Position numbers and translations under genes: made by a program | In this document: positions 1 to 64,000 of the stretch, piece after piece | Layout: each line of letters begins with the position of its first letter | How positions within the stretch are numbered: the stretch's first letter is position 1 | Assembly (NCBI RefSeq): GCF_005405285.1 | Contig: NZ_BJDT01000004.1 | Span: 1 to 64,000 of the forward strand | Reading direction: 5' to 3' | Source of the DNA: Weissella sagaensis | GTDB taxonomy: Bacteria > Bacillota > Bacilli > Lactobacillales > Lactobacillaceae | Length of the DNA: 64,000 nt | The notes under the pieces: model-generated | Database searches by the model: none | Told to the model about the DNA's origin: nothing | Seen by the model: the letters and a program-made list of their open reading frames with translations, nothing else

Positions 1-120
1 AATTTATTAGCGAATTGACTTCGCAAATGTTTTTTGTTTCAAGCTTAATGCTTGAAGACCCTACACATTTGTTCTATCGAAACGATATTCAGTTTTCAAT
101 GATCAACATTGCATTAAATA
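1..120 (-). other. probable rRNA operon leader (rRNA genes outside window)
   Basis: Read on the minus strand, this stretch follows the tRNA-Gly gene and runs off the left edge. It contains short hairpins (a GCGAA/TTCGC stem near 10-25 and a CAAGC/GCTTG stem near 40-54) and wording I associate with precursor leaders of lactic acid bacterial 16S rRNA. No mature rRNA sequence is present. The assignment is inference by resemblance; a tRNA-only transcript is the alternative. Confidence 0.4.
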
Positions 121-130
121 AATAATGCAA

Positions 131-202
131 AGCGGACGACGGGAATCGAACCCGCATTCCCAGCTTGGAAGGCTGGAGCACTAGCCATTGTACTACATCC
201 GC
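131..202 (-). tRNA. tRNA-Gly (anticodon TCC)
   Basis: A complete cloverleaf of 72 nt. The acceptor stem GCGGATG pairs with CGTCCGC (one T-G wobble), the anticodon loop CTTCCAA gives anticodon TCC, and the T arm has the usual GTTCGAT. CCA is not encoded. It lies just upstream of what looks like an rRNA leader, so it is probably the first gene of a tRNA-rRNA transcript. Confidence 0.95.
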
Positions 203-232
203 AAAGTGTTTCGTACGTCAACAACAATATAT

Positions 233-261
233 ATAATACACACTGTCCAAGACAAAGTCAA
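233..261 (-). promoter_or_regulatory. promoter of tRNA-Gly (and probable rRNA operon)
   Basis: The minus strand has TTGACT (256-261), a 17-bp spacer and TATTAT (233-238), about 30 bp upstream of the tRNA. This near-consensus promoter suits a stable-RNA operon. Confidence 0.7.
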
Positions 262-292
262 CACTTTTATCAAATAAATATTAAACTACTTT

Positions 293-1339
293 TTAATGAT
301 GAATAAACATAGCATCCCCAAAACTAAAGAAACGATATTGTTCCTTAACAGCATGTTCGTAAGCATTTAAAATATTATCCCGACCAGTAAAAGCAGCTAC
401 TAACATTACTAAAGTTGATTTAGGTAAATGAAAATTAGTAATAAACGCATCAACAACCCGCCATTGAAAACCAGGTTTAATAAATATTTCTGTCCACCCA
501 GAGTCAGCTTTTAACTCACCGTCAAATTTAGCACCGATTGTTTCTAGCGTACGAATGGAGGTTGTCCCTGTAGCAACAATTCGACCGCCATTTGCTTTAA
601 CTTCGTTTAACGTTTGCGCTGCTTCTTGACTTAATTGATAGAACTCTGAATGCATTTTGTGATCATCAATATTGTCTTCTTCCACCGGCCTAAAGGTTCC
701 CAACCCAACATGTAGTGTTAATTCAACCAACTTAATGCCTTTATCTGCTACTTTTTGTAGTAATTCAGGTGTCCAATGTAATCCTGCAGTTGGTGCGGCA
801 GCCGATCCATTCACTTTTGAATAAACGGTTTGATAACGTTCTTGATCTTCCAACTTTTCCTTAATATAAGGAGGCAAAGGCATTTCACCTAACTCTTCTA
901 AAATTTCTAAAAAAATACCATCATAATGGAATTTAATCATTCGACCACCATGGTCTAATTCTGCAATCACTTCTGCTGTCAAACGACCATCACCAAAAGT
1001 AATCTTTTGCCCAACTAAATATTTTTTAGCTGGTTTAACCAATGTTTCCCAAACATCATCTTGGTCTTGTCGAAGCAAGAGTACTTCAACATGCCCACCA
1101 GTTTCTGGTCGCTCACCATACAAACGAGCAGGTAAAACTCGTGAGTTATTCATGACTAAAGCATCACCAGGATTCAAATAATCAATAATATCGTAGAAAT
1201 GGCGATCATGAAGTTCACCTGTATCGGCATTCATTTCTAATAAACGTGATCCATCTCGCTTCTTCAATGGTGTCTGTGCAATTAATTCTTGTGGTAATTC
1301 ATAATCAAAATCACTCAAACTTGTAAAATTCTCTGCCAT
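293..1339 (-). CDS. queA: S-adenosylmethionine:tRNA ribosyltransferase-isomerase
   Basis: QueA transfers and isomerises the ribosyl moiety of SAM onto 7-aminomethyl-7-deazaguanine at tRNA position 34, giving epoxyqueuosine. The 348 aa match the family length. Visible family motifs are an N-terminal [11 protein letters not shown], the [12 protein letters not shown] block near residue 61, [19 protein letters not shown] in the middle and [11 protein letters not shown] towards the C terminus. It is the last gene of a ruvA-ruvB-queA minus-strand group and begins 18 bp after ruvB ends, the usual Firmicute arrangement. The product is cytoplasmic. No strong terminator was seen between it and the tRNA-Gly promoter. 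Confidence 0.97.
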
Positions 1340-1357
1340 ATATCTTTAATCCCCTTA

Positions 1358-2368
1358 TTATCGTTTAGTATCAGGCACTGGTAGATTTAAATGTTGATAT
1401 GCTGCCAATGTCACAACTCGTCCACGTGGTGTTCGCTGTAAAAAGCCAATTTGTAATAAATATGGCTCATATACTGATTCAATTGTGTCAACCTCTTCAC
1501 CAATATTAGCAGCAATAGTATTAACACCAACGGGTCCACCCTGATAAAACGCAATCATTGTTTGCAAAATTTTGTGATCAACCTCATCCAGTCCCATACT
1601 ATCAATTTTCAACAATTGTAAAGAAAAATTAACCATCTCATCATTAATAACCTTTTGACCTTTGACCGTTGAAAAATCACGAACTCTTCTCAGCAGACGA
1701 TTAGCAATACGCGGTGTTCCTCGCGACCGTCGCGCCAATTCAAATGCCCCCTCACCAGAAATTTGGATATTAAAAACGTCTGACGACCGCTTAATAATTT
1801 GTGCTAATTCATCGTGCGAATAATATGCCATATGTTCTACAATCCCAAACCGATCACGTAAGGGTTGTGATAACATACCAGCTCGGGTCGTAGCTCCTAT
1901 AAGGGTAAACGGTGGTAGTGGAAAATGAATTGGATGCGCAGTAGGCCCCTCACCTGCAATAATATCAACATAAAAATCTTCCATAGCCGAATATAACATT
2001 TCTTCAACTTGTTTTGGTAGTCGATGAATTTCATCAATAAATAAAACATCCCCTGGTGTTAATTCATTTAACAAGGCCAATAAGTCACCGGATTTTTCAA
2101 TAGCAGGCCCAGAGGTTGTCCTGAGACCCACACCCATTTCATTGGCAATAACCATTGCTAAAGTAGTTTTACCCAATCCAGGTGGTCCATACAACAATGT
2201 ATGGTCTAACGGTTCTGAGCGTTGCTGTGCTGCTTCAATATAAACTTGTAATCTTTGCTTTAAATCAGCTTGACCAATATATTGTTGTAAGGTATTTGGC
2301 CGTAAAGTTTGCTCAACCGTTTCTTCAACATTATCAGTGGACATGTCATGTATAAAATCTTCTGCCAT
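1358..2368 (-). CDS. ruvB: Holliday junction branch migration helicase RuvB
   Basis: RuvB is the hexameric AAA+ motor that drives branch migration of Holliday junctions with RuvA. The 336 aa carry Walker [12 protein letters not shown] near residue 62, Walker [11 protein letters not shown], a sensor region [11 protein letters not shown] and the C-terminal winged helix ending in TPRGRVVT. The length is normal and no key residue is missing. It follows ruvA by 14 bp on the same strand, so the two subunits are almost certainly co-transcribed. Confidence 0.98.
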
Positions 2369-2382
2369 CTAATAACATCTCC

Positions 2383-2973
2383 TTACTGTAATAGCTTCAA
2401 ACCAGCACTAACATATTTAGCAGTAGTTTGTTCATCAAGTTTACGTAATGCTTTTTCAACACGGGTAATATCCTTTTTAGCATAACCTAATGCTTCCAAA
2501 GCCAAAAGTGCATCCGCTAATTGACTGTTTGGACTAACTGCCGGTACAATAGGCGCCACCTCATCACTCGCTAATGCCAAATCTGATAATTTATTTTGTA
2601 AGTCCAATACAATTTGTTGCGCTGTTTTTTTCCCAATGCCAGGAAACTTTGTTAAAAAGCCAACATCACTTTGTTGAATCGCATTAATTAATCCAGTATG
2701 GTCATTATTAGCTAAAATGGCTAACGCTGATTTCGGTCCAATCCCAGAAACATTTAACAACTTTTGAAATAAATTTTTTTCTTGCTTATTTAAAAATCCA
2801 TACAAAGTATGTTCATTTTCACGAATGATTTGTTCGACATAGACTGTCATTTTACTATCCAAAGAAAATGCATATGGATTAGCAACTAAAATGCGATAAC
2901 CAATCCCCTGTATTTCAATTACAATGTAATTTGGGGAGATTTCTGTAATCAGCCCATCTAAATATTCGTACAT
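2383..2973 (-). CDS. ruvA: Holliday junction DNA-binding protein RuvA
   Basis: RuvA binds the four-way junction and loads RuvB. The start is the ATG at 2973 (MYEYLDG), because GGGAG lies at proper distance just upstream; a longer reading would place this Shine-Dalgarno inside the gene. The 196 aa show the N-terminal OB domain, two helix-hairpin-helix motifs (VSGIGPKSALAIL, FPGIGKKTAQQIV) and the C-terminal RuvB-contacting domain (LALEALGYAKKDI). It heads the ruvAB-queA group. Confidence 0.97.
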   Translation of the reverse strand: MYEYLDGLITEISPNYIVIEIQGIGYRILVANPYAFSLDSKMTVYVEQIIRENEHTLYGFLNKQEKNLFQKLLNVSGIGPKSALAILANNDHTGLINAIQQSDVGFLTKFPGIGKKTAQQIVLDLQNKLSDLALASDEVAPIVPAVSPNSQLADALLALEALGYAKKDITRVEKALRKLDEQTTAKYVSAGLKLLQ

Positions 2974-3006
2974 TTTTTTCTCCCATTCCAACAAATCGTT
3001 ATTTCT

Positions 3007-3034
3007 ATTATAACAGAAAAGCAGAATATGCTAA
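3007..3034 (-). promoter_or_regulatory. ruvA promoter
   Basis: The minus strand has TATAAT at 3007-3012, preceded by TTAGCA with a 16-bp spacer, about 35 bp upstream of the ruvA start. Confidence 0.5.
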
Positions 3035-3121
3035 TTGACAATTAGTGATTAGCTTTTCATAGTTACTAAAATTTATTACCATAAAATTCACGTTTTTTTC
3101 ATATCTGTTAGTTATGATATG

Positions 3122-3286
3122 CTTATCGACTTAAGTTAAGCAATAGTTGCCATACACACTATTGCTAAGTCGTTTCGCTCCCTCATAAAGCGAAGAGTTA
3201 TTTACGATAGTAAACACTCAATTAACATATCTCTTATTAAACCTATAGCAAAAACGAGCTAATTAATAATTAGCTCGTTTTTGTTG
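3122..3286 (+). ncRNA. candidate structured leader or small RNA with intrinsic terminator
   Basis: A plus-strand TATGAT (3113-3118) precedes a run of hairpins. The first is a bipartite stem (CGACTTA with TAAGTCG, AGCAATAG with CTATTGCT; 3128-3172). The second is TTCGCT/AGCGAA (3174-3194), the third a GAGT/ACTC stem (3195-3219). A 15-bp terminator stem follows at 3250-3282. No ORF is visible, and the block ends about 95 bp before the MFS gene on the same strand. It could be an attenuator of that gene or a free sRNA. I recognise no Rfam family in it. Confidence 0.45.
3250..3286. terminator. bidirectional intrinsic terminator
   Basis: AAAAACGAGCTAATT pairs with AATTAGCTCGTTTTT around a 3-nt loop. 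It stands between two divergent genes, so it can only end the candidate RNA upstream of it on the plus strand or antisense transcripts. Confidence 0.8.
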
Positions 3287-3379
3287 TAAACAATTATTAA
3301 AAGGCGATAAACGTGCAGGAAAAGGGCAAAACGCGTAAAATAAATAGTTAATAAGAAAACATTTTAATAGGAGACCGAT

Positions 3380-4609
3380 ATGTTAAAAGAAAAATTGTCA
3401 CGATTACCAACTTGGCAAAGTAATCTCTTTATTCTTTGGTTTGGTGTCTTTATGACAGGTGTTGGGTTCAGTGAGGTAATGCCTTTCCTATCTTTATACG
3501 TTGATACATTAGGAAATTTCACAAAAAATCAATTAACTTTTTATAGTGGTATCACCTTCTCCATTACCTTTTTAATGACAGCAATCATTTCACCATTTTG
3601 GGGGAAATTAGCTGATAGTCGTGGTCGCAAACTAATGTTAATACGCGCTTCATTAGGTATGGCTATTGTCTTTTTTTTAATGGGCGCTGCCCAAAATATT
3701 TGGCAACTTATTTTTTTGCGTGCTCTTCAAGGTTTATGCGGTGGCTTCATCTCCAATGCTAATGCGATGATTGCAACCCAAACACCTAAAGAAAAGTCAG
3801 GTTATGCATTAGGCACACTTGTAACAGGGGTGACTGGCGGGCAATTATTAGGGCCATTTATCGGTGGTGTACTTGCCTCACTTGTTAATTACCGCATCGC
3901 TTTTATTATTACTGGTGTTATTTTTCTACTGGTATTTTTACTAGTTATCACTTTAGTCAAAGAAGAATTCACACCTGTTCCAAAAGGTAAATCACCTTCT
4001 CGTAAAGAAATTTTTGCCCAATTATCCTATCCCAAATTGACCATTGGTCTGTTTACAACAACATTTATCATCCAAATAGTGAATCAATCAATTAGCCCCA
4101 TTATTGCATTGTTTGTCCGTGAACTAAATAATGGTTCTGGTAGTACAACACTATGGGCTGGTATCGTGGCTGCAATGCCTGGAATCGCAACAATGTTGGC
4201 AGCACCACGGTTTGGTCAATTAGGTGATCGAATTGGGACACATCGCATTATGTTAATGGGATTTAGTTTAGCATTTATTTTCATGTTACCAACTGGGTTT
4301 GTTACGGCTATTTGGCAATTAGTTATTTTAAGATTCATGATTGGTATTTCTGACGCTACAATGTTGCCTGCCGTTCAAACATTATTGACCAAAACAACAC
4401 CAACTCAGGTTACTTCTCGTATTTTTGCATATAATCAATCATTTCAATCATTAGGATCCGTCTTTGGACCAATCATGGGAACCGTTGTTGCCATGTTCTT
4501 TGACTATAATGGTATTTTTATTGCCAGTGCCATGTTAATCTTAGTTAATGCTTGCCTGTTCTTTTATCGTACAAAGTCATTAAAGCACGATAAAAGCCTT
4601 AATTTATAA
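3380..4609 (+). CDS. MFS drug/metabolite efflux transporter
   Basis: A 409-aa, very hydrophobic protein with about 12 membrane segments and the major facilitator loop-2/3 motif (GKLADSRGRKLML, near residue 75). The second half repeats it as GQLGDRIGTHRIML near residue 284. The length, the duplication and the GxxxGPxxGG-like stretch in helix 5 (GGQLLGPFIGG) suit proton-driven drug exporters of the DHA1 type; the substrate cannot be read from sequence. AGGAGA lies just before the ATG. It is monocistronic and ends at a strong terminator. The structured block upstream may control it. Confidence 0.85.
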   Translation: MLKEKLSRLPTWQSNLFILWFGVFMTGVGFSEVMPFLSLYVDTLGNFTKNQLTFYSGITFSITFLMTAIISPFWGKLADSRGRKLMLIRASLGMAIVFFLMGAAQNIWQLIFLRALQGLCGGFISNANAMIATQTPKEKSGYALGTLVTGVTGGQLLGPFIGGVLASLVNYRIAFIITGVIFLLVFLLVITLVKEEFTPVPKGKSPSRKEIFAQLSYPKLTIGLFTTTFIIQIVNQSISPIIALFVRELNNGSGSTTLWAGIVAAMPGIATMLAAPRFGQLGDRIGTHRIMLMGFSLAFIFMLPTGFVTAIWQLVILRFMIGISDATMLPAVQTLLTKTTPTQVTSRIFAYNQSFQSLGSVFGPIMGTVVAMFFDYNGIFIASAMLILVNACLFFYRTKSLKHDKSLNL

Positions 4610-4612
4610 ACT

Positions 4613-4672
4613 AAAAAGTCTGTCTTTGGGTAATCTCACTTTATATGAGATAAAACCAAAGACAGACTTTTT
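4613..4672. terminator. bidirectional terminator between convergent genes
   Basis: A 17-bp stem (AAAAAGTCTGTCTTTGG with its complement) encloses a small TCTCA/TGAGA hairpin, with T-runs on both strands. It serves the MFS gene and the convergent DUF1361 gene. Confidence 0.9.
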
Positions 4673-5296
4673 TTAATCAGTATTTATCCGTCTCATCATA
4701 TGGTATAACACTAACAGAGCAAACTGTAGAGATCCAAATGATATAACAAATACTAAACTATGTGTTGATAATGATGTTAAAAACATGGTTAATACTTTAT
4801 GTGGTGCACTAATTAATTCCCACGAATTAATTCGTAAAAATCTTCCCAAATAAATACCGTACGCTGACACAAAGGACAATACAATATAGAACACAACCGT
4901 CCATGTTGATGACAATACACCAGCGTAAACTCGACCAATAATATGGGCAGATGACAAGCCAAATAGCAATCCCATCAAAACACCGACTGCTAAAATTGCA
5001 TAATTAAAAAACTGTGTTTCGGTCATTAGTCCCGTCCCAATTGAAGATAAGTGACTAAAATCAGTCACCATATACATCGCATTAGGGAAAAACGCTAACC
5101 ATACCACTGTTAATCCTAACTTCAATAATAACTGACCTTTTTTACCGCTTAAATACCTAATAATTAAGGCCAAGTCGAAAGGTACTAATGCCAAAAATAA
5201 ATTCCAAATCAGAAAATTGTAGTTGGTCGGCACAAGCCAAATGACTAAAAGCAAACTTAAAACGACTAAGTGCACCCTTAGAATATCTTTTTTCAT
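4673..5296 (-). CDS. DUF1361 family membrane protein
   Basis: A 207-aa integral membrane protein with six to seven hydrophobic segments and the family block around FFPNAMYMVTDFSHL (near residue 70). This matches DUF1361 (YvaE-like) proteins of lactic acid bacteria, whose function is unknown. I chose the ATG at 5296 because GGAAG precedes it; the TTG four codons upstream overlaps this ribosome-binding site. It is monocistronic. Confidence 0.75.
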   Translation of the reverse strand: MKKDILRVHLVVLSLLLVIWLVPTNYNFLIWNLFLALVPFDLALIIRYLSGKKGQLLLKLGLTVVWLAFFPNAMYMVTDFSHLSSIGTGLMTETQFFNYAILAVGVLMGLLFGLSSAHIIGRVYAGVLSSTWTVVFYIVLSFVSAYGIYLGRFLRINSWELISAPHKVLTMFLTSLSTHSLVFVISFGSLQFALLVLYHMMRRINTD

Positions 5297-5369
5297 TTTT
5301 TCTTCCAATACTTTTTGTTAGTTAAATCACTCTAATTTTACCCGGTCTAATGTAAAAAAGACTTAAAGT

Positions 5370-6071
5370 CTATTTTAATGTTTCTGTTTTAGCACTGACG
5401 CGCTGTTGATAGGGCACTTCAAACCAATCGATGTCACCAACAATGATTTCAATCTGACCAGCCATTTCATCAATAACCGCAACTTTAAACATCGTCATAT
5501 CATCATCAGCGATTGCTACTTTAATTAGCACATCGACTGTATAAGTTGTATCTAAAATTTCATGGTTGTGTTGCTTTAACCAATAAGCTAAGGACTCATA
5601 TTGACTATATGAAACTTTTAAACTAACTTCATGACGTTGAATCCGCTCAATTAATCCACTATCTTCAACACCACCAACAACTGTTCCAGCATATGCACGA
5701 ACAAGGCCACCTGCACCTAATTTAATACCACCAAAATAACGTGTAACCACGACAGCTATATCTCGAATCGCATTATTTTTTAACACTTCTAACATTGGTA
5801 CGCCCGCTGTTCCTGCCGGCTCACCATTATCAGAATACCGTTGAACTTCATTACGATTTCCTAACATATACGCCCAAACATTATGTGTTGCTTTGCGATG
5901 TTCGACATTAATCGATGCAATAAATTTTTTTGCTTCTTCTTCATTAGAAACTCGAGCCATATTCACAATAAAGCGCGATTTTTTAATCGTTTGTTCCCAA
6001 GTAACCTGTTGATTAGCAATCGTAATGTACTTCCCTAACTCACTAACATGCTCAACTTGATTTCCTGCCAT
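5370..6071 (-). CDS. YigZ/IMPACT family protein
   Basis: A 233-aa cytoplasmic protein of the UPF0029/IMPACT family. The N-terminal domain carries the diagnostic KSRFIV, NVWAY, SDNGEPAGTAG and VVVTRYFGGIKLGAGGL blocks (residues 25-130), followed by a ferredoxin-like C-terminal DUF1949 domain. Bacterial members are implicated in nucleic-acid or translation-stress roles, but the exact activity is not settled. The start at 6071 is supported by GGAGT five bases upstream; the ATG further upstream would engulf it. Confidence 0.88.
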   Translation of the reverse strand: MAGNQVEHVSELGKYITIANQQVTWEQTIKKSRFIVNMARVSNEEEAKKFIASINVEHRKATHNVWAYMLGNRNEVQRYSDNGEPAGTAGVPMLEVLKNNAIRDIAVVVTRYFGGIKLGAGGLVRAYAGTVVGGVEDSGLIERIQRHEVSLKVSYSQYESLAYWLKQHNHEILDTTYTVDVLIKVAIADDDMTMFKVAVIDEMAGQIEIIVGDIDWFEVPYQQRVSAKTETLK

Positions 6072-6099
6072 AATTACTCCTTTCAACATCTAATAAAAT

Positions 6100-6137
6100 A
6101 AAAAACGCTCATTTTCGAACATCAATCGAAAACAAGC
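6100..6137 (-). terminator. obgE terminator
   Basis: The minus strand has a 12-bp stem (GCTTGTTTTCGA with TCGAAAATGAGC, two wobbles) followed by GTTTTTTATTTT. It lies between obgE and yigZ. Confidence 0.75.
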
Positions 6138-6161
6138 ATCTTCTAAAATTAAAAACAGCTA

Positions 6162-7472
6162 CTAATCTTCGTATTCAAACTGGAAATCAACAATTTGAAC
6201 CGTATCACCATTTTTTGCACCAGCTGCATGCAACGCCTCATCAACACCCATAAATCGAATTTGACGGGCAAAACGCATCAATGATTCCGTATAATTTGTA
6301 TTTGTACGTTTAAACAAACGTTCAATTTCATTTCCAGAAAGAATCCAAACACCATCTTCATCACGACTTAGTTCAAATGGTTGCTCACGTTCCTCAAATT
6401 CATAATTAGCTTGATCTGCATCATCTTCAAGCATACCCTTAGGCAAGAATACTGGTGTTTCATCTAACAAATTAGCTGTTCGACGTAACAATGGTTCTAA
6501 CCCTTCACGCGACAATGAAGAAATTGGCATAATTTCAATATTGTCAGGTATATTTTCATCATTTTGCAATTGATCTTTAAACATTTCCAAAGCCGTTTGT
6601 GCATCTGGCATATCCATCTTAGTTGGCACAATAATTTGTGGCCGTTCTAATAAGGCTGGATCATACGCTGCCAACTCTTGATTAATCTTTAGATAATTAT
6701 CATACGGATCTTGCTCTGGATCAACACCAGACATATCAATCATATGCAAAATAACACGAGTGCGTTCCACATGACGTAAAAATTGAATGCCTAATCCAAC
6801 TCCCTCAGATGCCCCTTCAATTAATCCAGGTAAATCTGCCATTACAAAATCACGACCATCTTCTAACCGAACCATTCCCAAATTAGGAACCAAGGTTGTA
6901 AAATGATAAGCTGCAACTTTTGGCTTAGCTGCTGTCACAACCGATAACAACGTTGACTTACCTACAGATGGGAACCCAACTAATCCCACGTCTGCTAAAA
7001 CTTTCAATTCTAAGGCGATATCAAGTTCCTCACCTGGTTCACCATTTTCAGCAATTTCTGGCGCTGGATTCTTAGAAGAAGCAAAGCGGATATTACCACG
7101 ACCACCGCGACCACCATGGGCAATAACTAAACGTTGGTTTTTTTCAGTTAAATCACCAATAACCTCGCCCGTTTCAACATTGGTAATCGTTGTTCCTTGT
7201 GGTACACGGATTACCAAATCATCTGCTGAACGTCCAGTCATGGCCTTAGTAGCACCATTACCACCTACTTTTGCTTTAAATTGGCGCTTATAACGAAAAT
7301 CCATCAAAGTACGGAGTCCTTCATCAACTTCCATTATTACTGAGCCACCATTACCACCGTCGCCACCAAAAGGGCCACCCATATTGATATATTTTTCATG
7401 ACGGAAAGAGACTGCTCCATCGCCACCTTTTCCTGCTTTAACAAAAATCTTTACTTGGTCGACAAACGCCAT
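6162..7472 (-). CDS. obgE: Obg family GTPase (ribosome assembly)
   Basis: An essential GTPase that associates with 50S precursors and stress signalling. Its 436 aa show the glycine-rich Obg fold (residues 1-158), the G domain with [12 protein letters not shown], the [14 protein letters not shown] switch, TKMD and SSLSREG, and a C-terminal OCT domain (about 350-436). It is full length, transcribed alone with its own downstream terminator, and cytoplasmic. Confidence 0.97.
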
Positions 7473-7563
7473 CGTTTATGACCTCACTTTCTTTTTTAGC
7501 TTTCTTAGCCAACTGTAAACTGTCGCATTTCATTTTACAGCACTTTCTCATATTTGACCACCA

Positions 7564-9357
7564 TTAGTCAGTATGATGTTGTGTTGCTGTTAAGGAAATT
7601 TTGATATTATTAGCTACTTTTTCAGATATACCCAATTTTTGTAGCTCACTAATTGATGCTTGTGCCATTTTATTCATCGATCCAAAATTCGTCAATAACT
7701 TTTGTCGTGTTTTAGGTCCAACACCTGCAATTTCATCCAACCTTGAACCAAGTGAACTTTTAGAGTGCAACTGACGATGAAAGGTAATGACAAAACGATG
7801 TACTTCATCTTGAATACGTTGTAACAAGTAAAATCCTTGTGAATTTGGATCAAGATGTACATGATCTGCGCCTTCTTCTTTTAACAAATCTGCCGTTTTG
7901 TGCTTTTCGTTTTTAACCATGGCTGCAATCGGAATGGTTAGTCCTAATTCATCCTCAATGACTTCTTTAGCCGCATTTAATTGAATGATGCCACCATCCA
8001 TGAGAATTAAATCCGGCAACGCGCTATGCTCTTTTAAAAGTCGCGTGTAACGCCGCCGAATAACTTCCATTGTTTCAGCTCGTTCATCTGCATGCAAGAC
8101 ATTTTTATTTTTATATTTACGGTACTTATTCTTATTTGGAACGCCATCTTCAAAAACAACCATAGCTGAAACCATATCGGCACCTTGTAAATGAGAGTGG
8201 TCAAATGCTTCAATTACATTAATTTTTTCAATTCCTAACGCATCTGCAATTTCTTGCATTGCTCCGGTTGTTTTTGACTCATTCATTTCTAATAATCGAA
8301 ACTTTTCATCTAAAACAATTTTTGCATTCTTGCCGGCTAATGCTAATAGCGCCCGCTTTTCACCACGTTGTGGGGTTCTAACAGGAACGTTTAAAACTGC
8401 TGCAATTGATTCGGTATCAACGCCTTGTGGTACTAGAATTTCTTTGGGTAATACAGAATTGCGACGATTATAAAACTGTAAAATAAACCGCGCTAATTCC
8501 TCTTCTGGTGTATCAATAATTGCAAATAAACGTTTTTCTCGCTTTAATAAACGTGATTGCCTTATAAAGAATACTTGTACTGATAACCAACCTCGATCCA
8601 TATAAAAATTAAAGATATCACGTGGTGTCCCATCACGTGATATAATCTGTTGCTTTTCAACTGTTGCTTCAATAAATTTTATTTGATCGCGTAAATCAGC
8701 CGCCCGTTCGTATGCCATGTCCGCTGCAGCTGCTGCCATTTTCTTTTGCAACATCTTGCGCACTTCCTTAGTATCGCCTTCCAAAAAGCGTTTAATTTGT
8801 TTGATTTGTGCACTATATTCAGTTTCTGGGACTTCTTTGTAACAAGCACCCAAGCATTGACCAATATTTGCATATAAACAAGGTCGCCCTTGATAACCGT
8901 TACAGCGACGCAATGGATATACTTTTTGTAAAAAATGAAGGGTTTCTTGCGCTGCATATACATTTGGATAAGGACCAAAATAATGAGCGCCATCTTTAGT
9001 TACTTCATTAGCTAGTAAAATTTGTGGATCACGTTCATTGGTAATTTTAATATATGGATAACCAGTACCACGCTTCAACCGAATATTATAGTATGGCTGA
9101 TATTTTTGAATCAACGTAATTTCTAAAAGTAATGATTCCTTTTCTGAACTAGTCACGATGAAATCAAAATCAGCAATATTTTCTACTAATTGCGCTGTCT
9201 TACCAGTATGGTCACTTTTAAAATACGAGCGCACTCTGTTTTTCAAATTTTTAGCTTTACCCACATAAATAATTTTGCCATTTTTATCTTTCATTTGATA
9301 TGAGCCTGGCAAATCGGGTAATAACATTAACTTTTGTTCAATATGTTTTGTTGTCAT
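7564..9357 (-). CDS. uvrC: UvrABC system subunit C (excinuclease)
   Basis: UvrC makes both incisions in nucleotide excision repair. The 597 aa contain an N-terminal GIY-YIG nuclease domain (GSYQMKD, IIYVGKAKNLKNRV), a Cys-rich linker with two CxC/CxxxC pairs near residues 155-175, the UVR domain near 190-225, the RNase H-like second nuclease (IEAFDHSHLQGADMVSAMV) and C-terminal helix-hairpin-helix repeats (LDEIAGVGPKTRQKLL). The length is normal. It faces away from the small plus-strand gene that follows. Confidence 0.97.
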   Translation of the reverse strand: MTTKHIEQKLMLLPDLPGSYQMKDKNGKIIYVGKAKNLKNRVRSYFKSDHTGKTAQLVENIADFDFIVTSSEKESLLLEITLIQKYQPYYNIRLKRGTGYPYIKITNERDPQILLANEVTKDGAHYFGPYPNVYAAQETLHFLQKVYPLRRCNGYQGRPCLYANIGQCLGACYKEVPETEYSAQIKQIKRFLEGDTKEVRKMLQKKMAAAAADMAYERAADLRDQIKFIEATVEKQQIISRDGTPRDIFNFYMDRGWLSVQVFFIRQSRLLKREKRLFAIIDTPEEELARFILQFYNRRNSVLPKEILVPQGVDTESIAAVLNVPVRTPQRGEKRALLALAGKNAKIVLDEKFRLLEMNESKTTGAMQEIADALGIEKINVIEAFDHSHLQGADMVSAMVVFEDGVPNKNKYRKYKNKNVLHADERAETMEVIRRRYTRLLKEHSALPDLILMDGGIIQLNAAKEVIEDELGLTIPIAAMVKNEKHKTADLLKEEGADHVHLDPNSQGFYLLQRIQDEVHRFVITFHRQLHSKSSLGSRLDEIAGVGPKTRQKLLTNFGSMNKMAQASISELQKLGISEKVANNIKISLTATQHHTD

Positions 9358-9442
9358 CTAGTAGCCTTCCTTCATGATTTAGCTGACAATTTTTTATATT
9401 ATATCATCACCGGGCATTTAACCAATTATTAAGCAAACATGC

Positions 9443-9448
9443 TATAAT
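9443..9448 (+). promoter_or_regulatory. extended -10 promoter of small ORF
   Basis: TGCTATAAT is an extended -10 element, 34 bp upstream of the small ORF start. No good -35 was seen. Confidence 0.5.
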
Positions 9449-9481
9449 AAACCTAATTTATTAATTAGGAGGTTCTCTTTC

Positions 9482-9607
9482 ATGCCACTACAAACAAAAA
9501 GAAATGACGAACTAACTCGTCAGGTTGACGAACTATTCGACATCCCTGACTTGAATGACAAGGATAAAAATCGTTTTCTTGGTAAGAACGGTCACGAAGA
9601 AAATTAA
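9482..9607 (+). CDS. small conserved-looking protein, 41 aa
   Basis: ATG at 9482 follows a perfect AGGAGG eight bases upstream, with an extended -10 promoter before it and a terminator behind it, so this is a complete small gene. The product is polar and charged (starts MPLQTKRNDELTRQVDELFD; no membrane segment, no cysteine). It resembles in size and style the short acidic proteins called SPJ_0845 family in lactic acid bacteria, but I cannot confirm that. It is divergent from uvrC; its function is unknown. Confidence 0.7.
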   Translation: MPLQTKRNDELTRQVDELFDIPDLNDKDKNRFLGKNGHEEN

Positions 9608-9620
9608 AGCTAACGATATT

Positions 9621-9653
9621 AAAACCACCATAATTAAATGGTGGTTTTTAGTT
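9621..9653 (+). terminator. terminator of small ORF
   Basis: AAAACCACCA pairs with TGGTGGTTTT, with a T-run following. Confidence 0.8.
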
Positions 9654-9671
9654 TTTATTTACCTATTAATC

Positions 9672-9718
9672 ATAACAACCCCGTACTCTTTTCTCAATAG
9701 TACGAGGTTGTTATTTTA
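9672..9718. terminator. second hairpin between convergent genes
   Basis: ATAACAACC and CGTACT pair with AGTACG and GGTTGTTAT, followed by TTTTATA on the plus strand. It lies just before the end of the ABC permease gene and may serve both strands. Confidence 0.6.
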
Positions 9719-9726
9719 TATAACCA

Positions 9727-10968
9727 TTATGGTTTTTTTGAGAAAAGCCCTTTTAAACTAAGTAATGCTGCTTTAGTAATATTACCATCGTTATAAGTTA
9801 AGACATTACGCTTATATACACGTAGTCCATACCGAGCTAAGAAAATTAGCACAATTATCTCTAATGCTAAGGCGATAAATGCATCTGCCATATTCGCATA
9901 CTGCAATCCCAAACGTGCCGGCATAAGTGTTTGCGAAATAAATGGGACGTATGATAAAGCATTAATAAACACATTATTTGGTTGCCCATTCAAAACAAAC
10001 GTCAAAATATAACCAATCATTGCAATATAAGTTATTGGTGAAACTGCTTGTTGGACTTGGCTCAGGTCGTTTACCATTGCTGAAACTATTGCTGTTAAAA
10101 TCATGTACAAAAAGATACCAACAAGTGTTAAAAGCCCTGTCATAACCGCAAATTTTGCATCCACACCCGTTAAGAGATCTTTAATCAACTTGACAAACTG
10201 ATTATCACCAAAGAAAATGGCTGTTACCCCAACTACCACAAGATAAATCAGTCCGTGTGTAATCGCTAAACCAGCTATCCCTAATAATTTACCAAAGAAT
10301 TGAATTCCTGGTGATGTTACCGCCAGCAAAATCTCCATAATACGTGATGACTTTTCATTAGCAATCTCTTGTGAAATCATCCCCACATAAGCAGTTAAAA
10401 AGATAAAAATGAAAATGCCTAAAGCAGCTGATAACATTTGATTAGCTCGATCTGTTGCTTGCCCACCTTGTGATGACTTACCACTTTTACTATAAATACT
10501 GGTTTGAAAATCTGGTTTTGACACCAAGCTGTTAAGTTGATTTGGTGTTAAATGTAATTTATCCGCTTGACTAAGCATATGATACTGATCAATTGTCGTT
10601 TGTAAAGTCGTCTCTGACAAATTTTCAGCATTAACTGACATCTTTAGCGCATAACTCGTTGGCGTTGATGTCAAATAGCCATCAATCCTGTCTTGCTTTA
10701 AATCATGTTTTGCGGTTGCTAATGAATCGACATTTTTAAACTTTGCTTTAACCGTATGATTTTGCTTTAAATAATTATTTAAAGGCTGATTGTCCACAAC
10801 TGCAACAGTTGGTTGCTTATGACTTTGTGTTGCATCCATAATCAATGTAATACCAACAATTGCCAAAACAATTAACAATGGTGCTAAAACAACTGACCAA
10901 AACCCAAATGTCTTAAACCGATTCAGATATGTTTGGTGCGCTACTAAATACAATTGTCGTTTACTCAT
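9727..10968 (-). CDS. ABC transporter permease (NatB-like, ABC-2 type)
   Basis: A 413-aa membrane subunit with one N-terminal anchor (about residues 25-45), a long extracytoplasmic domain (about 46-170) and five to six C-terminal helices including FLTAYVGMISQEIANEKSSRIMEI-type sequence, the signature of NatB/YhaP-like exporters. It pairs with the ATPase whose last 8 bp it overlaps, so the two form one exporter. I chose ATG 10968, which has GGGGGA eight bases upstream; the ATG six bases earlier touches that element. The substrate (sodium, drug or peptide) is not evident. Confidence 0.88.
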   Translation of the reverse strand: MSKRQLYLVAHQTYLNRFKTFGFWSVVLAPLLIVLAIVGITLIMDATQSHKQPTVAVVDNQPLNNYLKQNHTVKAKFKNVDSLATAKHDLKQDRIDGYLTSTPTSYALKMSVNAENLSETTLQTTIDQYHMLSQADKLHLTPNQLNSLVSKPDFQTSIYSKSGKSSQGGQATDRANQMLSAALGIFIFIFLTAYVGMISQEIANEKSSRIMEILLAVTSPGIQFFGKLLGIAGLAITHGLIYLVVVGVTAIFFGDNQFVKLIKDLLTGVDAKFAVMTGLLTLVGIFLYMILTAIVSAMVNDLSQVQQAVSPITYIAMIGYILTFVLNGQPNNVFINALSYVPFISQTLMPARLGLQYANMADAFIALALEIIVLIFLARYGLRVYKRNVLTYNDGNITKAALLSLKGLFSKKP

Positions 10969-11863
10969 AAACATTTCCCCCTGTTACTTCACGACGGAAA
11001 ATTTCATCTAAGGTCGGTGGCTGCTGTGAAAATACAGGTACATAGCCATCTTTAGCCACTAACGAAAAGACACTTTTACCAGCGGTCGGTTCAGCTAATT
11101 TAAGATGCCGGCCAACACCTTCCGATTGAATATTTACTACGCCAGGGATTGCTAATAATTGTTCGTCAGTAACTGATGATTCCAAATATATCTCACTACG
11201 ACCAAAAGATTCGCGGATTGCATTAAGTTCCCCGCTCAACACTGTTTTACCATGTTTTAACATTAACAGTTCATCTGATAATTTTTCAACACCACTCATA
11301 TTATGTGAACTAAAAATAATATGGGCACCATTTTGTTTAAGCCGCAAAATTTCATTCATCATTAATTGCGTATTCACTGGATCTAGTCCTGTAAAGGGTT
11401 CATCTAAAATCAACAATGAAGGTTCTGCAATCACGGTTGCAATTAACTGCACTTTTTGTGCATTACCTTTAGATAAACTTTGTACTTTATCTGAAACTTT
11501 ACCGACAACATCTAATTTTTTCATCCATGAATTTAATTGTTGTTTTGCATCAGCCTTTTTCATACCATGTAATTCAGCAAAATAGACCACCTGCTGTTCT
11601 ATTGATATTTTTTGATATAAACCACGTTCTTCTGGCAAAAAGCCGATATTTTGCCTATCTTCATTCGTAATGGCATGGCCGTCCCAACTGATTGTGCCTT
11701 TTGTTGGTTGAATGAAATCAAGCATCATACGAAAAGTCGTTGTTTTACCAGCACCATTTTGCCCAATTAAGCCAACGACATGCCCGGGTTTTAGCTGCAT
11801 ATTCATATCATCAACCGCCAGTTTATCACCAAACTGTTTGGTTAAATTTTGTAATTCAATCAT
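10961..11863 (-). CDS. ABC transporter ATP-binding protein (NatA-like)
   Basis: A 300-aa ATPase with Walker A GQNGAGKTTT near residue 35, signature LSKGNAQKVQL near 128, Walker B LLILDEPFTGLDP near 150 and the H-loop SSHNM. The extra C-terminal domain of about 85 residues (from residue 215) is typical of NatA/CcmA-like exporters. It is translationally coupled to the permease through an 8-bp overlap and is the first gene of the two-gene operon. Confidence 0.92.
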   Translation of the reverse strand: MIELQNLTKQFGDKLAVDDMNMQLKPGHVVGLIGQNGAGKTTTFRMMLDFIQPTKGTISWDGHAITNEDRQNIGFLPEERGLYQKISIEQQVVYFAELHGMKKADAKQQLNSWMKKLDVVGKVSDKVQSLSKGNAQKVQLIATVIAEPSLLILDEPFTGLDPVNTQLMMNEILRLKQNGAHIIFSSHNMSGVEKLSDELLMLKHGKTVLSGELNAIRESFGRSEIYLESSVTDEQLLAIPGVVNIQSEGVGRHLKLAEPTAGKSVFSLVAKDGYVPVFSQQPPTLDEIFRREVTGGNVYE

Positions 11864-11942
11864 ATAAAACTCCCCTTTAGATTAGCAGTTAACTACTATA
11901 GAATAGCATATTTACCAACATAATACGGCAATATATAACAAA

Positions 11943-11985
11943 TGAAGCCGGAAAACACACAGTCTATTTCCCAGCTTCGTTTATA
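11943..11985 (-). terminator. ftsK terminator
   Basis: The minus strand has GAAGCTGGGAAA pairing with TTTTCCGGCTTC (wobbles). The tail after it is only moderately T-rich. Confidence 0.55.
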
Positions 11986-12002
11986 TTATTTGATTTTAAC
12001 TG

Positions 12003-14834
12003 TTATTGACTACTCCGTTTAAATCGGTCCATCATTTCGGCAGTAAATTTTAATTCACGTGGCTTCGAACCATTAGCTGGCCCAATCAATCCACGATCTT
12101 CTAATGAGTCAATAATTCTACCGGCACGATTATATCCCATACCAAAGTGACGTTGAATTGATGATGTAGAAGCACCATCAGCACGAAGAATGAATTCTAA
12201 AACGTCATCCCACTTTTCGTCAAGATCATCATCACCCGAACTATGACCACCTTCTAATGCCTGAACTTCAGCATCAGATACGGCCATTGATTCATCATAT
12301 TGTGCACTACCTTGTTGTTTGATAAAGTCAGTCAGAGACTCAACATCTTCATCTGAAATAAAGGCACCTTGAACACGTTGCGGACCATTTGAACCAATTG
12401 GTGCAAAGAGCATATCTCCACGTCCAAGTAACTTTTCAGCACCATTACCATCCAGAATAGTACGTGAATCGACACCTGAAGAAACTGCAAACGCCATACG
12501 TGATGGCACGTTAGCTTTAATCAAACCCGTTATAATATCAACAGATGGTCGCTGCGTTGCAACAATCATATGAATACCAGCAGCACGACCAAGTTGCGCA
12601 ATTCGTACAATCGCATTCTCCACATCACCAGACACTGATGAAGTCATCATTAAATCAGCTAACTCATCAATAATAACGACTAAGTAAGGCATTTTTTGAC
12701 TAACAACCCCTTTTGTCGCTTCATCTCGTTTTGTCACTAAGCGATTGTAACCATCAATGTTACGTACACCTTCCTGTGCTAATAGTTTAAAACGACGATC
12801 CATCTCAGCTACAACTTTTTTCAAACCTAACGCTGCTTTCTTTGGATCGGAAACAACCGGTGTGATTAAATGTGGAATATCGTTATAAACTGATAGCTCA
12901 ACTTTCTTAGGATCCACTAACATTAATCGAACTTGTGATGGTTTAGCTTGTAACAAAAGTGATGCTAAAATGCCATTAATGGCCACTGATTTTCCAGAAC
13001 CAGTTGAACCAGCAATTAACAAGTGTGGCATCTTGGTCAAGTCAACCTTGACTACGCCACTTGTTACACCACGTCCTATTGGTACGACCAATGGTTTATC
13101 CGTATCAATCCCTGCTTCTTCAACCATATCACGGAAGCCAACCGTTGCCTGCTGATCATTAGCAACTTCAATGCCGACAACATTTTTACCCGGAATGGGA
13201 GCTTCTATACGTAAAGATTTTGCTGCCAAAGCTAATGCTAAATCATCAGCTAAGTTTTGAATCTTTGAAACTTTCACACCAACAGCTGGTTTGATTTCAT
13301 ACTGGGTTACAGTTGGTCCTAAAACTACCTTTTCAACTGTCGCATTTATCTTAAAACTTTGTAATGTTTCATGTAGAATACGTGCTTTTTCACTCAATGC
13401 ATCACGTTCTTTAGATTGATCAGTTGACCCAATATGTTGTAACAAATCAGTTGTTGGTAAACGATAATCTTTATCATCAATGACCGTGCCTAATCCACTA
13501 GCATCAACATCAGCTGTTGGTTCTGTTTGCGTTGAAGGCGTGACATGCCGTTCTTCTTGATGCGGTTTAGTAGCTGTTGTAAGCTTTTGTGCCGGCTCAT
13601 GCAACATATCAACGTGTGAGTGACTTGACGTTGTTTGACCCTGTTGTGTTGAAGCCAAATCTGACTCTGCCATGAAATCTTGTTCTGGTACAAAATCATC
13701 TTCTGGTAAATCTTGACCATAAACAACTGGTTCAACACGATCCGCCGACTGAATAACACGTTTAGAGTCAAAACTTGTCGGTGGTACTGTATCAAATGGT
13801 ACATCATCAGCAGCTTGTGATTGCGCTGGCGCTTGTTGCCATGATGATTCTTTTGCGTTTAGCAAATTTGGATCCACTGCCATTGTGGCCTGTTTTTCTG
13901 ATTGTGACTCTGGTGCCACAATTTCTGGCAATACAAAATCAAATTTTGTTGCCGAAGCTTCTTGATCATCTTGTTGCTTATCTGGCAAGGTCGATTTCGT
14001 TTTAAAATTAACTTTTCCAGAAGAAGTGGCTTCGATAGTCGGTTTTTGAGCCTTTTGTTGCTCATTACCAAATGGATCTTCATTAAAAAAATCCTTCATC
14101 GCCTCTTGTTGCCGCTCTTTTTGATTACTACGGAAAGTATTGATTGATTCGGTCATTTTTTCGTGAGCATTTGTCGCTTGTGTTTGGACCAAGTCGCCGG
14201 CACCTTCTGCCAACGTAAAGAAATTATCAAAAACGCTTCGCAAAGGTAGTTTAAACATTACAACTAAACCAACTAATATAAAAATAATTGCAATCAGCCA
14301 TGAACCAAAGTTTCCCATAGCCAAATAGGTATATTGATACAAAACCGCACCAATGATACCACCACCGACGGGCGTTGTTACAGCATGGTTATTTAAATCT
14401 TGATTTATCAAAGATTGAATAGTCGTCACATACTCACTATGCAAATTCATTTTGTTAAATAACAAAATAGAACCCATTAAAATAATTCCGATATAAAATA
14501 CCACGAAGCCAATATAGTGATGTCCTTTAATTCGAGGTGGCCAGGTACCATATGCCATTACAACTAGAAACGGAATTAATAAAACAACTAGCAAAAATTG
14601 ATATGATCCACCAACAATTAAGCGAACTAGATTGGCGACTAGCTTCCCTACTAATCCAACTTTAACAATCGCTAAAAGCGATAAAATGACAGCAATTAAT
14701 CCTGAAAATTGCGGTAATCGTTGTATAAACCACGCCAATGTATCATTGCTTTGCTTTTTTTTGCGAGCAGTCGTTTTCGTTGGTCGTCGTTTTGTTGTTG
14801 TTGTTTTTCTGGGTGTTGTTTTTTTATATGCCAT
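12003..14834 (-). CDS. ftsK: DNA translocase FtsK/SpoIIIE
   Basis: A septum-located hexameric motor that clears the chromosome from the closing septum. The 943 aa comprise a Lys/Arg/Thr-rich start, four to five membrane helices (about residues 35-200), a long Gln/Thr-rich linker (about 200-460), the RecA-like motor with Walker A GSTGSGKSVAIN and Walker B VVIIDELADLMM, and the C-terminal winged-helix gamma domain (DGASTSSIQRHFGMGYNRAGR) that reads polar DNA motifs. It is full length, apparently monocistronic and carries its own terminator. Confidence 0.96.
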   Translation of the reverse strand: MAYKKTTPRKTTTTKRRPTKTTARKKKQSNDTLAWFIQRLPQFSGLIAVILSLLAIVKVGLVGKLVANLVRLIVGGSYQFLLVVLLIPFLVVMAYGTWPPRIKGHHYIGFVVFYIGIILMGSILLFNKMNLHSEYVTTIQSLINQDLNNHAVTTPVGGGIIGAVLYQYTYLAMGNFGSWLIAIIFILVGLVVMFKLPLRSVFDNFFTLAEGAGDLVQTQATNAHEKMTESINTFRSNQKERQQEAMKDFFNEDPFGNEQQKAQKPTIEATSSGKVNFKTKSTLPDKQQDDQEASATKFDFVLPEIVAPESQSEKQATMAVDPNLLNAKESSWQQAPAQSQAADDVPFDTVPPTSFDSKRVIQSADRVEPVVYGQDLPEDDFVPEQDFMAESDLASTQQGQTTSSHSHVDMLHEPAQKLTTATKPHQEERHVTPSTQTEPTADVDASGLGTVIDDKDYRLPTTDLLQHIGSTDQSKERDALSEKARILHETLQSFKINATVEKVVLGPTVTQYEIKPAVGVKVSKIQNLADDLALALAAKSLRIEAPIPGKNVVGIEVANDQQATVGFRDMVEEAGIDTDKPLVVPIGRGVTSGVVKVDLTKMPHLLIAGSTGSGKSVAINGILASLLLQAKPSQVRLMLVDPKKVELSVYNDIPHLITPVVSDPKKAALGLKKVVAEMDRRFKLLAQEGVRNIDGYNRLVTKRDEATKGVVSQKMPYLVVIIDELADLMMTSSVSGDVENAIVRIAQLGRAAGIHMIVATQRPSVDIITGLIKANVPSRMAFAVSSGVDSRTILDGNGAEKLLGRGDMLFAPIGSNGPQRVQGAFISDEDVESLTDFIKQQGSAQYDESMAVSDAEVQALEGGHSSGDDDLDEKWDDVLEFILRADGASTSSIQRHFGMGYNRAGRIIDSLEDRGLIGPANGSKPRELKFTAEMMDRFKRSSQ

Positions 14835-14877
14835 ATGAGCCTCCTTTCTTAAATATTAATGATAAATTAGTCTTATA

Positions 14878-15393
14878 TTATTTTAGTTTATCGTAATCGT
14901 ATTCATGTGTTAAATCAAGATTTGGGAAATTTTGTTGACGCAAAACTTCATAAATAATAATTGAAGCAGTATTCGATAGGTTCAATGAACGAATATGTTC
15001 ATCATTTTGTGGAATACGTAAAGCTTGATCAGGATGAGCTTTCATAAAGGGTTCTGGTAACCCAGTTGTTTCCTTACCAAATAGGAAGTAATAATCATGA
15101 TCTGGATTTGTATAATCTGCTTGATGATATGATTGCTTGGCAAATTTTGAAATTAAAAACAATTCATCCGTTTCCTTTAACGTTTCCATAAAGGCCGGTA
15201 AATTCTTGTGAACTTTAATATCAACATTGTCCCAATAGTCTAATCCTGCACGCTTGACGTGCTTATCATCTAGTTTAAACCCCAATGGCTCGATTAAATC
15301 TAATTTTGTATTTGTACCCGTAGCAGTTCTAGCAATGTTACCTGTATTAGCTGGCATTAGTGGTTCAAATAAAACAATGTGATTCGTACTCAT
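14878..15393 (-). CDS. trmL: tRNA (cytidine/uridine-34 2'-O)-methyltransferase TrmL
   Basis: A 171-aa SPOUT methyltransferase that 2'-O-methylates the wobble base of tRNA-Leu isoacceptors. The knot motifs are visible: PLMPANTGNIARTATGTNT at the start, LFGKETTGLPE in the middle and IRSLNLSNTASIIIYEVLRQ at the end. The length and the absence of extra domains separate TrmL (YibK/CspR) from TrmH/RlmB. It is cytoplasmic and lies alone between ftsK and the AI-2E family gene. Confidence 0.93.
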   Translation of the reverse strand: MSTNHIVLFEPLMPANTGNIARTATGTNTKLDLIEPLGFKLDDKHVKRAGLDYWDNVDIKVHKNLPAFMETLKETDELFLISKFAKQSYHQADYTNPDHDYYFLFGKETTGLPEPFMKAHPDQALRIPQNDEHIRSLNLSNTASIIIYEVLRQQNFPNLDLTHEYDYDKLK

Positions 15394-15452
15394 AAAAAAA
15401 TTTCTCCTCTTCTTAGGTCGTTTTTAACCTATACGTGATTAATGCATACAAA

Positions 15453-15496
15453 AACAAGTATAGCACGGACGACAGGTCACTTGTGCTATACTTGTT
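15453..15496 (-). terminator. terminator after AI-2E family gene
   Basis: A 14-bp stem (AACAAGTATAGCAC with its complement) is followed on the minus strand by TTTTGTATG. Confidence 0.85.
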
Positions 15497-15511
15497 AAAA
15501 TTTATAATGTT

Positions 15512-16663
15512 TTAAAGTGAATCGGACTGTTCTTCAAATAAATTAGAAGTAGACCGCCACCAACTATAAAATCGTGAAATCAAGACCTTCATAATCGCGT
15601 AGCCAGGTACACCAAATATAACACCTAAGATACCAAAAATATTACCTGCTGATAACAATACTAGTAATACTGTCACTGGATGAATCTTCAATGATGATCC
15701 TAATAACTTTGGTGAAATAATTCGACCTTCTAGGGTTTGTTCAATCATAAAGACAATCAACACAGATACTAACATCATTGGCGAAATGAATATTCCTACC
15801 ACAATTGGTGGTACCATTGATAAAAACGAACCCAAAAATGGAATAATATTTAATATTCCTGCAATGATGGCAATTAACCAACCATATGGCAAACCAATAA
15901 TCGTATAGCCAATTGCAAACATAACCATTACTGCGAAGGCAACTGAAATTTGACCACGAATATAATTTGAAATTTGACGACTAATTTCCTTTAAAGTTGT
16001 TAAAAATGACTGCCGCGTTTTAACTGGTAAAAAATTGGCAATATATTTAGGCATTTGGTGACCGTCTTTAAGTAAATAAAAGAGAACAAATGGAAATGTA
16101 ATAATTGCAATTACCACTGATGTCACAGTACCAAGTACTGAAGTTACACCATGTAGACCTTTTTTAGCATATTCGGCTGAATAATCTTTTAACCAATTAG
16201 AAATTTCATCATTCGTATTATTAAACCATTTGTTTACATTATCAAATTTACGATCAGTTGTAACCTGATCAACGATTCGTACAATTTTGTGCCAATACAT
16301 TGGCCATTGATTGATCAATTCCATAATTTGGCCACTAATCCATGGAATAAAAACGGCCAATCCCCAGACAATCAATAGCGCTAAGACAATAAATTGAATC
16401 GCAATAATTACTATTCTTGAAAGATTGAATCGACGTTCTGCCCAATCAACCATCGGATTAAGTAGAAAGTAAAAAACACCTGCTATCACAATTGGTGCCC
16501 CTACAGCACTAAAAAATTGTGCAATTGGCTTAAAAAGGAATGCAACCTTGTTTAGCATAAATACAATAATTAAGAATAATAAAACAACCAGCATAACTGA
16601 TACAATTTTATTATCCAAAAACCACCGTTGAAAATTTGATTGTTCTTTAGGTTCCTTTTCCAT
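15512..16663 (-). CDS. AI-2E family transporter
   Basis: A 383-aa membrane protein of the AI-2E (PerM/YdbI) family, with about eight membrane segments and the family block GLPYGWLIAIIAGILNIIPF near residue 260 followed by GPxxG-like loops. Members export small molecules or ions; the substrate is not deducible. The start is ATG 16663, which has AGGAG six bases upstream; a longer reading would run into the perfect terminator at 16695-16728. It is monocistronic. Confidence 0.87.
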   Translation of the reverse strand: MEKEPKEQSNFQRWFLDNKIVSVMLVVLLFLIIVFMLNKVAFLFKPIAQFFSAVGAPIVIAGVFYFLLNPMVDWAERRFNLSRIVIIAIQFIVLALLIVWGLAVFIPWISGQIMELINQWPMYWHKIVRIVDQVTTDRKFDNVNKWFNNTNDEISNWLKDYSAEYAKKGLHGVTSVLGTVTSVVIAIITFPFVLFYLLKDGHQMPKYIANFLPVKTRQSFLTTLKEISRQISNYIRGQISVAFAVMVMFAIGYTIIGLPYGWLIAIIAGILNIIPFLGSFLSMVPPIVVGIFISPMMLVSVLIVFMIEQTLEGRIISPKLLGSSLKIHPVTVLLVLLSAGNIFGILGVIFGVPGYAIMKVLISRFYSWWRSTSNLFEEQSDSL

Positions 16664-16694
16664 ATTTTGCTCCTTTAGGACATGAGTTATAAAA

Positions 16695-16728
16695 AGCACC
16701 CTAGTTGTGTGCACACAACTAGGGTGCT
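16695..16728 (-). terminator. terminator after lactonase-fold gene
   Basis: A perfect 15-bp inverted repeat with a TGCA loop, followed on the minus strand by TTTTTATAA. Confidence 0.93.
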
Positions 16729-16759
16729 AATCATTTATAATTGTCACTTTTCATCATTA

Positions 16760-17788
16760 CTAATCAACAAACAGTACGCGAATTGCCTCAGGTACCGCAA
16801 AATCTTTTTGAATAAGCGTTAACTTCCCTGACTCATTGTCACGTGCATAAACTGAAACATTATCAGTATTTTGGTTCGCTGCAATCAAGTAATTTTCTTC
16901 TGGATTCAAAGCAAAATCACGTGGGAAGTCCCCCTCTGTTGAAATCCATTGTATATGTTCAACAGCGGCACCATTATCTTTAACAGCAAACACGGTAATA
17001 GAATTATGACCACGATTTGATGTATAAATAAAGCGACCATCTTTTGATACATAGATAGCAGCACCACCGTTGTGTGCATCCCAATCTTCTGGAATCATAG
17101 CAACTGTTTGCAATAATGTAAATGAACCGTCTTCGTTATATTCCAATACTGATAACTTTGATGATAACTCGCCTAATAGGTATGCGTAGCGACCATCTGG
17201 GCTAAAACGAATATGACGTGGTCCAAACCCAGCTTCAGTTGTATAAGTAGCCTTTAATGTCAATTTACCTTGATCAGAAACATCAAATGTTAATACCTTG
17301 TCAGCGCCTAAATCAACGACAACAATTCGATTATCAGGTGTTAAATTACTAAAGTGAACATGTGTGTGTTCTTGTTCTGGACGAGGTCCATCCCCTTCTG
17401 ATTGATAAGTATCAGCCAAAGCAAGATTACCTTGTGCATCAATTGTATAAACATCTAGTGTTCCTTTATGATAATTTCCTGTATAAACTAATTGACGTAC
17501 TTCATCAACAGCAACATATGCAGGTGATGCACCGTCAGTTAATACTTCTTGTTGTAAAGTGGCTTGACCGTTAGTATAATCATACACTGCGATACCACCT
17601 TGTCCATTATTTTTATCAACTGCGTAAAGTTTATTTGCTTTGCTTAGTGCCAAATAAGTTGGTGAACCAATTTCTGCAACTAGTTTTGTATTAGCCAGAG
17701 TACCTGCTTGTGTATCAAAATCTGCAGCATAAATCCCCTTTGAAACACGCTTTGTATACGTTCCAAATAAAATATGTTCTAATGCCAT
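16760..17788 (-). CDS. pgl: 6-phosphogluconolactonase-like seven-bladed propeller (YkgB type)
   Basis: A 342-aa cytoplasmic beta-propeller protein. Family blocks are FGTYTKR at the start, GPRPEQEHTHVHF near residue 135, GAGPRH-like GFGPRHIRFSPDGRYAYLLGE near 190, and DFALNPEENYLIAANQNTDN near the end. In heterofermentative lactic acid bacteria such a lactonase would hydrolyse 6-phosphogluconolactone in the phosphoketolase route, but the fold is also shared by other lactonases. ATG 17788 was preferred over the GTG four codons upstream. It is monocistronic. Confidence 0.85.
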   Translation of the reverse strand: MALEHILFGTYTKRVSKGIYAADFDTQAGTLANTKLVAEIGSPTYLALSKANKLYAVDKNNGQGGIAVYDYTNGQATLQQEVLTDGASPAYVAVDEVRQLVYTGNYHKGTLDVYTIDAQGNLALADTYQSEGDGPRPEQEHTHVHFSNLTPDNRIVVVDLGADKVLTFDVSDQGKLTLKATYTTEAGFGPRHIRFSPDGRYAYLLGELSSKLSVLEYNEDGSFTLLQTVAMIPEDWDAHNGGAAIYVSKDGRFIYTSNRGHNSITVFAVKDNGAAVEHIQWISTEGDFPRDFALNPEENYLIAANQNTDNVSVYARDNESGKLTLIQKDFAVPEAIRVLFVD

Positions 17789-17882
17789 TAATTTGCCCAC
17801 TTTCTTGAATATTGTTTATTTTAAATTGTTAACATTATAACATAATTTAAAGATACAATTAAACGCATACGACACATACAAA

Positions 17883-17914
17883 AAAAGACACAAATAAGAT
17901 TATTTGCGTCTTTT
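17883..17914. terminator. bidirectional hairpin upstream of pgl
   Basis: AAAAGACACAAATA pairs with TATTTGCGTCTTTT around AGAT, with A/T runs on both sides. It would stop transcripts from glyQS. A second stem (ATACCAT/ATGGTAT, 17978-18004) lies between it and glyS. Confidence 0.75.
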
Positions 17915-18059
17915 AAAATGAGTTTAAAAAGATTTAATATAATCCCATTATAGGATTACTACATTTAACACGACGCATACCATAACATAATTAAATCATG
18001 GTATAACTGTTTTAAAATCATCTTTTAACCACTTTCAATATTATGAAACAACGTATTGC

Positions 18060-20144
18060 TTAGTTTGATTTAACATCCAAAGCCATAAAGTTAGCTACCT
18101 TATTAGCTTGATTTGAAACACTTTGCAAACTTGCTAAGCGATTTTGTTTAACGGGTTCATTATCAACCATAACCATGGTTTGATCAAAATAAGCTGCAAT
18201 AGCAGGTTGTAATGCTAATAATGCCTTCAGCAATTCATCAGTTGTCAAGTCTGATCCTGCTAACAACGAAGCTTCTGCATATAATTGACTTTCAGCAGCA
18301 TTTTCAAATAACGCTGAATCAACTGCTACATCAGTTGGATTTTTAGTTGTCAAGCGCATAACACGCGTCAAAGATTCAACCCCTTCACGGAAGTTTTCAT
18401 CATCGATATGTGCCAACAAAGCATTAGCTGACTTAAACATTTGTGTCGTATCAGTTAACGTTCCTGTTGTTACGGCATTGATAACATCATAACGAACTTT
18501 TTGCGTTTGTAGGGACTTAACGACACGATCTGTCAAAAATGCGACAACGTCATCGACAACACTATCTAAATTAGTTACAACATCCTCTGGCAAGCCAAAA
18601 CGAGTATTTTCAGACTTAATCTCACTAATTAAGTCAGTCAAAATTGCGTCAATCGACAAGTCCCACTCATTATCATGCAAGATGTTAACAACACCAGAAG
18701 CAGCACGACGTAATGCATAAGGGTCATTTGATCCAGAAGGTATCATGTTTCCAGCAAAGAACGTTAATAGGCTGTCTAATTTATCAGCCAATGCTAACAC
18801 TTTACCTAACTGAGACTCTGGTAACTCACCGTCAGCTGAAATTGGCATGTAGTGTTCACGAATAGCTTGTGCAACAGGGGCTTCTTCACCAAAGATAAGT
18901 GCATATTTTTCACCCATGACACCTTGTAATTCGTCAAATTCACCAACCATACCCGTCATTAAGTCAAATTTATAAATTTCAGCGGCACGTGCTAGTTGTT
19001 GTTGTTGCTTGTCAGTTAACGCAACACGACGGCCAATAATTGCAGCTAATGCCTTAACTCGTTGCGTGTGACTAGCAACAGAACCCAACTTAGCGTGGAA
19101 TGACACAACATTTAATTTATCATTATAAAAGGCAATGTCGTGCTTTTGATCTTCATGATAAAAGAACTTTGCATCTTCCAAACGGGCAACTAGCACCTTT
19201 TCATTACCTGCAATGACGTTATCTAAGTGTTCAGCGTTTCCATTTCGAACTGAAACAAAGTATGGCAACAAAGAACCATTCTCATCCACAACATGGAAGA
19301 AACGTTGGTGCTCACGCATTGAAGTAATCAAAACTTCGTCAGGCAATTCTAGATATTCAGGATCAAATTTACCCACAAAAGCGGTTGGATATTCAACGAT
19401 ATTATTAACTTCTTCTAATAAATCATCATCTTTTTCAACATGCCAACCATTCTCAATGGCCAACGCATCAATTTGTGACACAATATTTGCCTTACGTTCA
19501 TCAGCAGCTGCTTGGACGTATACCTTGGCTAAGTCATCAACGTAATCAGTTGCATTAGCAATATCCACTGATTGACCTAAGAAACGGTGACCACGAGTTT
19601 GACGGCCTGATTTAACATCAAGCACTTCGAGTGGCACAACCACGTCATCCAACAAAGCAACAATCCAACGAATTGGACGAATATACTCAAAAGTATGACG
19701 TGACCACTTCATAGTTGTGGTAAATGTCATGCTAGTAATAACATCTTTCATACCAGCTAATACTTCAGCTGCTGGTTTACCAGCTTCGAATTTTGTCACA
19801 AAAATGTATTCATTACCCTTAAATTCTTTAAACGTAATATCATCGGTCGTTAAACCTTGACCACGAGCAAATCCTTGGGCTGCACGTGAATAGTTACCTT
19901 CTTTATCAAAAGCAGCTTTTTTAGCAGGTCCTTTAACTTCTTTCGTTAAGTCATCTGCCTTATCTGCCACGTCTGAAATCAAAACTGCCAAACGACGAGG
20001 AGTTGAAAATGGCTTAATTTCACCATATTGTAGACGATTGTCTTTCATAAAATCAGCCGCACGTTCAACCAATTGGTTAATTGCTGGTGTTACCAGTTGT
20101 GCAGGCATTTCTTCCAAACCAATTTCTAATAAAAAGTTTGCCAT
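18060..20144 (-). CDS. glyS: glycine-tRNA ligase beta subunit
   Basis: The tRNA-binding subunit of the bacterial alpha2-beta2 glycyl-tRNA synthetase. The 694 aa begin FLLEIGLEEMPAQLV, contain TPRRLAVLI and KWSRHTFEYIRPIRWIVAL, and end in an anticodon-binding DALR-like domain. ATG 20144 has AGGAGG nine bases upstream and sits one base after the glyQ stop; longer readings lack an initiation signal. It is co-transcribed with glyQ under the T-box. Confidence 0.96.
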   Translation of the reverse strand: MANFLLEIGLEEMPAQLVTPAINQLVERAADFMKDNRLQYGEIKPFSTPRRLAVLISDVADKADDLTKEVKGPAKKAAFDKEGNYSRAAQGFARGQGLTTDDITFKEFKGNEYIFVTKFEAGKPAAEVLAGMKDVITSMTFTTTMKWSRHTFEYIRPIRWIVALLDDVVVPLEVLDVKSGRQTRGHRFLGQSVDIANATDYVDDLAKVYVQAAADERKANIVSQIDALAIENGWHVEKDDDLLEEVNNIVEYPTAFVGKFDPEYLELPDEVLITSMREHQRFFHVVDENGSLLPYFVSVRNGNAEHLDNVIAGNEKVLVARLEDAKFFYHEDQKHDIAFYNDKLNVVSFHAKLGSVASHTQRVKALAAIIGRRVALTDKQQQQLARAAEIYKFDLMTGMVGEFDELQGVMGEKYALIFGEEAPVAQAIREHYMPISADGELPESQLGKVLALADKLDSLLTFFAGNMIPSGSNDPYALRRAASGVVNILHDNEWDLSIDAILTDLISEIKSENTRFGLPEDVVTNLDSVVDDVVAFLTDRVVKSLQTQKVRYDVINAVTTGTLTDTTQMFKSANALLAHIDDENFREGVESLTRVMRLTTKNPTDVAVDSALFENAAESQLYAEASLLAGSDLTTDELLKALLALQPAIAAYFDQTMVMVDNEPVKQNRLASLQSVSNQANKVANFMALDVKSN

Positions 20145-20145
20145 G

Positions 20146-21072
20146 TTAGTTTTCCTCCTCATCAGCTGGCAAATACTTTGCCCGCAATGCTTCATCCTTT
20201 AACAAAGGGAATCCCAGTTTCTTACGCTCATCGATAAATGCACGTGCAACTGAACGTGCCATATTACGAATACGTGAAAGATATTTAGCACGTTCAGTAA
20301 CTGATACAGTACCACGTGCATCCAACAAGTTAAAAGTATGTGATGATTTCAAAATGTAATCATAAGCTGGATGTACTAAGCCATCAGCCAATAATTTCTT
20401 AGCTTCAGCTTCATATTCATTAAAGTGGCGTAACAACATCTCTGAGTCTGACTTTTCAAATGAGTAAACAGAATGCTCATATTCAGGTTCTTTAAAGATG
20501 TCACCGTACAAGACACCATTTCCCCATTCCAAGTCATAAACTGTTGGTACATCTTGAATGTATGATGCCAAACGTTCCAAACCATACGTAATTTCAGACG
20601 TAACGGCATCAACTTGAATACCACCAACTTGTTGGAAATAAGTGAATTGGGTAACTTCCATACCATCAAGCCAGATTTCCCAACCAATACCAGCAGCACC
20701 CATTGATGGGTTTTCCCAGTTATCTTCGACGAAACGAATATCATGGGCTAGTGGGTCAATTCCCAAAGCTTTCAATGAGTCTAGGTATAATTCTTGAATA
20801 TTATCAGGGGATGGCTTCATCACTACCTGGAATTGATGGTGTTGGTACAAACGGTTAGGGTTGTCACCATAACGACCATCGGCTGGACGACGTGATGGTT
20901 CAACATAGGCAGCATGCCATGGTTCTGGACCATTAGCACGCAAAAAAGTGTAAGGACTCATAGTTCCTGCACCTTTTTCCGTATCATAAGCCTCCATTAA
21001 CATAGCCCCTTGATCGGCCCAAAACTTTTGTAACGTCAAAATAATATCTTGCACACTCATTTTTGCGCTCAT
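20146..21072 (-). CDS. glyQ: glycine-tRNA ligase alpha subunit
   Basis: The catalytic subunit that forms glycyl-adenylate. The 308 aa show [38 protein letters not shown]-like sequence (here LRANGPEPW), [14 protein letters not shown] and the class II motif region [21 protein letters not shown]. The start at 21072 follows AAAGGA. Expression is set by the glycine T-box just upstream. Confidence 0.97.
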
Positions 21073-21110
21073 TATGACAAATTCCTTTCTTTTGACCAGG
21101 AAAAACCACA

Positions 21111-21306
21111 AAAAAGCCCTACATCAACCATACTAAAACGGTCAATGTAGGGACGATAATATCGCGGTTCCACCCTACTTCTGGTATCACTACCAGCAGC
21201 TTTTTTCATTTAGTTTATTAGCTAATGACGCCCCTTAATTACAATCAGACCATTCTCACATTAACAATGGCTTGCTGTGCTGATTATTAATTAATTCTTT
21301 CATTAG
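21111..21306 (-). promoter_or_regulatory. glycine T-box riboswitch of glyQS
   Basis: The T-box sequence AGGGTGGAACCGCG is at 21163-21176 on the minus strand. A strong terminator (CCCTACAT/ATGTAGGG, 21117-21152, then T-run) overlaps it in the usual way. Stem I is closed by CTAATGA/TCATTAG, and the internal loop on its 3' side offers GGC (21230-21232) as specifier, a glycine codon. TTGACA (21353-21358) with TAAACT (21331-21336) is the likely promoter. Uncharged tRNA-Gly should stabilise the antiterminator. Confidence 0.93.
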
Positions 21307-21368
21307 TATGCGTAAGCTTTACAATTTATAAGTTTAGCACGCCTTATCGTCTTGTCAATAAGGATATT

Positions 21369-22160
21369 TTAGGACTTATCCCCATCCGATTCTGGTTTAC
21401 GAGTTATCATACGATTTTGCCAACTTGCTAATTGTTGAATAAACGATTTAGCACGTAAATGAATCCCAACCTGGTCATCATATAATTTATCCATTAACCG
21501 GGCCATTTCTTGTTTTGTCTTGTCTTGTAAATCTAATGAGCCAAGCAAGTGCAAATCGATTTCAGCTAATTTAGATAAAATACGTACAGCGCGACTATCA
21601 ATATGCATCCGATAGGGATCAACCTCCCAATGCTGCTGACACAGTGTACCATTCAATTTTTCAGAAAAATCTAATGGTAAATCGCGACGACCGCACACCA
21701 CACATTCTCCCCATGTTGGTTGAATCCCAAATATGGGTAACAATTGTAACTCAAAATAATTAGCAATCCCCTGCGGATCTAGTCCTTTTTGTAATTTTTG
21801 CATTGCTTCAGCCACTAAATCGTACCATTTAACAAGCGGTTGATTATCAACAAATGCTGCATCAATCAATCCAATAATATAAGTCATATAGGCATTTAGA
21901 ACAATGTCTGTCATTAAAAATGATGTCGGTTGTGTTTCTTTAACATCGTTAATAAAGCTTAGTCCACTAGTATTAATGACGCCTTCAAATGTTGCCATAC
22001 TTAGAGGTTGCATTTCTGCAGCAAATTGATATCGCTTGCTCTTGCCGTAACGAACATAAAACATGCGCTTACCCGCTTGTCGCGTTAACATTTTAACCAT
22101 CAAATCTTTTTCTTTATGATCACGTTGATACATCACAATTGCATCAAAAATTTCTGTCAT
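21369..22160 (-). CDS. recO: DNA repair protein RecO
   Basis: RecO loads RecA with RecR/RecF in gap repair. The 263 aa have an N-terminal OB domain (IVMYQRDHKEKDLMVKML) and a helical C-terminal domain with a zinc-type site CVVC...C..H (near residues 150-175). The start is ATG 22160, with AGG-type signal upstream; a GTG three codons earlier is possible. It follows era by 45 bp, and the era-recO pairing is standard in Firmicutes. Confidence 0.93.
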   Translation of the reverse strand: MTEIFDAIVMYQRDHKEKDLMVKMLTRQAGKRMFYVRYGKSKRYQFAAEMQPLSMATFEGVINTSGLSFINDVKETQPTSFLMTDIVLNAYMTYIIGLIDAAFVDNQPLVKWYDLVAEAMQKLQKGLDPQGIANYFELQLLPIFGIQPTWGECVVCGRRDLPLDFSEKLNGTLCQQHWEVDPYRMHIDSRAVRILSKLAEIDLHLLGSLDLQDKTKQEMARLMDKLYDDQVGIHLRAKSFIQQLASWQNRMITRKPESDGDKS

Positions 22161-22205
22161 TGCTTTCACCTACTAAAAAAGAGACCCAACAGCCTCTTTT
22201 TCTCA

Positions 22206-23114
22206 CTAAATATCTGAATCTTCTTTATAGCCGTATGATTGCAAAGCTTGTGGCTTATCACGCCAACGGTCTTCAACTTTAACCCAAGTTTCAAGGAAAA
22301 TCTTATCACCTAGCAAGCGTTCGATATCCTTTCGTGCACGAATACCGATTTGTTTAATCATTGCTCCTTGCTTACCAATGACAATATTTTTTTGACTTGA
22401 ACGCTCAACAACAATAGTTGCTTGCACGTGTAAGTGTTCTTCATCTTCTCTTTCAATTTTATCAATAACAACTGCAACAGAATGAGGGACTTCTTGACGT
22501 GTTAATTCAAGTACCTTTTCACGAATCAATTCACTCATAATAAAACGTTCTGGATGGTCTGTGATTTGGTCTGCTGGATAATATTGTGGACCCGCCGACA
22601 TATGATTCATTGTAAACTGTAACAATTCCGGTACACCCTCACCCGTCAAAGCAGATACTGGGAATATTTCAGCAAAATCCATTTGCGTATTATAGTCAGC
22701 AATTTGGTCTAGTACTTCTGCACGGTTAATCAAATCTACTTTGTTAATAATTAAATAGACAGGTGTATTCGATTCCTTTAGTCGATGGATAATGAAATCA
22801 TCTCCCACACCACGTTTTTGATCAGCATTAACCAGCATCCACACCATGTCAGCTTCACGTAAAGCAGACATGGCTGTTTTTACCATAAAATCACCTAATG
22901 AATTATGAGGCTTATGAATCCCTGGTGTATCCATAAATACCATTTGGCCTTCATTAGTTGTATAAATACCTTGTATTTTATTACGTGTTGTTTGTGCTTT
23001 AGGTGACATGATGGCTATTTTTTCACCAATCATTTTATTCAAAAGCGTTGACTTTCCTACATTAGGACGACCTACTAACGCAATAAAACCAGACTTAAAT
23101 TCTTGTTCGCTCAT
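22206..23114 (-). CDS. era: GTPase Era
   Basis: A GTPase for 16S rRNA 3'-end maturation and 30S assembly. The 302 aa show [12 protein letters not shown] (G1), AQTTRNKI (G2), [10 protein letters not shown] (G3), NKVD (G4), SALTGEGV (G5) and a C-terminal KH domain with [13 protein letters not shown]. The ATG at 23114 was chosen over the adjoining TTG. It is part of the phoH-ybeY-dgkA-era-recO minus-strand cluster. Confidence 0.97.
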
Positions 23115-23139
23115 CAATATTCTCTCTATTTCTTTTATT

Positions 23140-23565
23140 TTATCTAAAAACCATTTGTAGATTAGGCAACAAGTACGGTTGAAAAATTAATACACCCACA
23201 ACAACTGCAAAAACAGCAGCAGCTAAAACACCACCAGAGGCCACATCTTTGGCTACTTTAGCTAGCGGATGATAATTTTCACCAACAATTAAATCAACAA
23301 TTGCCTCAACAATTGTATTTAAAAATTCAGCACTAATAACCGTAAAAACAGCAACTGAAATCCAAAGCCAATCTGACCGACCTAAATCTACGTATATACC
23401 AACAATCAAAACAATACAAGCAGCAAAAATATGAAAACGCATATTACGTTCACGTACTAATAATTCACCAATCCCAGCGATGGAATGACCAAATGCTTGT
23501 AAAAAGTGCGAGTTCTTTTCGACTTGCTTTTGATTATTGCTTTTTTTATTATCGTTTGAGTCCAT
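23140..23565 (-). CDS. dgkA: undecaprenol/diacylglycerol kinase
   Basis: A 141-aa inner-membrane kinase with three hydrophobic helices after a charged N-terminal tail, and the motif [17 protein letters not shown] plus [10 protein letters not shown] typical of DgkA. Gram-positive members phosphorylate undecaprenol for cell-wall lipid recycling. It overlaps the end of ybeY by 17 bp, without a clear Shine-Dalgarno, suggesting translational coupling. Confidence 0.94.
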
Positions 23566-24031
23566 AATTATCTAATATTTCTCGTTGTAAATCAAACATC
23601 ACTTTCTCGTCTGCTTCACTCAACATATGATCATAACCATTTAAATGCAAAAATCCATGTACTACTAAGAACCCTAATTCACGTTCATATGAATGTTCTA
23701 GATATTCGGCTTGCTCACCAATTTTATCAACTGAAACAATGATATCACCAATATTTTTAGCAATTTCTTCACTCATATCTTCATCCATTAATAATGGTAA
23801 ATCATCGCCATCATCTTCAATCGCGAATGAAATAACATCCGTTGGTTTATCTAAGCCGCGATACTCCCGATTATAACGCTGAATTTCATCGTTATTAACA
23901 AATGTTACTGACATTTCTGTGTTATCAGGTAAAGAAATGTACTGACCGGCATAATTCAACACATCATTTACTAATTTGATTTGTTCTTCAGGCACTCCTG
24001 GTTGTGATTGATCAATTATTGCTAAGTCCAT
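23549..24031 (-). CDS. ybeY: endoribonuclease YbeY (rRNA maturation factor)
   Basis: A metal-dependent RNase in 16S rRNA processing and ribosome quality control. The 160 aa carry the zinc-binding HGFLHLNGYDH motif near residue 127 and TDVISFAI in the middle. It lies between phoH (2-bp gap) and dgkA (overlap) in a conserved cluster. Confidence 0.96.
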   Translation of the reverse strand: MDLAIIDQSQPGVPEEQIKLVNDVLNYAGQYISLPDNTEMSVTFVNNDEIQRYNREYRGLDKPTDVISFAIEDDGDDLPLLMDEDMSEEIAKNIGDIIVSVDKIGEQAEYLEHSYERELGFLVVHGFLHLNGYDHMLSEADEKVMFDLQREILDNYGLKR

Positions 24032-24033
24032 GT

Positions 24034-25020
24034 TTAATCCTTTTCCATTGTCTCTTTCTTTTCTGCATTGTATAAATCATAAGCATTAATAATTGCCCCA
24101 ACGACCGGATGACGCACAACATCATCTGCGTTGAAATTAATAAATGCAATATGATCAACATTTTTTAATATGTGTTGTGATTGAATTAAACCAGATTTTG
24201 TATGAGATGGTAAATCAATTTGAGAAATATCACCATTTACCAACATTTTCGAACCAAAGCCAAGTCTAGTTAAAAACATTTTCATTTGTTGTGGCGTTGT
24301 ATTTTGTGCCTCATCCAAAATAATAAATGCATTATCCAACGTTCGTCCACGCATATATGCTAGTGGCGCAATTTCAATAGTTTCACGATCCATTAAACGT
24401 TCTGTATGTTCTTTACCTAAAATAGCATAAAGCGCATCATAAATTGGTCGTAAGTATGGATCAACTTTTTCTTTTAAATCCCCTGGTAAAAAGCCCAAAC
24501 TTTCGCCAGCTTCAACGGCTGGGCGCGTGATAATGATACGTTCAACATCACCACGTTTAAGTGCTGCTATCGCCATAACAACAGCCAAATATGTCTTACC
24601 AGTACCAGCTGGTCCAATCCCAAACGTCACATCATTTTTTCTAATTGCATGAATGTAGCGACGTTGACCATAGTTTTTTACTCTAACTGGATGACCTTTG
24701 GCATCACGTAATAAAGTCTCAGTATACATATCTTCAAAATATTCAATCGTCCCACGCTTAGCCATGTTAATTGCTGAAATAATATCTGCTGGGCTAATTT
24801 TAACACCACGTTTTATCAAAGAGGTTAATGCACTGATAACTGCTTTAGCTTGTGATACTTGTTCTTCATCACCTTTTATCGTTAATTGTGTACCTAAGAC
24901 TGACAAACTAACGGCTAAGCCTTCTTCAATTAAATTTAAATGACTATCCTGTGGACCAACTAAACCAATTTCTTGTTCTGCATTTTCAAAATGATAATTC
25001 TCTTCAACTTGAACTGTCAA
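24034..25020 (-). CDS. phoH: PhoH-like ATPase
   Basis: A 328-aa P-loop ATPase with GPAGTGKTYLAVVMA near residue 137, TRPAVEAGESLGFLPGD, the DEAQN box (FIILDEAQNTTPQQMKMFL) and GDISQIDLP. An N-terminal KH-like segment precedes the motor. The start appears to be TTG at 25020, with AGGA about nine bases upstream. It heads the ybeY cluster, and the family is linked to RNA metabolism. Confidence 0.94.
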   Translation of the reverse strand: MTVQVEENYHFENAEQEIGLVGPQDSHLNLIEEGLAVSLSVLGTQLTIKGDEEQVSQAKAVISALTSLIKRGVKISPADIISAINMAKRGTIEYFEDMYTETLLRDAKGHPVRVKNYGQRRYIHAIRKNDVTFGIGPAGTGKTYLAVVMAIAALKRGDVERIIITRPAVEAGESLGFLPGDLKEKVDPYLRPIYDALYAILGKEHTERLMDRETIEIAPLAYMRGRTLDNAFIILDEAQNTTPQQMKMFLTRLGFGSKMLVNGDISQIDLPSHTKSGLIQSQHILKNVDHIAFINFNADDVVRHPVVGAIINAYDLYNAEKKETMEKD

Positions 25021-25050
25021 CCGCTACATTCCTCACATTTCAAAATATTT

Positions 25051-25077
25051 GATTGCCTATAAAATTATAGGCTAATC
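25051..25077 (-). terminator. terminator after yqeY
   Basis: The minus strand has GATTAGCCTATAA paired with ATAGGCAATC, followed by an AT-rich tail without a strict T-run. Confidence 0.5.
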
Positions 25078-25111
25078 ATCTATGTATCGAGGTTACCCCC
25101 GCTTAACTAAA

Positions 25112-25552
25112 TTATAGTAAAGTTTGTACTTTTTGGCTAACCATCTTACCGTCAGCTTTTCCTTTAACCTTTGGCATTAGTGCACCCATAACTTTCCCCA
25201 TATCTGCTTTACTGGTAGCACCAACTTGTGTAATTGTTTCTTGAACAATTTTTTCAACTTCAGCTTCTGATAGTTGTTCTGGCATGTACTTTTCTAATAC
25301 ATCAATTTGATTTTGAATGCCTGCTACCAAATCATCACGACCAGCTTCTTGGTAAGATGTTTTTTCTTCAACACGTTGTTTCATTTCACGTGATAAGACT
25401 GTCATTTCATCTTCATCAGTCAAATCATGACCAAGTTTAATTTGTTCATTTGACAAAGCAGATTTTACCATACGAATAACACTTAAAGTCTCTTTATCCT
25501 TAGCTTTCATTGCCGTTTTCATATCAGCTGTTAATTGTACTAGTAATCCCAT
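25112..25552 (-). CDS. yqeY: GatB/YqeY domain protein
   Basis: A 146-aa all-helical protein, the stand-alone YqeY family related to the tRNA-contacting tail of GatB. Blocks MKAKDKETLSVIRMVKSAL and DVLEKYMPEQLSEAEVEKIV and ADMGKVMGALMP are diagnostic. The role is presumably tRNA-linked but unproven. It follows rpsU, as in many Firmicutes; AGGAG precedes the start. Confidence 0.93.
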   Translation of the reverse strand: MGLLVQLTADMKTAMKAKDKETLSVIRMVKSALSNEQIKLGHDLTDEDEMTVLSREMKQRVEEKTSYQEAGRDDLVAGIQNQIDVLEKYMPEQLSEAEVEKIVQETITQVGATSKADMGKVMGALMPKVKGKADGKMVSQKVQTLL

Positions 25553-25579
25553 TTCTTAACTCCTATTGTTTTTCTTTAT

Positions 25580-25617
25580 TATACAACAAAACCGGACTAT
25601 CAACTAGGATAGCCCGG
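25580..25617 (-). terminator. rpsU terminator
   Basis: CCGGGCTATC pairs with GATAGTCCGG, followed on the minus strand by TTTTGTTGTAT. A TATAAT just beyond could be the yqeY promoter. Confidence 0.75.
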
Positions 25618-25628
25618 CATAGATCGTT

Positions 25629-25814
25629 TTACCGACCCTTCTTGTTCTTACGCTTACGTGCGGCCTCAGCCTTCAACTTACGTTGTACTGATGGCTTAAT
25701 GTAGTATTCACGCTTACGGTATTCTTGTAGAGTACCGTCCTTTGATACACCACGCTTAAAGCGACGGAGAGCATCATCAAGAGACTCATTCTTACGAACA
25801 ACAGTCTTTGCCAT
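25629..25814 (-). CDS. rpsU: 30S ribosomal protein bS21
   Basis: A 61-aa, very basic protein matching bS21 over its full length ([26 protein letters not shown], Arg/Lys-rich tail). It binds near the 3' end of 16S rRNA and helps initiation. It has its own terminator. Confidence 0.97.
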
Positions 25815-25935
25815 AATGTTTACCCTCCCTTCACGTGTGAAGATTTCAACTTATATTTAATATACGTCGCACACTTTGTTCTTTACTATCTTATCAAAAA
25901 TAGCATTATTGTCAATGCTTTCTTTAAAATCCTTA

Positions 25936-26817
25936 TTACAATTTTGGTTCGTAAAAGCCACCAAATATTCGATCAACCTTCCAAAGTGATGCCCAAGCAG
26001 TAGGGTCTGCTTTAAAAATAGCTTCATGTAACTCAAATTGCTCATACATTGAAATAACCGTAAACAAAATTTCCTTATTATGATGATTGTAACCCCCCTC
26101 AGCATGATGGACAATTGTAATCCCCCGGTGCAATTCATCTTGAATTTCCGCAATGACTTGCTCTGCATTTTCAGTCACAATCATAACTTGCATTTTTTGT
26201 TGTCTTGTATATACCAAATCAATAACACGAGCATTTACTACCAAACCAATTCCGGTAAACAATGCATACTGCACACCAAACATGATGCCTGATGCAATCA
26301 ATATAAAAAAGTTGAACGTCAAATTAACGGCTCCCATTTTAGCGCCTGTCTTATGACGAATCAAAATACCAATTATATCTAATCCACCCGTTGATAACCC
26401 ATTACGTAATGCAAATCCAGTCCCAAATCCGTTTACTGCACCACCAAAAATCGCCATTGCTAGCGGATCTTCTGTCCATAATTGCGCTGGTTGTTTAATC
26501 CAATTCATTGCTAACGCTGCCAGCAAAATAGCTAAACCTGTAAAAAAGGCAAATCGTTTACCAATTTTACGGTATGCTAACAAAAATAGTGGCAAATTCA
26601 ATATAACTAGCCATGCACCAACAGGGATACTCACGTCGAATACTCGCCGAATTAAAGTATTTAATAATTGCGCTAAACCTGTAAACCCTGATGAATAGAT
26701 ATGCCCGGGTGTCCAAAAAAAGTTTAACGCAATCGCTGACGCCAATGCATAAACCATCGCGCTTCCAATACGTGTCGAATATTTATGATGATCTAGATAC
26801 TGTTTTAACTGGTCCAT
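25936..26817 (-). CDS. YitT family membrane protein
   Basis: A 293-aa protein with five to six membrane helices (DUF161 repeats, RNGLSTGGLDIIGI motif near residue 135) and a soluble C-terminal DUF2179 domain (about 205-290, GGYNHHNKEILFTVIS). The family is unassigned functionally. ATG 26817 was chosen because AAAGGA lies five bases upstream, against an upstream ATG without such a signal. Confidence 0.88.
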   Translation of the reverse strand: MDQLKQYLDHHKYSTRIGSAMVYALASAIALNFFWTPGHIYSSGFTGLAQLLNTLIRRVFDVSIPVGAWLVILNLPLFLLAYRKIGKRFAFFTGLAILLAALAMNWIKQPAQLWTEDPLAMAIFGGAVNGFGTGFALRNGLSTGGLDIIGILIRHKTGAKMGAVNLTFNFFILIASGIMFGVQYALFTGIGLVVNARVIDLVYTRQQKMQVMIVTENAEQVIAEIQDELHRGITIVHHAEGGYNHHNKEILFTVISMYEQFELHEAIFKADPTAWASLWKVDRIFGGFYEPKL

Positions 26818-26910
26818 TATTCCTTTTCTTTCGTCATACAATCCAATAAAGTCGTTTATGATTTTATCATGGTTAATCAATATATCAAAATTATTTTAAA
26901 TAACCTCCCT

Positions 26911-26950
26911 CACAAAAAATTGCCTTGCATTTTATAACCGCAAGACAATT
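26911..26950 (-). terminator. hisS-aspS terminator
   Basis: The minus strand has AATTGTCTTGC paired with GCAAGGCAATT, followed by TTTTTTGTG. Confidence 0.88.
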
Positions 26951-26962
26951 TCTAGATGAATG

Positions 26963-28768
26963 TTATTCTTCAGCCATATTTGGTGCCGTAACATCTGCGT
27001 AAACAGGTGCCGTTAACTTCAAATCACCAACAACTTGCGCCTCAGCAACTGGCGTTGGTGCTTGAGTCATTGGCTCAGTAGCCTTTGAATTCTTTGGGAA
27101 TGCAATTACTTCACGAATATTATTTTGACCAGCTAACAACATTGCTAAACGATCAAGTCCCAAAGCAATACCACCCATTGGTGGGAATCCATATTCCATT
27201 CCTTCTAACAAGAAGCCAAATGCTTCATGTGCTGCTTCTTTTGTAAATCCAAGTGCAGATAACATCTTTTCTTGGACAGCCATTTGGTGAATACGAATTG
27301 AACCTGAGCCTAATTCATAACCATTCAAAACTAAATCGTATGATTGTGCATGTGCTTGATGAGCACCATCAGTTGTTTCTAACAATGGCAAATCTTCTTC
27401 ATTTGGCATCGTAAATGGATGGTGGGCTGCAATCCAACGATTTTCTTCTGGTTGATACTCAAATAATGGCCAATTAATAACCCATGCAAATGCCCAGTTA
27501 TTTTGATCAATCAAATCAAGTTCTTGCGCTGTACGACGACGTAAAGCATCTAAAGTGGCTGCAACAACATTTTTATTATCAGATGCAAATAATAATAAGT
27601 CGCCCGTATTAGCCCCTGTTGCTTTTAGTAATGCTTGTTCCTTGTCCTTTAAGAACTTAGCGATTGGACCAGTAATACCATCTTCACCAACTTTTAACCA
27701 AGCCAATCCCTTAGCGCCAAAACGTGTCACATATTGGGCCATCTTATCAATATCTTTACGTGAATAGTGTTCTGCTCCACCTGGTACAACAATTGCCTTT
27801 ACTTCACCACCGGCTGCAATTGCATTAGCAAAAACACCAAATTCTGAATCAGCCATTAATGCTGATAAATCTTGTAGTTCCATGCCAAAACGCATATCAG
27901 GCTTATCAGTTCCAAAACGACGCATAGCATCAGCATATTCGATAACTGGAATATTGTCAGCATCCAAGTCATAATCAACTGTTTTTTTCATAATTGCAGC
28001 AACCCATTCACCAACCAAAGCCATAATTTCATCTTGATTCATAAAAGACATTTCAACATCAAGTTGTGTAAATTCTGGTTGACGATCGCCACGTAGATCT
28101 TCATCACGGAAAGCACGTGCAACTTGATAGTAGCGATCAAAACCAGCACCCATTAATAATTGCTTAAATAATTGTGGTGATTGTGGTAATGCATAAAATG
28201 AACCTGGATATACACGTGAAGGTACAAGATAATCACGTGCACCCTCTGGTGTTGACTTAGCCAAATAAGGCGTTTCGATATCAATAAACCCATGCTCGTC
28301 TAAAAATTCATGAGTTGCAGCCGTAATTTTTGAACGAATACGCAAATTACGTTGCATTTCAGGACGACGCAAATCTAAGTAACGATACTTCAAGCGCAAT
28401 TCATCTGACACATTAATATCGTCTTCAATATAAAACGGTGTTGTCTTTGATTCTGATAGAATTTTCGCATCAACAACTTGCACTTCAATTTTCCCTGATC
28501 GCAAATTATTGTTAACAGCCCCTTCACCACGTGATTTAACGGTTCCAACGACTTCAATAACGTATTCTGTACGCATACTTTCAGCAACTTGCAAAGCAGC
28601 CTCATTAAATTCATTAGAAAACGCTAATTGGACGAGGCCTTCACGATCACGTAAATCAACGAAAATTAAGCCACCTAAATCACGACGCTTTTGTACCCAA
28701 CCTTGTAGGGTTACCGTTTGTTCTAAATACTTTTCATCAATTAAACCTGCATAATTTGTTCGCTTCAT
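26963..28768 (-). CDS. aspS: aspartate-tRNA ligase
   Basis: A class II synthetase of 601 aa: N-terminal OB anticodon-binding domain ([20 protein letters not shown]), catalytic core with [18 protein letters not shown] (motif 2), a bacterial GAD insertion (about 290-420), and [14 protein letters not shown] (motif 3). It begins 2 bp after the hisS stop, so both genes answer to the hisS T-box. No truncation was seen. Confidence 0.97.
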
Positions 28769-28770
28769 AA

Positions 28771-30081
28771 TTATTGTTCCTCGTTCTCTTCTGCGTCTGT
28801 CACATAGTCTGGCAAATTAGTGTACAATTCGACCAATTTTACAGTAATTTCTTTACCAGTACTCATGTTTTTAATGTTCGCACTTTGCTCAGCTAATTCA
28901 CGTTCACCAATCGTAATCATATAGCGCGCATTTAGACGATTAGCCGCTTTAAATTGCGCTTTTAATTTCCGATCTTCATAATCACGATCAGCACTATAAC
29001 CAAATGAACGAATTGCTTGTACCATCTGCATTGCCGTAACATCTGTATCATCACCTTGATTAGCAACATAAACATCCAAATTATTAGCTGTTGGTAGTGG
29101 GGCATTTTCCGATTCTAGTAACAACATCAATCGTTCCAAACCAATTCCAAAACCAACCCCTGCCATTTCAGGACCACCAAATTGTGACACAAGACCATTA
29201 TAGCGACCACCACCTGTGATGGTTGCCCAACCATGACCTAATGCTTTGGCTTGTGTCATTACTTCAAAAATTGTGTGGTTATAGTAATCCAGGCCTCGCA
29301 CAACCGTTGCATCTACTTCATAATCGATGCCTAATGCATCTAAATACTGTTGTACTTTTTGCCAGTGCTGCTGTGCATCTTCAGTTAGGTAATCTAAAAT
29401 TGATGGTGCATCAGCAACAATTTCTTGATCCTTAGCATCTTTTGAATCAAGCACCCGCAATGGATTTTTTTCTAGCCGTTCTTGTGAATCATGTGATAAT
29501 TCATCGAAATGTGGTTGTAAAAAGTTGATCAAAGCCTGACGGTAGTTTTCACGAGATTCTTGGTCACCTAATGAATTTACTTTAACTTTCAAATTCGTAA
29601 TACCAAGTGTCTGGAAAAAATCAACAGCCATTGCAATTACTTCAGCATCTAACGCTGGTGATTCTGATCCTAATGCTTCCACACCAATTTGGTGAAATTG
29701 ACGCATACGACCTGCTTGTGGCCGTTCATAACGAAACATTGGTCCAATATAAAAGAGCTTATATGGTTTAGCATGTTCAGGACCATACAATTTATTTTCT
29801 ACAAAAGCTCGAACTACCCCAGCTGTTCCTTCTGGACGCAATGCGATATGCCGATCACCTTTATCTTTAAAATCATACATTTCTTTTGTTACAACATCTG
29901 ATGTATCACCAGCTGAACGTGCAAAAATATCGAAATTCTCAAAAATTGGTGTCCGTACTTCTGCGTATTGATAATCACTAAATAACAAACGCGCAGTTTC
30001 TTCAACATAATGCCATTTAATAGCGTCTTCCGGTAATAAATCAGCAGTTCCTTTAGGCTTTTGGAATAATTGTTTTGCCAT
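28771..30081 (-). CDS. hisS: histidine-tRNA ligase
   Basis: A class II synthetase of 436 aa: [17 protein letters not shown] at the start, motif 2 [20 protein letters not shown], the histidine-A loop [13 protein letters not shown], and a C-terminal anticodon domain (about 325-420). It is the first gene of the hisS-aspS operon behind a T-box leader. Confidence 0.97.
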
Positions 30082-30107
30082 TGTTTTTCTCCCATCATTT
30101 TCAAAAA

Positions 30108-30330
30108 ATAAAAGAGCACCCCCAACGATAATTAATCACTATCGTCAAGGGTGCTCATCAAAAAAGCACGGTACCACCTTGTGTTTGGCTAAAAACCGTA
30201 ACGTGGTTCAGCGCACAATTATGTGACCTTAAAAGTGTCCCCTCAATCTTGACAATACGGACTTACACCTTACTCCGCTCGCTTGATTTGCGCTAATTGA
30301 GTTTTCTTTCTCATCGGTTTTATTTCAAAT
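30108..30330 (-). promoter_or_regulatory. T-box riboswitch of hisS-aspS with overlapping Asp/His codons
   Basis: The T-box AAGGTGGTACCGTG is at 30167-30180 (minus). The terminator pairs GAGCACCC with GGGTGCTC (30114-30156) and has a T-run. Stem I pairs CTCAAT with ATTGAG above a short AAAG/CTTT base. The 3' side of the internal loop between them reads GGGACA followed by C (about 30234-30241), so GAC (Asp) and CAC (His) overlap in the specifier position (30235-30239). Confidence 0.9.
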
Positions 30331-30377
30331 ATTATACTTCATTATCTTATAGTTATAAAATACCGTCAAGTAAACAT

Positions 30378-31262
30378 TTATTGTCCAACCGTAACTTGAC
30401 GTGTTAGATAATTTTGTAAGCCAATCGGTACAGCTTTAGCAACTTTTTCTTGATATTTTTTTGATTTAATATAATTAAAATCTTTTTTATTATTCATATA
30501 ACCACTCTCTAATAAAATGGCTGGCACTGTATTTTGACGAATAACTAAGAAATCACCAAATTCAACGCCTTTATTTATTAGCGGCAAGTTCATCGCTGTA
30601 TTCACACTTTTAGCTAAAGCATACGAGCCATTGTTTTGATGATAGTAATATGTTGTATACCCAGTCGCTTGATTTTTTGATGGTGCCGAATCAAAATGGA
30701 ACGACACAAATAAATCAGCATGTTTATTTTCAGCAACTTTCGGAATGTTTGCTAAATAAACTAACTTATCTGTACTACGTGTCATTATGACCCGAGTACC
30801 AGATTTTTCTAACTCTTTTTTTACACGCTTAGCTAACTGTAACGTATAGGTCTTTTCATATTTACCATTACTTGATAACGAACCTACATCCGAACCACCA
30901 TGTCCAGGATCCAAAACAACCGTTGCCTCAGATAAAGGGGTAACCTTTTTCAAGGGCGTTTTCCTTTTAAGTAGCCAACCAGCAACCCACCCAGTGGATT
31001 CATCATCACGTCGAACTTGATACCAACCCTCTTTTTTTTCAATAATTTGTAAGTGCTCACCTTTTTTTAAAACAGATATTGGTGATCCATTAATACCATA
31101 TTGCTTCCGTAAAGTTAAATTAGGAATTTGTACAGTTATTTGTTGTTTATGTAGCATAATAACTGTCAATGAAATGGCCGTACTCAACATGATAATGACA
31201 ATCACTAAAGGTGCCCAAAATTTTATTAACCATTGTTTTATTAATTGTATGATTTTTTTCAC
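30378..31262 (-). CDS. N-acetylmuramoyl-L-alanine amidase (SH3b + Amidase_3)
   Basis: A 294-aa cell-wall hydrolase exported by an N-terminal signal anchor (about residues 15-38). A bacterial SH3 domain follows (about 45-105, GWYQVRRDDESTGWVAGW), then a zinc Amidase_3 domain (VVLDPGHGGSDVG near 112, E/H residues in SFHFDSAPS and LLESGYMNN). It cuts the amide between muramic acid and the stem peptide. It is monocistronic, upstream of hisS. Confidence 0.93.
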   Translation of the reverse strand: MKKIIQLIKQWLIKFWAPLVIVIIMLSTAISLTVIMLHKQQITVQIPNLTLRKQYGINGSPISVLKKGEHLQIIEKKEGWYQVRRDDESTGWVAGWLLKRKTPLKKVTPLSEATVVLDPGHGGSDVGSLSSNGKYEKTYTLQLAKRVKKELEKSGTRVIMTRSTDKLVYLANIPKVAENKHADLFVSFHFDSAPSKNQATGYTTYYYHQNNGSYALAKSVNTAMNLPLINKGVEFGDFLVIRQNTVPAILLESGYMNNKKDFNYIKSKKYQEKVAKAVPIGLQNYLTRQVTVGQ

Positions 31263-31339
31263 AATCGGAACCTCATATTTTGATTATCTGACCATAATTT
31301 TACCCTTTTTTATAAAAAATAGCGATATTAATACAATAA

Positions 31340-31371
31340 AAAATAGTTGCTAATAATCTAACAACTATTTT
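31340..31371 (-). terminator. terminator after deoxyribosyltransferase gene
   Basis: AAAATAGTTG pairs with CAACTATTTT, and the minus-strand tail is TTTTTTATTG. Confidence 0.75.
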
Positions 31372-31386
31372 CCTCAATTTCAATTT

Positions 31387-31827
31387 TTAGAAAGTCTTAC
31401 CTGTCCATTCATTAGCAGGTAATTTATCAAAGTCATAATTTGCAATATCTGCAACGTCAGTCACAACCGCATGTGCTGGTGCTGAAATCATCAAATTAAT
31501 AGCGCCTTCTTTTTCTTTCACTAGAATAACCGGTTTATTCATGGCTTCTGAATAGCCAATTTCCCAAGCCGTTCCTGGATCAACATAGTCATTGTCATAG
31601 TCAATTACAGCAACAACTACTTCTGCCGGATCCAAATGTTCTTTGTCACCCTTATAGATAGCTGCTGCCCATTCTTTTGAACCAAATTCAAATTCATCAT
31701 GTACTTCAGTGCGTGGACTAAAAAAATCAGCAACTGTTTCGTTGTCAGTTAATGCTTTTTCTAATCTTTCAATACGATCAATTTGTTCATCATCAAAAAA
31801 TGGTCCAGCTAAGTATACGCGTTTCAT
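31387..31827 (-). CDS. nucleoside 2-deoxyribosyltransferase
   Basis: A 146-aa salvage enzyme that swaps bases on deoxyribosides, common in lactobacilli. Family blocks: KRVYLAGPFFDDEQIDRI at the start, a D-DxxxDPGTAWEIGYSEA block around the catalytic glutamate (near residue 90), and an acidic KEGAINLMI segment. The length fits the family. Confidence 0.9.
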   Translation of the reverse strand: MKRVYLAGPFFDDEQIDRIERLEKALTDNETVADFFSPRTEVHDEFEFGSKEWAAAIYKGDKEHLDPAEVVVAVIDYDNDYVDPGTAWEIGYSEAMNKPVILVKEKEGAINLMISAPAHAVVTDVADIANYDFDKLPANEWTGKTF

Positions 31828-31949
31828 AAATTTATCCTCGTTATATATTATTAGTATATTTTATTTTAACCAATAAATACCGAACAATCAATTATAAAAC
31901 CACTTACTTTTGAATAATTCAAGAACTTAAAATGAAATTTCGCTTACTT

Positions 31950-33116
31950 TTAATGACAAATATACTGACGTTGCTCATTTTTCAAACCACTCAAAACAAA
32001 CTTTGCTGTATCTTGTTGCGTATCCAATTGACGGTCTAGTGGACCACTTAATTGATTATCAAAAATTGTTTCATATTCTGCAATTGTAATTTGCTTTCGA
32101 TTAGCTAATAATTCTTCTAACTGACCATTAATCAAACCGGCTTTAAAATGAGGACGCAATGTTAATGAATAAAATTCCCCTTCAGCTCCTGAACCATATG
32201 AGAACATCCCAACGTGATCACCAGCTTTTAAAGTCTTTGAATTATCTAATAACGAATATAAACTCAAGTACAATGACCCAGTATATAAATTACCAATTCG
32301 CTTATTATAAACACGACTAGCTTCAAATTCTCTCATCAAATTAGTCTGCTGTGTCTCACTTGCCTCTGGCAGAACATCACGTAAAGCCTTTAATCCCATC
32401 TTAGTAAAGGGTAAATGAAAAGCCAAAGCTTGAAAATTGTTAATATCTAGCCCTGTTTTTTGCTTATATCGTGTCCAAATTGCTTTAAAAAAATCTTGAT
32501 AAATATTAGCTGAATATTTACCATCAACGCGAGCAGTATCGGCGTATATAGGCCGCCAAAAATCCATTACGTCACGTGATAAATATTGACTATCCTGATT
32601 GATTTGAGCAATCGCCGGATTAGCTGATACTAACATGGCAACTGCACCACCACCCTGTGTTACTTCACCACTTGTCTTTAAGCCATAGCGTGCGATATCT
32701 GAAGCAATTACTAACACTTTTTCAGTTGGATGTAGCGTCACGTAATCTCGAGCCTGCATTAAGGCAAATGTACCAGCATAACATGCCTGCTTTAACTCAA
32801 TTGTACGTGCATATGGATTAATTCCCAACAAGCGTTGCAAATAAACAGCACCTGATTTTGAATTATCAATTCCTGACTCAGTCGCAAATAAAATCATTGT
32901 GATTGCCTTACGATCTGAAGCGGTCAACATTTCATCAGCAGCATTAGCTGCCATCGTCACAACATCTTGTGTCGGTGGGATAACAGCCTGTTGCGTCTGA
33001 CCAATACCAATAAGGTATTTATCAGGTTCTTCACCACGCGCATTTGCTAATTCAACCATATCAATATATTGTTGTGGTGAAAAAAAGCTCATTTTATCAA
33101 TTCCAATAACTGTCAT
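31950..33116 (-). CDS. mvaS: hydroxymethylglutaryl-CoA synthase
   Basis: It condenses acetyl-CoA with acetoacetyl-CoA in the mevalonate route to isoprenoids used by Gram-positive cocci and lactobacilli. The 388 aa have the catalytic cysteine in LKQACYAGTFALMQ (near residue 110), a nearby glutamate in ATESGIDNSKSG, and a C-terminal GSGAEGEFYSL. The 20-bp gap to coaBC suggests co-transcription. Confidence 0.95.
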   Translation of the reverse strand: MTVIGIDKMSFFSPQQYIDMVELANARGEEPDKYLIGIGQTQQAVIPPTQDVVTMAANAADEMLTASDRKAITMILFATESGIDNSKSGAVYLQRLLGINPYARTIELKQACYAGTFALMQARDYVTLHPTEKVLVIASDIARYGLKTSGEVTQGGGAVAMLVSANPAIAQINQDSQYLSRDVMDFWRPIYADTARVDGKYSANIYQDFFKAIWTRYKQKTGLDINNFQALAFHLPFTKMGLKALRDVLPEASETQQTNLMREFEASRVYNKRIGNLYTGSLYLSLYSLLDNSKTLKAGDHVGMFSYGSGAEGEFYSLTLRPHFKAGLINGQLEELLANRKQITIAEYETIFDNQLSGPLDRQLDTQQDTAKFVLSGLKNEQRQYICH

Positions 33117-33135
33117 TTTTATTACCTGCCATTTA

Positions 33136-34335
33136 TTAATTAATTACTTCACTAATTTTTTGCATAATTTTTCGTGCTATTGACAATTTATCTTGTAATG
33201 GTAACACTTCTGGTTCTTGATCTTTAGTCAAAATAGTCACCTGATTCGTGTCATAGCCAAATCCAACTTGATGTTTAGAGACATCATTAGCAATGAGCAT
33301 ATCTGCATTTTTCTTCACTAATTTTGTTTGTGCATACGCTAAAAGATTTTGTGTTTCCGCAGCAAAGCCAACCAAATATTGCTCTTTTTTCATTGCACCT
33401 AACTGAGCTAAAATATCAGGGTTTTCTACTAAGGTCAATGTTAATTCACCTGATGCTTGTTTTTTTAATTTATTTACAGCAGGTTCACCTACTCGATAAT
33501 CAGATACAGCTGCTGCCATAATGATGACATCGGCTGTAGGAAGTGTTGCTATCATTTGTTTAGACAAATCCTGTGCTGATTGAATATGAATGGTTTTAAT
33601 ACCAATTGGATCCGGTAAAGTTGTCGATGCTGATACCAAAGTAACCTGTGCACCTTGTTCGGCAGCTGCTTTAGCAAGGGCATATCCCATCTTACCTGAT
33701 GAACGATTTGAAATATATCTAACTGGATCAATTGGCTCAATTGTCCCACCTGCTGATATCACAACATGTTTATTTTTCAAAACCCCTTGTTTTTGATACA
33801 ACTTCAACTCGCTATACGCTAAAATATCAGTTGGTTCTGGTAATCTACCTTTGCCTGCGTAACCTTCAGCCAAAAAACCTTCAGCTGGTTGAATCACAAT
33901 ATCACCATCTGCCATAATAGTTTGTAAGTTTTTTTGGACTGCTTTTTGGAGATACATGTTTTCATTCATCGCTGGTGCAATAATCAATGGTGTGTGTCTA
34001 GCTGCTAACACCGTACTAGCAGCATCATCTGCAATACCGTTTGCTATTTTAGCGATTATATTAGCAGTTGCTGGAACAACAAAAATATAATCTGCCCAAT
34101 CAGCCACAGAAATATGATCAATTGTTGCTGCTGTCGATTCTGAAAATAAATCTGTTAAAACTGGTTCATTCGTTAAGACTGCCATCGTTTTAGGCGTGAT
34201 AAACTCTGTTGCTGATTTTGTCATTACAACTTTAACATGCGCTTTTTCTTTAATTAATAAACGTGCAAATGTTGCTGATTTATAGGCAGCAATCCCACCA
34301 CTAACAATTAATACAATATTTTTTTCTGAAAACAT
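33136..34335 (-). CDS. coaBC: bifunctional phosphopantothenoylcysteine decarboxylase/synthetase
   Basis: The fused CoaBC of coenzyme A synthesis. The N-terminal half (1-180) is the flavin decarboxylase with IVSGGIAAYKSATFARL, the PAMNENMY motif and the active-site flap AEGFLAEGYAGKGRL. The C-terminal half is the synthetase with AGGTIEPIDPVRYISNRSSGKMG and NPDILAQLG. The 399 aa are the normal length. A clear AGGAG precedes the ATG. Confidence 0.96.
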   Translation of the reverse strand: MFSEKNIVLIVSGGIAAYKSATFARLLIKEKAHVKVVMTKSATEFITPKTMAVLTNEPVLTDLFSESTAATIDHISVADWADYIFVVPATANIIAKIANGIADDAASTVLAARHTPLIIAPAMNENMYLQKAVQKNLQTIMADGDIVIQPAEGFLAEGYAGKGRLPEPTDILAYSELKLYQKQGVLKNKHVVISAGGTIEPIDPVRYISNRSSGKMGYALAKAAAEQGAQVTLVSASTTLPDPIGIKTIHIQSAQDLSKQMIATLPTADVIIMAAAVSDYRVGEPAVNKLKKQASGELTLTLVENPDILAQLGAMKKEQYLVGFAAETQNLLAYAQTKLVKKNADMLIANDVSKHQVGFGYDTNQVTILTKDQEPEVLPLQDKLSIARKIMQKISEVIN

Positions 34336-34478
34336 CCACTGTTCTCCTTAATATTCAAAATCACAATATGCTAAGTTTACCACTTTGGTTAACTGAAATT
34401 TAAGCATTATTTACAATCGTAATTTTAGCGACATTCTACATTAATGGCAAACTTTTTAAATTTTTTGTAAACTAAGTA

Positions 34479-34507
34479 TTGCATCATTTCAATTCATCTG
34501 GTATATT
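34479..34507 (+). promoter_or_regulatory. promoter of tRNA-Glu array
   Basis: TTGCAT (34479-34484), a 17-bp spacer and TATATT (34502-34507), 37 bp before the first tRNA-Glu. Confidence 0.65.
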
Positions 34508-34544
34508 ATTAAACGTTGTTGAAACAAACATTTTGTAATTTTAT

Positions 34545-34616
34545 GGCTCATTGGTCAAGCGGTTAAGACTCCGGTTTTTCACACCGGCATCCAGGGTTCG
34601 ACTCCCTGATGAGCTA
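34545..34616 (+). tRNA. tRNA-Glu (TTC), copy 1
   Basis: A cloverleaf with anticodon stem CCGGT/ACCGG and loop TTTTCAC (anticodon TTC), and T arm GGTTCGACT. CCA is not encoded. It is identical to the two copies that follow. Confidence 0.95.
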
Positions 34617-34644
34617 TTGGTTTCATCCAAATATTTCATTTTAT

Positions 34645-34716
34645 GGCTCATTGGTCAAGCGGTTAAGACTCCGGTTTTTCACACCGGCATCCAGGGTTCG
34701 ACTCCCTGATGAGCTA
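34645..34716 (+). tRNA. tRNA-Glu (TTC), copy 2
   Basis: Identical in sequence to copy 1 and exactly 100 bp downstream; the spacer is also conserved. Confidence 0.95.
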
Positions 34717-34745
34717 TTGGTTTCATCCAAATATTTTCATTTTAT

Positions 34746-34817
34746 GGCTCATTGGTCAAGCGGTTAAGACTCCGGTTTTTCACACCGGCATCCAGGGTTC
34801 GACTCCCTGATGAGCTA
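34746..34817 (+). tRNA. tRNA-Glu (TTC), copy 3
   Basis: Identical to copies 1 and 2, 101 bp after copy 2, and followed by a terminator. Confidence 0.95.
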
Positions 34818-34825
34818 TATTTACG

Positions 34826-34855
34826 ACTAGGATATTTATTATCCTAGTTTTTTTA
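34826..34855 (+). terminator. tRNA-Glu array terminator
   Basis: ACTAGGATA pairs with TATCCTAGT, then T7. Confidence 0.9.
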
Positions 34856-34858
34856 TAC

Positions 34859-34887
34859 TTGAAACCCCTTTTAAATATCGGTATAAT
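34859..34887 (+). promoter_or_regulatory. tRNA-Ser promoter
   Basis: TTGAAA (34859-34864), a 17-bp spacer and TATAAT (34882-34887), just before tRNA-Ser. The island insertion leaves this promoter intact. Confidence 0.8.
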
Positions 34888-34899
34888 ATATAATGTTAT

Positions 34900-34988
34900 G
34901 GAGCTATGGCAGAGTGGTAATGCAGCGGACTCGAAATCCGCCGAACCGGTGTTGAGCCGGCGCACGGGTTCAAATCCCGTTGGCTCCT
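34900..34988 (+). tRNA. tRNA-Ser (CGA), integration target
   Basis: A class II tRNA with a long variable arm. The acceptor stem GGAGCTA pairs with TGGCTCC, the anticodon stem is GCGGA/TCCGC and loop CTCGAAA gives anticodon CGA. Position 73 reads T and CCA is not encoded. The last bases of the gene form the left part of the 32-bp att repeat, so the gene stays functional after integration. Confidence 0.93.
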
Positions 34989-35006
34989 TATTGAGGTTTA
35001 ACAAAC
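34975..35006. other. attL core
   Basis: A 32-bp sequence starting TCCCGTTGGCTCC (tRNA 3' end) and ending TTTAACAAAC, identical to attR at 50253-50284. Similarity fades over the next 14 bp (both end TCAAC). Confidence 0.93.
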
Positions 35007-35046
35007 GCCTACAAATCAACGTTTTCGTTGATATAACAAGGTTTGA

Positions 35047-35129
35047 TACACATTGAATTACACATTTGAAAGTTATGTAATTCCGTGAAATGCCATTGAA
35101 ATTATGCTTAATGTGTATTTTGATGTGTA
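35047..35129. repeat. left integrase arm-type sites (ATGTGTA pairs)
   Basis: ATGTGTA occurs at 35111-35117 and 35123-35129 (12-bp spacing), and inverted at 35047-35053 and 35059-35065 (again 12 bp). The same 12-bp pair recurs beside attR. These are probable arm sites for the N-terminal domain of the island integrase. Confidence 0.6.
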
Positions 35130-35173
35130 TTTCTGACAATCAAATAATTAGGGACTACCCACCGTGTAAATAT

Positions 35174-35208
35174 GTCGCTGTTCACTTGCTGAACGGCGTT
35201 TTATTTTG
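35174..35208 (+). terminator. island copy of the tRNA-Ser terminator
   Basis: CGCTGTTCA pairs with TGAACGGCG, then TTTTATTTT. The stretch 35150-35208 closely resembles 50317-50376, the native flank beyond attR. Confidence 0.85.
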
Positions 35209-35241
35209 CTCTTTTATTGGGAATGGATCTACATGATCAAT

Positions 35242-35276
35242 AACGGTCGTACCTGCAAATACGGCCGTTCCTTTTT
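35242..35276 (+). terminator. second plus-strand terminator inside attL
   Basis: AACGGTCGTA pairs with TACGGCCGTT, then CTTTTT. With the preceding hairpin it would stop tRNA-Ser transcripts entering the island. Confidence 0.75.
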
Positions 35277-35519
35277 GGGGTAGTTCATAAGCACACGCAC
35301 ATTTATAACAAGTGTAGGTTTGCCTACGGTTGTAAAAGTGGTGGTCACTCACTAGTGACTAGCACGGTGTAGGTTCGCCTACGCCCTACCTACTAAATAC
35401 GGTGGTTCATGCGTTGCGTTTTTGAGTGCACCCTTTTTTGTTACAATGTATTATTATGCTAATGTCTGTTATAACGGCTTTACAGCTCCTTTTATGCTCA
35501 CATTTGTAACAAAATAATG

Positions 35520-35558
35520 TTAGCATTTGTTAGCATGTATCTTAACATTTCTTAACAT
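35520..35558. repeat. YTARCAT repeat array 1 (2 units)
   Basis: Two 17-bp units (TTAGCATTTGTTAGCAT at 35520 and TTAACATTTCTTAACAT at 35542), starts 22 bp apart. Each unit is itself a direct repeat of TTARCAT at 10-bp spacing. The same unit recurs in arrays 2 and 3. Confidence 0.8.
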
Positions 35559-35807
35559 CCAAATGAGACAAATTGCCATGCCAAATAGTGGGTACAGTTG
35601 TTCATTCTGCACTTGTGCGGAAATTACATCTATTTGTTGTCCTAGTTTTTATTTATTTAACACGTTGTTCAAAATATTCCCAAAACTTAACTCATTTCTA
35701 CTCTGCCATGACTAATTACCCCAAATCATACTAAAACGGCGTACAGGCTAATATATGGCTTTTCATTGGGCATGCGAAAAAGTCCGCCAACCTATTAAGC
35801 TATTTCA

Positions 35808-35842
35808 CACGAAAATAAAAAAGCACTGAATTAGATCAGTGC
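35808..35842 (-). terminator. terminator of ArpU-like gene
   Basis: The minus strand has GCACTGA paired with TCAGTGC, then TTTTTTATTTT. The stem overlaps the stop codon. Confidence 0.85.
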
Positions 35843-36264
35843 CAAACTCTAAAATCATAGGTATCTGTAAAGCCATCAGCAAAGTATAAAAATGCTTCAT
35901 TTAGTAATTGCTGGCCTCTTTTTCTGCTATAACCACTCAACTCTTCAATTTCTATCCACTGCTTATACTTCATATATCGATAATCAATAAATTGCCTTAG
36001 CTTTTCAGGTATTGCGTTAATTGCTTCAACTATTTCAGTGAGCCATTGTTTGGCTTGCATATGATTAGTTAACTTTCTCTCTGCCCCATTATCAACGTTT
36101 GTACTTTTTGGTATGTCGTCCCAAACAGGGCTTTTAATATCTATGTATGCTTGGTGTGCTCTTGCTTTGATAATTGGTAATTCTCTATTAAAGAACTCTC
36201 GGACATTCCTAATAGTCGCTTTCTCGTCTAGCACTTTACCCGTCGTATCAAGTATAGATAACAT
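35836..36264 (-). CDS. ArpU-type phage transcriptional regulator
   Basis: A 142-aa protein similar in layout to ArpU family (autolysin regulator) proteins, which sit at the end of early regions of prophages and PICIs of lactic acid bacteria and activate late or packaging genes. Visible parts are a helical N-terminal half and a sigma-like helix-turn-helix near the C terminus (WIEIEELSGYSRKRGQQLLNEA, about residues 107-128). AGGGGGA lies eight bases before the ATG. It is flanked on both sides by YTARCAT arrays. No structural gene follows it. Confidence 0.7.
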   Translation of the reverse strand: MLSILDTTGKVLDEKATIRNVREFFNRELPIIKARAHQAYIDIKSPVWDDIPKSTNVDNGAERKLTNHMQAKQWLTEIVEAINAIPEKLRQFIDYRYMKYKQWIEIEELSGYSRKRGQQLLNEAFLYFADGFTDTYDFRVWH

Positions 36265-36288
36265 TCAATTCATCCCCCTGTATTTAGT

Positions 36289-36373
36289 CCAACATTTTCC
36301 AACATCTGACCTTAGCATTTCTTAGCATTTGTTCTATCATTTGCTAGCATTCTAGGTTAACAAAAGTTAACAT
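36289..36373. repeat. YTARCAT repeat array 2 (4 units)
   Basis: 17-bp units start at 36289, 36312, 36334 and 36357 (spacing 22-23 bp), each made of two ARCAT-type half-sites 10 bp apart. The array begins 25 bp upstream of the ArpU-like start. Confidence 0.8.
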
Positions 36374-36436
36374 CTAACAACTATCTACCGCCCTAGCAAA
36401 GGCGATTATCACGCCTATTTGTGGCATATTTTTTGT

Positions 36437-36507
36437 GTTGCGTTTTAGTGCAACGCGTTGCAACGTTTTTGTTGCGTTGCGTTGCATTTTGTTGCATTCG
36501 TTGCAAC
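36437..36507. repeat. GTTGC/GCAAC cluster
   Basis: Ten copies of GTTGC or its complement lie within 71 bp, including two GTTGCAAC palindromes and three tandem GTTGC. The cluster stands between YTARCAT arrays 2 and 3 and is followed by an AT-rich tract. Confidence 0.75.
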
Positions 36508-36582
36508 GTTTTCTTTTATTAAATCAAAGCTTCATAACCCTTTCAGATAGCCCTTAAACCAGCTTATTACCTTGACATTCAA

Positions 36583-36691
36583 TACCATTGTACCAACATT
36601 TTTAGACTAACATTTACTAACATCTCAGGTTAGCATTTGTTAGCATCTGCTCCAGCATTTTCCAGCGTCATACCTTAACATTTCTTAACAT
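36583..36691. repeat. YTARCAT repeat array 3 (4-5 units)
   Basis: Clear 17-bp units start at 36607, 36630, 36652 and 36675, with a degenerate one at 36583. Spacing is again 22-23 bp. Confidence 0.8.
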
Positions 36692-36734
36692 CCCCTCCAA
36701 TAACCTATATAGCATATACTATTATACTAGCAAA

Positions 36735-36765
36735 TAAAAAAGCACTAACAAATTAATGTTAATGC
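36735..36765 (-). terminator. terminator after membrane-anchored cargo gene
   Basis: The minus strand has AGCATTAAC paired with TGTTAGTGCT, then TTTTTTATTT. Confidence 0.8.
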
Positions 36766-36792
36766 TCAATTATGGTTCTTATAAACTTAATA

Positions 36793-37392
36793 TTAATTGA
36801 TTTTTTCAACACTTCCATCAGTATGGATAATACCAATTGCGCCCATACTTGAGCTTGCATCACGCCCCCAAATGTATAAATCTTTTGACGACGGAGCTGG
36901 TGTAAAAGAAAAGCCCCACGATTTCATTTGAATCATTTTTTGTTCATATGTTAAAGGCGCAGTAACTATATAATCTAAGTTTTTTAGATCTACATCTCGG
37001 TTGCGATTCCGTTCAGCAATACCCGTATTATCCTGTTCACCTTTTTTAATAGTATGACCATATGCATTAACATAATATTGACTATCTTCATCCGTTTCAG
37101 ACTGCGAACTCTTCGTTTCATTGGTTGTATCACTATTACTATTAACATCATTTTCTACACTTGATGAACTAATACTAGAATCTTTACTTTCACTTTTAGA
37201 AGTCATGCCCTTTTTATGCTTTTCTACTGGGGATGTTGAAACTTGCGTGTCTATTTTATCTTGCTTATTCAATTGATTAAAAGTAAACACACCACCAATA
37301 ATGATAACTAGCACAATAATAATTACAATAACCCGATTTTTTAATTTTTTATGGTGTCGTTTCTCTTCTGCCCGTTCTTGTCTTGAAGTCAT
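36793..37392 (-). CDS. membrane-anchored cargo protein of unknown function
   Basis: 199 aa: a charged cytoplasmic start (MTSRQERAEEKRHHKKLKNR), one hydrophobic helix (about residues 21-42), a Ser/Thr/Glu-rich spacer (about 45-105) and a compact C-terminal domain (about 110-199) with aromatic residues (WGFSFTPAPSSKDLYIWGRD). The topology suggests an extracellular C-terminal domain on a flexible stalk. I recognise no family. ATG 37392 has an AAAGGGTGG signal upstream. It carries its own terminator and is separated from the three-gene module, so it is probably a morphon-like cargo gene of the island. Confidence 0.65.
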   Translation of the reverse strand: MTSRQERAEEKRHHKKLKNRVIVIIIVLVIIIGGVFTFNQLNKQDKIDTQVSTSPVEKHKKGMTSKSESKDSSISSSSVENDVNSNSDTTNETKSSQSETDEDSQYYVNAYGHTIKKGEQDNTGIAERNRNRDVDLKNLDYIVTAPLTYEQKMIQMKSWGFSFTPAPSSKDLYIWGRDASSSMGAIGIIHTDGSVEKIN

Positions 37393-37571
37393 AGCCCTAA
37401 CCACCCTTTCACTATCAAGTATATAGATTAGCGACTGTTTTGTGGTTCTAAATTCGTTTTTATCATGTCATTTTTTAATTTCATGCAAAACGTGTAATTC
37501 TCATGGTCCAATTTTCGACTGTGAAACAAGACAGATCGCCAACAACGATTTATCAAATTCAATGACTTGTT

Positions 37572-38540
37572 TTAATTAAGTTCTTCTTTAGCTTCTTGTA
37601 ATTGTTCCATCAAAACATCAATCGTTTCATTTCTATACTTGACAATTGCTTCAATTTTAGGATTTTTAAGATATAGTTCTTTGATCTCTGGAATTAGGTG
37701 TGCATAAATGTATACAGCCTTTGCCAAGTTTCTATCCGAGGTCTTAAAATCTTTATAGTCCTCGGAGTATATTTTAGACACATTAGTCCAATTAGTATCA
37801 ACACTCAATTTATAATTTGATTCAAGAACAAAACTTGAAGGTACAACATTTTGACTACCTATTGTCTCCTTTAAACCTAATTTAACACTTTTTAGCGGAT
37901 GACCTAATGAAATTTCTAGTTTTGTTGCACTCATAGCTGCAGTCGTATCACTAGTTCCACTAACGATACCCTCACTTTGTTCGTTAATGATATCAGTTGT
38001 AAATCCCATCATATCAGTAATAATAAATTGTTCTCTCAATATTCCGTGTTCATTATCAAAGAGATAAAACAGCCACCTAAACAACTCTGGGGTAATATTC
38101 TCTTCTTCAGTATCTACTAAGCCCAATAATTTTCTAACACGGTCTATCATGACAGGCTTTGAAGTATATACCGCGAGCCATAATTGTTTATCCAACTCAA
38201 AAAAAGCTGCTTCTAATTGTTCCACCCCAATTACCTGATCAAAATCCTTAATTTGAGTTTGCTTTTCATCTTTCCAAATATCCTTCTTCCGAAACTGTAA
38301 TGTAAAATCAACCGGAACAAAAGATAGACTAATTTCTTCAGATAATTTAATAAACCTGGTTACTGTGTGCTCGGGAATATTCAGATTATAATGTAAGTTT
38401 TTTGCTGAATCTGGTACAGCATCTAAATCACTTTTAGCATTAAACCTTGTTTCTTTAATCAACTCTTTATTTAAAGATGAAATCTCAGATATCTTTGATT
38501 TTCCATTTATTTTTAATAAATACGTTGTTTTTTGTGTCAT
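37572..38540 (-). CDS. cargo module gene C, unknown 322-aa soluble protein
   Basis: No family recognised. The protein has no signal or membrane segment, a mixed alpha/beta composition, a Ser/Thr-rich middle (SGTSDTTAAMSATK, about residue 197) and a helical, acidic C terminus (MEQLQEAKEELN). Its ATG overlaps the end of gene B by 4 bp, so it is translated from the same message. The size and soluble character would suit a sensor or effector subunit acting with the membrane protein, but this is inference from arrangement only. Confidence 0.6.
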   Translation of the reverse strand: MTQKTTYLLKINGKSKISEISSLNKELIKETRFNAKSDLDAVPDSAKNLHYNLNIPEHTVTRFIKLSEEISLSFVPVDFTLQFRKKDIWKDEKQTQIKDFDQVIGVEQLEAAFFELDKQLWLAVYTSKPVMIDRVRKLLGLVDTEEENITPELFRWLFYLFDNEHGILREQFIITDMMGFTTDIINEQSEGIVSGTSDTTAAMSATKLEISLGHPLKSVKLGLKETIGSQNVVPSSFVLESNYKLSVDTNWTNVSKIYSEDYKDFKTSDRNLAKAVYIYAHLIPEIKELYLKNPKIEAIVKYRNETIDVLMEQLQEAKEELN

Positions 38541-39250
38541 TTATTTCCTCTTTCTAATTGAAAAGAATTTAAATCTACCCGAACAAAAAAATTATGATAA
38601 TTAATAATTTTACATATTAATTTACATAAAATACTGTCTCCACCCTCTATTTTGAATTTTAGTAAAAGACTAGAATATCCGGTCTCTATAACCCGAAGAA
38701 CTACATCAATATCCACTAATTCTATTGGTTCCTTTTCATATTTATGATTACACAAAGGAATAGAAATAACAGATTGGTCAATAGGTACATTATTAAATTC
38801 CATATAGTCTTTTTTATTAGTTACTTGACATCTAACACTTTCTGGATAGAAATAAAGTACTCCTTGTGCACCAATCAATCTTAATAAAAATGAAAAGAAC
38901 CGACCATAATCATACGTAAAATCCATTCGTATTTTAGTTGGTTCATTATTCTCAGCTAAAAAGATTTGTTTTTTTATAGAATTTCCCTGCTTATTTTTTA
39001 TTTTCACCCTAACAGTTAGCTTTTTAATACATATAAGATTAACTAAAATAACTGACAAAGCATATATAATTGTGCTAATTACCAAAATTATGAAATTGGT
39101 AATCAATATCGTCCCTGTTTTGTTAAACTCAAATTTTTTCACAAAAAATGTCATCAATCCAGGCGCACCAAACAATGTAACCAATAAAGTAACAAAGCTC
39201 ATATATATCTTTGGCAACAACGATAGTAAGTTTTTTAAAGCACGTTGCAT
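38537..39250 (-). CDS. cargo module gene B, unknown two-helix membrane protein
   Basis: 237 aa with two N-terminal hydrophobic helices (about residues 13-35 and 45-72), followed by about 160 residues rich in beta-forming positions (KLTVRVKIKNKQGNS onward). A basic stretch directly after helix 2 suggests that the tail faces the cytoplasm. No family recognised. It overlaps gene A by 16 bp and gene C by 4 bp. Composition is clearly more AT-rich than the flanking island genes. Confidence 0.6.
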   Translation of the reverse strand: MQRALKNLLSLLPKIYMSFVTLLVTLFGAPGLMTFFVKKFEFNKTGTILITNFIILVISTIIYALSVILVNLICIKKLTVRVKIKNKQGNSIKKQIFLAENNEPTKIRMDFTYDYGRFFSFLLRLIGAQGVLYFYPESVRCQVTNKKDYMEFNNVPIDQSVISIPLCNHKYEKEPIELVDIDVVLRVIETGYSSLLLKFKIEGGDSILCKLICKIINYHNFFVRVDLNSFQLERGNK

Positions 39251-39780
39251 ATATAAAACCTCATCAAAAAATCTATAAATTTTTTATATTGATGTAATTT
39301 TACAATTTCATCATTTTCTCTAATTTGAAACGTACCGTTTAAATTTAGTTGAAATTGCATCCCAAGATCGTCAGTAATAACCATTTTATCAATTTCATAC
39401 TCTTCTTCTTCAATTCTTGACAGTAAATCTAAACCCGTAATACTGTTATCCTCAAAATCTTCTTTTAAAATCTCATCTTCGGGAGAAAAACGAACATCTG
39501 AAACAGTATAGTTTTCATAACCAAATTTACTTCCCAAATCGCAAAAATTTCGTGTAGATAAGAGCAACAAAAAAATTTGAAACTTATTCAACATTTCATT
39601 AAAGCGCTTCCTGTCTTGCCAAAATAAATTTGGATTGTATTCAATGATTAAAACAGTTTTGGTATCCATCTCATATATCTTATGTTGTAATTTATAATTA
39701 TTTGTAAAATATTTAGTTGCAGCACTCACTTCACTTGATTGCCTTGGATGATTAACTATTAACGGTATATAAACTGCCAT
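39235..39780 (-). CDS. cargo module gene A, unknown 181-aa protein
   Basis: First gene of the three-gene unit, with AAGGGGGA upstream of the ATG. The protein is soluble by composition, with an acidic middle (DEILKEDFEDN, RIEEEEYEIDK; about residues 100-135) and a hydrophobic C-terminal end (FLMRFYICNVL). No family or catalytic motif recognised. The extensive overlaps with gene B point to one functional unit. Confidence 0.6.
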   Translation of the reverse strand: MAVYIPLIVNHPRQSSEVSAATKYFTNNYKLQHKIYEMDTKTVLIIEYNPNLFWQDRKRFNEMLNKFQIFLLLLSTRNFCDLGSKFGYENYTVSDVRFSPEDEILKEDFEDNSITGLDLLSRIEEEEYEIDKMVITDDLGMQFQLNLNGTFQIRENDEIVKLHQYKKFIDFLMRFYICNVL

Positions 39781-39869
39781 TTTTAATCCCCCTTATGTTT
39801 TTGCTTAAACATTTTATATAGCTTATTATATACTACCTACACAGAAATCAGTAGAAGCTTATTCTTAAG

Positions 39870-39946
39870 TTAAAAGGTGTCGCAACTTACGACACCCCTC
39901 TAAAAAACGCCAACAAAGTCAGAAAGTACCTTGTTAGTGTTATTTT
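39870..39946 (-). terminator. two terminators between hicB and the cargo module
   Basis: On the minus strand, AACACTAACAA pairs with TTTGTTGGCGTT (then TTTTTT). A further GGTGTCG/CGACACC stem follows, with TTTT. Together they isolate the cargo module from hicAB. Confidence 0.8.
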
Positions 39947-39963
39947 GCTTAGTCTTGGCTATA

Positions 39964-40362
39964 TTATACGTTTAATGCCGCTTCTAGTGCTTGCGTTGCC
40001 ACTGCTGAAACATTAATGCCATTGTCTTTTGCTAGATCACTAAGATATTTTGGTACTGTAATTGTCTTTCTGATTGTCTTACTGTTAGCTTTTAGCCATG
40101 CTGTCATATCAACCGATACATAAACAATACGTTCATTGTCTTTAACTTCCCAATCGCTTGGGTCTTGTGGCTCTGGGTACTCTGTACCGTCTAACATGGT
40201 GGCGATTGCATCTTCAGCCCAATAGATTGCCTCTTCTGCTGTGTCGCCTTGTGTTACCATTCCTTTGATATTAGGGGATGTGACAACAAAGTAATGGCCG
40301 TCGTCATTAAATTCACTGATAATTACAGGATAGATTAAACGTTTATTATTTCTTATTGCCAT
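39964..40362 (-). CDS. hicB: HicB-type antitoxin
   Basis: 132 aa with the HicB fold at the N terminus (YPVIISEFNDDGHYFVVTSPNIKG, then TAEEAIYWAEDAIA) and a C-terminal ribbon/helix DNA-binding part (TITVPKYLSDLAKDNGINVSAVATQAL). It neutralises HicA and represses the operon. ATG 40362 was preferred; a TTG seven codons upstream is possible. It lies 29 bp downstream of hicA. Confidence 0.9.
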   Translation of the reverse strand: MAIRNNKRLIYPVIISEFNDDGHYFVVTSPNIKGMVTQGDTAEEAIYWAEDAIATMLDGTEYPEPQDPSDWEVKDNERIVYVSVDMTAWLKANSKTIRKTITVPKYLSDLAKDNGINVSAVATQALEAALNV

Positions 40363-40391
40363 AACATTTTGAGAATATGCCAAACAATACT

Positions 40392-40583
40392 TTATTTTAG
40401 CCCTGCTTGCTTACGTATTGCCATTTCTGTGCCTTTCTTTAATTCCTTGGTGTGAAATGGTATTTCTGTTGTGCGTCCGTCTGGGTGTTTGTAACGCCTA
40501 TGTCCGCCTTTACCTTTATCAGGTACTAACTCAAAACCGGCTTTCAATAGCTCTTTTCCCATTTCTTTGGGACGCTTTGGCAT
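40392..40583 (-). CDS. hicA: HicA-type mRNA interferase toxin
   Basis: A 63-aa basic protein with the HicA double-stranded-RNA-binding-like fold and the catalytic histidine in KGGHRRYKHPDGR (about residues 25-37). It precedes hicB, as usual for this family. GAGGAGG precedes the start. Confidence 0.9.
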   Translation of the reverse strand: MPKRPKEMGKELLKAGFELVPDKGKGGHRRYKHPDGRTTEIPFHTKELKKGTEMAIRKQAGLK

Positions 40584-40600
40584 GTTCTCATCCTCCTCTC

Positions 40601-40661
40601 TATACGTACATTATACGTGCAATCACTATAAAAGTAAATACTTTATACGTATAATTATACG
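40601..40661 (-). promoter_or_regulatory. hicAB promoter with ATACG operator repeats
   Basis: The minus strand has TTTACT (40633-40638), a 17-bp spacer and TATAAT (40610-40615). Around it lie ATACGT repeats (40603, 40614, 40645) and a perfect CGTATAATTATACG palindrome (40648-40661), the likely HicB operator. Confidence 0.7.
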
Positions 40662-40701
40662 ATAAAACGCCAACAAGTTATTTTCTAACTTTGCTGACGT
40701 T
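40662..40701 (-). terminator. terminator of the replication-side operon
   Basis: The minus strand has a long stem (AACGTCAGCAAAGTTA with TAACTTGTTGGCGTT, few mismatches), followed by TTTTATC. It separates the small genes from hicAB. Confidence 0.75.
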
Positions 40702-40742
40702 GTTTTATTATTCACTCATCATGATCCGCAATCTAATTGTCT

Positions 40743-40832
40743 TTAAACAATAGGTACCATGCCTAATGTTATACATTGCACACATAAAGTAATCAACACC
40801 CCAAACATAAAAATACCAACTTCACTACTCAT
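40743..40832 (-). CDS. small hydrophobic protein, 29 aa
   Basis: Reads MSSEVGIFMFGVLITLCVQC and ends GMVPIV, a single predicted membrane helix. Its ATG overlaps the stop of the preceding 48-aa ORF by 4 bp and follows a GAGAGGG signal. Unknown function; a real short gene is plausible but unproven. Confidence 0.45.
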   Translation of the reverse strand: MSSEVGIFMFGVLITLCVQCITLGMVPIV

Positions 40833-40975
40833 TCTTTCGCCCTCTCAATATTTTTAAGTGATACTGAAATATTATGTAAAACGCCAACTTTCAGCAATTC
40901 AATTCTAGTTTGTATATCGTTGTTTGGTCGTGATACTAAAGTTAGTAGTTCTTGCATAATAAAATGTTCATTCAT
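40829..40975 (-). CDS. small helical protein, 48 aa
   Basis: Starts MNEHFIMQELLTLVSRPNND and is helical and mildly charged. Its ATG overlaps the end of the coiled-coil gene (stop at 40968-40970), so it would be translated by coupling. Unknown function. Confidence 0.5.
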   Translation of the reverse strand: MNEHFIMQELLTLVSRPNNDIQTRIELLKVGVLHNISVSLKNIERAKE

Positions 40976-41321
40976 TATTCTTACCTCTCCATCCCCTTAT
41001 ACGTTGGCCACCTTGTTTTTCTAACTTATCTAAACGCTTGGCCAACTGTCTATTTTCCTTTTTTAATTGCTCTATTGTTGCCTCTAACTCATTCAACCTA
41101 TCTTCATACTCGTAAACAATTGTCATGTCCTTAACTTCATTTTGTAAGTCTGCTATTGAAGTTAATACGTTCTCGTCCTCTAAATCTGCATAGTATCGAA
41201 CATGATTAACCAACTCTGTTAGAAGCCTGCGTATTTTTGGGTCAACATCAGCCAGCACATCATTAATATTCTTATTCAATTCTTGAATGTGCTTGTTTGT
41301 TAGTTGTGTATTAAATGCCAT
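40968..41321 (-). CDS. coiled-coil protein, 117 aa
   Basis: The C-terminal third (about residues 65-110) is a heptad-like coiled coil (RLNELEATIEQLKKENRQLA). The N-terminal half is helical. AAAGGAG precedes ATG 41321. It lies right after the candidate origin and the helicase gene, so a replication- or island-regulatory accessory role is plausible, but no family was recognised. Confidence 0.65.
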   Translation of the reverse strand: MAFNTQLTNKHIQELNKNINDVLADVDPKIRRLLTELVNHVRYYADLEDENVLTSIADLQNEVKDMTIVYEYEDRLNELEATIEQLKKENRQLAKRLDKLEKQGGQRIRGWRGKNNE

Positions 41322-41417
41322 TGTTGTATCTCCTTTATTTAAAAAGGTAGTTATTCCTACCCTCGTTACTTTTAATAAAAGTCTTATAAACATTGATATA
41401 AAAGCATTTATATTTTT

Positions 41418-41633
41418 TTACTACCTTACTACCCCTTTTTTGAACTCCGCTCGTATATATGTGTATATGTGTATATGTGTTTGTGTATTCTATATATAAC
41501 TATTTATGAGTAACTATTTAAGGTAGTAAAGGTAGTAAAGAATAGATAAACGCTATTACACCAGTGGTTAGCTAAATTTATAAAAAGTAGTTAAATGGTA
41601 GCTTTTTCCTACTTTTACATCATATTTACTACC
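41418..41633. other. candidate SaPI-like replication origin
   Basis: Two tandem TTACTACC copies (41418-41433) and, inverted, two tandem GGTAGTAAA copies (41522-41539) flank about 88 bp of AT-rich, GTGTATAT-repetitive DNA. A further TTTACTACC lies at 41625-41633. Two iteron sets around an AT-rich core beside the rep gene is the published layout of staphylococcal island origins. The helicase gene stops at 41635. Confidence 0.6.
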
Positions 41634-41634
41634 T

Positions 41635-43200
41635 TTATCTATGTTTGTTAACGCCTTTACCCCGTAATCTACTTTTCTTGTTTTCGTCAAAATCATTAAC
41701 AACCTCTTTATCTTTTTCAATTCCTCTCGTTGGGAAGGTTGCTATAATTATCCCTTTACTCAATAGTGCATTCCTAAATTGTTTAAATGAAATAATATCC
41801 ATTTCATCAAAGCCCTGTTCAGTCATAAATGGCTTGAATTGGTCGTACACATACTTAACAGTTGCGCCATTTGTACCCACAATTTCTACAAGATATTCAT
41901 CTATAAATTGGCTAATATAATCATCACTCTTCAACCAGTCGGCAATTCTAGTTTTTGTACTTGGTAATAAGGTCAACTGCTTTCTTGCAATCGCTTGTTT
42001 AGCTAATTTAATTGCATACCCGATATATTCAGGTAACGCCTCTTTTAACTTATCCTTATCAAACTTATTTAAAAATGCTTTACGCTCATCTTCTGCCATG
42101 CTTTCAATTGGTTTAGCGTCTGCGGACAATAATACTAATCGGCGTTGATATTCCTTACTATCTTCAAACACTGGCAAATGGTAATTAACGGATATTAAAA
42201 ATTTAGCTCGTGGCGTATACGTAAATGTTTCTTTTCCCTTAGGGTTAGCAGTAATTGGATCACCCGAAGATATTTTTTTAATAAGCGTCATACCGTCATT
42301 GTTTATCTGTGTATCACTTTCCGTCAAAATATTAGCGTAGGCAGTAGACAACTGATTAACATAACGGTCACTATCTTTACCCGACAATTGTTTAAAAGAT
42401 ATTGAACTACCAAAGTTTCCAAATGATTCTAACAACGTTTTTAACAGCGTACTTTTACCGTTTCCGCCAACACCTTGCATAAACATGATAGCGTTAATAT
42501 TGCTTGCGTCTTTAAAAAACATATACCCAAACCATTCTGACAATGTTTTTTCTTCATCCCCTAACAAATGCCGTGCATATTCAGCAACTAGCCCACCATT
42601 TGGACTATTTAGCGATACATTAACAGGTAACTTAGATGTTAAATAATCATCTTTTTTAAAGGGATGTTGTACTAATGTTTCTAAATCAAGAGTGCCATTA
42701 GAAAAACTAACTAACTCATTTTTATCAAAAATAATATTTTGTGGTTCAAGCATATAAGCATACATATATGAATACAATTTACTTAAATCGCCGTTGCTCA
42801 TCTTGTCATAAATCAACCACTCACTCAATTCAAAAATAACTTCATTTCTAACTGCTTGCGTAACTTGATTTGCTTTTGTATAGCTTTGCCAATACTCCCC
42901 CGTATAATGGTAGCCCAACGGGTTTTTGTCAGTTACAATAACGCTAATTCTTTCCTCAATACATTTTAAAAATTTAGGATAATCAATAATATGATGAATA
43001 CGCTTTTTAAAAACAACGTGTTTTAACCACTTAGGGGCAAAAGTCGATAGCTCATCTAATAACTTTGCCACGTCATCATCATCTAAACGGCTTTCTACTT
43101 CTTTGCGTTTATTCCAGTAAACAATTTCTTTGGGTTGTTCTTTAACCGTCTGTGCTTTTTTCTCAATATCCTTTAACTCTTCATCATTTAAAATACTCAA
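41635..43200 (-). CDS. phage/plasmid primase-helicase, D5/P4 family
   Basis: 521 aa with a D5_N-type N-terminal region (about residues 60-215), a superfamily 3 helicase core with Walker A QGVGGNGKSTLL (about 245), a Walker B-like ILTESDTQ, the SF3 sensor stretch AKFLISVNYHLP, and a C-terminal winged-helix tail (LVEIVGTNGATVKYVYDQFK). It is the expected replication initiator helicase of the island. The TTG at 43200 is well placed behind GAGGTGG; a GTG seven codons upstream is the alternative. It overlaps the primase gene. Confidence 0.85.
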   Translation of the reverse strand: MSILNDEELKDIEKKAQTVKEQPKEIVYWNKRKEVESRLDDDDVAKLLDELSTFAPKWLKHVVFKKRIHHIIDYPKFLKCIEERISVIVTDKNPLGYHYTGEYWQSYTKANQVTQAVRNEVIFELSEWLIYDKMSNGDLSKLYSYMYAYMLEPQNIIFDKNELVSFSNGTLDLETLVQHPFKKDDYLTSKLPVNVSLNSPNGGLVAEYARHLLGDEEKTLSEWFGYMFFKDASNINAIMFMQGVGGNGKSTLLKTLLESFGNFGSSISFKQLSGKDSDRYVNQLSTAYANILTESDTQINNDGMTLIKKISSGDPITANPKGKETFTYTPRAKFLISVNYHLPVFEDSKEYQRRLVLLSADAKPIESMAEDERKAFLNKFDKDKLKEALPEYIGYAIKLAKQAIARKQLTLLPSTKTRIADWLKSDDYISQFIDEYLVEIVGTNGATVKYVYDQFKPFMTEQGFDEMDIISFKQFRNALLSKGIIIATFPTRGIEKDKEVVNDFDENKKSRLRGKGVNKHR

Positions 43201-44102
43201 TACGTCCACCTCTCTGCCCACGATTTAAATTTATTGCCTAACTCTTTATTGTCGATAGGGTCGCTACCCATGTTATTTACAGCTTCTAATACATCCGCTG
43301 TCATGCGATAGTTGCCGTACGTATTTCTTAATGTCCAACCGCCCAAAGCCGTTAGCATGTTATCCCAACCACCAAACATCATGTAGTTACTTTCTGGATC
43401 TAACAGGCAAGCGATAATTTTTCTGTTTGTTTGTGCATATTTGGGGATGTCACTACTCTCATCATCTACATCAATCATTTGTTTTCGGGTGGTTTTTTCC
43501 TGATATTTTTCAGGGTTCGCATTATATGCTTCAATAACTTTATCAACTGGTAAGCCTTGCGCCACATCTTCAATGTTTGGTACATATTGGCTGTTCTGGG
43601 ACGTTTGCACGTATAGCCCTTGTAATTGCTTAAAGCTCTGGTTAATTGCTGTAGTGTCGCCTTTAATGTCGATTGTTTTTGTGAGTACATTTGAAACTTT
43701 TGCATATTCATCAACATTGACCGCTCTATCTAGCGATACGCCAACTCTTAATCTTGCCCCCTGCTTAATGCCGTTGCTAATGGTTGGATAGATAACAAAA
43801 CTTGTGCCAAATGCACGTAATAAGTCGCCCATGCGGTTACCGGTATCGGTATAATTCCCCTCATCATCTACATCAATAAACAAAACCGTGCGATTAATAA
43901 CATCATCTTGCCTAGTCATACCTGATACTTCGCCATAGATAGCGTACGGCGCTGTATCTCTCTTATACTCGGCTAATTGTTCAGCCGTCATATTTAGCGC
44001 CTGTTGTGGCGCTCTGGTAGCGTGTAAAAGGTGGTTAAAGTCATCTGTATTATTTATAGTGGTGTATTGTTTTTGGCGCACACCGTTAGTCAAGTAAATC
44101 AT
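43197..44102 (-). CDS. AEP-like primase of the island replication module
   Basis: 301 aa with an archaeo-eukaryotic primase-like signature: LFIDVDDEG (about residue 72, metal-binding acidic pair), then ISNGIKQGARLRVGVSLD (about 108-125), resembling the second catalytic block. A helical C-terminal part (about 215-301) resembles PriCT-type domains. It is translationally coupled to the helicase gene and to the small gene upstream. ATG 44102 follows GGAG by seven bases. Confidence 0.72.
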   Translation of the reverse strand: MIYLTNGVRQKQYTTINNTDDFNHLLHATRAPQQALNMTAEQLAEYKRDTAPYAIYGEVSGMTRQDDVINRTVLFIDVDDEGNYTDTGNRMGDLLRAFGTSFVIYPTISNGIKQGARLRVGVSLDRAVNVDEYAKVSNVLTKTIDIKGDTTAINQSFKQLQGLYVQTSQNSQYVPNIEDVAQGLPVDKVIEAYNANPEKYQEKTTRKQMIDVDDESSDIPKYAQTNRKIIACLLDPESNYMMFGGWDNMLTALGGWTLRNTYGNYRMTADVLEAVNNMGSDPIDNKELGNKFKSWAERWTY

Positions 44103-44352
44103 CAAACCACTCCTTTTCTAGCCTCCAGTATGCTTGTGCCTGCTCTTCTTTATTCAGTGGATAAATGAGGCGGTCATTAAGCTTTTTTGTTAATGCCATC
44201 GCTCGACTTACATCTTTTGGATATAGCATCAGTGAGTTACAAAAAGAGTAGATGTAATGATCAAGCCGATTTGTATTAAGTGGGTTGTAATAAAGTTCAA
44301 ATACTCCTGCCAATGCCTCGTTTTGTTGCTCTTTGGTTGGTTTAAAGTTCAT
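44086..44352 (-). CDS. small early protein, 88 aa, unknown
   Basis: A helical, Gln/Leu/Tyr-rich protein (KEQQNEALAGVFELYYNPLN) with no recognised motif. It overlaps the primase start by 17 bp and the preceding gene by 11 bp, so it is part of the replication operon. Confidence 0.6.
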   Translation of the reverse strand: MNFKPTKEQQNEALAGVFELYYNPLNTNRLDHYIYSFCNSLMLYPKDVSRAMALTKKLNDRLIYPLNKEEQAQAYWRLEKEWFDDLLD

Positions 44353-44611
44353 GGTTAGTTACCTCAACAAATTCAGGCAATTTATTAATCGCTTTTGTTA
44401 GATCATTCAACAATTTATCAAAGCTAGGGAAAAGGGCCGTAACTATTTCAAGATGAGAAGATAGTTTAGTGTTGTTTAAGTCTATAAGTTCTTGTTCTGT
44501 TATATTGTCTAAATGATCATTAATAACCCATTCCATTTTGCCAACTAGTTCAATTAAATATTTAACTTCTAGTAATTCGATTTCCTTGCGTGGTTGTTCT
44601 TTTTCAGTCAT
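44342..44611 (-). CDS. small early protein, 89 aa, unknown
   Basis: Acidic and helical (MTEKEQPRKEIELLEVKYLI start). It overlaps the next gene by 11 bp. AAAGGACG precedes it. No family recognised. Confidence 0.6.
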   Translation of the reverse strand: MTEKEQPRKEIELLEVKYLIELVGKMEWVINDHLDNITEQELIDLNNTKLSSHLEIVTALFPSFDKLLNDLTKAINKLPEFVEVTNHEL

Positions 44612-44654
44612 AATAAAAACGTCCTTTCAGTGCCGTATAGTGCTGTTAGAGTTC

Positions 44655-44705
44655 ATAAAAAGTCGTGTATTATCTGTTCGTCAAAACTTTTCTAATACAT
44701 GACTT
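44655..44705 (-). terminator. hairpin terminator inside the early operon
   Basis: The minus strand has AAGTCATGTATTA paired with TAATACACGACTT (one mismatch), then TTTTATG. It lies between the winged-helix gene and the replication genes and may make their expression depend on read-through. Confidence 0.65.
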
Positions 44706-44714
44706 CATTAACAG

Positions 44715-44744
44715 CCAGTTACATGTTTTGTAGCTGGTTTTTTT
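44715..44744 (+). terminator. antisense-facing terminator
   Basis: CCAGTTAC pairs with GTAGCTGG, followed by T7 on the plus strand only. It overlaps the 3' end of the minus-strand gene ending at 44719. Confidence 0.6.
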
Positions 44745-45078
44745 GTGTTTCTAGTTTGTCACTAAATTCTGTTTGCCAATTGGCCAAATCGATACCTCTT
44801 AATTTATGTACTCGTTGCATGCTTTCCAATGCATCATTTTCTACGCTGTATGTTGCTGTTTGTAGTTCTGTTTGACTAGAGATAATAAATAAACCGCCCA
44901 TCTTGCCATCTCGAATAGAGCCAACGGGAACGCCTGCTTTTACTAATTGCGAAGATAGTTGAGATACGGTTCTAGTATCTATGTTTAATAGATTGGCCAA
45001 CTCTTTACGAGGCTTAGCATTTTCTTGTCCAACCGATAACAAGTTATATAGTGCGATTGCTTTTGTACTTAATGTCAT
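44719..45078 (-). CDS. winged-helix early protein, 119 aa
   Basis: The N-terminal 60 residues form a helix-turn-helix of the kind that separates replicative from regulatory use (KELANLLNIDTRTVSQLSSQL, about 24-44). The rest is helical. It starts 4 bp inside the preceding gene. Probably a DNA-binding regulator of the island; target unknown. Confidence 0.6.
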   Translation of the reverse strand: MTLSTKAIALYNLLSVGQENAKPRKELANLLNIDTRTVSQLSSQLVKAGVPVGSIRDGKMGGLFIISSQTELQTATYSVENDALESMQRVHKLRGIDLANWQTEFSDKLETQKNQLQNM

Positions 45079-45482
45079 GAGTTCTCCGCCTTTCCTAGTG
45101 CTGTTAATTGTTCATTCATCCGTTGTAAGATACTTAACTTGGTATTGTTAGTTAATTGCTCATCATTGGTAATAACGTCTATCAATGCACAACTAGCTAA
45201 CTGAAAGCCATCCCCAAAGTCAGTAGACTGTTCTGTACTCTTCATGGGGTGCAATACCAACATTGTTTTTTTGGCTTGCTTATATCGTTTAACCATATCA
45301 AACGATAAATCATTTAGTTGATCATGCTTGACCATTAACATAACTGCCTGTACGCCTTGTTTCAAACCTAGTGCGATATATTGACTTGGCAAATGTGTCT
45401 CATCTTCTAAAACGTCATTCATTTCTTGCTTGGCTATATTGCATGCCCTTAACAATTGTTGTTTAAATTCTGTTTCTGTCAT
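45075..45482 (-). CDS. early protein, 135 aa, unknown
   Basis: A helical protein with no recognised motif. ATG 45482 is preferred because GGAG is seven bases upstream; the ATG two codons earlier touches it. Part of the early operon. Confidence 0.6.
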   Translation of the reverse strand: MTETEFKQQLLRACNIAKQEMNDVLEDETHLPSQYIALGLKQGVQAVMLMVKHDQLNDLSFDMVKRYKQAKKTMLVLHPMKSTEQSTDFGDGFQLASCALIDVITNDEQLTNNTKLSILQRMNEQLTALGKAENS

Positions 45483-45499
45483 GTTCATGCTCCTTTTCT

Positions 45500-45760
45500 T
45501 TAAAGTTGCTTCATTGCCTCATCTAATTCATCTCGGTTATAACGTTCTAGCCTTGCTAGTCCATGACTTTCTAAATTGTGTACGGGGATGGCTTCATCAT
45601 CTACTAATCTTTGAAATGCTCGTTTACCTAAATTCACATAAGCTTGTGCTTGTTGTTTGTTCATCCATTGCCGTCCGTTGTCATTGAATTCCAATCGGTC
45701 AGCAATTGACTGTACTGCTCCAACTAATGCGGGATAATCTGTTAAACTATTATTTGTCAT
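45500..45760 (-). CDS. excisionase-like/AlpA-like small DNA-binding protein, 86 aa
   Basis: The central part (WMNKQQAQAYVNLGKRAFQR, about residues 32-51) reads like the winged MerR-type helix of excisionases and AlpA proteins, followed by a short beta/charged tail. It could serve as island excisionase, which is otherwise not evident. Assignment by pattern only. Confidence 0.5.
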   Translation of the reverse strand: MTNNSLTDYPALVGAVQSIADRLEFNDNGRQWMNKQQAQAYVNLGKRAFQRLVDDEAIPVHNLESHGLARLERYNRDELDEAMKQL

Positions 45761-45804
45761 AAAGGTTCGCTCCTTTTTTCTTGAGAATGTTGCTACTAAT
45801 TGTT

Positions 45805-45852
45805 AAACCATTGTTAGTTGATGCCTGCTTAGGTTGCTGACAATGGTTTTTC
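45805..45852 (+). terminator. antisense-facing hairpin with T-run
   Basis: AAACCATTGT pairs with ACAATGGTTT around a 25-nt loop, followed by TTCTTTT on the plus strand. Confidence 0.5.
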
Positions 45853-45959
45853 TTTTGGTTTCGGTGTGGTAGTCCCGATTATTGTTTTTTTGATACTAAC
45901 CAAAAGTCACAATATATTTATCAAACAGTTTAATGACTTGTTCAGGTCGTACCCTAGAT

Positions 45960-46094
45960 TTAATCTAGGTCGTTTTCTTCAACTATGTAGTAGCCAAACT
46001 TACGAGTAATAAAGTAGTCTGCAATACGATCAATCACAAACAATACTGCTAATGTGATACTAATTTCAATAAAGAATGCTGTTACGGCTCCCAT
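45960..46094 (-). CDS. small membrane protein, 44 aa
   Basis: Begins MGAVTAFFIEISITLAVLFV, one membrane helix followed by a charged tail (ITRKFGYYIVEEND). AAAGGAGC lies eight bases before the ATG. Such one-helix proteins are common in phage early regions. Unknown function. Confidence 0.55.
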   Translation of the reverse strand: MGAVTAFFIEISITLAVLFVIDRIADYFITRKFGYYIVEENDLD

Positions 46095-46181
46095 TGGTTA
46101 AGCTCCTTTACTAATTGTTAACTTGATAACGTCATATGATTGGCCAATGATGATTAAACTAGCAATGGCTTGTTTCACATG

Positions 46182-46742
46182 TTAAAATTCATCAAGTTGC
46201 TCATTAGTTAGTGCTTCTTGTGCATTTGCAACATGGTACATCTCTCTTAGTTTCTTCGGTGTAAAGCCTGTGACAGTTAAATATGCTAATGTGTGGTAAT
46301 TTGAGTAAGCGTATTTATTATCAGGTAAATACTCATGGATCACTTGCCCTAAATCTTTATTAATCTGCCTATTGCGTTCTAACAAAATATTCTTGTTAAT
46401 AATTTCTTGCTGTTGTACCTTTACTTTGTATTTCAATTCTTTAAATGCTTTTGCAATTAATAGATTGAACTTAACTACTTGTGGCGTATTATCCAATAAG
46501 CTAAATAAGAAAGTAACGTGCGTTTCAGTCAAATGATAAATTTTATGAGGTCGTCCACCTTTTGAGCCTGCAATAGGTTTTGACGTTTCAAACGTTAAAA
46601 CCCCTAGTTGTTCAAACTCGTTAAAATGACGTGTAATTAATTCTCTAATTCTTTTACGGCTAACGCCTGAATATTGAGAAACAATATCGCTAGTCGTATA
46701 TGGCTCACTCTTCATATCATGTATAAATACTAAATTCTTCAT
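46182..46742 (-). CDS. Rha-like phage regulatory protein, 186 aa
   Basis: The N-terminal winged-helix part (TSDIVSQYSGVSRKRIREL, about residues 17-35) and KGGRPHKIYHLTETHVTFLF match the layout of Rha/ORF6N-type regulators. A coiled stretch and a small C-terminal domain follow. GGAGG is 11 bases upstream. It is the second Rha-like gene of the island. Confidence 0.65.
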   Translation of the reverse strand: MKNLVFIHDMKSEPYTTSDIVSQYSGVSRKRIRELITRHFNEFEQLGVLTFETSKPIAGSKGGRPHKIYHLTETHVTFLFSLLDNTPQVVKFNLLIAKAFKELKYKVKVQQQEIINKNILLERNRQINKDLGQVIHEYLPDNKYAYSNYHTLAYLTVTGFTPKKLREMYHVANAQEALTNEQLDEF

Positions 46743-46792
46743 GTTATAATTAACCTCCGTTACATGTCGTGTGATCTGTAATTAGATTTCAT

Positions 46793-46823
46793 AGCCTGCC
46801 ATTTAGCCATGGTAGGCTTTTTT
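46793..46823 (+). terminator. antisense-facing terminator
   Basis: AGCCTGCCAT pairs with ATGGTAGGCT, then T6 on the plus strand; on the minus strand an A-run precedes the stem. Confidence 0.7.
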
Positions 46824-47649
46824 ATATGCTCTGTTCCGCCTCTGCGATTAAATCAGGAATGATTTTTGTATTCCCATTTACTTTAGCCAGCTCAATCAAC
46901 TTTAAAATCTTGCTAACATCTTGCTTATAGGCTTTGGTTTCCCGTGGGTCTTGTTTGCCATACAGCGTTTTCCCTTGCTCTTGATCGTAAAATTTAAATA
47001 TTAAACGTCTTTGTCGAGTGTCTCGTTTAAGCTTAGGTAAAATATTTGAAAGTCGTTCTAAAGATATAACGTTGAAATGATTACCAACTTCAGTAAGCTC
47101 TGACACTCTGGCGTGTAAAACACCACCATGCCTACCCCAATTAACATTACTGTTTGATGAATAACCCACTGCCTTTGTAAAATCAGCAAACAAATAATAA
47201 ATGGTGTCTCCATCCCCTTTTAATACTCGAACATTCTGGCCATTAAAATTAAGTGTTCCAATGAGATGTAGTTCTACATCATTTGCAAGTTGCTTCTTTT
47301 CCGGGGCTTTGGCCAATTGCTCATAATATTTAAACGCTTCAATAAATGCCAGCTTTACTAAATCTACTTTAGTTCCTCTAAAGCTAGTAACCAAAAATAT
47401 AAAGCCGTCTCGGTTCATTTGATAAGCTTTATTATTCTTACCGCTTGTATCTTGATAAGTAAATTCAGTGAACATATTTTTTAACTGGGCTGACAATTCA
47501 GCCGAGTGCAATTTGTTATCAACCAACTGCAAAACATTCTTATGTTGTTTATTAAATGCCCTTGCTACAGTCAATGTGTCAGTTACCTCTTCATCATTAA
47601 CCACTGTTACCAGTTTATTTTGTGCTAAAATTGAGTTATTCGTATTAAT
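46822..47649 (-). CDS. Rha family antirepressor-like protein (start uncertain)
   Basis: The N-terminal Rha domain is clear (KLVTVVNDEEVTDTLTVARA, KNNKAYQMNRDGFIFLV). It is followed by a second domain (LFADFTKAVGYSSNSNVNWG) resembling BRO/antirepressor N-domains. No ATG or GTG with a ribosome-binding site exists. The only well-placed signal, AAAGGA, sits before an ATT codon at 47649; the alternative TTG at 47688 lies in a hairpin without Shine-Dalgarno. With the ATT start the product is 275 aa. It probably acts against a phage or island repressor. Confidence 0.65.
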   Translation of the reverse strand: MNTNNSILAQNKLVTVVNDEEVTDTLTVARAFNKQHKNVLQLVDNKLHSAELSAQLKNMFTEFTYQDTSGKNNKAYQMNRDGFIFLVTSFRGTKVDLVKLAFIEAFKYYEQLAKAPEKKQLANDVELHLIGTLNFNGQNVRVLKGDGDTIYYLFADFTKAVGYSSNSNVNWGRHGGVLHARVSELTEVGNHFNVISLERLSNILPKLKRDTRQRRLIFKFYDQEQGKTLYGKQDPRETKAYKQDVSKILKLIELAKVNGNTKIIPDLIAEAEQSI

Positions 47650-47671
47650 CGTGTCCTTTCGATACTTGACT

Positions 47672-47702
47672 GCTCCGCTCTCTGACAAGCGGGGCTTTTT
47701 TT
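47672..47702 (+). terminator. antisense-facing terminator
   Basis: GCTCCGCT pairs with AGCGGGGC, followed by T7 on the plus strand. It separates the Cro-like gene from the Rha gene; on the minus strand no T-run follows. Confidence 0.75.
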
Positions 47703-47707
47703 ATGCC

Positions 47708-47902
47708 CTAAATTTGCTTATACAACCACTCATTTAGCTTTGCTATTGTTGTTGGGAATGCCTCATCCGTTTTACCTTTAAAAATTTTATCTAGTGTCCA
47801 ACGGCTTACCCCTGTTTGTCTTGCCAGTTCAATCACTGTAATGTTTAGCTCCCCTCTCTTGCGTTTGATTGCTGTTGTTAAATCCTTCGAAATTGTTGCC
47901 AT
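47708..47902 (-). CDS. Cro-like helix-turn-helix protein, 64 aa
   Basis: A small DNA-binding protein with the motif VIELARQTGVSRWTLDKIF (about residues 21-39). ATG 47902 follows GGGAGGTGG; a longer reading would cover the operators. It is the first gene of the minus-strand early operon and divergent from the CI-type repressor, so it is the likely early switch protein. Confidence 0.8.
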   Translation of the reverse strand: MATISKDLTTAIKRKRGELNITVIELARQTGVSRWTLDKIFKGKTDEAFPTTIAKLNEWLYKQI

Positions 47903-47928
47903 TATTATCCACCTCCCTTTTATTTTTA

Positions 47929-48011
47929 ACACCATAATGGTGTATGAGATGATTACACTATAAAACACCATTGTGGTGTAAGTCAACACTTTTTTCACTC
48001 CACAATGGTGT
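47929..48011. promoter_or_regulatory. CI/Cro operator region with three 15-bp operators
   Basis: ACACCATAATGGTGT (47929-47943), ACACCATTGTGGTGT (47965-47979) and ACTCCACAATGGTGT (47997-48011). The middle one lies exactly between TTGACT (47981-47986, minus) and TATAGT (47957-47962) of the early promoter, so repressor binding there would block it. The cI promoter has TATACT at 48024-48029 and a poor -35. Confidence 0.85.
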
Positions 48012-48046
48012 TTTATATGTTATTATACTCATGAGGTGACTACGTT

Positions 48047-48421
48047 ATGAATAGATTAAAAACAATAAGAAAGAAACTAGGTGCATCACAAATAGACGTT
48101 GCCAATGCTATCGGAATATCACAACAAGCCTATGCACGTTACGAAAACGAACAACGTGAACCAAAATTAGAAACTTGGCAAAAATTAGCTGACTATTTCC
48201 ATGTGTCAATTGGTTATATTCAAGGTTTGTACGACAAAAACGAAACTGAAACTGATAAATATTTAATAGATTCGATACAACAACTTAGCTTTGAAAAAAG
48301 TGATAAAGAAAAAATTACAGATATTATTTTTACTTTAAACGAGAGAATAGAAGATTTGGAAAGTAAACTAAATCAAATGCAGCATCTCGAAGAATATGGA
48401 TATGACAGGAATGATTATTAA
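48047..48421 (+). CDS. CI/Stl-type XRE repressor, 124 aa
   Basis: The N-terminal XRE helix-turn-helix (SQIDVANAIGISQQAYARYENEQ) is followed by a short coiled-coil tail, with no peptidase domain. So it cannot be cleaved by RecA like lambda CI; derepression by a phage protein, as for Stl of SaPIs, would suit it. GAGGTG precedes the ATG. Confidence 0.85.
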   Translation: MNRLKTIRKKLGASQIDVANAIGISQQAYARYENEQREPKLETWQKLADYFHVSIGYIQGLYDKNETETDKYLIDSIQQLSFEKSDKEKITDIIFTLNERIEDLESKLNQMQHLEEYGYDRNDY

Positions 48422-48577
48422 AACCTCACAATTATGGCTAAAGTTTAAGTTATAAGGGTGTCGGTTTAATCTACACCCCACTCAAATATAAGCCTGTCAT
48501 TAAAACAGTGTCCGCAATATTGCCGATACCCTCGAAGTAAGTACAAAATTGTACCCACATACTAGAAAGGACATTGT

Positions 48578-48718
48578 ATGTATTGGAAAGGTTTATCTAA
48601 GACCAAAGAAACACGGTTATCACAAACAGATGTAACGCCACTTTCTCAAACGGACATACAACCATTGTCAGAGACTAATAAAACAGGCTTACAAGACTTG
48701 CTAACGGTAGAAAATTAA
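48578..48718 (+). CDS. small repeat protein, 46 aa
   Basis: ATG 48578 follows AGAAAGGA by eight bases. The protein starts MYWKGLSKTKETR and then contains three consecutive LSQTD/LSQTD/LSETN units spaced 9 residues apart, ending in LQDLLTVEN. It is polar, without cysteine or membrane helix, and lies between the repressor and integrase. No family recognised. The rest of 48422-48969 holds only short hairpins. Confidence 0.6.
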   Translation: MYWKGLSKTKETRLSQTDVTPLSQTDIQPLSETNKTGLQDLLTVEN

Positions 48719-48981
48719 TTATTCTTACTGATTGGCCAAACATTTAACTTCTTAGATCACTAATTTTTTCTGTTGTTGTTCGCTGTCTTTCCCCACTCAT
48801 GGGGATGGAAATTTCATAGTAAAATAACATGTCGTAAATCTGTGCTATCAATCTCGCTCGCCATATCTGGTTAGCCAACACACTCGTAGGAGTCACAAGT
48901 TACCGTCCCCTTATACTCAAACAAATAAACCATACATATACGCTCGGTCGTGGTAGTCCCGTATAGAAAGTGTTTAATTTT

Positions 48982-50136
48982 ATGAGTATTACAAAACAAA
49001 AAGATAGAACTTACAATGTGCGTATTTCTTATAGTGATAATGACGGTAAGCGCCGTGAGAAAAATAAAAAAGGCTTTACGTCCCTAACCCTTGCTAAGAA
49101 GTGGGAACGTAAAACCCTTGATGAGATTGATGAAATTTTAGCTAATCACAAACAGCAAAAGAATAGAATGTTGTTACGTGATGTTTATGAGATGTGGTTA
49201 TCCACCTACAAACCCAAAGTAGCCGATACAACATTAAAGAAAACTGATAGTTTCATGCAACTACATGTATTGTGTTCTAAGTGGTTTAAAAATAGTTATG
49301 TAGATGAGATTACACCTACTATTTTACAGCAATTTGTAAATGAATTGAGTGCAGTCATGCACAACTACAAAAAGAATTTAATGCCGTTTAAACAAACACT
49401 TGCACAATGCGTTGTTATGGGGCTAATTGATGAAACACCTTTCAACAGGATCATCATGCCACAACCTAAGCCATCCCCAATATTCACGGATAGACTAGAT
49501 TTTTACACGATTGAACAACTTAACCAGTTCATGAGTAGTGCAAAAGTTTTATACGGTGGTCGTGATGATGTGAAATACAGAATCTATGCTCTATTTAGAG
49601 TTCTGGCTTTCACTGGTATGAGACGTGGTGAATTGTTAGCGTTAAAGTGGACTGATATTGACTATCAAAATAAAACTATCAAAGTTAATAAAAACTTGGT
49701 TGTTGATAATGGTATTATCAATAAAATTCATCCACCTAAGACAAAAGCAGGTAACCGCAATGTTAGGATAGATGATAATACACTAACTATCTTACGTCAT
49801 TGGCAAGCCATTCAATCACGTTTAACGCTTGCTAGCGGTTTACAGTCTACGGGTATCATATTTACTAACAGTACACTCGATAATTACCAATTAGTTAGCA
49901 AATTACGTCCGTGGCTTATTACAATTGCTGAACATGCAAGATTACCACGTATTAAAGTGCATGGTTTCCGCCATACTTACGCTACCTTAGCTATTCAAGC
50001 GGGGATGAATGTTAAACAATTACAGTACCAACTCGGCCATGATGATGTACAAACAACATTATCCGTGTACAGTGGACTGACTGAAACCGATAAAGCAAAA
50101 ACAGCGGATGTATTTACATCACTGGTCAACTTTTAG
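48982..50136 (+). CDS. int: tyrosine integrase of the island
   Basis: 384 aa: N-terminal arm-binding domain (about 1-60, YNVRISYSDNDGKRREKNKKGF), core-binding SAM-like domain (about 65-165) and catalytic domain with R in GMRRGELLALKWTD, K in PKTKAGNRNVR, HGFRHTYATLAIQAG, H/W region LGHDDVQTT and tyrosine in LSVYSGL. It is adjacent to attR, as expected for tRNA-integrating islands. The start is ATG 48982, with a weak AAAG signal; the GTG four codons upstream is the alternative. Confidence 0.95.
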   Translation: MSITKQKDRTYNVRISYSDNDGKRREKNKKGFTSLTLAKKWERKTLDEIDEILANHKQQKNRMLLRDVYEMWLSTYKPKVADTTLKKTDSFMQLHVLCSKWFKNSYVDEITPTILQQFVNELSAVMHNYKKNLMPFKQTLAQCVVMGLIDETPFNRIIMPQPKPSPIFTDRLDFYTIEQLNQFMSSAKVLYGGRDDVKYRIYALFRVLAFTGMRRGELLALKWTDIDYQNKTIKVNKNLVVDNGIINKIHPPKTKAGNRNVRIDDNTLTILRHWQAIQSRLTLASGLQSTGIIFTNSTLDNYQLVSKLRPWLITIAEHARLPRIKVHGFRHTYATLAIQAGMNVKQLQYQLGHDDVQTTLSVYSGLTETDKAKTADVFTSLVNF

Positions 50137-50141
50137 AAAAA

Positions 50142-50202
50142 ATGTGTATTTAAAGAGTTAAACCCTTTATCAATATCGCAAATATGTGTATTTTAATGTG
50201 TA
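50142..50202. repeat. right integrase arm-type sites
   Basis: ATGTGTA at 50142-50148, 50184-50190 and 50196-50202; the last two are 12 bp apart, the same spacing as the pairs beside attL. Consistent with arm-type binding sites. Confidence 0.6.
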
Positions 50203-50252
50203 ATCATAAAATTAAATTCCTTTACACCGGGCTTTGCGGGACTTTTATTTAC

Positions 50253-50284
50253 TCCCGTTGGCTCCTTATTGAGGTTTAACAAAC
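50253..50284. other. attR core
   Basis: Identical over 32 bp to attL (34975-35006); it carries the last 13 bp of the tRNA-Ser gene. Confidence 0.93.
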
Positions 50285-50338
50285 ACCTTTAAGTCAACAA
50301 AAATAGTTGGAAATTTGGGAACTACCTACTATGTAAAT

Positions 50339-50375
50339 AAAACGCTGTTCAATTGCTGAACAGCGTTTTATTTTA
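50339..50375 (+). terminator. native tRNA-Ser terminator (displaced by the island)
   Basis: AACGCTGTTCA pairs with TGAACAGCGTT, then TTTATTTT. In the empty chromosome this would lie about 75 bp after tRNA-Ser. Between it and 50600 I see nothing further except AT-rich DNA. Confidence 0.85.
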
Positions 50376-50599
50376 ATACCACCATTAGTGCACTAATATC
50401 TTTACTTATAAAGATGATGTTATTTGCCAATTGTAACCCTTGTTCAAGTCAACTCCCCCTACTCTAAATTTTCTTAAATTAAATAACCACCACCTATTGG
50501 CTTTGTACCCGTATAATTTATCATCCAATTAAAATATCCGTTAATCATTACTCATCTTGTAAACAATTATTAATAAAGCTAGTTATATTATCTTTTTAT

Positions 50600-50637
50600 A
50601 CAAAATAAAAAGGCTACCCATTTGAATTGGATAACCT
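50600..50637 (-). terminator. surface protein gene terminator
   Basis: The minus strand has GGTTATCC paired with GGGTAGCC (wobbles), then TTTTTATTTTG. Confidence 0.8.
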
Positions 50638-50668
50638 CTCAACTTAAAATATTACAAAATAGAAAATC

Positions 50669-53272
50669 TTATTGCTTACGTTTTGACTTCATATCTATTA
50701 GTCCGCTTACAAACAAGATTACCAAAACAACTAGCATCGCATACCATCCTTTATGCGCATTCACATTGTTCGCTACCTTAACTGCAGTTTTAGGTAAGAC
50801 TACTGAAGTATCCTTATTTGGTCCAATTTTAGTATAACCTTTGTTAATTGTCGGTTGCATACCAAGTGAACTATGATATTTATCGTTAACAACATTTGTC
50901 ACAAGATTAGTCGTAACAGCAGAATTTATTACAGACATGCCGCCACTATTACTAGGCTTACTTGTGCTATTTTCTAACGTGTCATGAGTTACATTATTTT
51001 CACCGTTTATCGATACACCATTTCCAGATATTGTATTATTGCCACTTGGTTTATTATCATCATTTGTTGACGTATCACTCCCTGACGTACTGGTTTCACT
51101 GGATGACCCATCACCATTTGGTTTTTCTTCGCCACTTGTTGACGTATCACTCCCCGACGTACTAGTTTCACTGGATGACGACCCATCACCATTTGGTTTT
51201 TCTACTTCACTTGTTGACGTGTCATTTCCTGACGTGCTGGTCTCACTAGATGATCCATCACCATCTGGTTTTTCTTCGCCACTTGTTGACGTGTCATTTC
51301 CTGACGTACTAGTTTCACTGGATGAACCATCGCCATCTGGCTTTTCTTCGCCACTTGTTGACGTATCACTCCCCGACGTACTGGTTTCACTGGATGACGA
51401 ACCATCACCATTTGGTTTTTCTACTTCACTTGTTGACGTGTCATTTCCTGACGTGCTGGTCTCACTAGATGAGCCATCACCATCTGGCTTTTCTTCGCCA
51501 CTCGTTGACGTATCACTCCCTGACGTACTGGTTTCACTGGATGAACCATCACCATTTGGTTTTTCTTCGCCACTTGGTGACGTGTCATTTCCTGACGTGC
51601 TGGTCTCACTAGATGAGCCATCACCATCTGGCTTTTCTTCGCCACTTGTTGACGTATCACTCCCTGACGTACTAGTTTCACTAGATGACCCATCGCCATT
51701 TGGTTTTTCTACTTCACTTGTTGACGTGTCATTTCCTGACGTGCTGGTCTCACTGGATGACGAACCATCACCATTTGGTTTTTCTACTTCACTTGTTGAC
51801 GTGTCATTTCCTGACGTGCTGGTCTCACTAGATGAGCCATCACCATCTGGCTTTTCTTCGCCACTTGTTGACGTATCACTCCCCGACGTACTGGTTTCAC
51901 TGGATGACGACCCATCACCATTTGGTTTTTCTACTTCACTTGTTGACGTGTCATTTCCTGACGTGCTGGTCTCACTAGATGAGCCATCACCATCTGGCTT
52001 TTCTTCGCCACTTGTTGACGTATCACTCCCCGACGCACTAGTTTCACTGGATGACGACCCATCACCATTTGGTTTTTCTACTTCACTTGTTGACGTGTCA
52101 TTTCCTGACGTGCTGGTCTCACTGGATGAACCATCACCATTTGGTTTTTCTACTTCACTTGTTGACGTATCACTCCCCGACGTACTGGTTTCACTGGATG
52201 ACGACCCATCACCATTTGGTTTTTCTACTTCACCTGTTGACGTGTCATTTCCTGACGTACTAGTTTCACTAGATGACCCATCACCGCCATTTGGCTTTTC
52301 TAATGTACTCGTACTTTCTGATTCTGAGCTGCTGCTACTTGAATTTACAGGCTTACTAACTCCCCAAACATATACTGTATTTGCTTTAGGATTCTTTAAA
52401 TCAAGCAAAACGTTTTTTGTTTCCTCTTCTTGCCAATTTCCATTACTCTTGGTACCAGTTAATGGGTTAATTTTTCCACTGGTAGGATTTTCAAGCCATG
52501 GATCTACCAAATATGTATTTGGTCCTAGTTTTAAGTAAGCAATACCGGTGTGATATAACATGCCACCAAAATTGATAACATTTTCAGTATTAAAACTTTG
52601 TAAATCAAGTTTTGTTAAATTAGATGTTTCTAAAAACATATTTCCCATATCAGAAACTTTACCCGTGTTAAATGAACTTAAATCTATATGATTTAAACCT
52701 GAATTACTAAATAAGTCACGCATAGAAATCACATTACCAGTATCAAACCCACCCATTTTAACAGTGTCTAATGAACGAGTATAAGCAAACATACCGCTCA
52801 TATTTGTCACTTTACTCGTATCCCATCTACTTAAATCTAAAGTTTCTAACTTATCATCATTTAGAAACATATTACTCATATTTACTACATTAGATGTATC
52901 TAAATTATTTTCACCCTTAATACTAATTAATGAACGATTAGAAAATAAATTCGCGCTATCAGATGGCAAAATCACTTTACCATCAATAACAATATATTTT
53001 ACAGAATCACCTAAAATACCATCTTGACTCCAAGGTGCGTCATTATTACTTAGTGTGCCACCTTCAAGATTAATGGTCCCTGTTACTGGATTAAAATTCC
53101 AATCACAAGTTCCCCAAGTTCCTGTTTGAATGGCCGTACTATCGGCTGTAGTATTTAATTTACTACTCAGTTGCGCATCATCTGCAAAAACATTATCAGT
53201 AACCAACAAACCAGATCCTATTAATATTGACGCAGCTGTCAATAAACTTATCTCTAAACTTTTTTTCATCAT
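50669..53272 (-). CDS. BspA/DUF285-type LPxTG surface protein with Ser/Thr repeats
   Basis: 867 aa. A signal peptide (MMKKSLEISLLTAASILIG, cleavage near FADD) leads to a DUF285/BspA leucine-rich-like region (about residues 80-250: WDTSKVTNMSGMF, FNTGKVSDMGNMF repeats). A stalk of 17 imperfect 24-25-aa repeats (EKPNGDGSSSETSTSG type, about 320-735) and a sorting signal LPKTA with a hydrophobic helix and KSKRKQ tail follow. It is anchored to the wall by sortase and likely adhesive. GGAG precedes the ATG. It lies just outside the island. Confidence 0.9.
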   Translation of the reverse strand: MMKKSLEISLLTAASILIGSGLLVTDNVFADDAQLSSKLNTTADSTAIQTGTWGTCDWNFNPVTGTINLEGGTLSNNDAPWSQDGILGDSVKYIVIDGKVILPSDSANLFSNRSLISIKGENNLDTSNVVNMSNMFLNDDKLETLDLSRWDTSKVTNMSGMFAYTRSLDTVKMGGFDTGNVISMRDLFSNSGLNHIDLSSFNTGKVSDMGNMFLETSNLTKLDLQSFNTENVINFGGMLYHTGIAYLKLGPNTYLVDPWLENPTSGKINPLTGTKSNGNWQEEETKNVLLDLKNPKANTVYVWGVSKPVNSSSSSSESESTSTLEKPNGGDGSSSETSTSGNDTSTGEVEKPNGDGSSSSETSTSGSDTSTSEVEKPNGDGSSSETSTSGNDTSTSEVEKPNGDGSSSSETSASGSDTSTSGEEKPDGDGSSSETSTSGNDTSTSEVEKPNGDGSSSSETSTSGSDTSTSGEEKPDGDGSSSETSTSGNDTSTSEVEKPNGDGSSSSETSTSGNDTSTSEVEKPNGDGSSSETSTSGSDTSTSGEEKPDGDGSSSETSTSGNDTSPSGEEKPNGDGSSSETSTSGSDTSTSGEEKPDGDGSSSETSTSGNDTSTSEVEKPNGDGSSSSETSTSGSDTSTSGEEKPDGDGSSSETSTSGNDTSTSGEEKPDGDGSSSETSTSGNDTSTSEVEKPNGDGSSSSETSTSGSDTSTSGEEKPNGDGSSSETSTSGSDTSTNDDNKPSGNNTISGNGVSINGENNVTHDTLENSTSKPSNSGGMSVINSAVTTNLVTNVVNDKYHSSLGMQPTINKGYTKIGPNKDTSVVLPKTAVKVANNVNAHKGWYAMLVVLVILFVSGLIDMKSKRKQ
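51058..52305 (-). repeat. 72-75 bp coding tandem repeats
   Basis: About 17 copies encoding GDGSSSETSTSG(N/S)DTSTS with EVEKPN or GEEKPD junctions. Copies fall into two or three classes arranged semi-regularly, suggesting higher-order duplication and ongoing copy-number change. Confidence 0.9.
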
Positions 53273-53472
53273 ATTTACTCCAATTCTAATATTGTGAGAG
53301 TATTGTATCTTATTTAGAATATTCACAACATTATAAAATAGTTCGATTTACATCAAAAAAGTATCCTAACTATTAAAATAAATACTTTAATCGTTTTTTA
53401 TCTAAAATACAAAGCATTTTCACTTCATAAATTATTGGTACATCCTCAGCAAACTACGATATTTAACGTCAA

Positions 53473-53509
53473 AAAAACTGTTTCCGTTTACATATCGGAA
53501 ACAGTTTTT
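53473..53509. terminator. bidirectional terminator
   Basis: AAAAACTGTTTCCG pairs with CGGAAACAGTTTTT. It lies in the 400-bp gap between the surface protein gene and the small membrane protein; on the minus strand it ends that small gene. Nothing else was recognised in the gap. Confidence 0.85.
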
Positions 53510-53677
53510 AGTTAATTAAAAATTATTTAGATACCTAACTTTTTCGTGAAATTTCACTTAAGTTATTTGAGTACGATTTTTTATTATTTTAACAATCCCT
53601 GCGCATTATACTAATATCGTTTCAACCATTAACTTCCATGACATGATTTCCACATTTCATCCCCGAATGGCTACAAA

Positions 53678-53869
53678 TCACATTATTTCTGAATCATTAA
53701 AAAATATAAAAAAGGCCAGAATTGATGACATTATTCTAGCTTTTTTACTACTCATACCTGTGTTAGTTAATTCACTATAAGCTCTTCGGTACCCATCTCT
53801 ATATGAAATTGATAACAATGCTAAAACTATTACTATAATAATAAAGATTATAGATAGATTAAGCCACAT
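53678..53869 (-). CDS. small membrane protein, 63 aa
   Basis: One membrane helix (about residues 5-25, IIFIIIVIVLALL) followed by a basic tail (YRDGYRRAYSEL), then a short hydrophobic end. ATG 53869 has AGAAGGA 10-12 bases upstream; an upstream TTG is the alternative. No family recognised. It stands alone between the surface protein and the metal-resistance pair. Confidence 0.5.
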   Translation of the reverse strand: MWLNLSIIFIIIVIVLALLSISYRDGYRRAYSELTNTGMSSKKARIMSSILAFFIFFNDSEIM

Positions 53870-53994
53870 ATCTAAAATACTTCCTTCTTGAAATTTATAA
53901 TTCAAATAAAATTTAAAAATATTAGTTACAAATTTATTTATGTATATAGCAACATAATACTAGCACCTTTTTATTTTGTAGCGGCCATTCAACA

Positions 53995-54303
53995 TCACTC
54001 ACCGTGAGATTTACCGCGTAACACATGATCTGCGTGTTCAAAGGTTTCATTGATTACATCTAAAATATGTGGATCATTTAACTGATAATAATTATATTTA
54101 CCATTTCTTTCACTCGTCACTAACTGATGATCACGCAATAAAGCTAGATTGTGTGATACAACGGATTGTTCAATGCCCAATAACTCACTTAATTCTTTTA
54201 CACTTAGCCTTTTATTCTCTAAATTGTACAACATTTCAATTCTGATACGATTACTTAATAATTTCATAATACTAGTCATCTCAAGCAAATGTTGATCATC
54301 CAT
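53995..54303 (-). CDS. ArsR family metalloregulator (CadC/CzrA-like)
   Basis: 102-aa winged-helix repressor: MTSIMKLLSNRIRIEMLYNL and ELSELLGIEQSVVSHNLALLRDHQLV (recognition helix about residues 40-60), with HILDVINETFEHADH at the C terminus. The D/H-rich last helix suggests an alpha-5 metal site of the CzrA type; no cysteine pair is present. GGGGGA is upstream of ATG 54303. It overlaps or abuts the cadD stop. Confidence 0.85.
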   Translation of the reverse strand: MDDQHLLEMTSIMKLLSNRIRIEMLYNLENKRLSVKELSELLGIEQSVVSHNLALLRDHQLVTSERNGKYNYYQLNDPHILDVINETFEHADHVLRGKSHGE

Positions 54304-54320
54304 TACACAATGTCCCCCTT

Positions 54321-54884
54321 TCAAAAATATGATAAAACATGATGAATTAAGCCACTATCCCAAAATACATATAAACCAATTAAGATATAACAGATTTTCA
54401 TCATGATTTCACCATATTGGTTCATTATTTTCATAACCAAATTAGTTGTTACGACTAATTTAATTATAAAAACAATCATAGTGACTAAAATGGCAATTAT
54501 CAAGATTGTTATCACTAAATCATGGATACTTTTACCAATCATAATTGGCAGAAAAATCGCTAAAACACATCCTGAACACACAGATAAATAAGTCAATAAA
54601 ACTGTTATAATGGGTTGTTTATGCCATTTAGGAGCACCATTGCCATCATCATCATGCAAAGCCATATAAATTGGCAATATTCCAAGCAAGCCTAAAATCC
54701 ATTCAGGTAAAAATAGCCCTAGCGTTGCACCAATAAAATAGCTACCAATTAACAACAGCATAACACCTGCTAGATAACCCAGCAAAACTTGCAAGACATG
54801 ATATTTTTTCAGTAAAAATAACAACATGAAGAAAAAGTCTATATTAATACCTAAAAACGTCATAACTATAATCCCTATATTCAT
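54321..54884 (-). CDS. cadD: CadD family cadmium resistance transporter
   Basis: 187 aa with five to six membrane helices and the family blocks INIDFFFMLLFLLKK near the start, GLLGILPIYMAL in the middle and VTTNLVMKIMNQYGEIMM near the end. It is homologous to the staphylococcal plasmid CadD exporters. It is paired with the ArsR gene; transcription starts from the palindrome-bearing region upstream. Confidence 0.88.
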   Translation of the reverse strand: MNIGIIVMTFLGINIDFFFMLLFLLKKYHVLQVLLGYLAGVMLLLIGSYFIGATLGLFLPEWILGLLGILPIYMALHDDDGNGAPKWHKQPIITVLLTYLSVCSGCVLAIFLPIMIGKSIHDLVITILIIAILVTMIVFIIKLVVTTNLVMKIMNQYGEIMMKICYILIGLYVFWDSGLIHHVLSYF

Positions 54885-54900
54885 TTCAGCCTCCTAAAAA

Positions 54901-54949
54901 ACACATGTTGTTTATTACATATGTACATAATAACATGTGTAATAAACAA
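54901..54949 (-). promoter_or_regulatory. cad operator region
   Basis: ACACATGTT (54901-54909) and AACATGTGT (54932-54940) form an interrupted inverted repeat over the cadD promoter zone, with AT-rich ATACAT/ATGTAC symmetry between them. Likely ArsR binding site. Confidence 0.6.
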
Positions 54950-54954
54950 TGACA

Positions 54955-54989
54955 CAAAAAAACACCAATTATGAAAAATTGGTGTTTTT
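54955..54989 (-). terminator. SDR terminator
   Basis: AAAACACCAATT pairs with AATTGGTGTTTT, with T-runs on both strands. Confidence 0.85.
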
Positions 54990-54992
54990 TTA

Positions 54993-55832
54993 TTACTCAT
55001 TAGGTTGTAGTGGCCCATAATAATAAGATGCTGTCGCACCACCATCAATTAGAAAAGTTGCACCACTAATATAGTGTGCTCGTTGACTCATAATCAACTC
55101 GGCAACGTCAGCAACCTCGTCTGCGGTTCCTGGACGTCCAGCTGGCGATTTCGCAAACATATTTTTATAGAACGCACCTCGTTTGCCATTAAATTCATCA
55201 CGTGCTAAAGGTGTCACAATAATACCTGGCGCAATAGCATTTACACGGGCTTGACGTTCACCCCATTTAACAGCTTCATACATTGTTCTTTTTTCATTGC
55301 ATCGTTTGGCCAATTGATAAGCATGCAACGAATCTTTAATATTATTAACCTGCAAGAAGTCTAAATCTAATAGTTTCTCAGTTGGCGCCATTGCTAATTG
55401 CCGGTCCTGGTGTGGCGTTAATGCTGGCATCCTATAGCCAGATTGACTTGAAATAACAACACCAACACCACCAGGTGCAATAACTTGACGAACTTCTTCT
55501 AATAAGACGGCCGTACCATACAAATCCACTGCTAAAATTTTTTCAATTGATGCCTGTGACGGCGAAACGCCTGCCCCATTAACCAGCATTTTAATTTGCC
55601 CAAATTTTTGCGCAAATGCAATCATAGCTTTAATTGACTGACGAGATGATAAATCCATCTGAAACGTTGCCACATCATAACCAGCATCTTGAAGAACGCC
55701 ACTAATCAATTCTAAGTTTTCGGTACTACGATCACCTAAAATAATTTTTTGACCATAACCTAGTCTACGCGTTATTGCTAATGATAATTGGCCAGCACCA
55801 ACGACCAACATAACATCTTTTTGCTGCATCAT
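54993..55832 (-). CDS. SDR family oxidoreductase
   Basis: 279 aa with the Rossmann start LVVGAGQLSLAITRRLG (G-x-G-x(4) variant), NGAGVSP, a reduced Ser-Tyr-Lys region (SSQSGYRM...) and the C-terminal YISGATFLIDGG of classical SDRs. The catalytic tyrosine/lysine pair is hard to place (YEAVKWG is a candidate), so substrate and activity are unclear. It is controlled by the MerR-type promoter at 55877-55907. Confidence 0.85.
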   Translation of the reverse strand: MMQQKDVMLVVGAGQLSLAITRRLGYGQKIILGDRSTENLELISGVLQDAGYDVATFQMDLSSRQSIKAMIAFAQKFGQIKMLVNGAGVSPSQASIEKILAVDLYGTAVLLEEVRQVIAPGGVGVVISSQSGYRMPALTPHQDRQLAMAPTEKLLDLDFLQVNNIKDSLHAYQLAKRCNEKRTMYEAVKWGERQARVNAIAPGIIVTPLARDEFNGKRGAFYKNMFAKSPAGRPGTADEVADVAELIMSQRAHYISGATFLIDGGATASYYYGPLQPNE

Positions 55833-55876
55833 TTTTTCCTCGCTGTACTATTATTTACCTCATTGGTAATGAAATT

Positions 55877-55907
55877 ACTATACTACTTGAAGTAAACTTC
55901 AAGTCAA
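55877..55907 (-). promoter_or_regulatory. MerR-type promoter of the SDR gene
   Basis: TTGACT (55902-55907), 19-bp spacer, TATAGT (55877-55882) on the minus strand. The dyad ACTTGAAGTAAACTTCAAGT (55885-55904) fills the spacer. Confidence 0.85.
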
Positions 55908-55913
55908 ATTAAT

Positions 55914-55944
55914 TTGCACTAAAGTTTACTCTAAGGTGTATAGT
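55914..55944 (+). promoter_or_regulatory. MerR-type promoter of the NmrA-like gene
   Basis: TTGCAC (55914-55919), 19-bp spacer, TATAGT (55939-55944), with an imperfect dyad centred in the spacer (CACTAAAGT and ACTCTAAGGTG). Confidence 0.8.
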
Positions 55945-55993
55945 AAAACACATTATTATATAACGGCATCATTAAAAAGAAAGGGCTAATTTT

Positions 55994-56599
55994 ATGAAAA
56001 ATATTTTGATTATCGGTGCTACCGGAACAATTGGTCAGGCTACACGTCATCTACTGTTAACAAAAACAAATTATCATCTCACTTTGTTTGCCAGAACTGC
56101 AAATCAACTAATAATTAATCATGACAGAGAAACTAGTATTAGTGGTGACCTCAATCATAAAAAAGAATTACTGAAGGCGATGCAAAAACAAGATATCGTT
56201 TTAGTTGCATTAAGTGGTGATTTACCAAAATATGTTCAAAATATCATAAATATTATGCAAGAAATGAAAGTTTCACGCATTATTTTCATTGCGTCAATGG
56301 GAATTTATAATGAAATCCCTGACAATATTGGTGCCAGTGGCAATCTTAAGCAAAATCCATATTTAAAAAAGTATCGTCAAGCTGCTGATTTAATTGAAAG
56401 CTCATCATTAGACTATACAATTATTCGGCCTGGTTGGTTTGACCAAGGTACAGAAACATATGAAATTACAACTAAGGGTGAAGCTTTTGGTGGTCATGAT
56501 ATCGCTATTAATAGTATTGCAGATTTTATCGTAAAATTGATAATCCATGATGCATTTGGTATCAAGCAAAACTATGGCATTAATCGGCCTAATTTCTAA
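55994..56599 (+). CDS. NAD(P)-binding NmrA-like protein
   Basis: 201 aa with GATGTIGQATRHLL at residue 8, a SGD...AL stretch and IIFIASMGIYNE, typical of atypical SDR/NmrA proteins that sense or reduce NAD(P)-linked substrates. Divergent from the SDR gene and behind its own MerR-type promoter. Confidence 0.85.
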   Translation: MKNILIIGATGTIGQATRHLLLTKTNYHLTLFARTANQLIINHDRETSISGDLNHKKELLKAMQKQDIVLVALSGDLPKYVQNIINIMQEMKVSRIIFIASMGIYNEIPDNIGASGNLKQNPYLKKYRQAADLIESSSLDYTIIRPGWFDQGTETYEITTKGEAFGGHDIAINSIADFIVKLIIHDAFGIKQNYGINRPNF

Positions 56600-56601
56600 G
56601 C

Positions 56602-56653
56602 AATAATAAACGGGATTTACCAAGTAGGTACTTAGTAAATCCCGTTTATTATT
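56602..56653. terminator. bidirectional terminator
   Basis: An 18-bp stem (AATAATAAACGGGATTTA with its complement) between convergent genes. Confidence 0.9.
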
Positions 56654-57698
56654 ATGCTGTTATTTTAATTAACGATTTAATTGCCCGACGTTCATCCATC
56701 GCTTCGTATGCTGCCTGTATTTGATCAAGATGAAATGCTTCTGTAAACACCTGTCCTGGATGAATATCACCGTTTAAAACAGCTGTTAGCAAACCATGCT
56801 TTTCATCATGTGTCGTAACTGCTGCAATACCACCACGAAGACCGATATTAGACCAGAAAAGCTTATTAGCTGATGGCTCATTTTGTGGTACACCCACACG
56901 ACCGATAATAGCACCAGCACGTGAAATTTGCTGAGCTTCTTGTATAGAGCTCTCGTTACCAACACATTCAAGAACTGCATCAACGCCTGCCTGATTCGTT
57001 ATAGTTAACATATCTAACACAGCTTGCTTATCTCGTGTTGACACAATATCAGTTGCACCAAATGCTACTGCCAACTCAGCACGTTCTTGGTGGTGACTTA
57101 AAATAATAATTTGCTTTGCTCCCATTAACTTTGCGGCAATCACTGCACACAATCCCACAGCACCATCACCAATAATAGCAACAGCATCCCCGGGTTTAAC
57201 CTCGGCCGTATATGCAGCATGATACCCTGTTGCCATCACATCAGATAACGTTAATAAATCATTCAACTGTGATTCTGAATAATCTTGTGGTTTTCCGGGA
57301 ATTTTTACCAATCCCCAATTTGCATTACTATAACGCAAATATTCTGCTTGATAACCATTTTCTGAATCTTCACTAGCATGATTATTTTCACAATTACCAT
57401 CAAATCCAGCTAAACATGCTGCACATTTACCACATCCATGCGTAAATGGCACGACAACAAAATCACCAGTTTTAACCTTGGTCACTTGTGAGCCAACGGT
57501 CTCAACCACACCAATCGCCTCATGACCAACTCGCGTATTTGAGTCACGCTGGTTTATGCCACGATACCACCACATATCAGAACCACAAACACAAGCACGT
57601 ACAATCTTAATGACAGCATCTGTTGCTTGCTTTATTTCTGGTTTAGCGACCTCTTTTAATATTATTTTCCCTGGCGCAATAAAATATGCTGCTTTCAT
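56652..57698 (-). CDS. zinc-dependent alcohol dehydrogenase
   Basis: 348-aa medium-chain dehydrogenase. Catalytic zinc ligands are in VCGSDMWWY and VGHEAIGVVE, structural zinc cysteines in GCGKCAACLAGFDGNC (about residues 91-106), and the NAD(P) fold in IGDGAVGLCAVIAAKLMGA. Likely reduces aldehydes or related carbonyls, consistent with the neighbouring reductases. Its promoter carries a MerR dyad. Confidence 0.9.
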   Translation of the reverse strand: MKAAYFIAPGKIILKEVAKPEIKQATDAVIKIVRACVCGSDMWWYRGINQRDSNTRVGHEAIGVVETVGSQVTKVKTGDFVVVPFTHGCGKCAACLAGFDGNCENNHASEDSENGYQAEYLRYSNANWGLVKIPGKPQDYSESQLNDLLTLSDVMATGYHAAYTAEVKPGDAVAIIGDGAVGLCAVIAAKLMGAKQIIILSHHQERAELAVAFGATDIVSTRDKQAVLDMLTITNQAGVDAVLECVGNESSIQEAQQISRAGAIIGRVGVPQNEPSANKLFWSNIGLRGGIAAVTTHDEKHGLLTAVLNGDIHPGQVFTEAFHLDQIQAAYEAMDERRAIKSLIKITA

Positions 57699-57751
57699 TT
57701 TAATCCCCTCTACTTAAATATATTTTTAATAATTAATTTTTATCAGTCTTT

Positions 57752-57782
57752 AGTATAAAACTTGAAGTATACTCAAAGTCAA
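57752..57782 (-). promoter_or_regulatory. MerR-type promoter of the alcohol dehydrogenase
   Basis: TTGACT (57777-57782), 19-bp spacer, TATACT (57752-57757) on the minus strand, with dyad ACTTTGAGTATACTTCAAGT. Confidence 0.85.
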
Positions 57783-57805
57783 ACAAAAATAATTGCAATA
57801 GCGAT

Positions 57806-57836
57806 TTGCCTTGGAGCACACTCTAAGGTATAAAAT
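57806..57836 (+). promoter_or_regulatory. MerR-type promoter of merR gene 1
   Basis: TTGCCT (57806-57811), 19-bp spacer, TAAAAT (57831-57836); the spacer holds CTTGGAG/CTCTAAGG symmetry. Suggests autoregulation. Confidence 0.8.
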
Positions 57837-57871
57837 AAATAAAAAGTTACCAGGTCTAGGAGGCTATTAAA

Positions 57872-58270
57872 TTGAACATTAAACAAGCGAGTGAAATCAG
57901 TGGTATTTCTGCAGATACAATTCGATACTATGAACGAATTGGTATTATCCCAGCTATTAAGCGCAGCACAAGTGGTATTCGTAACTTCGATGACGAAGAT
58001 TTAAAATGGTTACAATTCAGTCGCCAAATGCGGACTGCTGGGGTCTCAATTGAAGCATTAATTGAATATATTCAATTATTTCAAATGGGTGACCAAACAA
58101 TTGATGCACGTGTCCATTTATTGAATGAACAAAAAATGCAGTTAGACGAAAAAATTAAATCATTAGTTAACGCAACAGATCGTTTGGCTTATAAAATAGA
58201 TAACTACCAAACTCATATGATACAAACAGAAAAAAATTTGCGCCCTTTTAATAATAAAACCTTTCAATAG
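57872..58270 (+). CDS. MerR family regulator 1
   Basis: 132 aa: MerR winged helix (IKQASEISGISADTIRYYERIG), a dimerisation coiled coil (about 80-120) and no extra sensor domain. No cysteine is present, unlike AdhR/NmlR relatives that react through one. The start is TTG with TAGGAGGC upstream. Divergent from the alcohol dehydrogenase gene. Confidence 0.9.
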   Translation: MNIKQASEISGISADTIRYYERIGIIPAIKRSTSGIRNFDDEDLKWLQFSRQMRTAGVSIEALIEYIQLFQMGDQTIDARVHLLNEQKMQLDEKIKSLVNATDRLAYKIDNYQTHMIQTEKNLRPFNNKTFQ

Positions 58271-58305
58271 ATTACTAGTTTTATTACGCAAAATAACAAT
58301 AATCA

Positions 58306-58350
58306 AAAAGATGGTTCTAAAAACTTTAAACGTTTTTAGAACCATCTTTC
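58306..58350. terminator. bidirectional terminator
   Basis: AAAGATGGTTCTAAAAAC pairs with GTTTTTAGAACCATCTTT between convergent genes. Confidence 0.9.
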
Positions 58351-58368
58351 ACTACAGATCATACAATA

Positions 58369-59238
58369 TTATTTATCAGTTTTTTCATAAACTGGGAACG
58401 AATCCGATGCCCCATAATTTTCAATGTGTTTAAATTGCTTTAATGTCACCATATCCTCATCACTAATCGTAAATGATAATTCAGTATTACCAATAATATG
58501 ACTTGGCGTTTCTGACTTTGGTAAAGGTAACATCCCCAATTGCAGACAATATCGTAAGCACAATTGCGCAACATTAACACCATACCTATCCGCCATATTT
58601 TGCAATGATTCATTAGTCAAAATTTCACCATGAGCCACTGGTGAATAGGCTTCAACTAACACGTCGTTATCTTGACAATATTTGATTAAATCAAACGGTG
58701 TATTTGAGACATGCGCTAAAATCTGATTAACAGCTGGTTTAATGCGACCATTTTGCAAAATATTGTCTAAATCAATTTGTTGAAAATTTGACACACCAAT
58801 AGCTTTAATTTTACCAGCATCATATGCCTCTTCCAAAGCACGCCATGCTGCTAAGTTTCCCTTAAAATAATGTTCACCATTTCTAAAATCAGCCCATGGT
58901 TGTGGTGCATGAATAATCATCATATCCACGTAATCTAATCCCATGTCTTTTAATGACTGATCAATTGCCGAAACAGCTTCATCATATGACCTAATTTCAG
59001 CTGCTAATTTCGTTGTTACAAAGACATCTGCGCGTGATACTGAAGATTCTCGTAGTGCCTGTCCAACCCCTTTTTCATTACCATAGGCTTGTGCTGTATC
59101 AATATGGCGATAACCGGCATCCAATGCCACTTTTACAGGATTAATGACGTTATCATTTTCAATTAACCACGTTCCAAAGCCTAACTTAGGAAGTTTAACA
59201 CCATTTGATAATGTAAATGTCTCATTTAAAACTGTCAT
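58369..59238 (-). CDS. aldo/keto reductase
   Basis: 289-aa TIM-barrel reductase with LGFGTW, DTAQAYGNEKGVGQAL (catalytic Asp and Tyr, about residues 47-52), VTTKL (Lys), IHAPQPW (His) and the cofactor loop PLPKSETP. It reduces aldehydes or ketones with NADPH. Last gene of the CMD-cupin-RibD-AKR operon. Confidence 0.92.
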   Translation of the reverse strand: MTVLNETFTLSNGVKLPKLGFGTWLIENDNVINPVKVALDAGYRHIDTAQAYGNEKGVGQALRESSVSRADVFVTTKLAAEIRSYDEAVSAIDQSLKDMGLDYVDMMIIHAPQPWADFRNGEHYFKGNLAAWRALEEAYDAGKIKAIGVSNFQQIDLDNILQNGRIKPAVNQILAHVSNTPFDLIKYCQDNDVLVEAYSPVAHGEILTNESLQNMADRYGVNVAQLCLRYCLQLGMLPLPKSETPSHIIGNTELSFTISDEDMVTLKQFKHIENYGASDSFPVYEKTDK

Positions 59239-59264
59239 ATAATACCCCTTTTTTAACTTTTATT

Positions 59265-59945
59265 TTATTTTTTAAAAATCAAATGTACACCGCCATCTGA
59301 CAACTTCTTAGCTTGATCAAAAGCAAACGTATCATCAACATATTGACCTACTGCTTCAAAACTAGCTTTTTTATTTTCGTCACCATTAACATGAGGCGCG
59401 ATTACTAATGAAATTTGATCCACAACATGCGCTTTCAAAAACGCACCATTAATCATGGCACCACCACAAACAGCCAAAGTTTCAATATTGAAATGGGCAT
59501 ATAATTTTTCCAACACTGTTTCAAAATCAAACTCTGTTTCACCACCAATAATATATGGAATATTCATTGATTGTAAAAAGGCTAGATAGGCTTGACTCGC
59601 TTGTTTTGTAACAACTTCAATAGCATGCATTTGATGACCATTATAGTCAAAAAAGTTTTGCGTCCAACCACACTTTCCCTGACGATCAAACGATACAGAC
59701 CATGTATCAGATTCTATTTCTGGTAACCAATCCTCATATGGAATTTGTGCATCTTCAAAATCACTCAAATCAAGCGTTGCTGGTGCTGCATACATTTGAA
59801 TCGTTTCACGACCATTGGCATCAGCATTGCTCATTTTAAATAATTCATCTGAATAATAAGCACTTGAAGCACTGCTACTATGTGGTCCATCAATTTTACC
59901 ATCAATTGAAACATACATATGGATAACGACTTTACTACGCGTCAT
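59265..59945 (-). CDS. RibD C-terminal/DHFR-like reductase
   Basis: 226 aa with VHIHMYVSIDGKIDG-type start (IHMYVSIDGKI) and ETLAVCGGAMINGAFL, the layout of the RibD_C/dihydrofolate-reductase fold. Stand-alone members are NADPH reductases of unclear substrate rather than riboflavin enzymes. Operon partner of cupin and AKR. Confidence 0.82.
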   Translation of the reverse strand: MTRSKVVIHMYVSIDGKIDGPHSSSASSAYYSDELFKMSNADANGRETIQMYAAPATLDLSDFEDAQIPYEDWLPEIESDTWSVSFDRQGKCGWTQNFFDYNGHQMHAIEVVTKQASQAYLAFLQSMNIPYIIGGETEFDFETVLEKLYAHFNIETLAVCGGAMINGAFLKAHVVDQISLVIAPHVNGDENKKASFEAVGQYVDDTFAFDQAKKLSDGGVHLIFKK

Positions 59946-59964
59946 AACGACTCCCTCTTTATAC

Positions 59965-60375
59965 TTAAGTTAATTGATTATAGGCATCATCTTCAACTGG
60001 TTCTAACCATTCTGACTCACCAGTCGTTATCGCTAAATGACTAAACCAACTATCTTTCGTTGCACCATGCCAATGCTTAACACCATCATGGGCAATCACA
60101 ACATCACCTGGATTTAATAGTTGCGCTGACTTACCTGCCTCTTGATACCAGCCTTGTCCACCGGTAACTAACAGGATCTGGCTACCATTATGATGAATAT
60201 GCCAATTATTACGACAACCTGGCTCAAAAGTCACATTGCCCACAGGTACACTCACATCATCACCAGGTGTCACTAATGTGTTGTTATAACTTTGACCAAT
60301 AAAATATTGTGCAAAGGCATCATTAGTTGGTCCGGTTGGAAAAACGCCTGGTTGTTCAACTTTTTGATTTGTCAT
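59965..60375 (-). CDS. cupin domain protein
   Basis: 136 aa. The cupin metal motif is visible as WHIHHNGSQILLV...GxxxxW (His at about 60, 62) and PGDVVIAHDGVKHWHGA. Such small cupins commonly sit with CMD proteins and reductases in carbonyl/quinone stress clusters; the substrate is unknown. Confidence 0.88.
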   Translation of the reverse strand: MTNQKVEQPGVFPTGPTNDAFAQYFIGQSYNNTLVTPGDDVSVPVGNVTFEPGCRNNWHIHHNGSQILLVTGGQGWYQEAGKSAQLLNPGDVVIAHDGVKHWHGATKDSWFSHLAITTGESEWLEPVEDDAYNQLT

Positions 60376-60407
60376 ATTAACTTCTCCTTAGATTAAAATA
60401 ATGTTAT

Positions 60408-60725
60408 TTATTGCCAAATTTCTTTTGCACGATTAAAAGCTGACCATGCTTTTGGCCAACCAACATAAAATGCCAAATGTGTAATTTCAGCAACAATTTC
60501 TTTTTGCGTAATGCCATTAGCTTTACCAATTTGTAAGTGTGTTGCCAATTGCTCAGTATTCCCCATTGCAATTAGTGCCGCAATTGTTATCAATGAGCGA
60601 TCATGCGCACTTAATTCATCCTCTTTATCCCAAACTTCACCAAATAAAACATCATCATTTAAATGAGCAAACTGTGGTGCAAATTCACCCAACTGTTCTT
60701 GTCCTGCTGTTTGTTTCTTAGCCAT
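60408..60725 (-). CDS. carboxymuconolactone decarboxylase family protein
   Basis: 105-aa all-helical AhpD-like protein with LITIAALIAMG and EIVAEITHLAFYVGWPKAW. The peroxidatic CxxC of AhpD is absent, so it is not a classical alkylhydroperoxidase. First gene of the four-gene operon, behind a MerR-type promoter. Confidence 0.9.
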   Translation of the reverse strand: MAKKQTAGQEQLGEFAPQFAHLNDDVLFGEVWDKEDELSAHDRSLITIAALIAMGNTEQLATHLQIGKANGITQKEIVAEITHLAFYVGWPKAWSAFNRAKEIWQ

Positions 60726-60763
60726 AATGGCACCTCCCTAATTAATAGCTATCCAACAAACTC

Positions 60764-60794
60764 ATTTTAAGACTTAAAGTACACTTTAAGTCAA
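60764..60794 (-). promoter_or_regulatory. MerR-type promoter of the CMD-cupin-RibD-AKR operon
   Basis: TTGACT (60789-60794), 19-bp spacer, TAAAAT (60764-60769) on the minus strand; near-perfect dyad ACTTAAAGTACACTTTAAGT. Confidence 0.88.
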
Positions 60795-60829
60795 ATATTT
60801 TACTAGATATTATTAAATTTGTTTTGTTG

Positions 60830-60858
60830 TATAATATATACTTAAAGTTAACTAAAAG
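60830..60858 (+). promoter_or_regulatory. promoter and half-operator of merR gene 2
   Basis: TATAAT (60830-60835) without a good -35, followed by ACTTAAAGTTAACTAAAAG (60840-60858), an imperfect copy of the same dyad placed downstream of the -10, which would give repression rather than activation. Confidence 0.6.
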
Positions 60859-60870
60859 GAGATTTTAACC

Positions 60871-61305
60871 ATGTCACTTACCAAAAACACGTATAATATT
60901 GGTGAATTTAGTCAATTAACCGGTATTCCAACATCAACTTTACGTTATTATGAAACTGAAAATTTAATAAAACCCCAACGCTCAGCTAATGGTCATCGCT
61001 ACTATACTCGTGATGATTTTGATTGGTTACGTTTTTTAAACCATTTAAAAGGCGCTGGTATGAGCATTGCCGACTTAAAACAATATATTATGCTACGCGA
61101 ACAAGGTGATAAAACGATTCCGCAACGTTTAGCACTCCTGAAAACAACTAAAAACAACTTTTTGAAAGAATTATCAGAAATCCAACAACACTTACAAATT
61201 TTAAACGATAAAATCAACTGGTATGAAGCCAAAGTTACTGGGATTATTTCTGATAGCGAAAAATTTAAAACTTATCTAGAACACTTAGGGCATGAAAATT
61301 ATTAA
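60871..61305 (+). CDS. MerR family regulator 2
   Basis: 144 aa: NIGEFSQLTGIPTSTLRYYE winged helix, then a dimer coiled coil (about 88-125). No cysteine. AAAGGAGA precedes the ATG. Divergent from the CMD operon, which it probably controls. Confidence 0.9.
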   Translation: MSLTKNTYNIGEFSQLTGIPTSTLRYYETENLIKPQRSANGHRYYTRDDFDWLRFLNHLKGAGMSIADLKQYIMLREQGDKTIPQRLALLKTTKNNFLKELSEIQQHLQILNDKINWYEAKVTGIISDSEKFKTYLEHLGHENY

Positions 61306-61350
61306 CCACAAAAAATTTATGATAATGATAAAATTTTCATTTCAATAAAA

Positions 61351-61387
61351 GCAAGTACTTGCATGCATTAAAAATCAATCGTATAAT
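61351..61387 (+). promoter_or_regulatory. promoter and candidate TetR operator of the YhgE-like operon
   Basis: TTGCAT (61359-61364), 17-bp spacer, TATAAT (61382-61387). The palindrome GCAAGTACTTGC (61351-61362) overlaps the -35. Confidence 0.75.
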
Positions 61388-61422
61388 AACGGCGTAATCA
61401 AAAATATACGGAGGTTTCGGTA

Positions 61423-62742
61423 ATGAAATTTAAACAATTTATTTTAAGTAAAGGACCTATTCTAGCCCTACTAGTCGGTCTACTCTATGGGGTTATTGTT
61501 TTCTTCATCTATTATTCAGGCTATAGTGCCGTCCCTAATAATGTCGATAAATTACCAATTACACTGGTTAATCAGGATCAAAAAAGTAACAAACTCGCTA
61601 AACAAATTAAAAAGGCTTTACCTTATAAACATGTCAAATCAACACCCAATCTAATAAATGCCAAAAAAGAATTAGACGATCGTGATACTTACTTAATTAT
61701 TAATATTCCGAAAAATTTTACTACCGATATTGCTGCAAATAAGCAACCAAATTTGAATTTTTACATTAATGAGTCAAATCAAACTTCAATTGTCAGTGCC
61801 ATGAAATCAACAGCTACAACTATTGGTAATACTGTCCAACAACAAATTAGTATGCAAAAAGGAACTCTATTAATCGCTAAGCCACAATTAGCATCCCTAC
61901 AACAGCAACTTCAGCAGGAGCAAGTTAAGGCCAAAGAAACAATCAGTCAACAAAAACAAGCAATTAGTACTGCTCCATCTACACAACAAGCGGCGTTAAT
62001 ACAAAAACTTGAAGAGCAAACTAATCAAGCCCAAGTTAAAGCACAGCAAACTGCCGCCAAGAAAAAAGATAAAATTATTAGTGATGCACAGTCACAAGCA
62101 CAACCACTAATCAATAACATTAAAATTAATATTGAACGACAAAATAAAGTTGATACTGGTCTAAACAACTCGCTAGCCCCATTTTTTGCTAGTCTATCAA
62201 TTTATCTTGGTTCCCTAATAGGCGCATTACTTCTCTACAACACATATGCTAAATTTGCTCCTCAAATTGGTCGCTTTAAAGCTTTTGCCAATCTTGAAAT
62301 CACGATGGCTCTTGAAGCAATTATTATTGCTGGTATCGTTACATGGGCCATTTCAGCAATGGTCGGCACTGGTAACTTTGGTGAACTTTGGTTATCACAT
62401 TTATTAACTATTTTTGCTGCTTATAATTTCAATTCAATAATGCTACTACTACTTGGTCAAGTTGGAACTGCACTAAATATTTTCCTAACCATGCTACAAG
62501 TTGTTGCTGGTGCTGGTATGATTCCCGTTGTAACAATGAATACCTTCTTTAAAGCCATTCGCAGCTTTGCACCCATGTATTATGGGATTACGAATGATTT
62601 TAATGCCATGTACGGTGGCACCACACCAACGGCAGTATGGTATGGCTTTATATCTTTGATAATTGGAATCATCATCATTAACCTAATCATCGTTGCTTTC
62701 AAGAAACAACAAACAATGTTAAGATTTGATAAATTGGGTTAA
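61423..62742 (+). CDS. YhgE/Pip-like ABC-2 type membrane protein
   Basis: 439 aa: one N-terminal helix (about residues 13-33), a large extracytoplasmic domain with a Gln/Lys-rich coiled coil (about 35-245), then five to six C-terminal helices. This is the layout of YhgE/Pip (phage infection protein) relatives and ABC-2 permease-like exporters. It has no partner ATPase nearby. Regulated with the TetR gene 15 bp downstream. Confidence 0.8.
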   Translation: MKFKQFILSKGPILALLVGLLYGVIVFFIYYSGYSAVPNNVDKLPITLVNQDQKSNKLAKQIKKALPYKHVKSTPNLINAKKELDDRDTYLIINIPKNFTTDIAANKQPNLNFYINESNQTSIVSAMKSTATTIGNTVQQQISMQKGTLLIAKPQLASLQQQLQQEQVKAKETISQQKQAISTAPSTQQAALIQKLEEQTNQAQVKAQQTAAKKKDKIISDAQSQAQPLINNIKINIERQNKVDTGLNNSLAPFFASLSIYLGSLIGALLLYNTYAKFAPQIGRFKAFANLEITMALEAIIIAGIVTWAISAMVGTGNFGELWLSHLLTIFAAYNFNSIMLLLLGQVGTALNIFLTMLQVVAGAGMIPVVTMNTFFKAIRSFAPMYYGITNDFNAMYGGTTPTAVWYGFISLIIGIIIINLIIVAFKKQQTMLRFDKLG

Positions 62743-62757
62743 TGGAGGTTTATACTC

Positions 62758-63339
62758 GTGTCAAAAGATAATCAAATTCAAGAAACAATTTTAAGTGCAT
62801 TTTCAGATTTAATTCGCCAGTATGGATATCGTGGCACAACGACTAAAAAAATTGCCACGATGGCTGATGTCAACGAAAGCACGATTTTTAGACATTTTAA
62901 AAATAAAGCTGGTATTCTAAAAGCACTAGTTCAAAACTATCTAATTGATGTCAAAGAAGCAGCTAATGATTTTGAGTTCCATAATGATATTGAAACAGAT
63001 TTAGTGCAAGTTGCTAATATTTATCAACAATTTATTAAACGACACCAGTCAATTTTTTTACTATCACTGCATGAATCAACAGAATTTCCAGAAATCGAGT
63101 CAGTTGTTAACCAATTACCACAATATTTCCATGATTTATTAATGGTCAAATTTCGTGAAATGGTGCAAGCTGGTGAAATTGATTCTCAAACTGATATTGC
63201 TACTGAAGTAGACAGTTTCGTCACCCTATGTTTCGGTAATGCTGTTGCTTCATTTGTTTATCCCAATTCAGCTTTATTTATTAAAGCTGAACAATTTTCA
63301 GAGAAGAATATCCGTACATTTGCTCAACACTTAAAATAA
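62758..63339 (+). CDS. TetR/AcrR family regulator
   Basis: 193 aa with the N-terminal helix-turn-helix (GTTTKKIATMADVNESTIFRHF, about residues 25-46). GTG start behind GGAGG. Co-transcribed with the YhgE-like gene, whose repressor it probably is. Confidence 0.92.
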   Translation: MSKDNQIQETILSAFSDLIRQYGYRGTTTKKIATMADVNESTIFRHFKNKAGILKALVQNYLIDVKEAANDFEFHNDIETDLVQVANIYQQFIKRHQSIFLLSLHESTEFPEIESVVNQLPQYFHDLLMVKFREMVQAGEIDSQTDIATEVDSFVTLCFGNAVASFVYPNSALFIKAEQFSEKNIRTFAQHLK

Positions 63340-63371
63340 TATATTGAATAAACATTCAACACTTTAATAAA

Positions 63372-63408
63372 AAATAGCCGCTTACCATCTTTCGGTAAGC
63401 GGCTATTT
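63372..63408. terminator. bidirectional terminator
   Basis: AAATAGCCGCTTACC pairs with GGTAAGCGGCTATTT. Confidence 0.93.
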
Positions 63409-63420
63409 ATATTATTATCA

Positions 63421-64000
63421 TTACCAACCAATATGATGACGACCATTTGGCTCTTTTAATTTACCATTTACAAAATCCTCAAATACTTGATGTATTATTG
63501 TAAATGCACGTTGTAAATCAGCTTCTTTAATCACCAATGGTGGCTGAAAACGTAGGGTACTACCCCGTAGCGAAATCATTAACACCCCATTTTTAAATAA
63601 ATTATAGATGATTGTATTTGTTGCTTGTTCATCACCCAAACCTGTTTTGGGATTAATAATATCAATTCCACCGTTTAAACCATATAAACGCACATCCCCA
63701 ATAAAATTAAACTGTGTCTTTTCATGAGCAAAGAAATTTTGCGCCACTTGCCCCAGTTTGGCTGACTGTGCAACTAAATCTTCTGACTTAATAACATCTA
63801 ATGTTGCTAAAGCTGCTGCTGCACTGACCACATTTCCAGCTGTTGTATAAACATTAGCTGGCGCTTGCAGACTCTGCATAATTTCACGTCGTCCTAATAC
63901 AGCACTCAATGGTATTCCAGACGCCATTGACTTGCCCATCGCAATCAAATCTGGTTTTAAGCCAAAGTGCTCAAATGACCAAAACGTTCCAGTACGGCCA
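63421..64000 (-). CDS. class III aminotransferase (partial, continues beyond window)
   Basis: The visible C-terminal 192 residues are open to the right edge and start before 64000. RTGTFWSFEHFGLKPDLIA followed by MGKSMASGIPLSAV carries the PLP-binding lysine of class III (ornithine/acetylornithine/4-aminobutyrate-type) transaminases, and TLRFQPPLVI is the substrate-arginine region. The substrate cannot be decided from the half shown. Confidence 0.88.
   Translation of the reverse strand, partial: GRTGTFWSFEHFGLKPDLIAMGKSMASGIPLSAVLGRREIMQSLQAPANVYTTAGNVVSAAAALATLDVIKSEDLVAQSAKLGQVAQNFFAHEKTQFNFIGDVRLYGLNGGIDIINPKTGLGDEQATNTIIYNLFKNGVLMISLRGSTLRFQPPLVIKEADLQRAFTIIHQVFEDFVNGKLKEPNGRHHIGW

Follow-up and report, generated by a model that had tools for sequence, protein, structure and literature searches.

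Repeat arrays of a Weissella sagaensis phage satellite match sites inside phage terS genes and suggest packaging by several helpers

Three arrays of short direct repeats in a 15.3-kb island of Weissella sagaensis are built of units that match sites lying inside phage terS genes, including those of both prophages of the same genome. Based on these comparisons, we consider it likely that the arrays represent a set of TerS (pac-like) recognition sites belonging to different helper phages, which suggests that the island holds packaging signals letting several kinds of phage carry it. Each unit would copy a 10-bp direct repeat that one of these helpers keeps within its own terS.

The island and its phased repeats

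The island lies in the window (the whole 64-kb stretch of W. sagaensis DNA analysed) and is bounded by direct repeats of 32 bp (34975 and 50253; Table 1). To judge by its build, it is a phage satellite of the PICI type: an att-flanked element in the range of ~7-20 kb with the integrase at one end, divergent regulators and a primase/helicase replication module. An ArpU-family regulator gene sits at its tRNA end. No virion structural genes were detected among the 20 larger island ORFs compared to Pfam or among ten compared to PHROGs, nor any terminase among the 20 ORFs scanned against Pfam, and terS is absent from the six-frame window as probed with the Terminase_2 TerS profile (E<=0.01), to which other TerS families are invisible. 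The island also holds a HicA/HicB toxin-antitoxin pair (window 39964-40583), and three tandem tRNA-Glu(TTC) genes (34544-34818) are located immediately upstream of the tRNA-Ser attachment site. On visual inspection, the noncoding stretch 35640-35800 looks like the end of another regulator-like gene, one with an open frame in W. bombi (L054 2672-3091), and is probably a gene remnant.

Table 1. Features of the island and its repeat arrays (window coordinates)
Feature	Position	Strand	Remarks
tRNA-Ser(CGA)	34900-34988		attachment site of island
att repeat, left	34975..35006	+	exact 32-bp copy of 50253-50284; begins within 3' end of tRNA-Ser(CGA)
Ten repeats of the reported type, de novo starts	35517, 35538, 36287, 36310, 36334, 36354, 36605, 36628, 36651, 36673
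Array 1, two units: TTAGCATTTGTTAGCAT (35520), TTAACATTTCTTAACAT (35542)	35517..35560	+	best 17-mers 17/17 to terS sites (L237, L228)
ArpU-family regulator gene	35836..36264	-	NCBIfam TIGR01637 64.5 bits, cut-off 43.1; PHROG 248
Array 2, four units (36289, 36312, 36334, 36357)	36287..36373	+	first two 17/17 to terS sites (L232, L212), last two 15/17
Exact 21-nt match to C5 prophage terS (L021 5731)	36309..36329	+	next longest in that 12-kb stretch 14 nt
GTTGCA/TTGCAACG-rich block between arrays 2 and 3	36430..36515	.
Array 3, four units (36607, 36630, 36652, 36675)	36605..36692	+	three 17/17 to terS sites (L217, L237, L228), one 14/17
Exact 20-nt match to C11 prophage terS (L022 5824)	36627..36646	+	then 18 nt, 13 nt elsewhere
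Replication module: D5/DUF5906 helicase-primase and upstream primase-like gene	41635..44105	-
Small protein of replication module	44719..45078	-	PHROG 2113
Two Rha-like regulators	46182..47688	-
Divergent HTH repressor-like gene	48047..48421	+	HTH_3
Tyrosine integrase adjoining right att site	48970..50136	+	PF00589, PF14659
att repeat, right	50253..50284	+	exact 32-bp repeat

The ten units stand in three groups (2 + 4 + 4) around the ArpU-like gene, each consisting of a half-site of 7-8 bp that is repeated directly at 10 bp. In agreement with the first-pass annotation, which had described about ten such units in three arrays, de novo detection, which required an 8-mer to agree at 7/8 positions or more with the sequence 10 bp further along, gave 13 repeats in window 35500-36720, ten of them of the reported kind; the remaining three (36448, 36471, 36480) are part of the GTTGCA-rich block. 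The resulting density of 10.7/kb (13 in 1.22 kb) compares to 0.29, 0.52 and 0.44/kb in window 1-34900, 36720-50250 and 50300-64000, respectively, and a strict 9/9 test of the array region returned three matches at offset 10, whereas all 12 control offsets stayed empty. The annotated unit spacing of ~22-23 bp is likewise recovered, with 26 of the 45 spacings below 60 bp falling at 21-24.5 bp when seven array regions are pooled, as is the flanking of the ArpU-like gene, with array 2 immediately upstream, array 3 also upstream and array 1 downstream.

Where bases vary, the two halves of one unit mostly have them in common, and the units differ from each other (CCAACAT, TTAGCAT, CTAACAT, TTAACAT), as exemplified by CTAACATTTACTAACAT compared to TTAGCATTTGTTAGCAT, a feature that the first-pass annotation had missed. 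Since the halves mostly agree but the units disagree, a single reader protein of fixed sequence is not expected to yield such a pattern. Unit orientation is uniform in the window and mixed in two other array regions, L100 and L101. TTGCA-rich blocks adjoin the arrays of these two loci too; the corresponding block of the window may represent sites for a different TerS family or for a protein of the island.

The repeat inside terS and its relation to the arrays

Elsewhere in the host genome, two of the exact matches to the unit pattern are located inside terS, in the prophages on contigs C5 and C11. In the 12-kb stretches of both co-resident prophages, the longest exact matches to the array region are the terS sites (Table 1), and an 18-nt second match to the C11 prophage connects the unit at 35519 with this same terS site; all further matches are no longer than 12-14 nt. 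Seven of the ten window units match a terS site at 17/17, the other three only at 14-15/17. Across the seven array regions, with repeats found independently of terS, 31 of 61 array repeats hold a 17-mer that is at least 16/17 identical to a terS site from a pool of 49 genes (C5 prophage included), as compared to 0.8% of mock repeats and 1.3% of non-site windows of the same genes.

Viral contigs provide a further comparison. The lead 17-mer falls inside terS at 26 of 49 places, in all 26 in the frame ATG CTA ACA AAT GCT AAC (M-L-T-N-A-N), and some of the TerS proteins that carry it are only ~25-38% alike; 11 of the 49 places are in repeat arrays by the script criterion, and 13 Streptococcus-like satellite contigs contain the 17-mer as judged by eye. 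Two other window units are inside terS at 32/83 and 5/23 places, and a second-class 17-mer, AACCTGACAAAACCTGA, at 85/121 among the matches listed. Exact matches in neither terS nor arrays number 12/49, 48/83 and 15/23 for the three window units, and 29/121 among the matches listed for AACCTGACAAAACCTGA. The opposite strand is used in 2 of the 148 terS placements of these four 17-mers among the matches listed, and a reversed-unit control pattern matched 18 viral contigs, none of them in terS. Both the AACCTG-type and the ATGCTAA-type class are mixed in the arrays of L100 and L101. We note that one terS reading frame, in L315, contains two opposite-orientation copies of AACCTGACAAAACCTGA (3346 and 3486), ~140 bp apart.

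The terS site itself is a 10-bp direct repeat located in the codons after the predicted DNA-reading helix, at [R-M-L-x-N-A-x] or [E-N-L-x-K-P-x]. It was analysed in 50 Lactobacillaceae genes, obtained by applying the Pfam Terminase_2 model to 121 genomes (60 matches, 51 extracted; 9 were partial or weak matches, and the truncated gene of L239 was set aside). The mean octamer identity at offset 10 is 6.36/8 at the motif, compared to 4.01 under synonymous-codon shuffling with the amino acids kept (2000 rounds, s.d. of the mean 0.16, highest 4.54), and 26 genes reach at least 7/8 (13 perfect, 13 at 7/8) versus a null mean of 1.7 and maximum of 6. For 28 representatives below 50% identity the values are 6.14 observed and 3.90 shuffled. 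Among offsets 4-30 at the motif only 10 stands out, all others being <=3.02, and no other place up to 90 nt to the left or right of the motif shows the offset-10 signal. An offset of 10 is no multiple of 3, which puts the half-sites in different frames, and protein similarity therefore cannot explain their identity; chance matching of terS through the protein motif was rejected by the codon shuffling. The unit sequence accordingly lies within a phage terS coding region whose DNA is conserved beyond the protein code, as seen from the synonymous-codon null and from the parallel changes described below.

Among 12 named phages, 80alpha, KC5a, LLC-1 and ES2 display 7-8/8 at the motif octamer; 53801 and phage 92 have 6/8 there and 9/10 in a shifted register, O1205 has 5/8 and 8/10 in a shifted register, A500 6/8, phiARI0462 and an SPP1-like phage 5/8, and phiJB and WC29P3 3/8 at the motif. 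The repeat in terS is common, yet not general.

Three TerS proteins share 89-92% identity with the TerS of the C11 prophage and have different sites with both halves changed. One gene holds TTGATGGtaAATGATGG, and the other two hold ATGTTGGaaAATGTTGG, a sequence that is a window unit as well. Their residue differences concentrate at 117-138 (of 304 residues), with 11/23, 10/30 and 12/33 located there; a second, smaller cluster is found at residues 42-50, away from the site, in two of the three (L158 and L152). An AlphaFold model, weak as a whole (mean pLDDT 61.8, pTM 0.33), places helices at 89-101, 104-112 and 116-126, with block pLDDT values of 75-84, and helix 116-126 would then be the recognition helix of a helix-turn-helix. 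Profile search links the family to solved TerS chains, e.g. 3zqp and 4zc3, the latter described as a DNA-binding-domain chain (PMC4737164). In 12 close TerS pairs, 11 of them distinct as L012/L466 and L159/L151 are the same comparison, 22 of 48 changed half-site positions are parallel in both halves (19/44 once the duplicate pair is dropped), versus 1-5 of 53-66 at other offsets. From the residue clusters at 117-138 together with these parallel changes, the TerS helix and the neighbouring site appear to switch together. As a separate observation, the TerS of L250 and L216 are ~94% alike outside the site and their sites, AAACCTAT and ATTACTAC, belong to different classes, a pattern that resembles the exchange of a short specificity cassette.

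Distribution of the arrays and competing readings

Heterogeneous arrays were identified in six further Lactobacillaceae loci and in 11 of 13 Streptococcus-like satellite contigs that have one unit in common, contigs that are not independent, some being near copies, and whose putative host derives from one primase search and a flank shared with Streptococcus gallolyticus. The first-pass annotation had counted absent or randomly placed repeats in related islands against its proposal; this check did not refute it, as the W. bombi locus retains the array upstream of its ArpU (81% identical) and has gained or kept one additional complete unit relative to the window. The family search detected the phased pattern in 7 of 251 genomes including the window's own, one of which (G188, L098) had no cluster on inspection. 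Of 73 exact matches in contigs of GTDB species, 8 are in terS, 16 of the other 65 (in Clostridia, Psychrobacter, Phyllobacterium, Larkinella and others) are accompanied by two or more nearby repeats under a loose criterion, and 49 of the 73 are, under the same criterion, in neither terS nor arrays; the array-like ones are leads only. No clear array was found in six Javan streptococcal satellites (two obtained via a primase search, four by accession number) with a density test that is insensitive, as it detects only 2-4 repeats in the unit-carrying L117, L130, L133 and L145; in one of the six, L568, 4 repeats in 300 bp are equalled by one control offset. Arrays are thus not universal among satellites.

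Several neighbourhoods deserve mention in their own right. In L110, L117, L130, L145 and similar contigs, the shared unit lies toward the integrase rather than next to the ArpU-like gene. The array-bearing L102, of the same family, contains an ANT(6) aminoglycoside adenylyltransferase and a Ccr-like serine recombinase (below model cut-off) a few kb from its array (2563-7558, 9651-10006). In four Clostridial or Paenibacillaceae loci, 10-bp repeats occur near a sigma-factor-like gene, which is over the sigma-70 superfamily cut-off in L557 and judged by eye in L556, L539 and L562.

Four interpretations of the arrays had been offered at first pass, i.e. a packaging signal, an ArpU operator, a second origin and a partition site. 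The evidence backs the first, and the other three were rejected on unit variety, identity to terS sites and fetched array stretches lacking an ArpU homologue. An operator, at which the units bind the island's ArpU-like regulator to control its own and late genes, would agree with the placement of the arrays on both sides of that gene, with the position kept in W. bombi and with L102, where an ArpU gene directly adjoins the array. However, ArpU is one protein and the units vary, and an ArpU homologue is missing from the fetched stretches of four of the six other Lactobacillaceae array loci (tblastn E<=1e-3, three ArpU queries), such that arrays do not consistently occur with the gene. A homologue is present in 5 of the 13 Streptococcus-like contigs, located at least 8 kb from the unit in L130, L145 and L118. 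Exact units are moreover found inside terS even in the C5 prophage stretch, which has no ArpU homologue, the only two ArpU matches of the genome being elsewhere. We therefore regard an operator as very unlikely. A search for related loci in viral contigs with the ArpU protein yielded none. The ArpU gene may instead belong to the same captured late-control segment as the array, because ArpU is upstream of terS in the C11 prophage; the ArpU-free arrays and the distant ArpU genes of L130, L145 and L118 speak against such a tie. Iterons of a replication origin or partition site are the least probable reading, with hardly any weight in our assessment: phased noncoding repeats in an island that has replication genes would be compatible, but iterons are repeats of one sequence beside a replication gene, and the arrays are ~5 kb from the helicase-primase gene, with heterogeneous units that equal phage terS sites.

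The two remaining alternatives accept the relation to terS. As a decoy, the array would titrate helper TerS and hamper helper packaging without itself being a packaging start, for which there is precedent in the satellite protein Ppi, described to bind phage TerS and lower phage packaging (PMC12597102), and which is compatible with ten units in the island versus one site per phage terS. However, unit variety is less needed against one phage, and an island without recognizable terS requires some packaging signal, making a pure decoy unlikely; the array may serve as a decoy besides packaging. The repeat could also be read by TerL, an HNH endonuclease or a recombinase, as the data demonstrate a conserved DNA site in terS rather than its reader, and in two phages the annotation at the terS match is that of an HNH nuclease. 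Near-identical TerS differ mainly in or beside the predicted helix next to the site, as expected if TerS is the reader, and we consider another reader improbable.

Proposed packaging mechanism and known systems

We propose that the arrays operate as TerS recognition sites in the following manner. Upon helper induction, the island would excise and replicate to form a concatemer. The helper TerS presumably binds whichever units correspond to its own site, then recruits TerL, so that the concatemer is packaged into helper particles, likely starting at the array. Several unlike units would widen the range of packaging phages, which may be the reason for the heterogeneity, and any phage supplying a matching TerS could package a satellite without its own terS. 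Because the array appears to combine sites of several helpers in an island without terS, several phages would be able to package the satellite.

A broader proposal seems to us reasonably probable, namely a packaging code in which Terminase_2 TerS reads a 10-bp repeat in the codons that end its own recognition helix, specificity and pac switch as one cassette, and terS-less satellites keep phased 'key ring' arrays of many phages' codes. The mode of TerS-DNA binding is called unclear and controversial in a review (PMC9611059). The DNA-binding domain of the related SF6 TerS is reported to bind pac DNA in vitro with little sequence specificity (PMC4737164), and the SPP1 pac cleavage sequence, as described in PMC5615212, differs from the repeat. 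A terS repeat that covaries with the adjacent TerS helix amounts to a recognition rule that can be tested directly in a large family of TerS and, if true, the helper range of a satellite would be predictable from sequence.

Both the presence of a helper cos site in satellites and the location of pac within terS have been described (PMC12597102, PMC9611059). Apparently new, as not found in the literature searched, are the heterogeneous array of many phages' sites and the 10-bp terS repeat covarying with the neighbouring TerS helix; a title- and abstract-level search gave no description of heterogeneous TerS-site arrays or of the 10-bp terS repeat, and an earlier report of a part, e.g. for the pac of 80alpha or SaPI1, may exist.

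Among known elements, Lactococcus bIL310 (AF323671) is similar as a 15-kb element with integrase and helicase, and has two 10-bp repeats before orf25, a weak signal equalled by one control offset; unlike the Weissella island, it possesses its own annotated terminase (terS profile E=1.4e-35). The staphylococcal PICIs of the SeCISE48 type, described to encode their own TerS recognizing the island's own pac (PMC12597102), share satellite packaging by headful phages, whereas the Weissella island is without recognizable terS. In PICIs described to carry the helper cos site (PMC12597102), as in cos-type SaPIs (PMC5052747, PMC8569155), the satellite similarly duplicates the packaging site of its helper and is thereby packaged by the phage TerS; here, however, many different short sites are assembled in an array, and they copy a terS-internal repeat rather than cos. 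Finally, the pac site of P22 also lies within the terS gene, and the packaging-initiation site is thus encoded in the terS coding sequence in the same manner, but it is described as one asymmetric 22-bp sequence (PMC9611059), whereas the site detected here is a 10-bp direct repeat that varies between phages with its halves staying alike.
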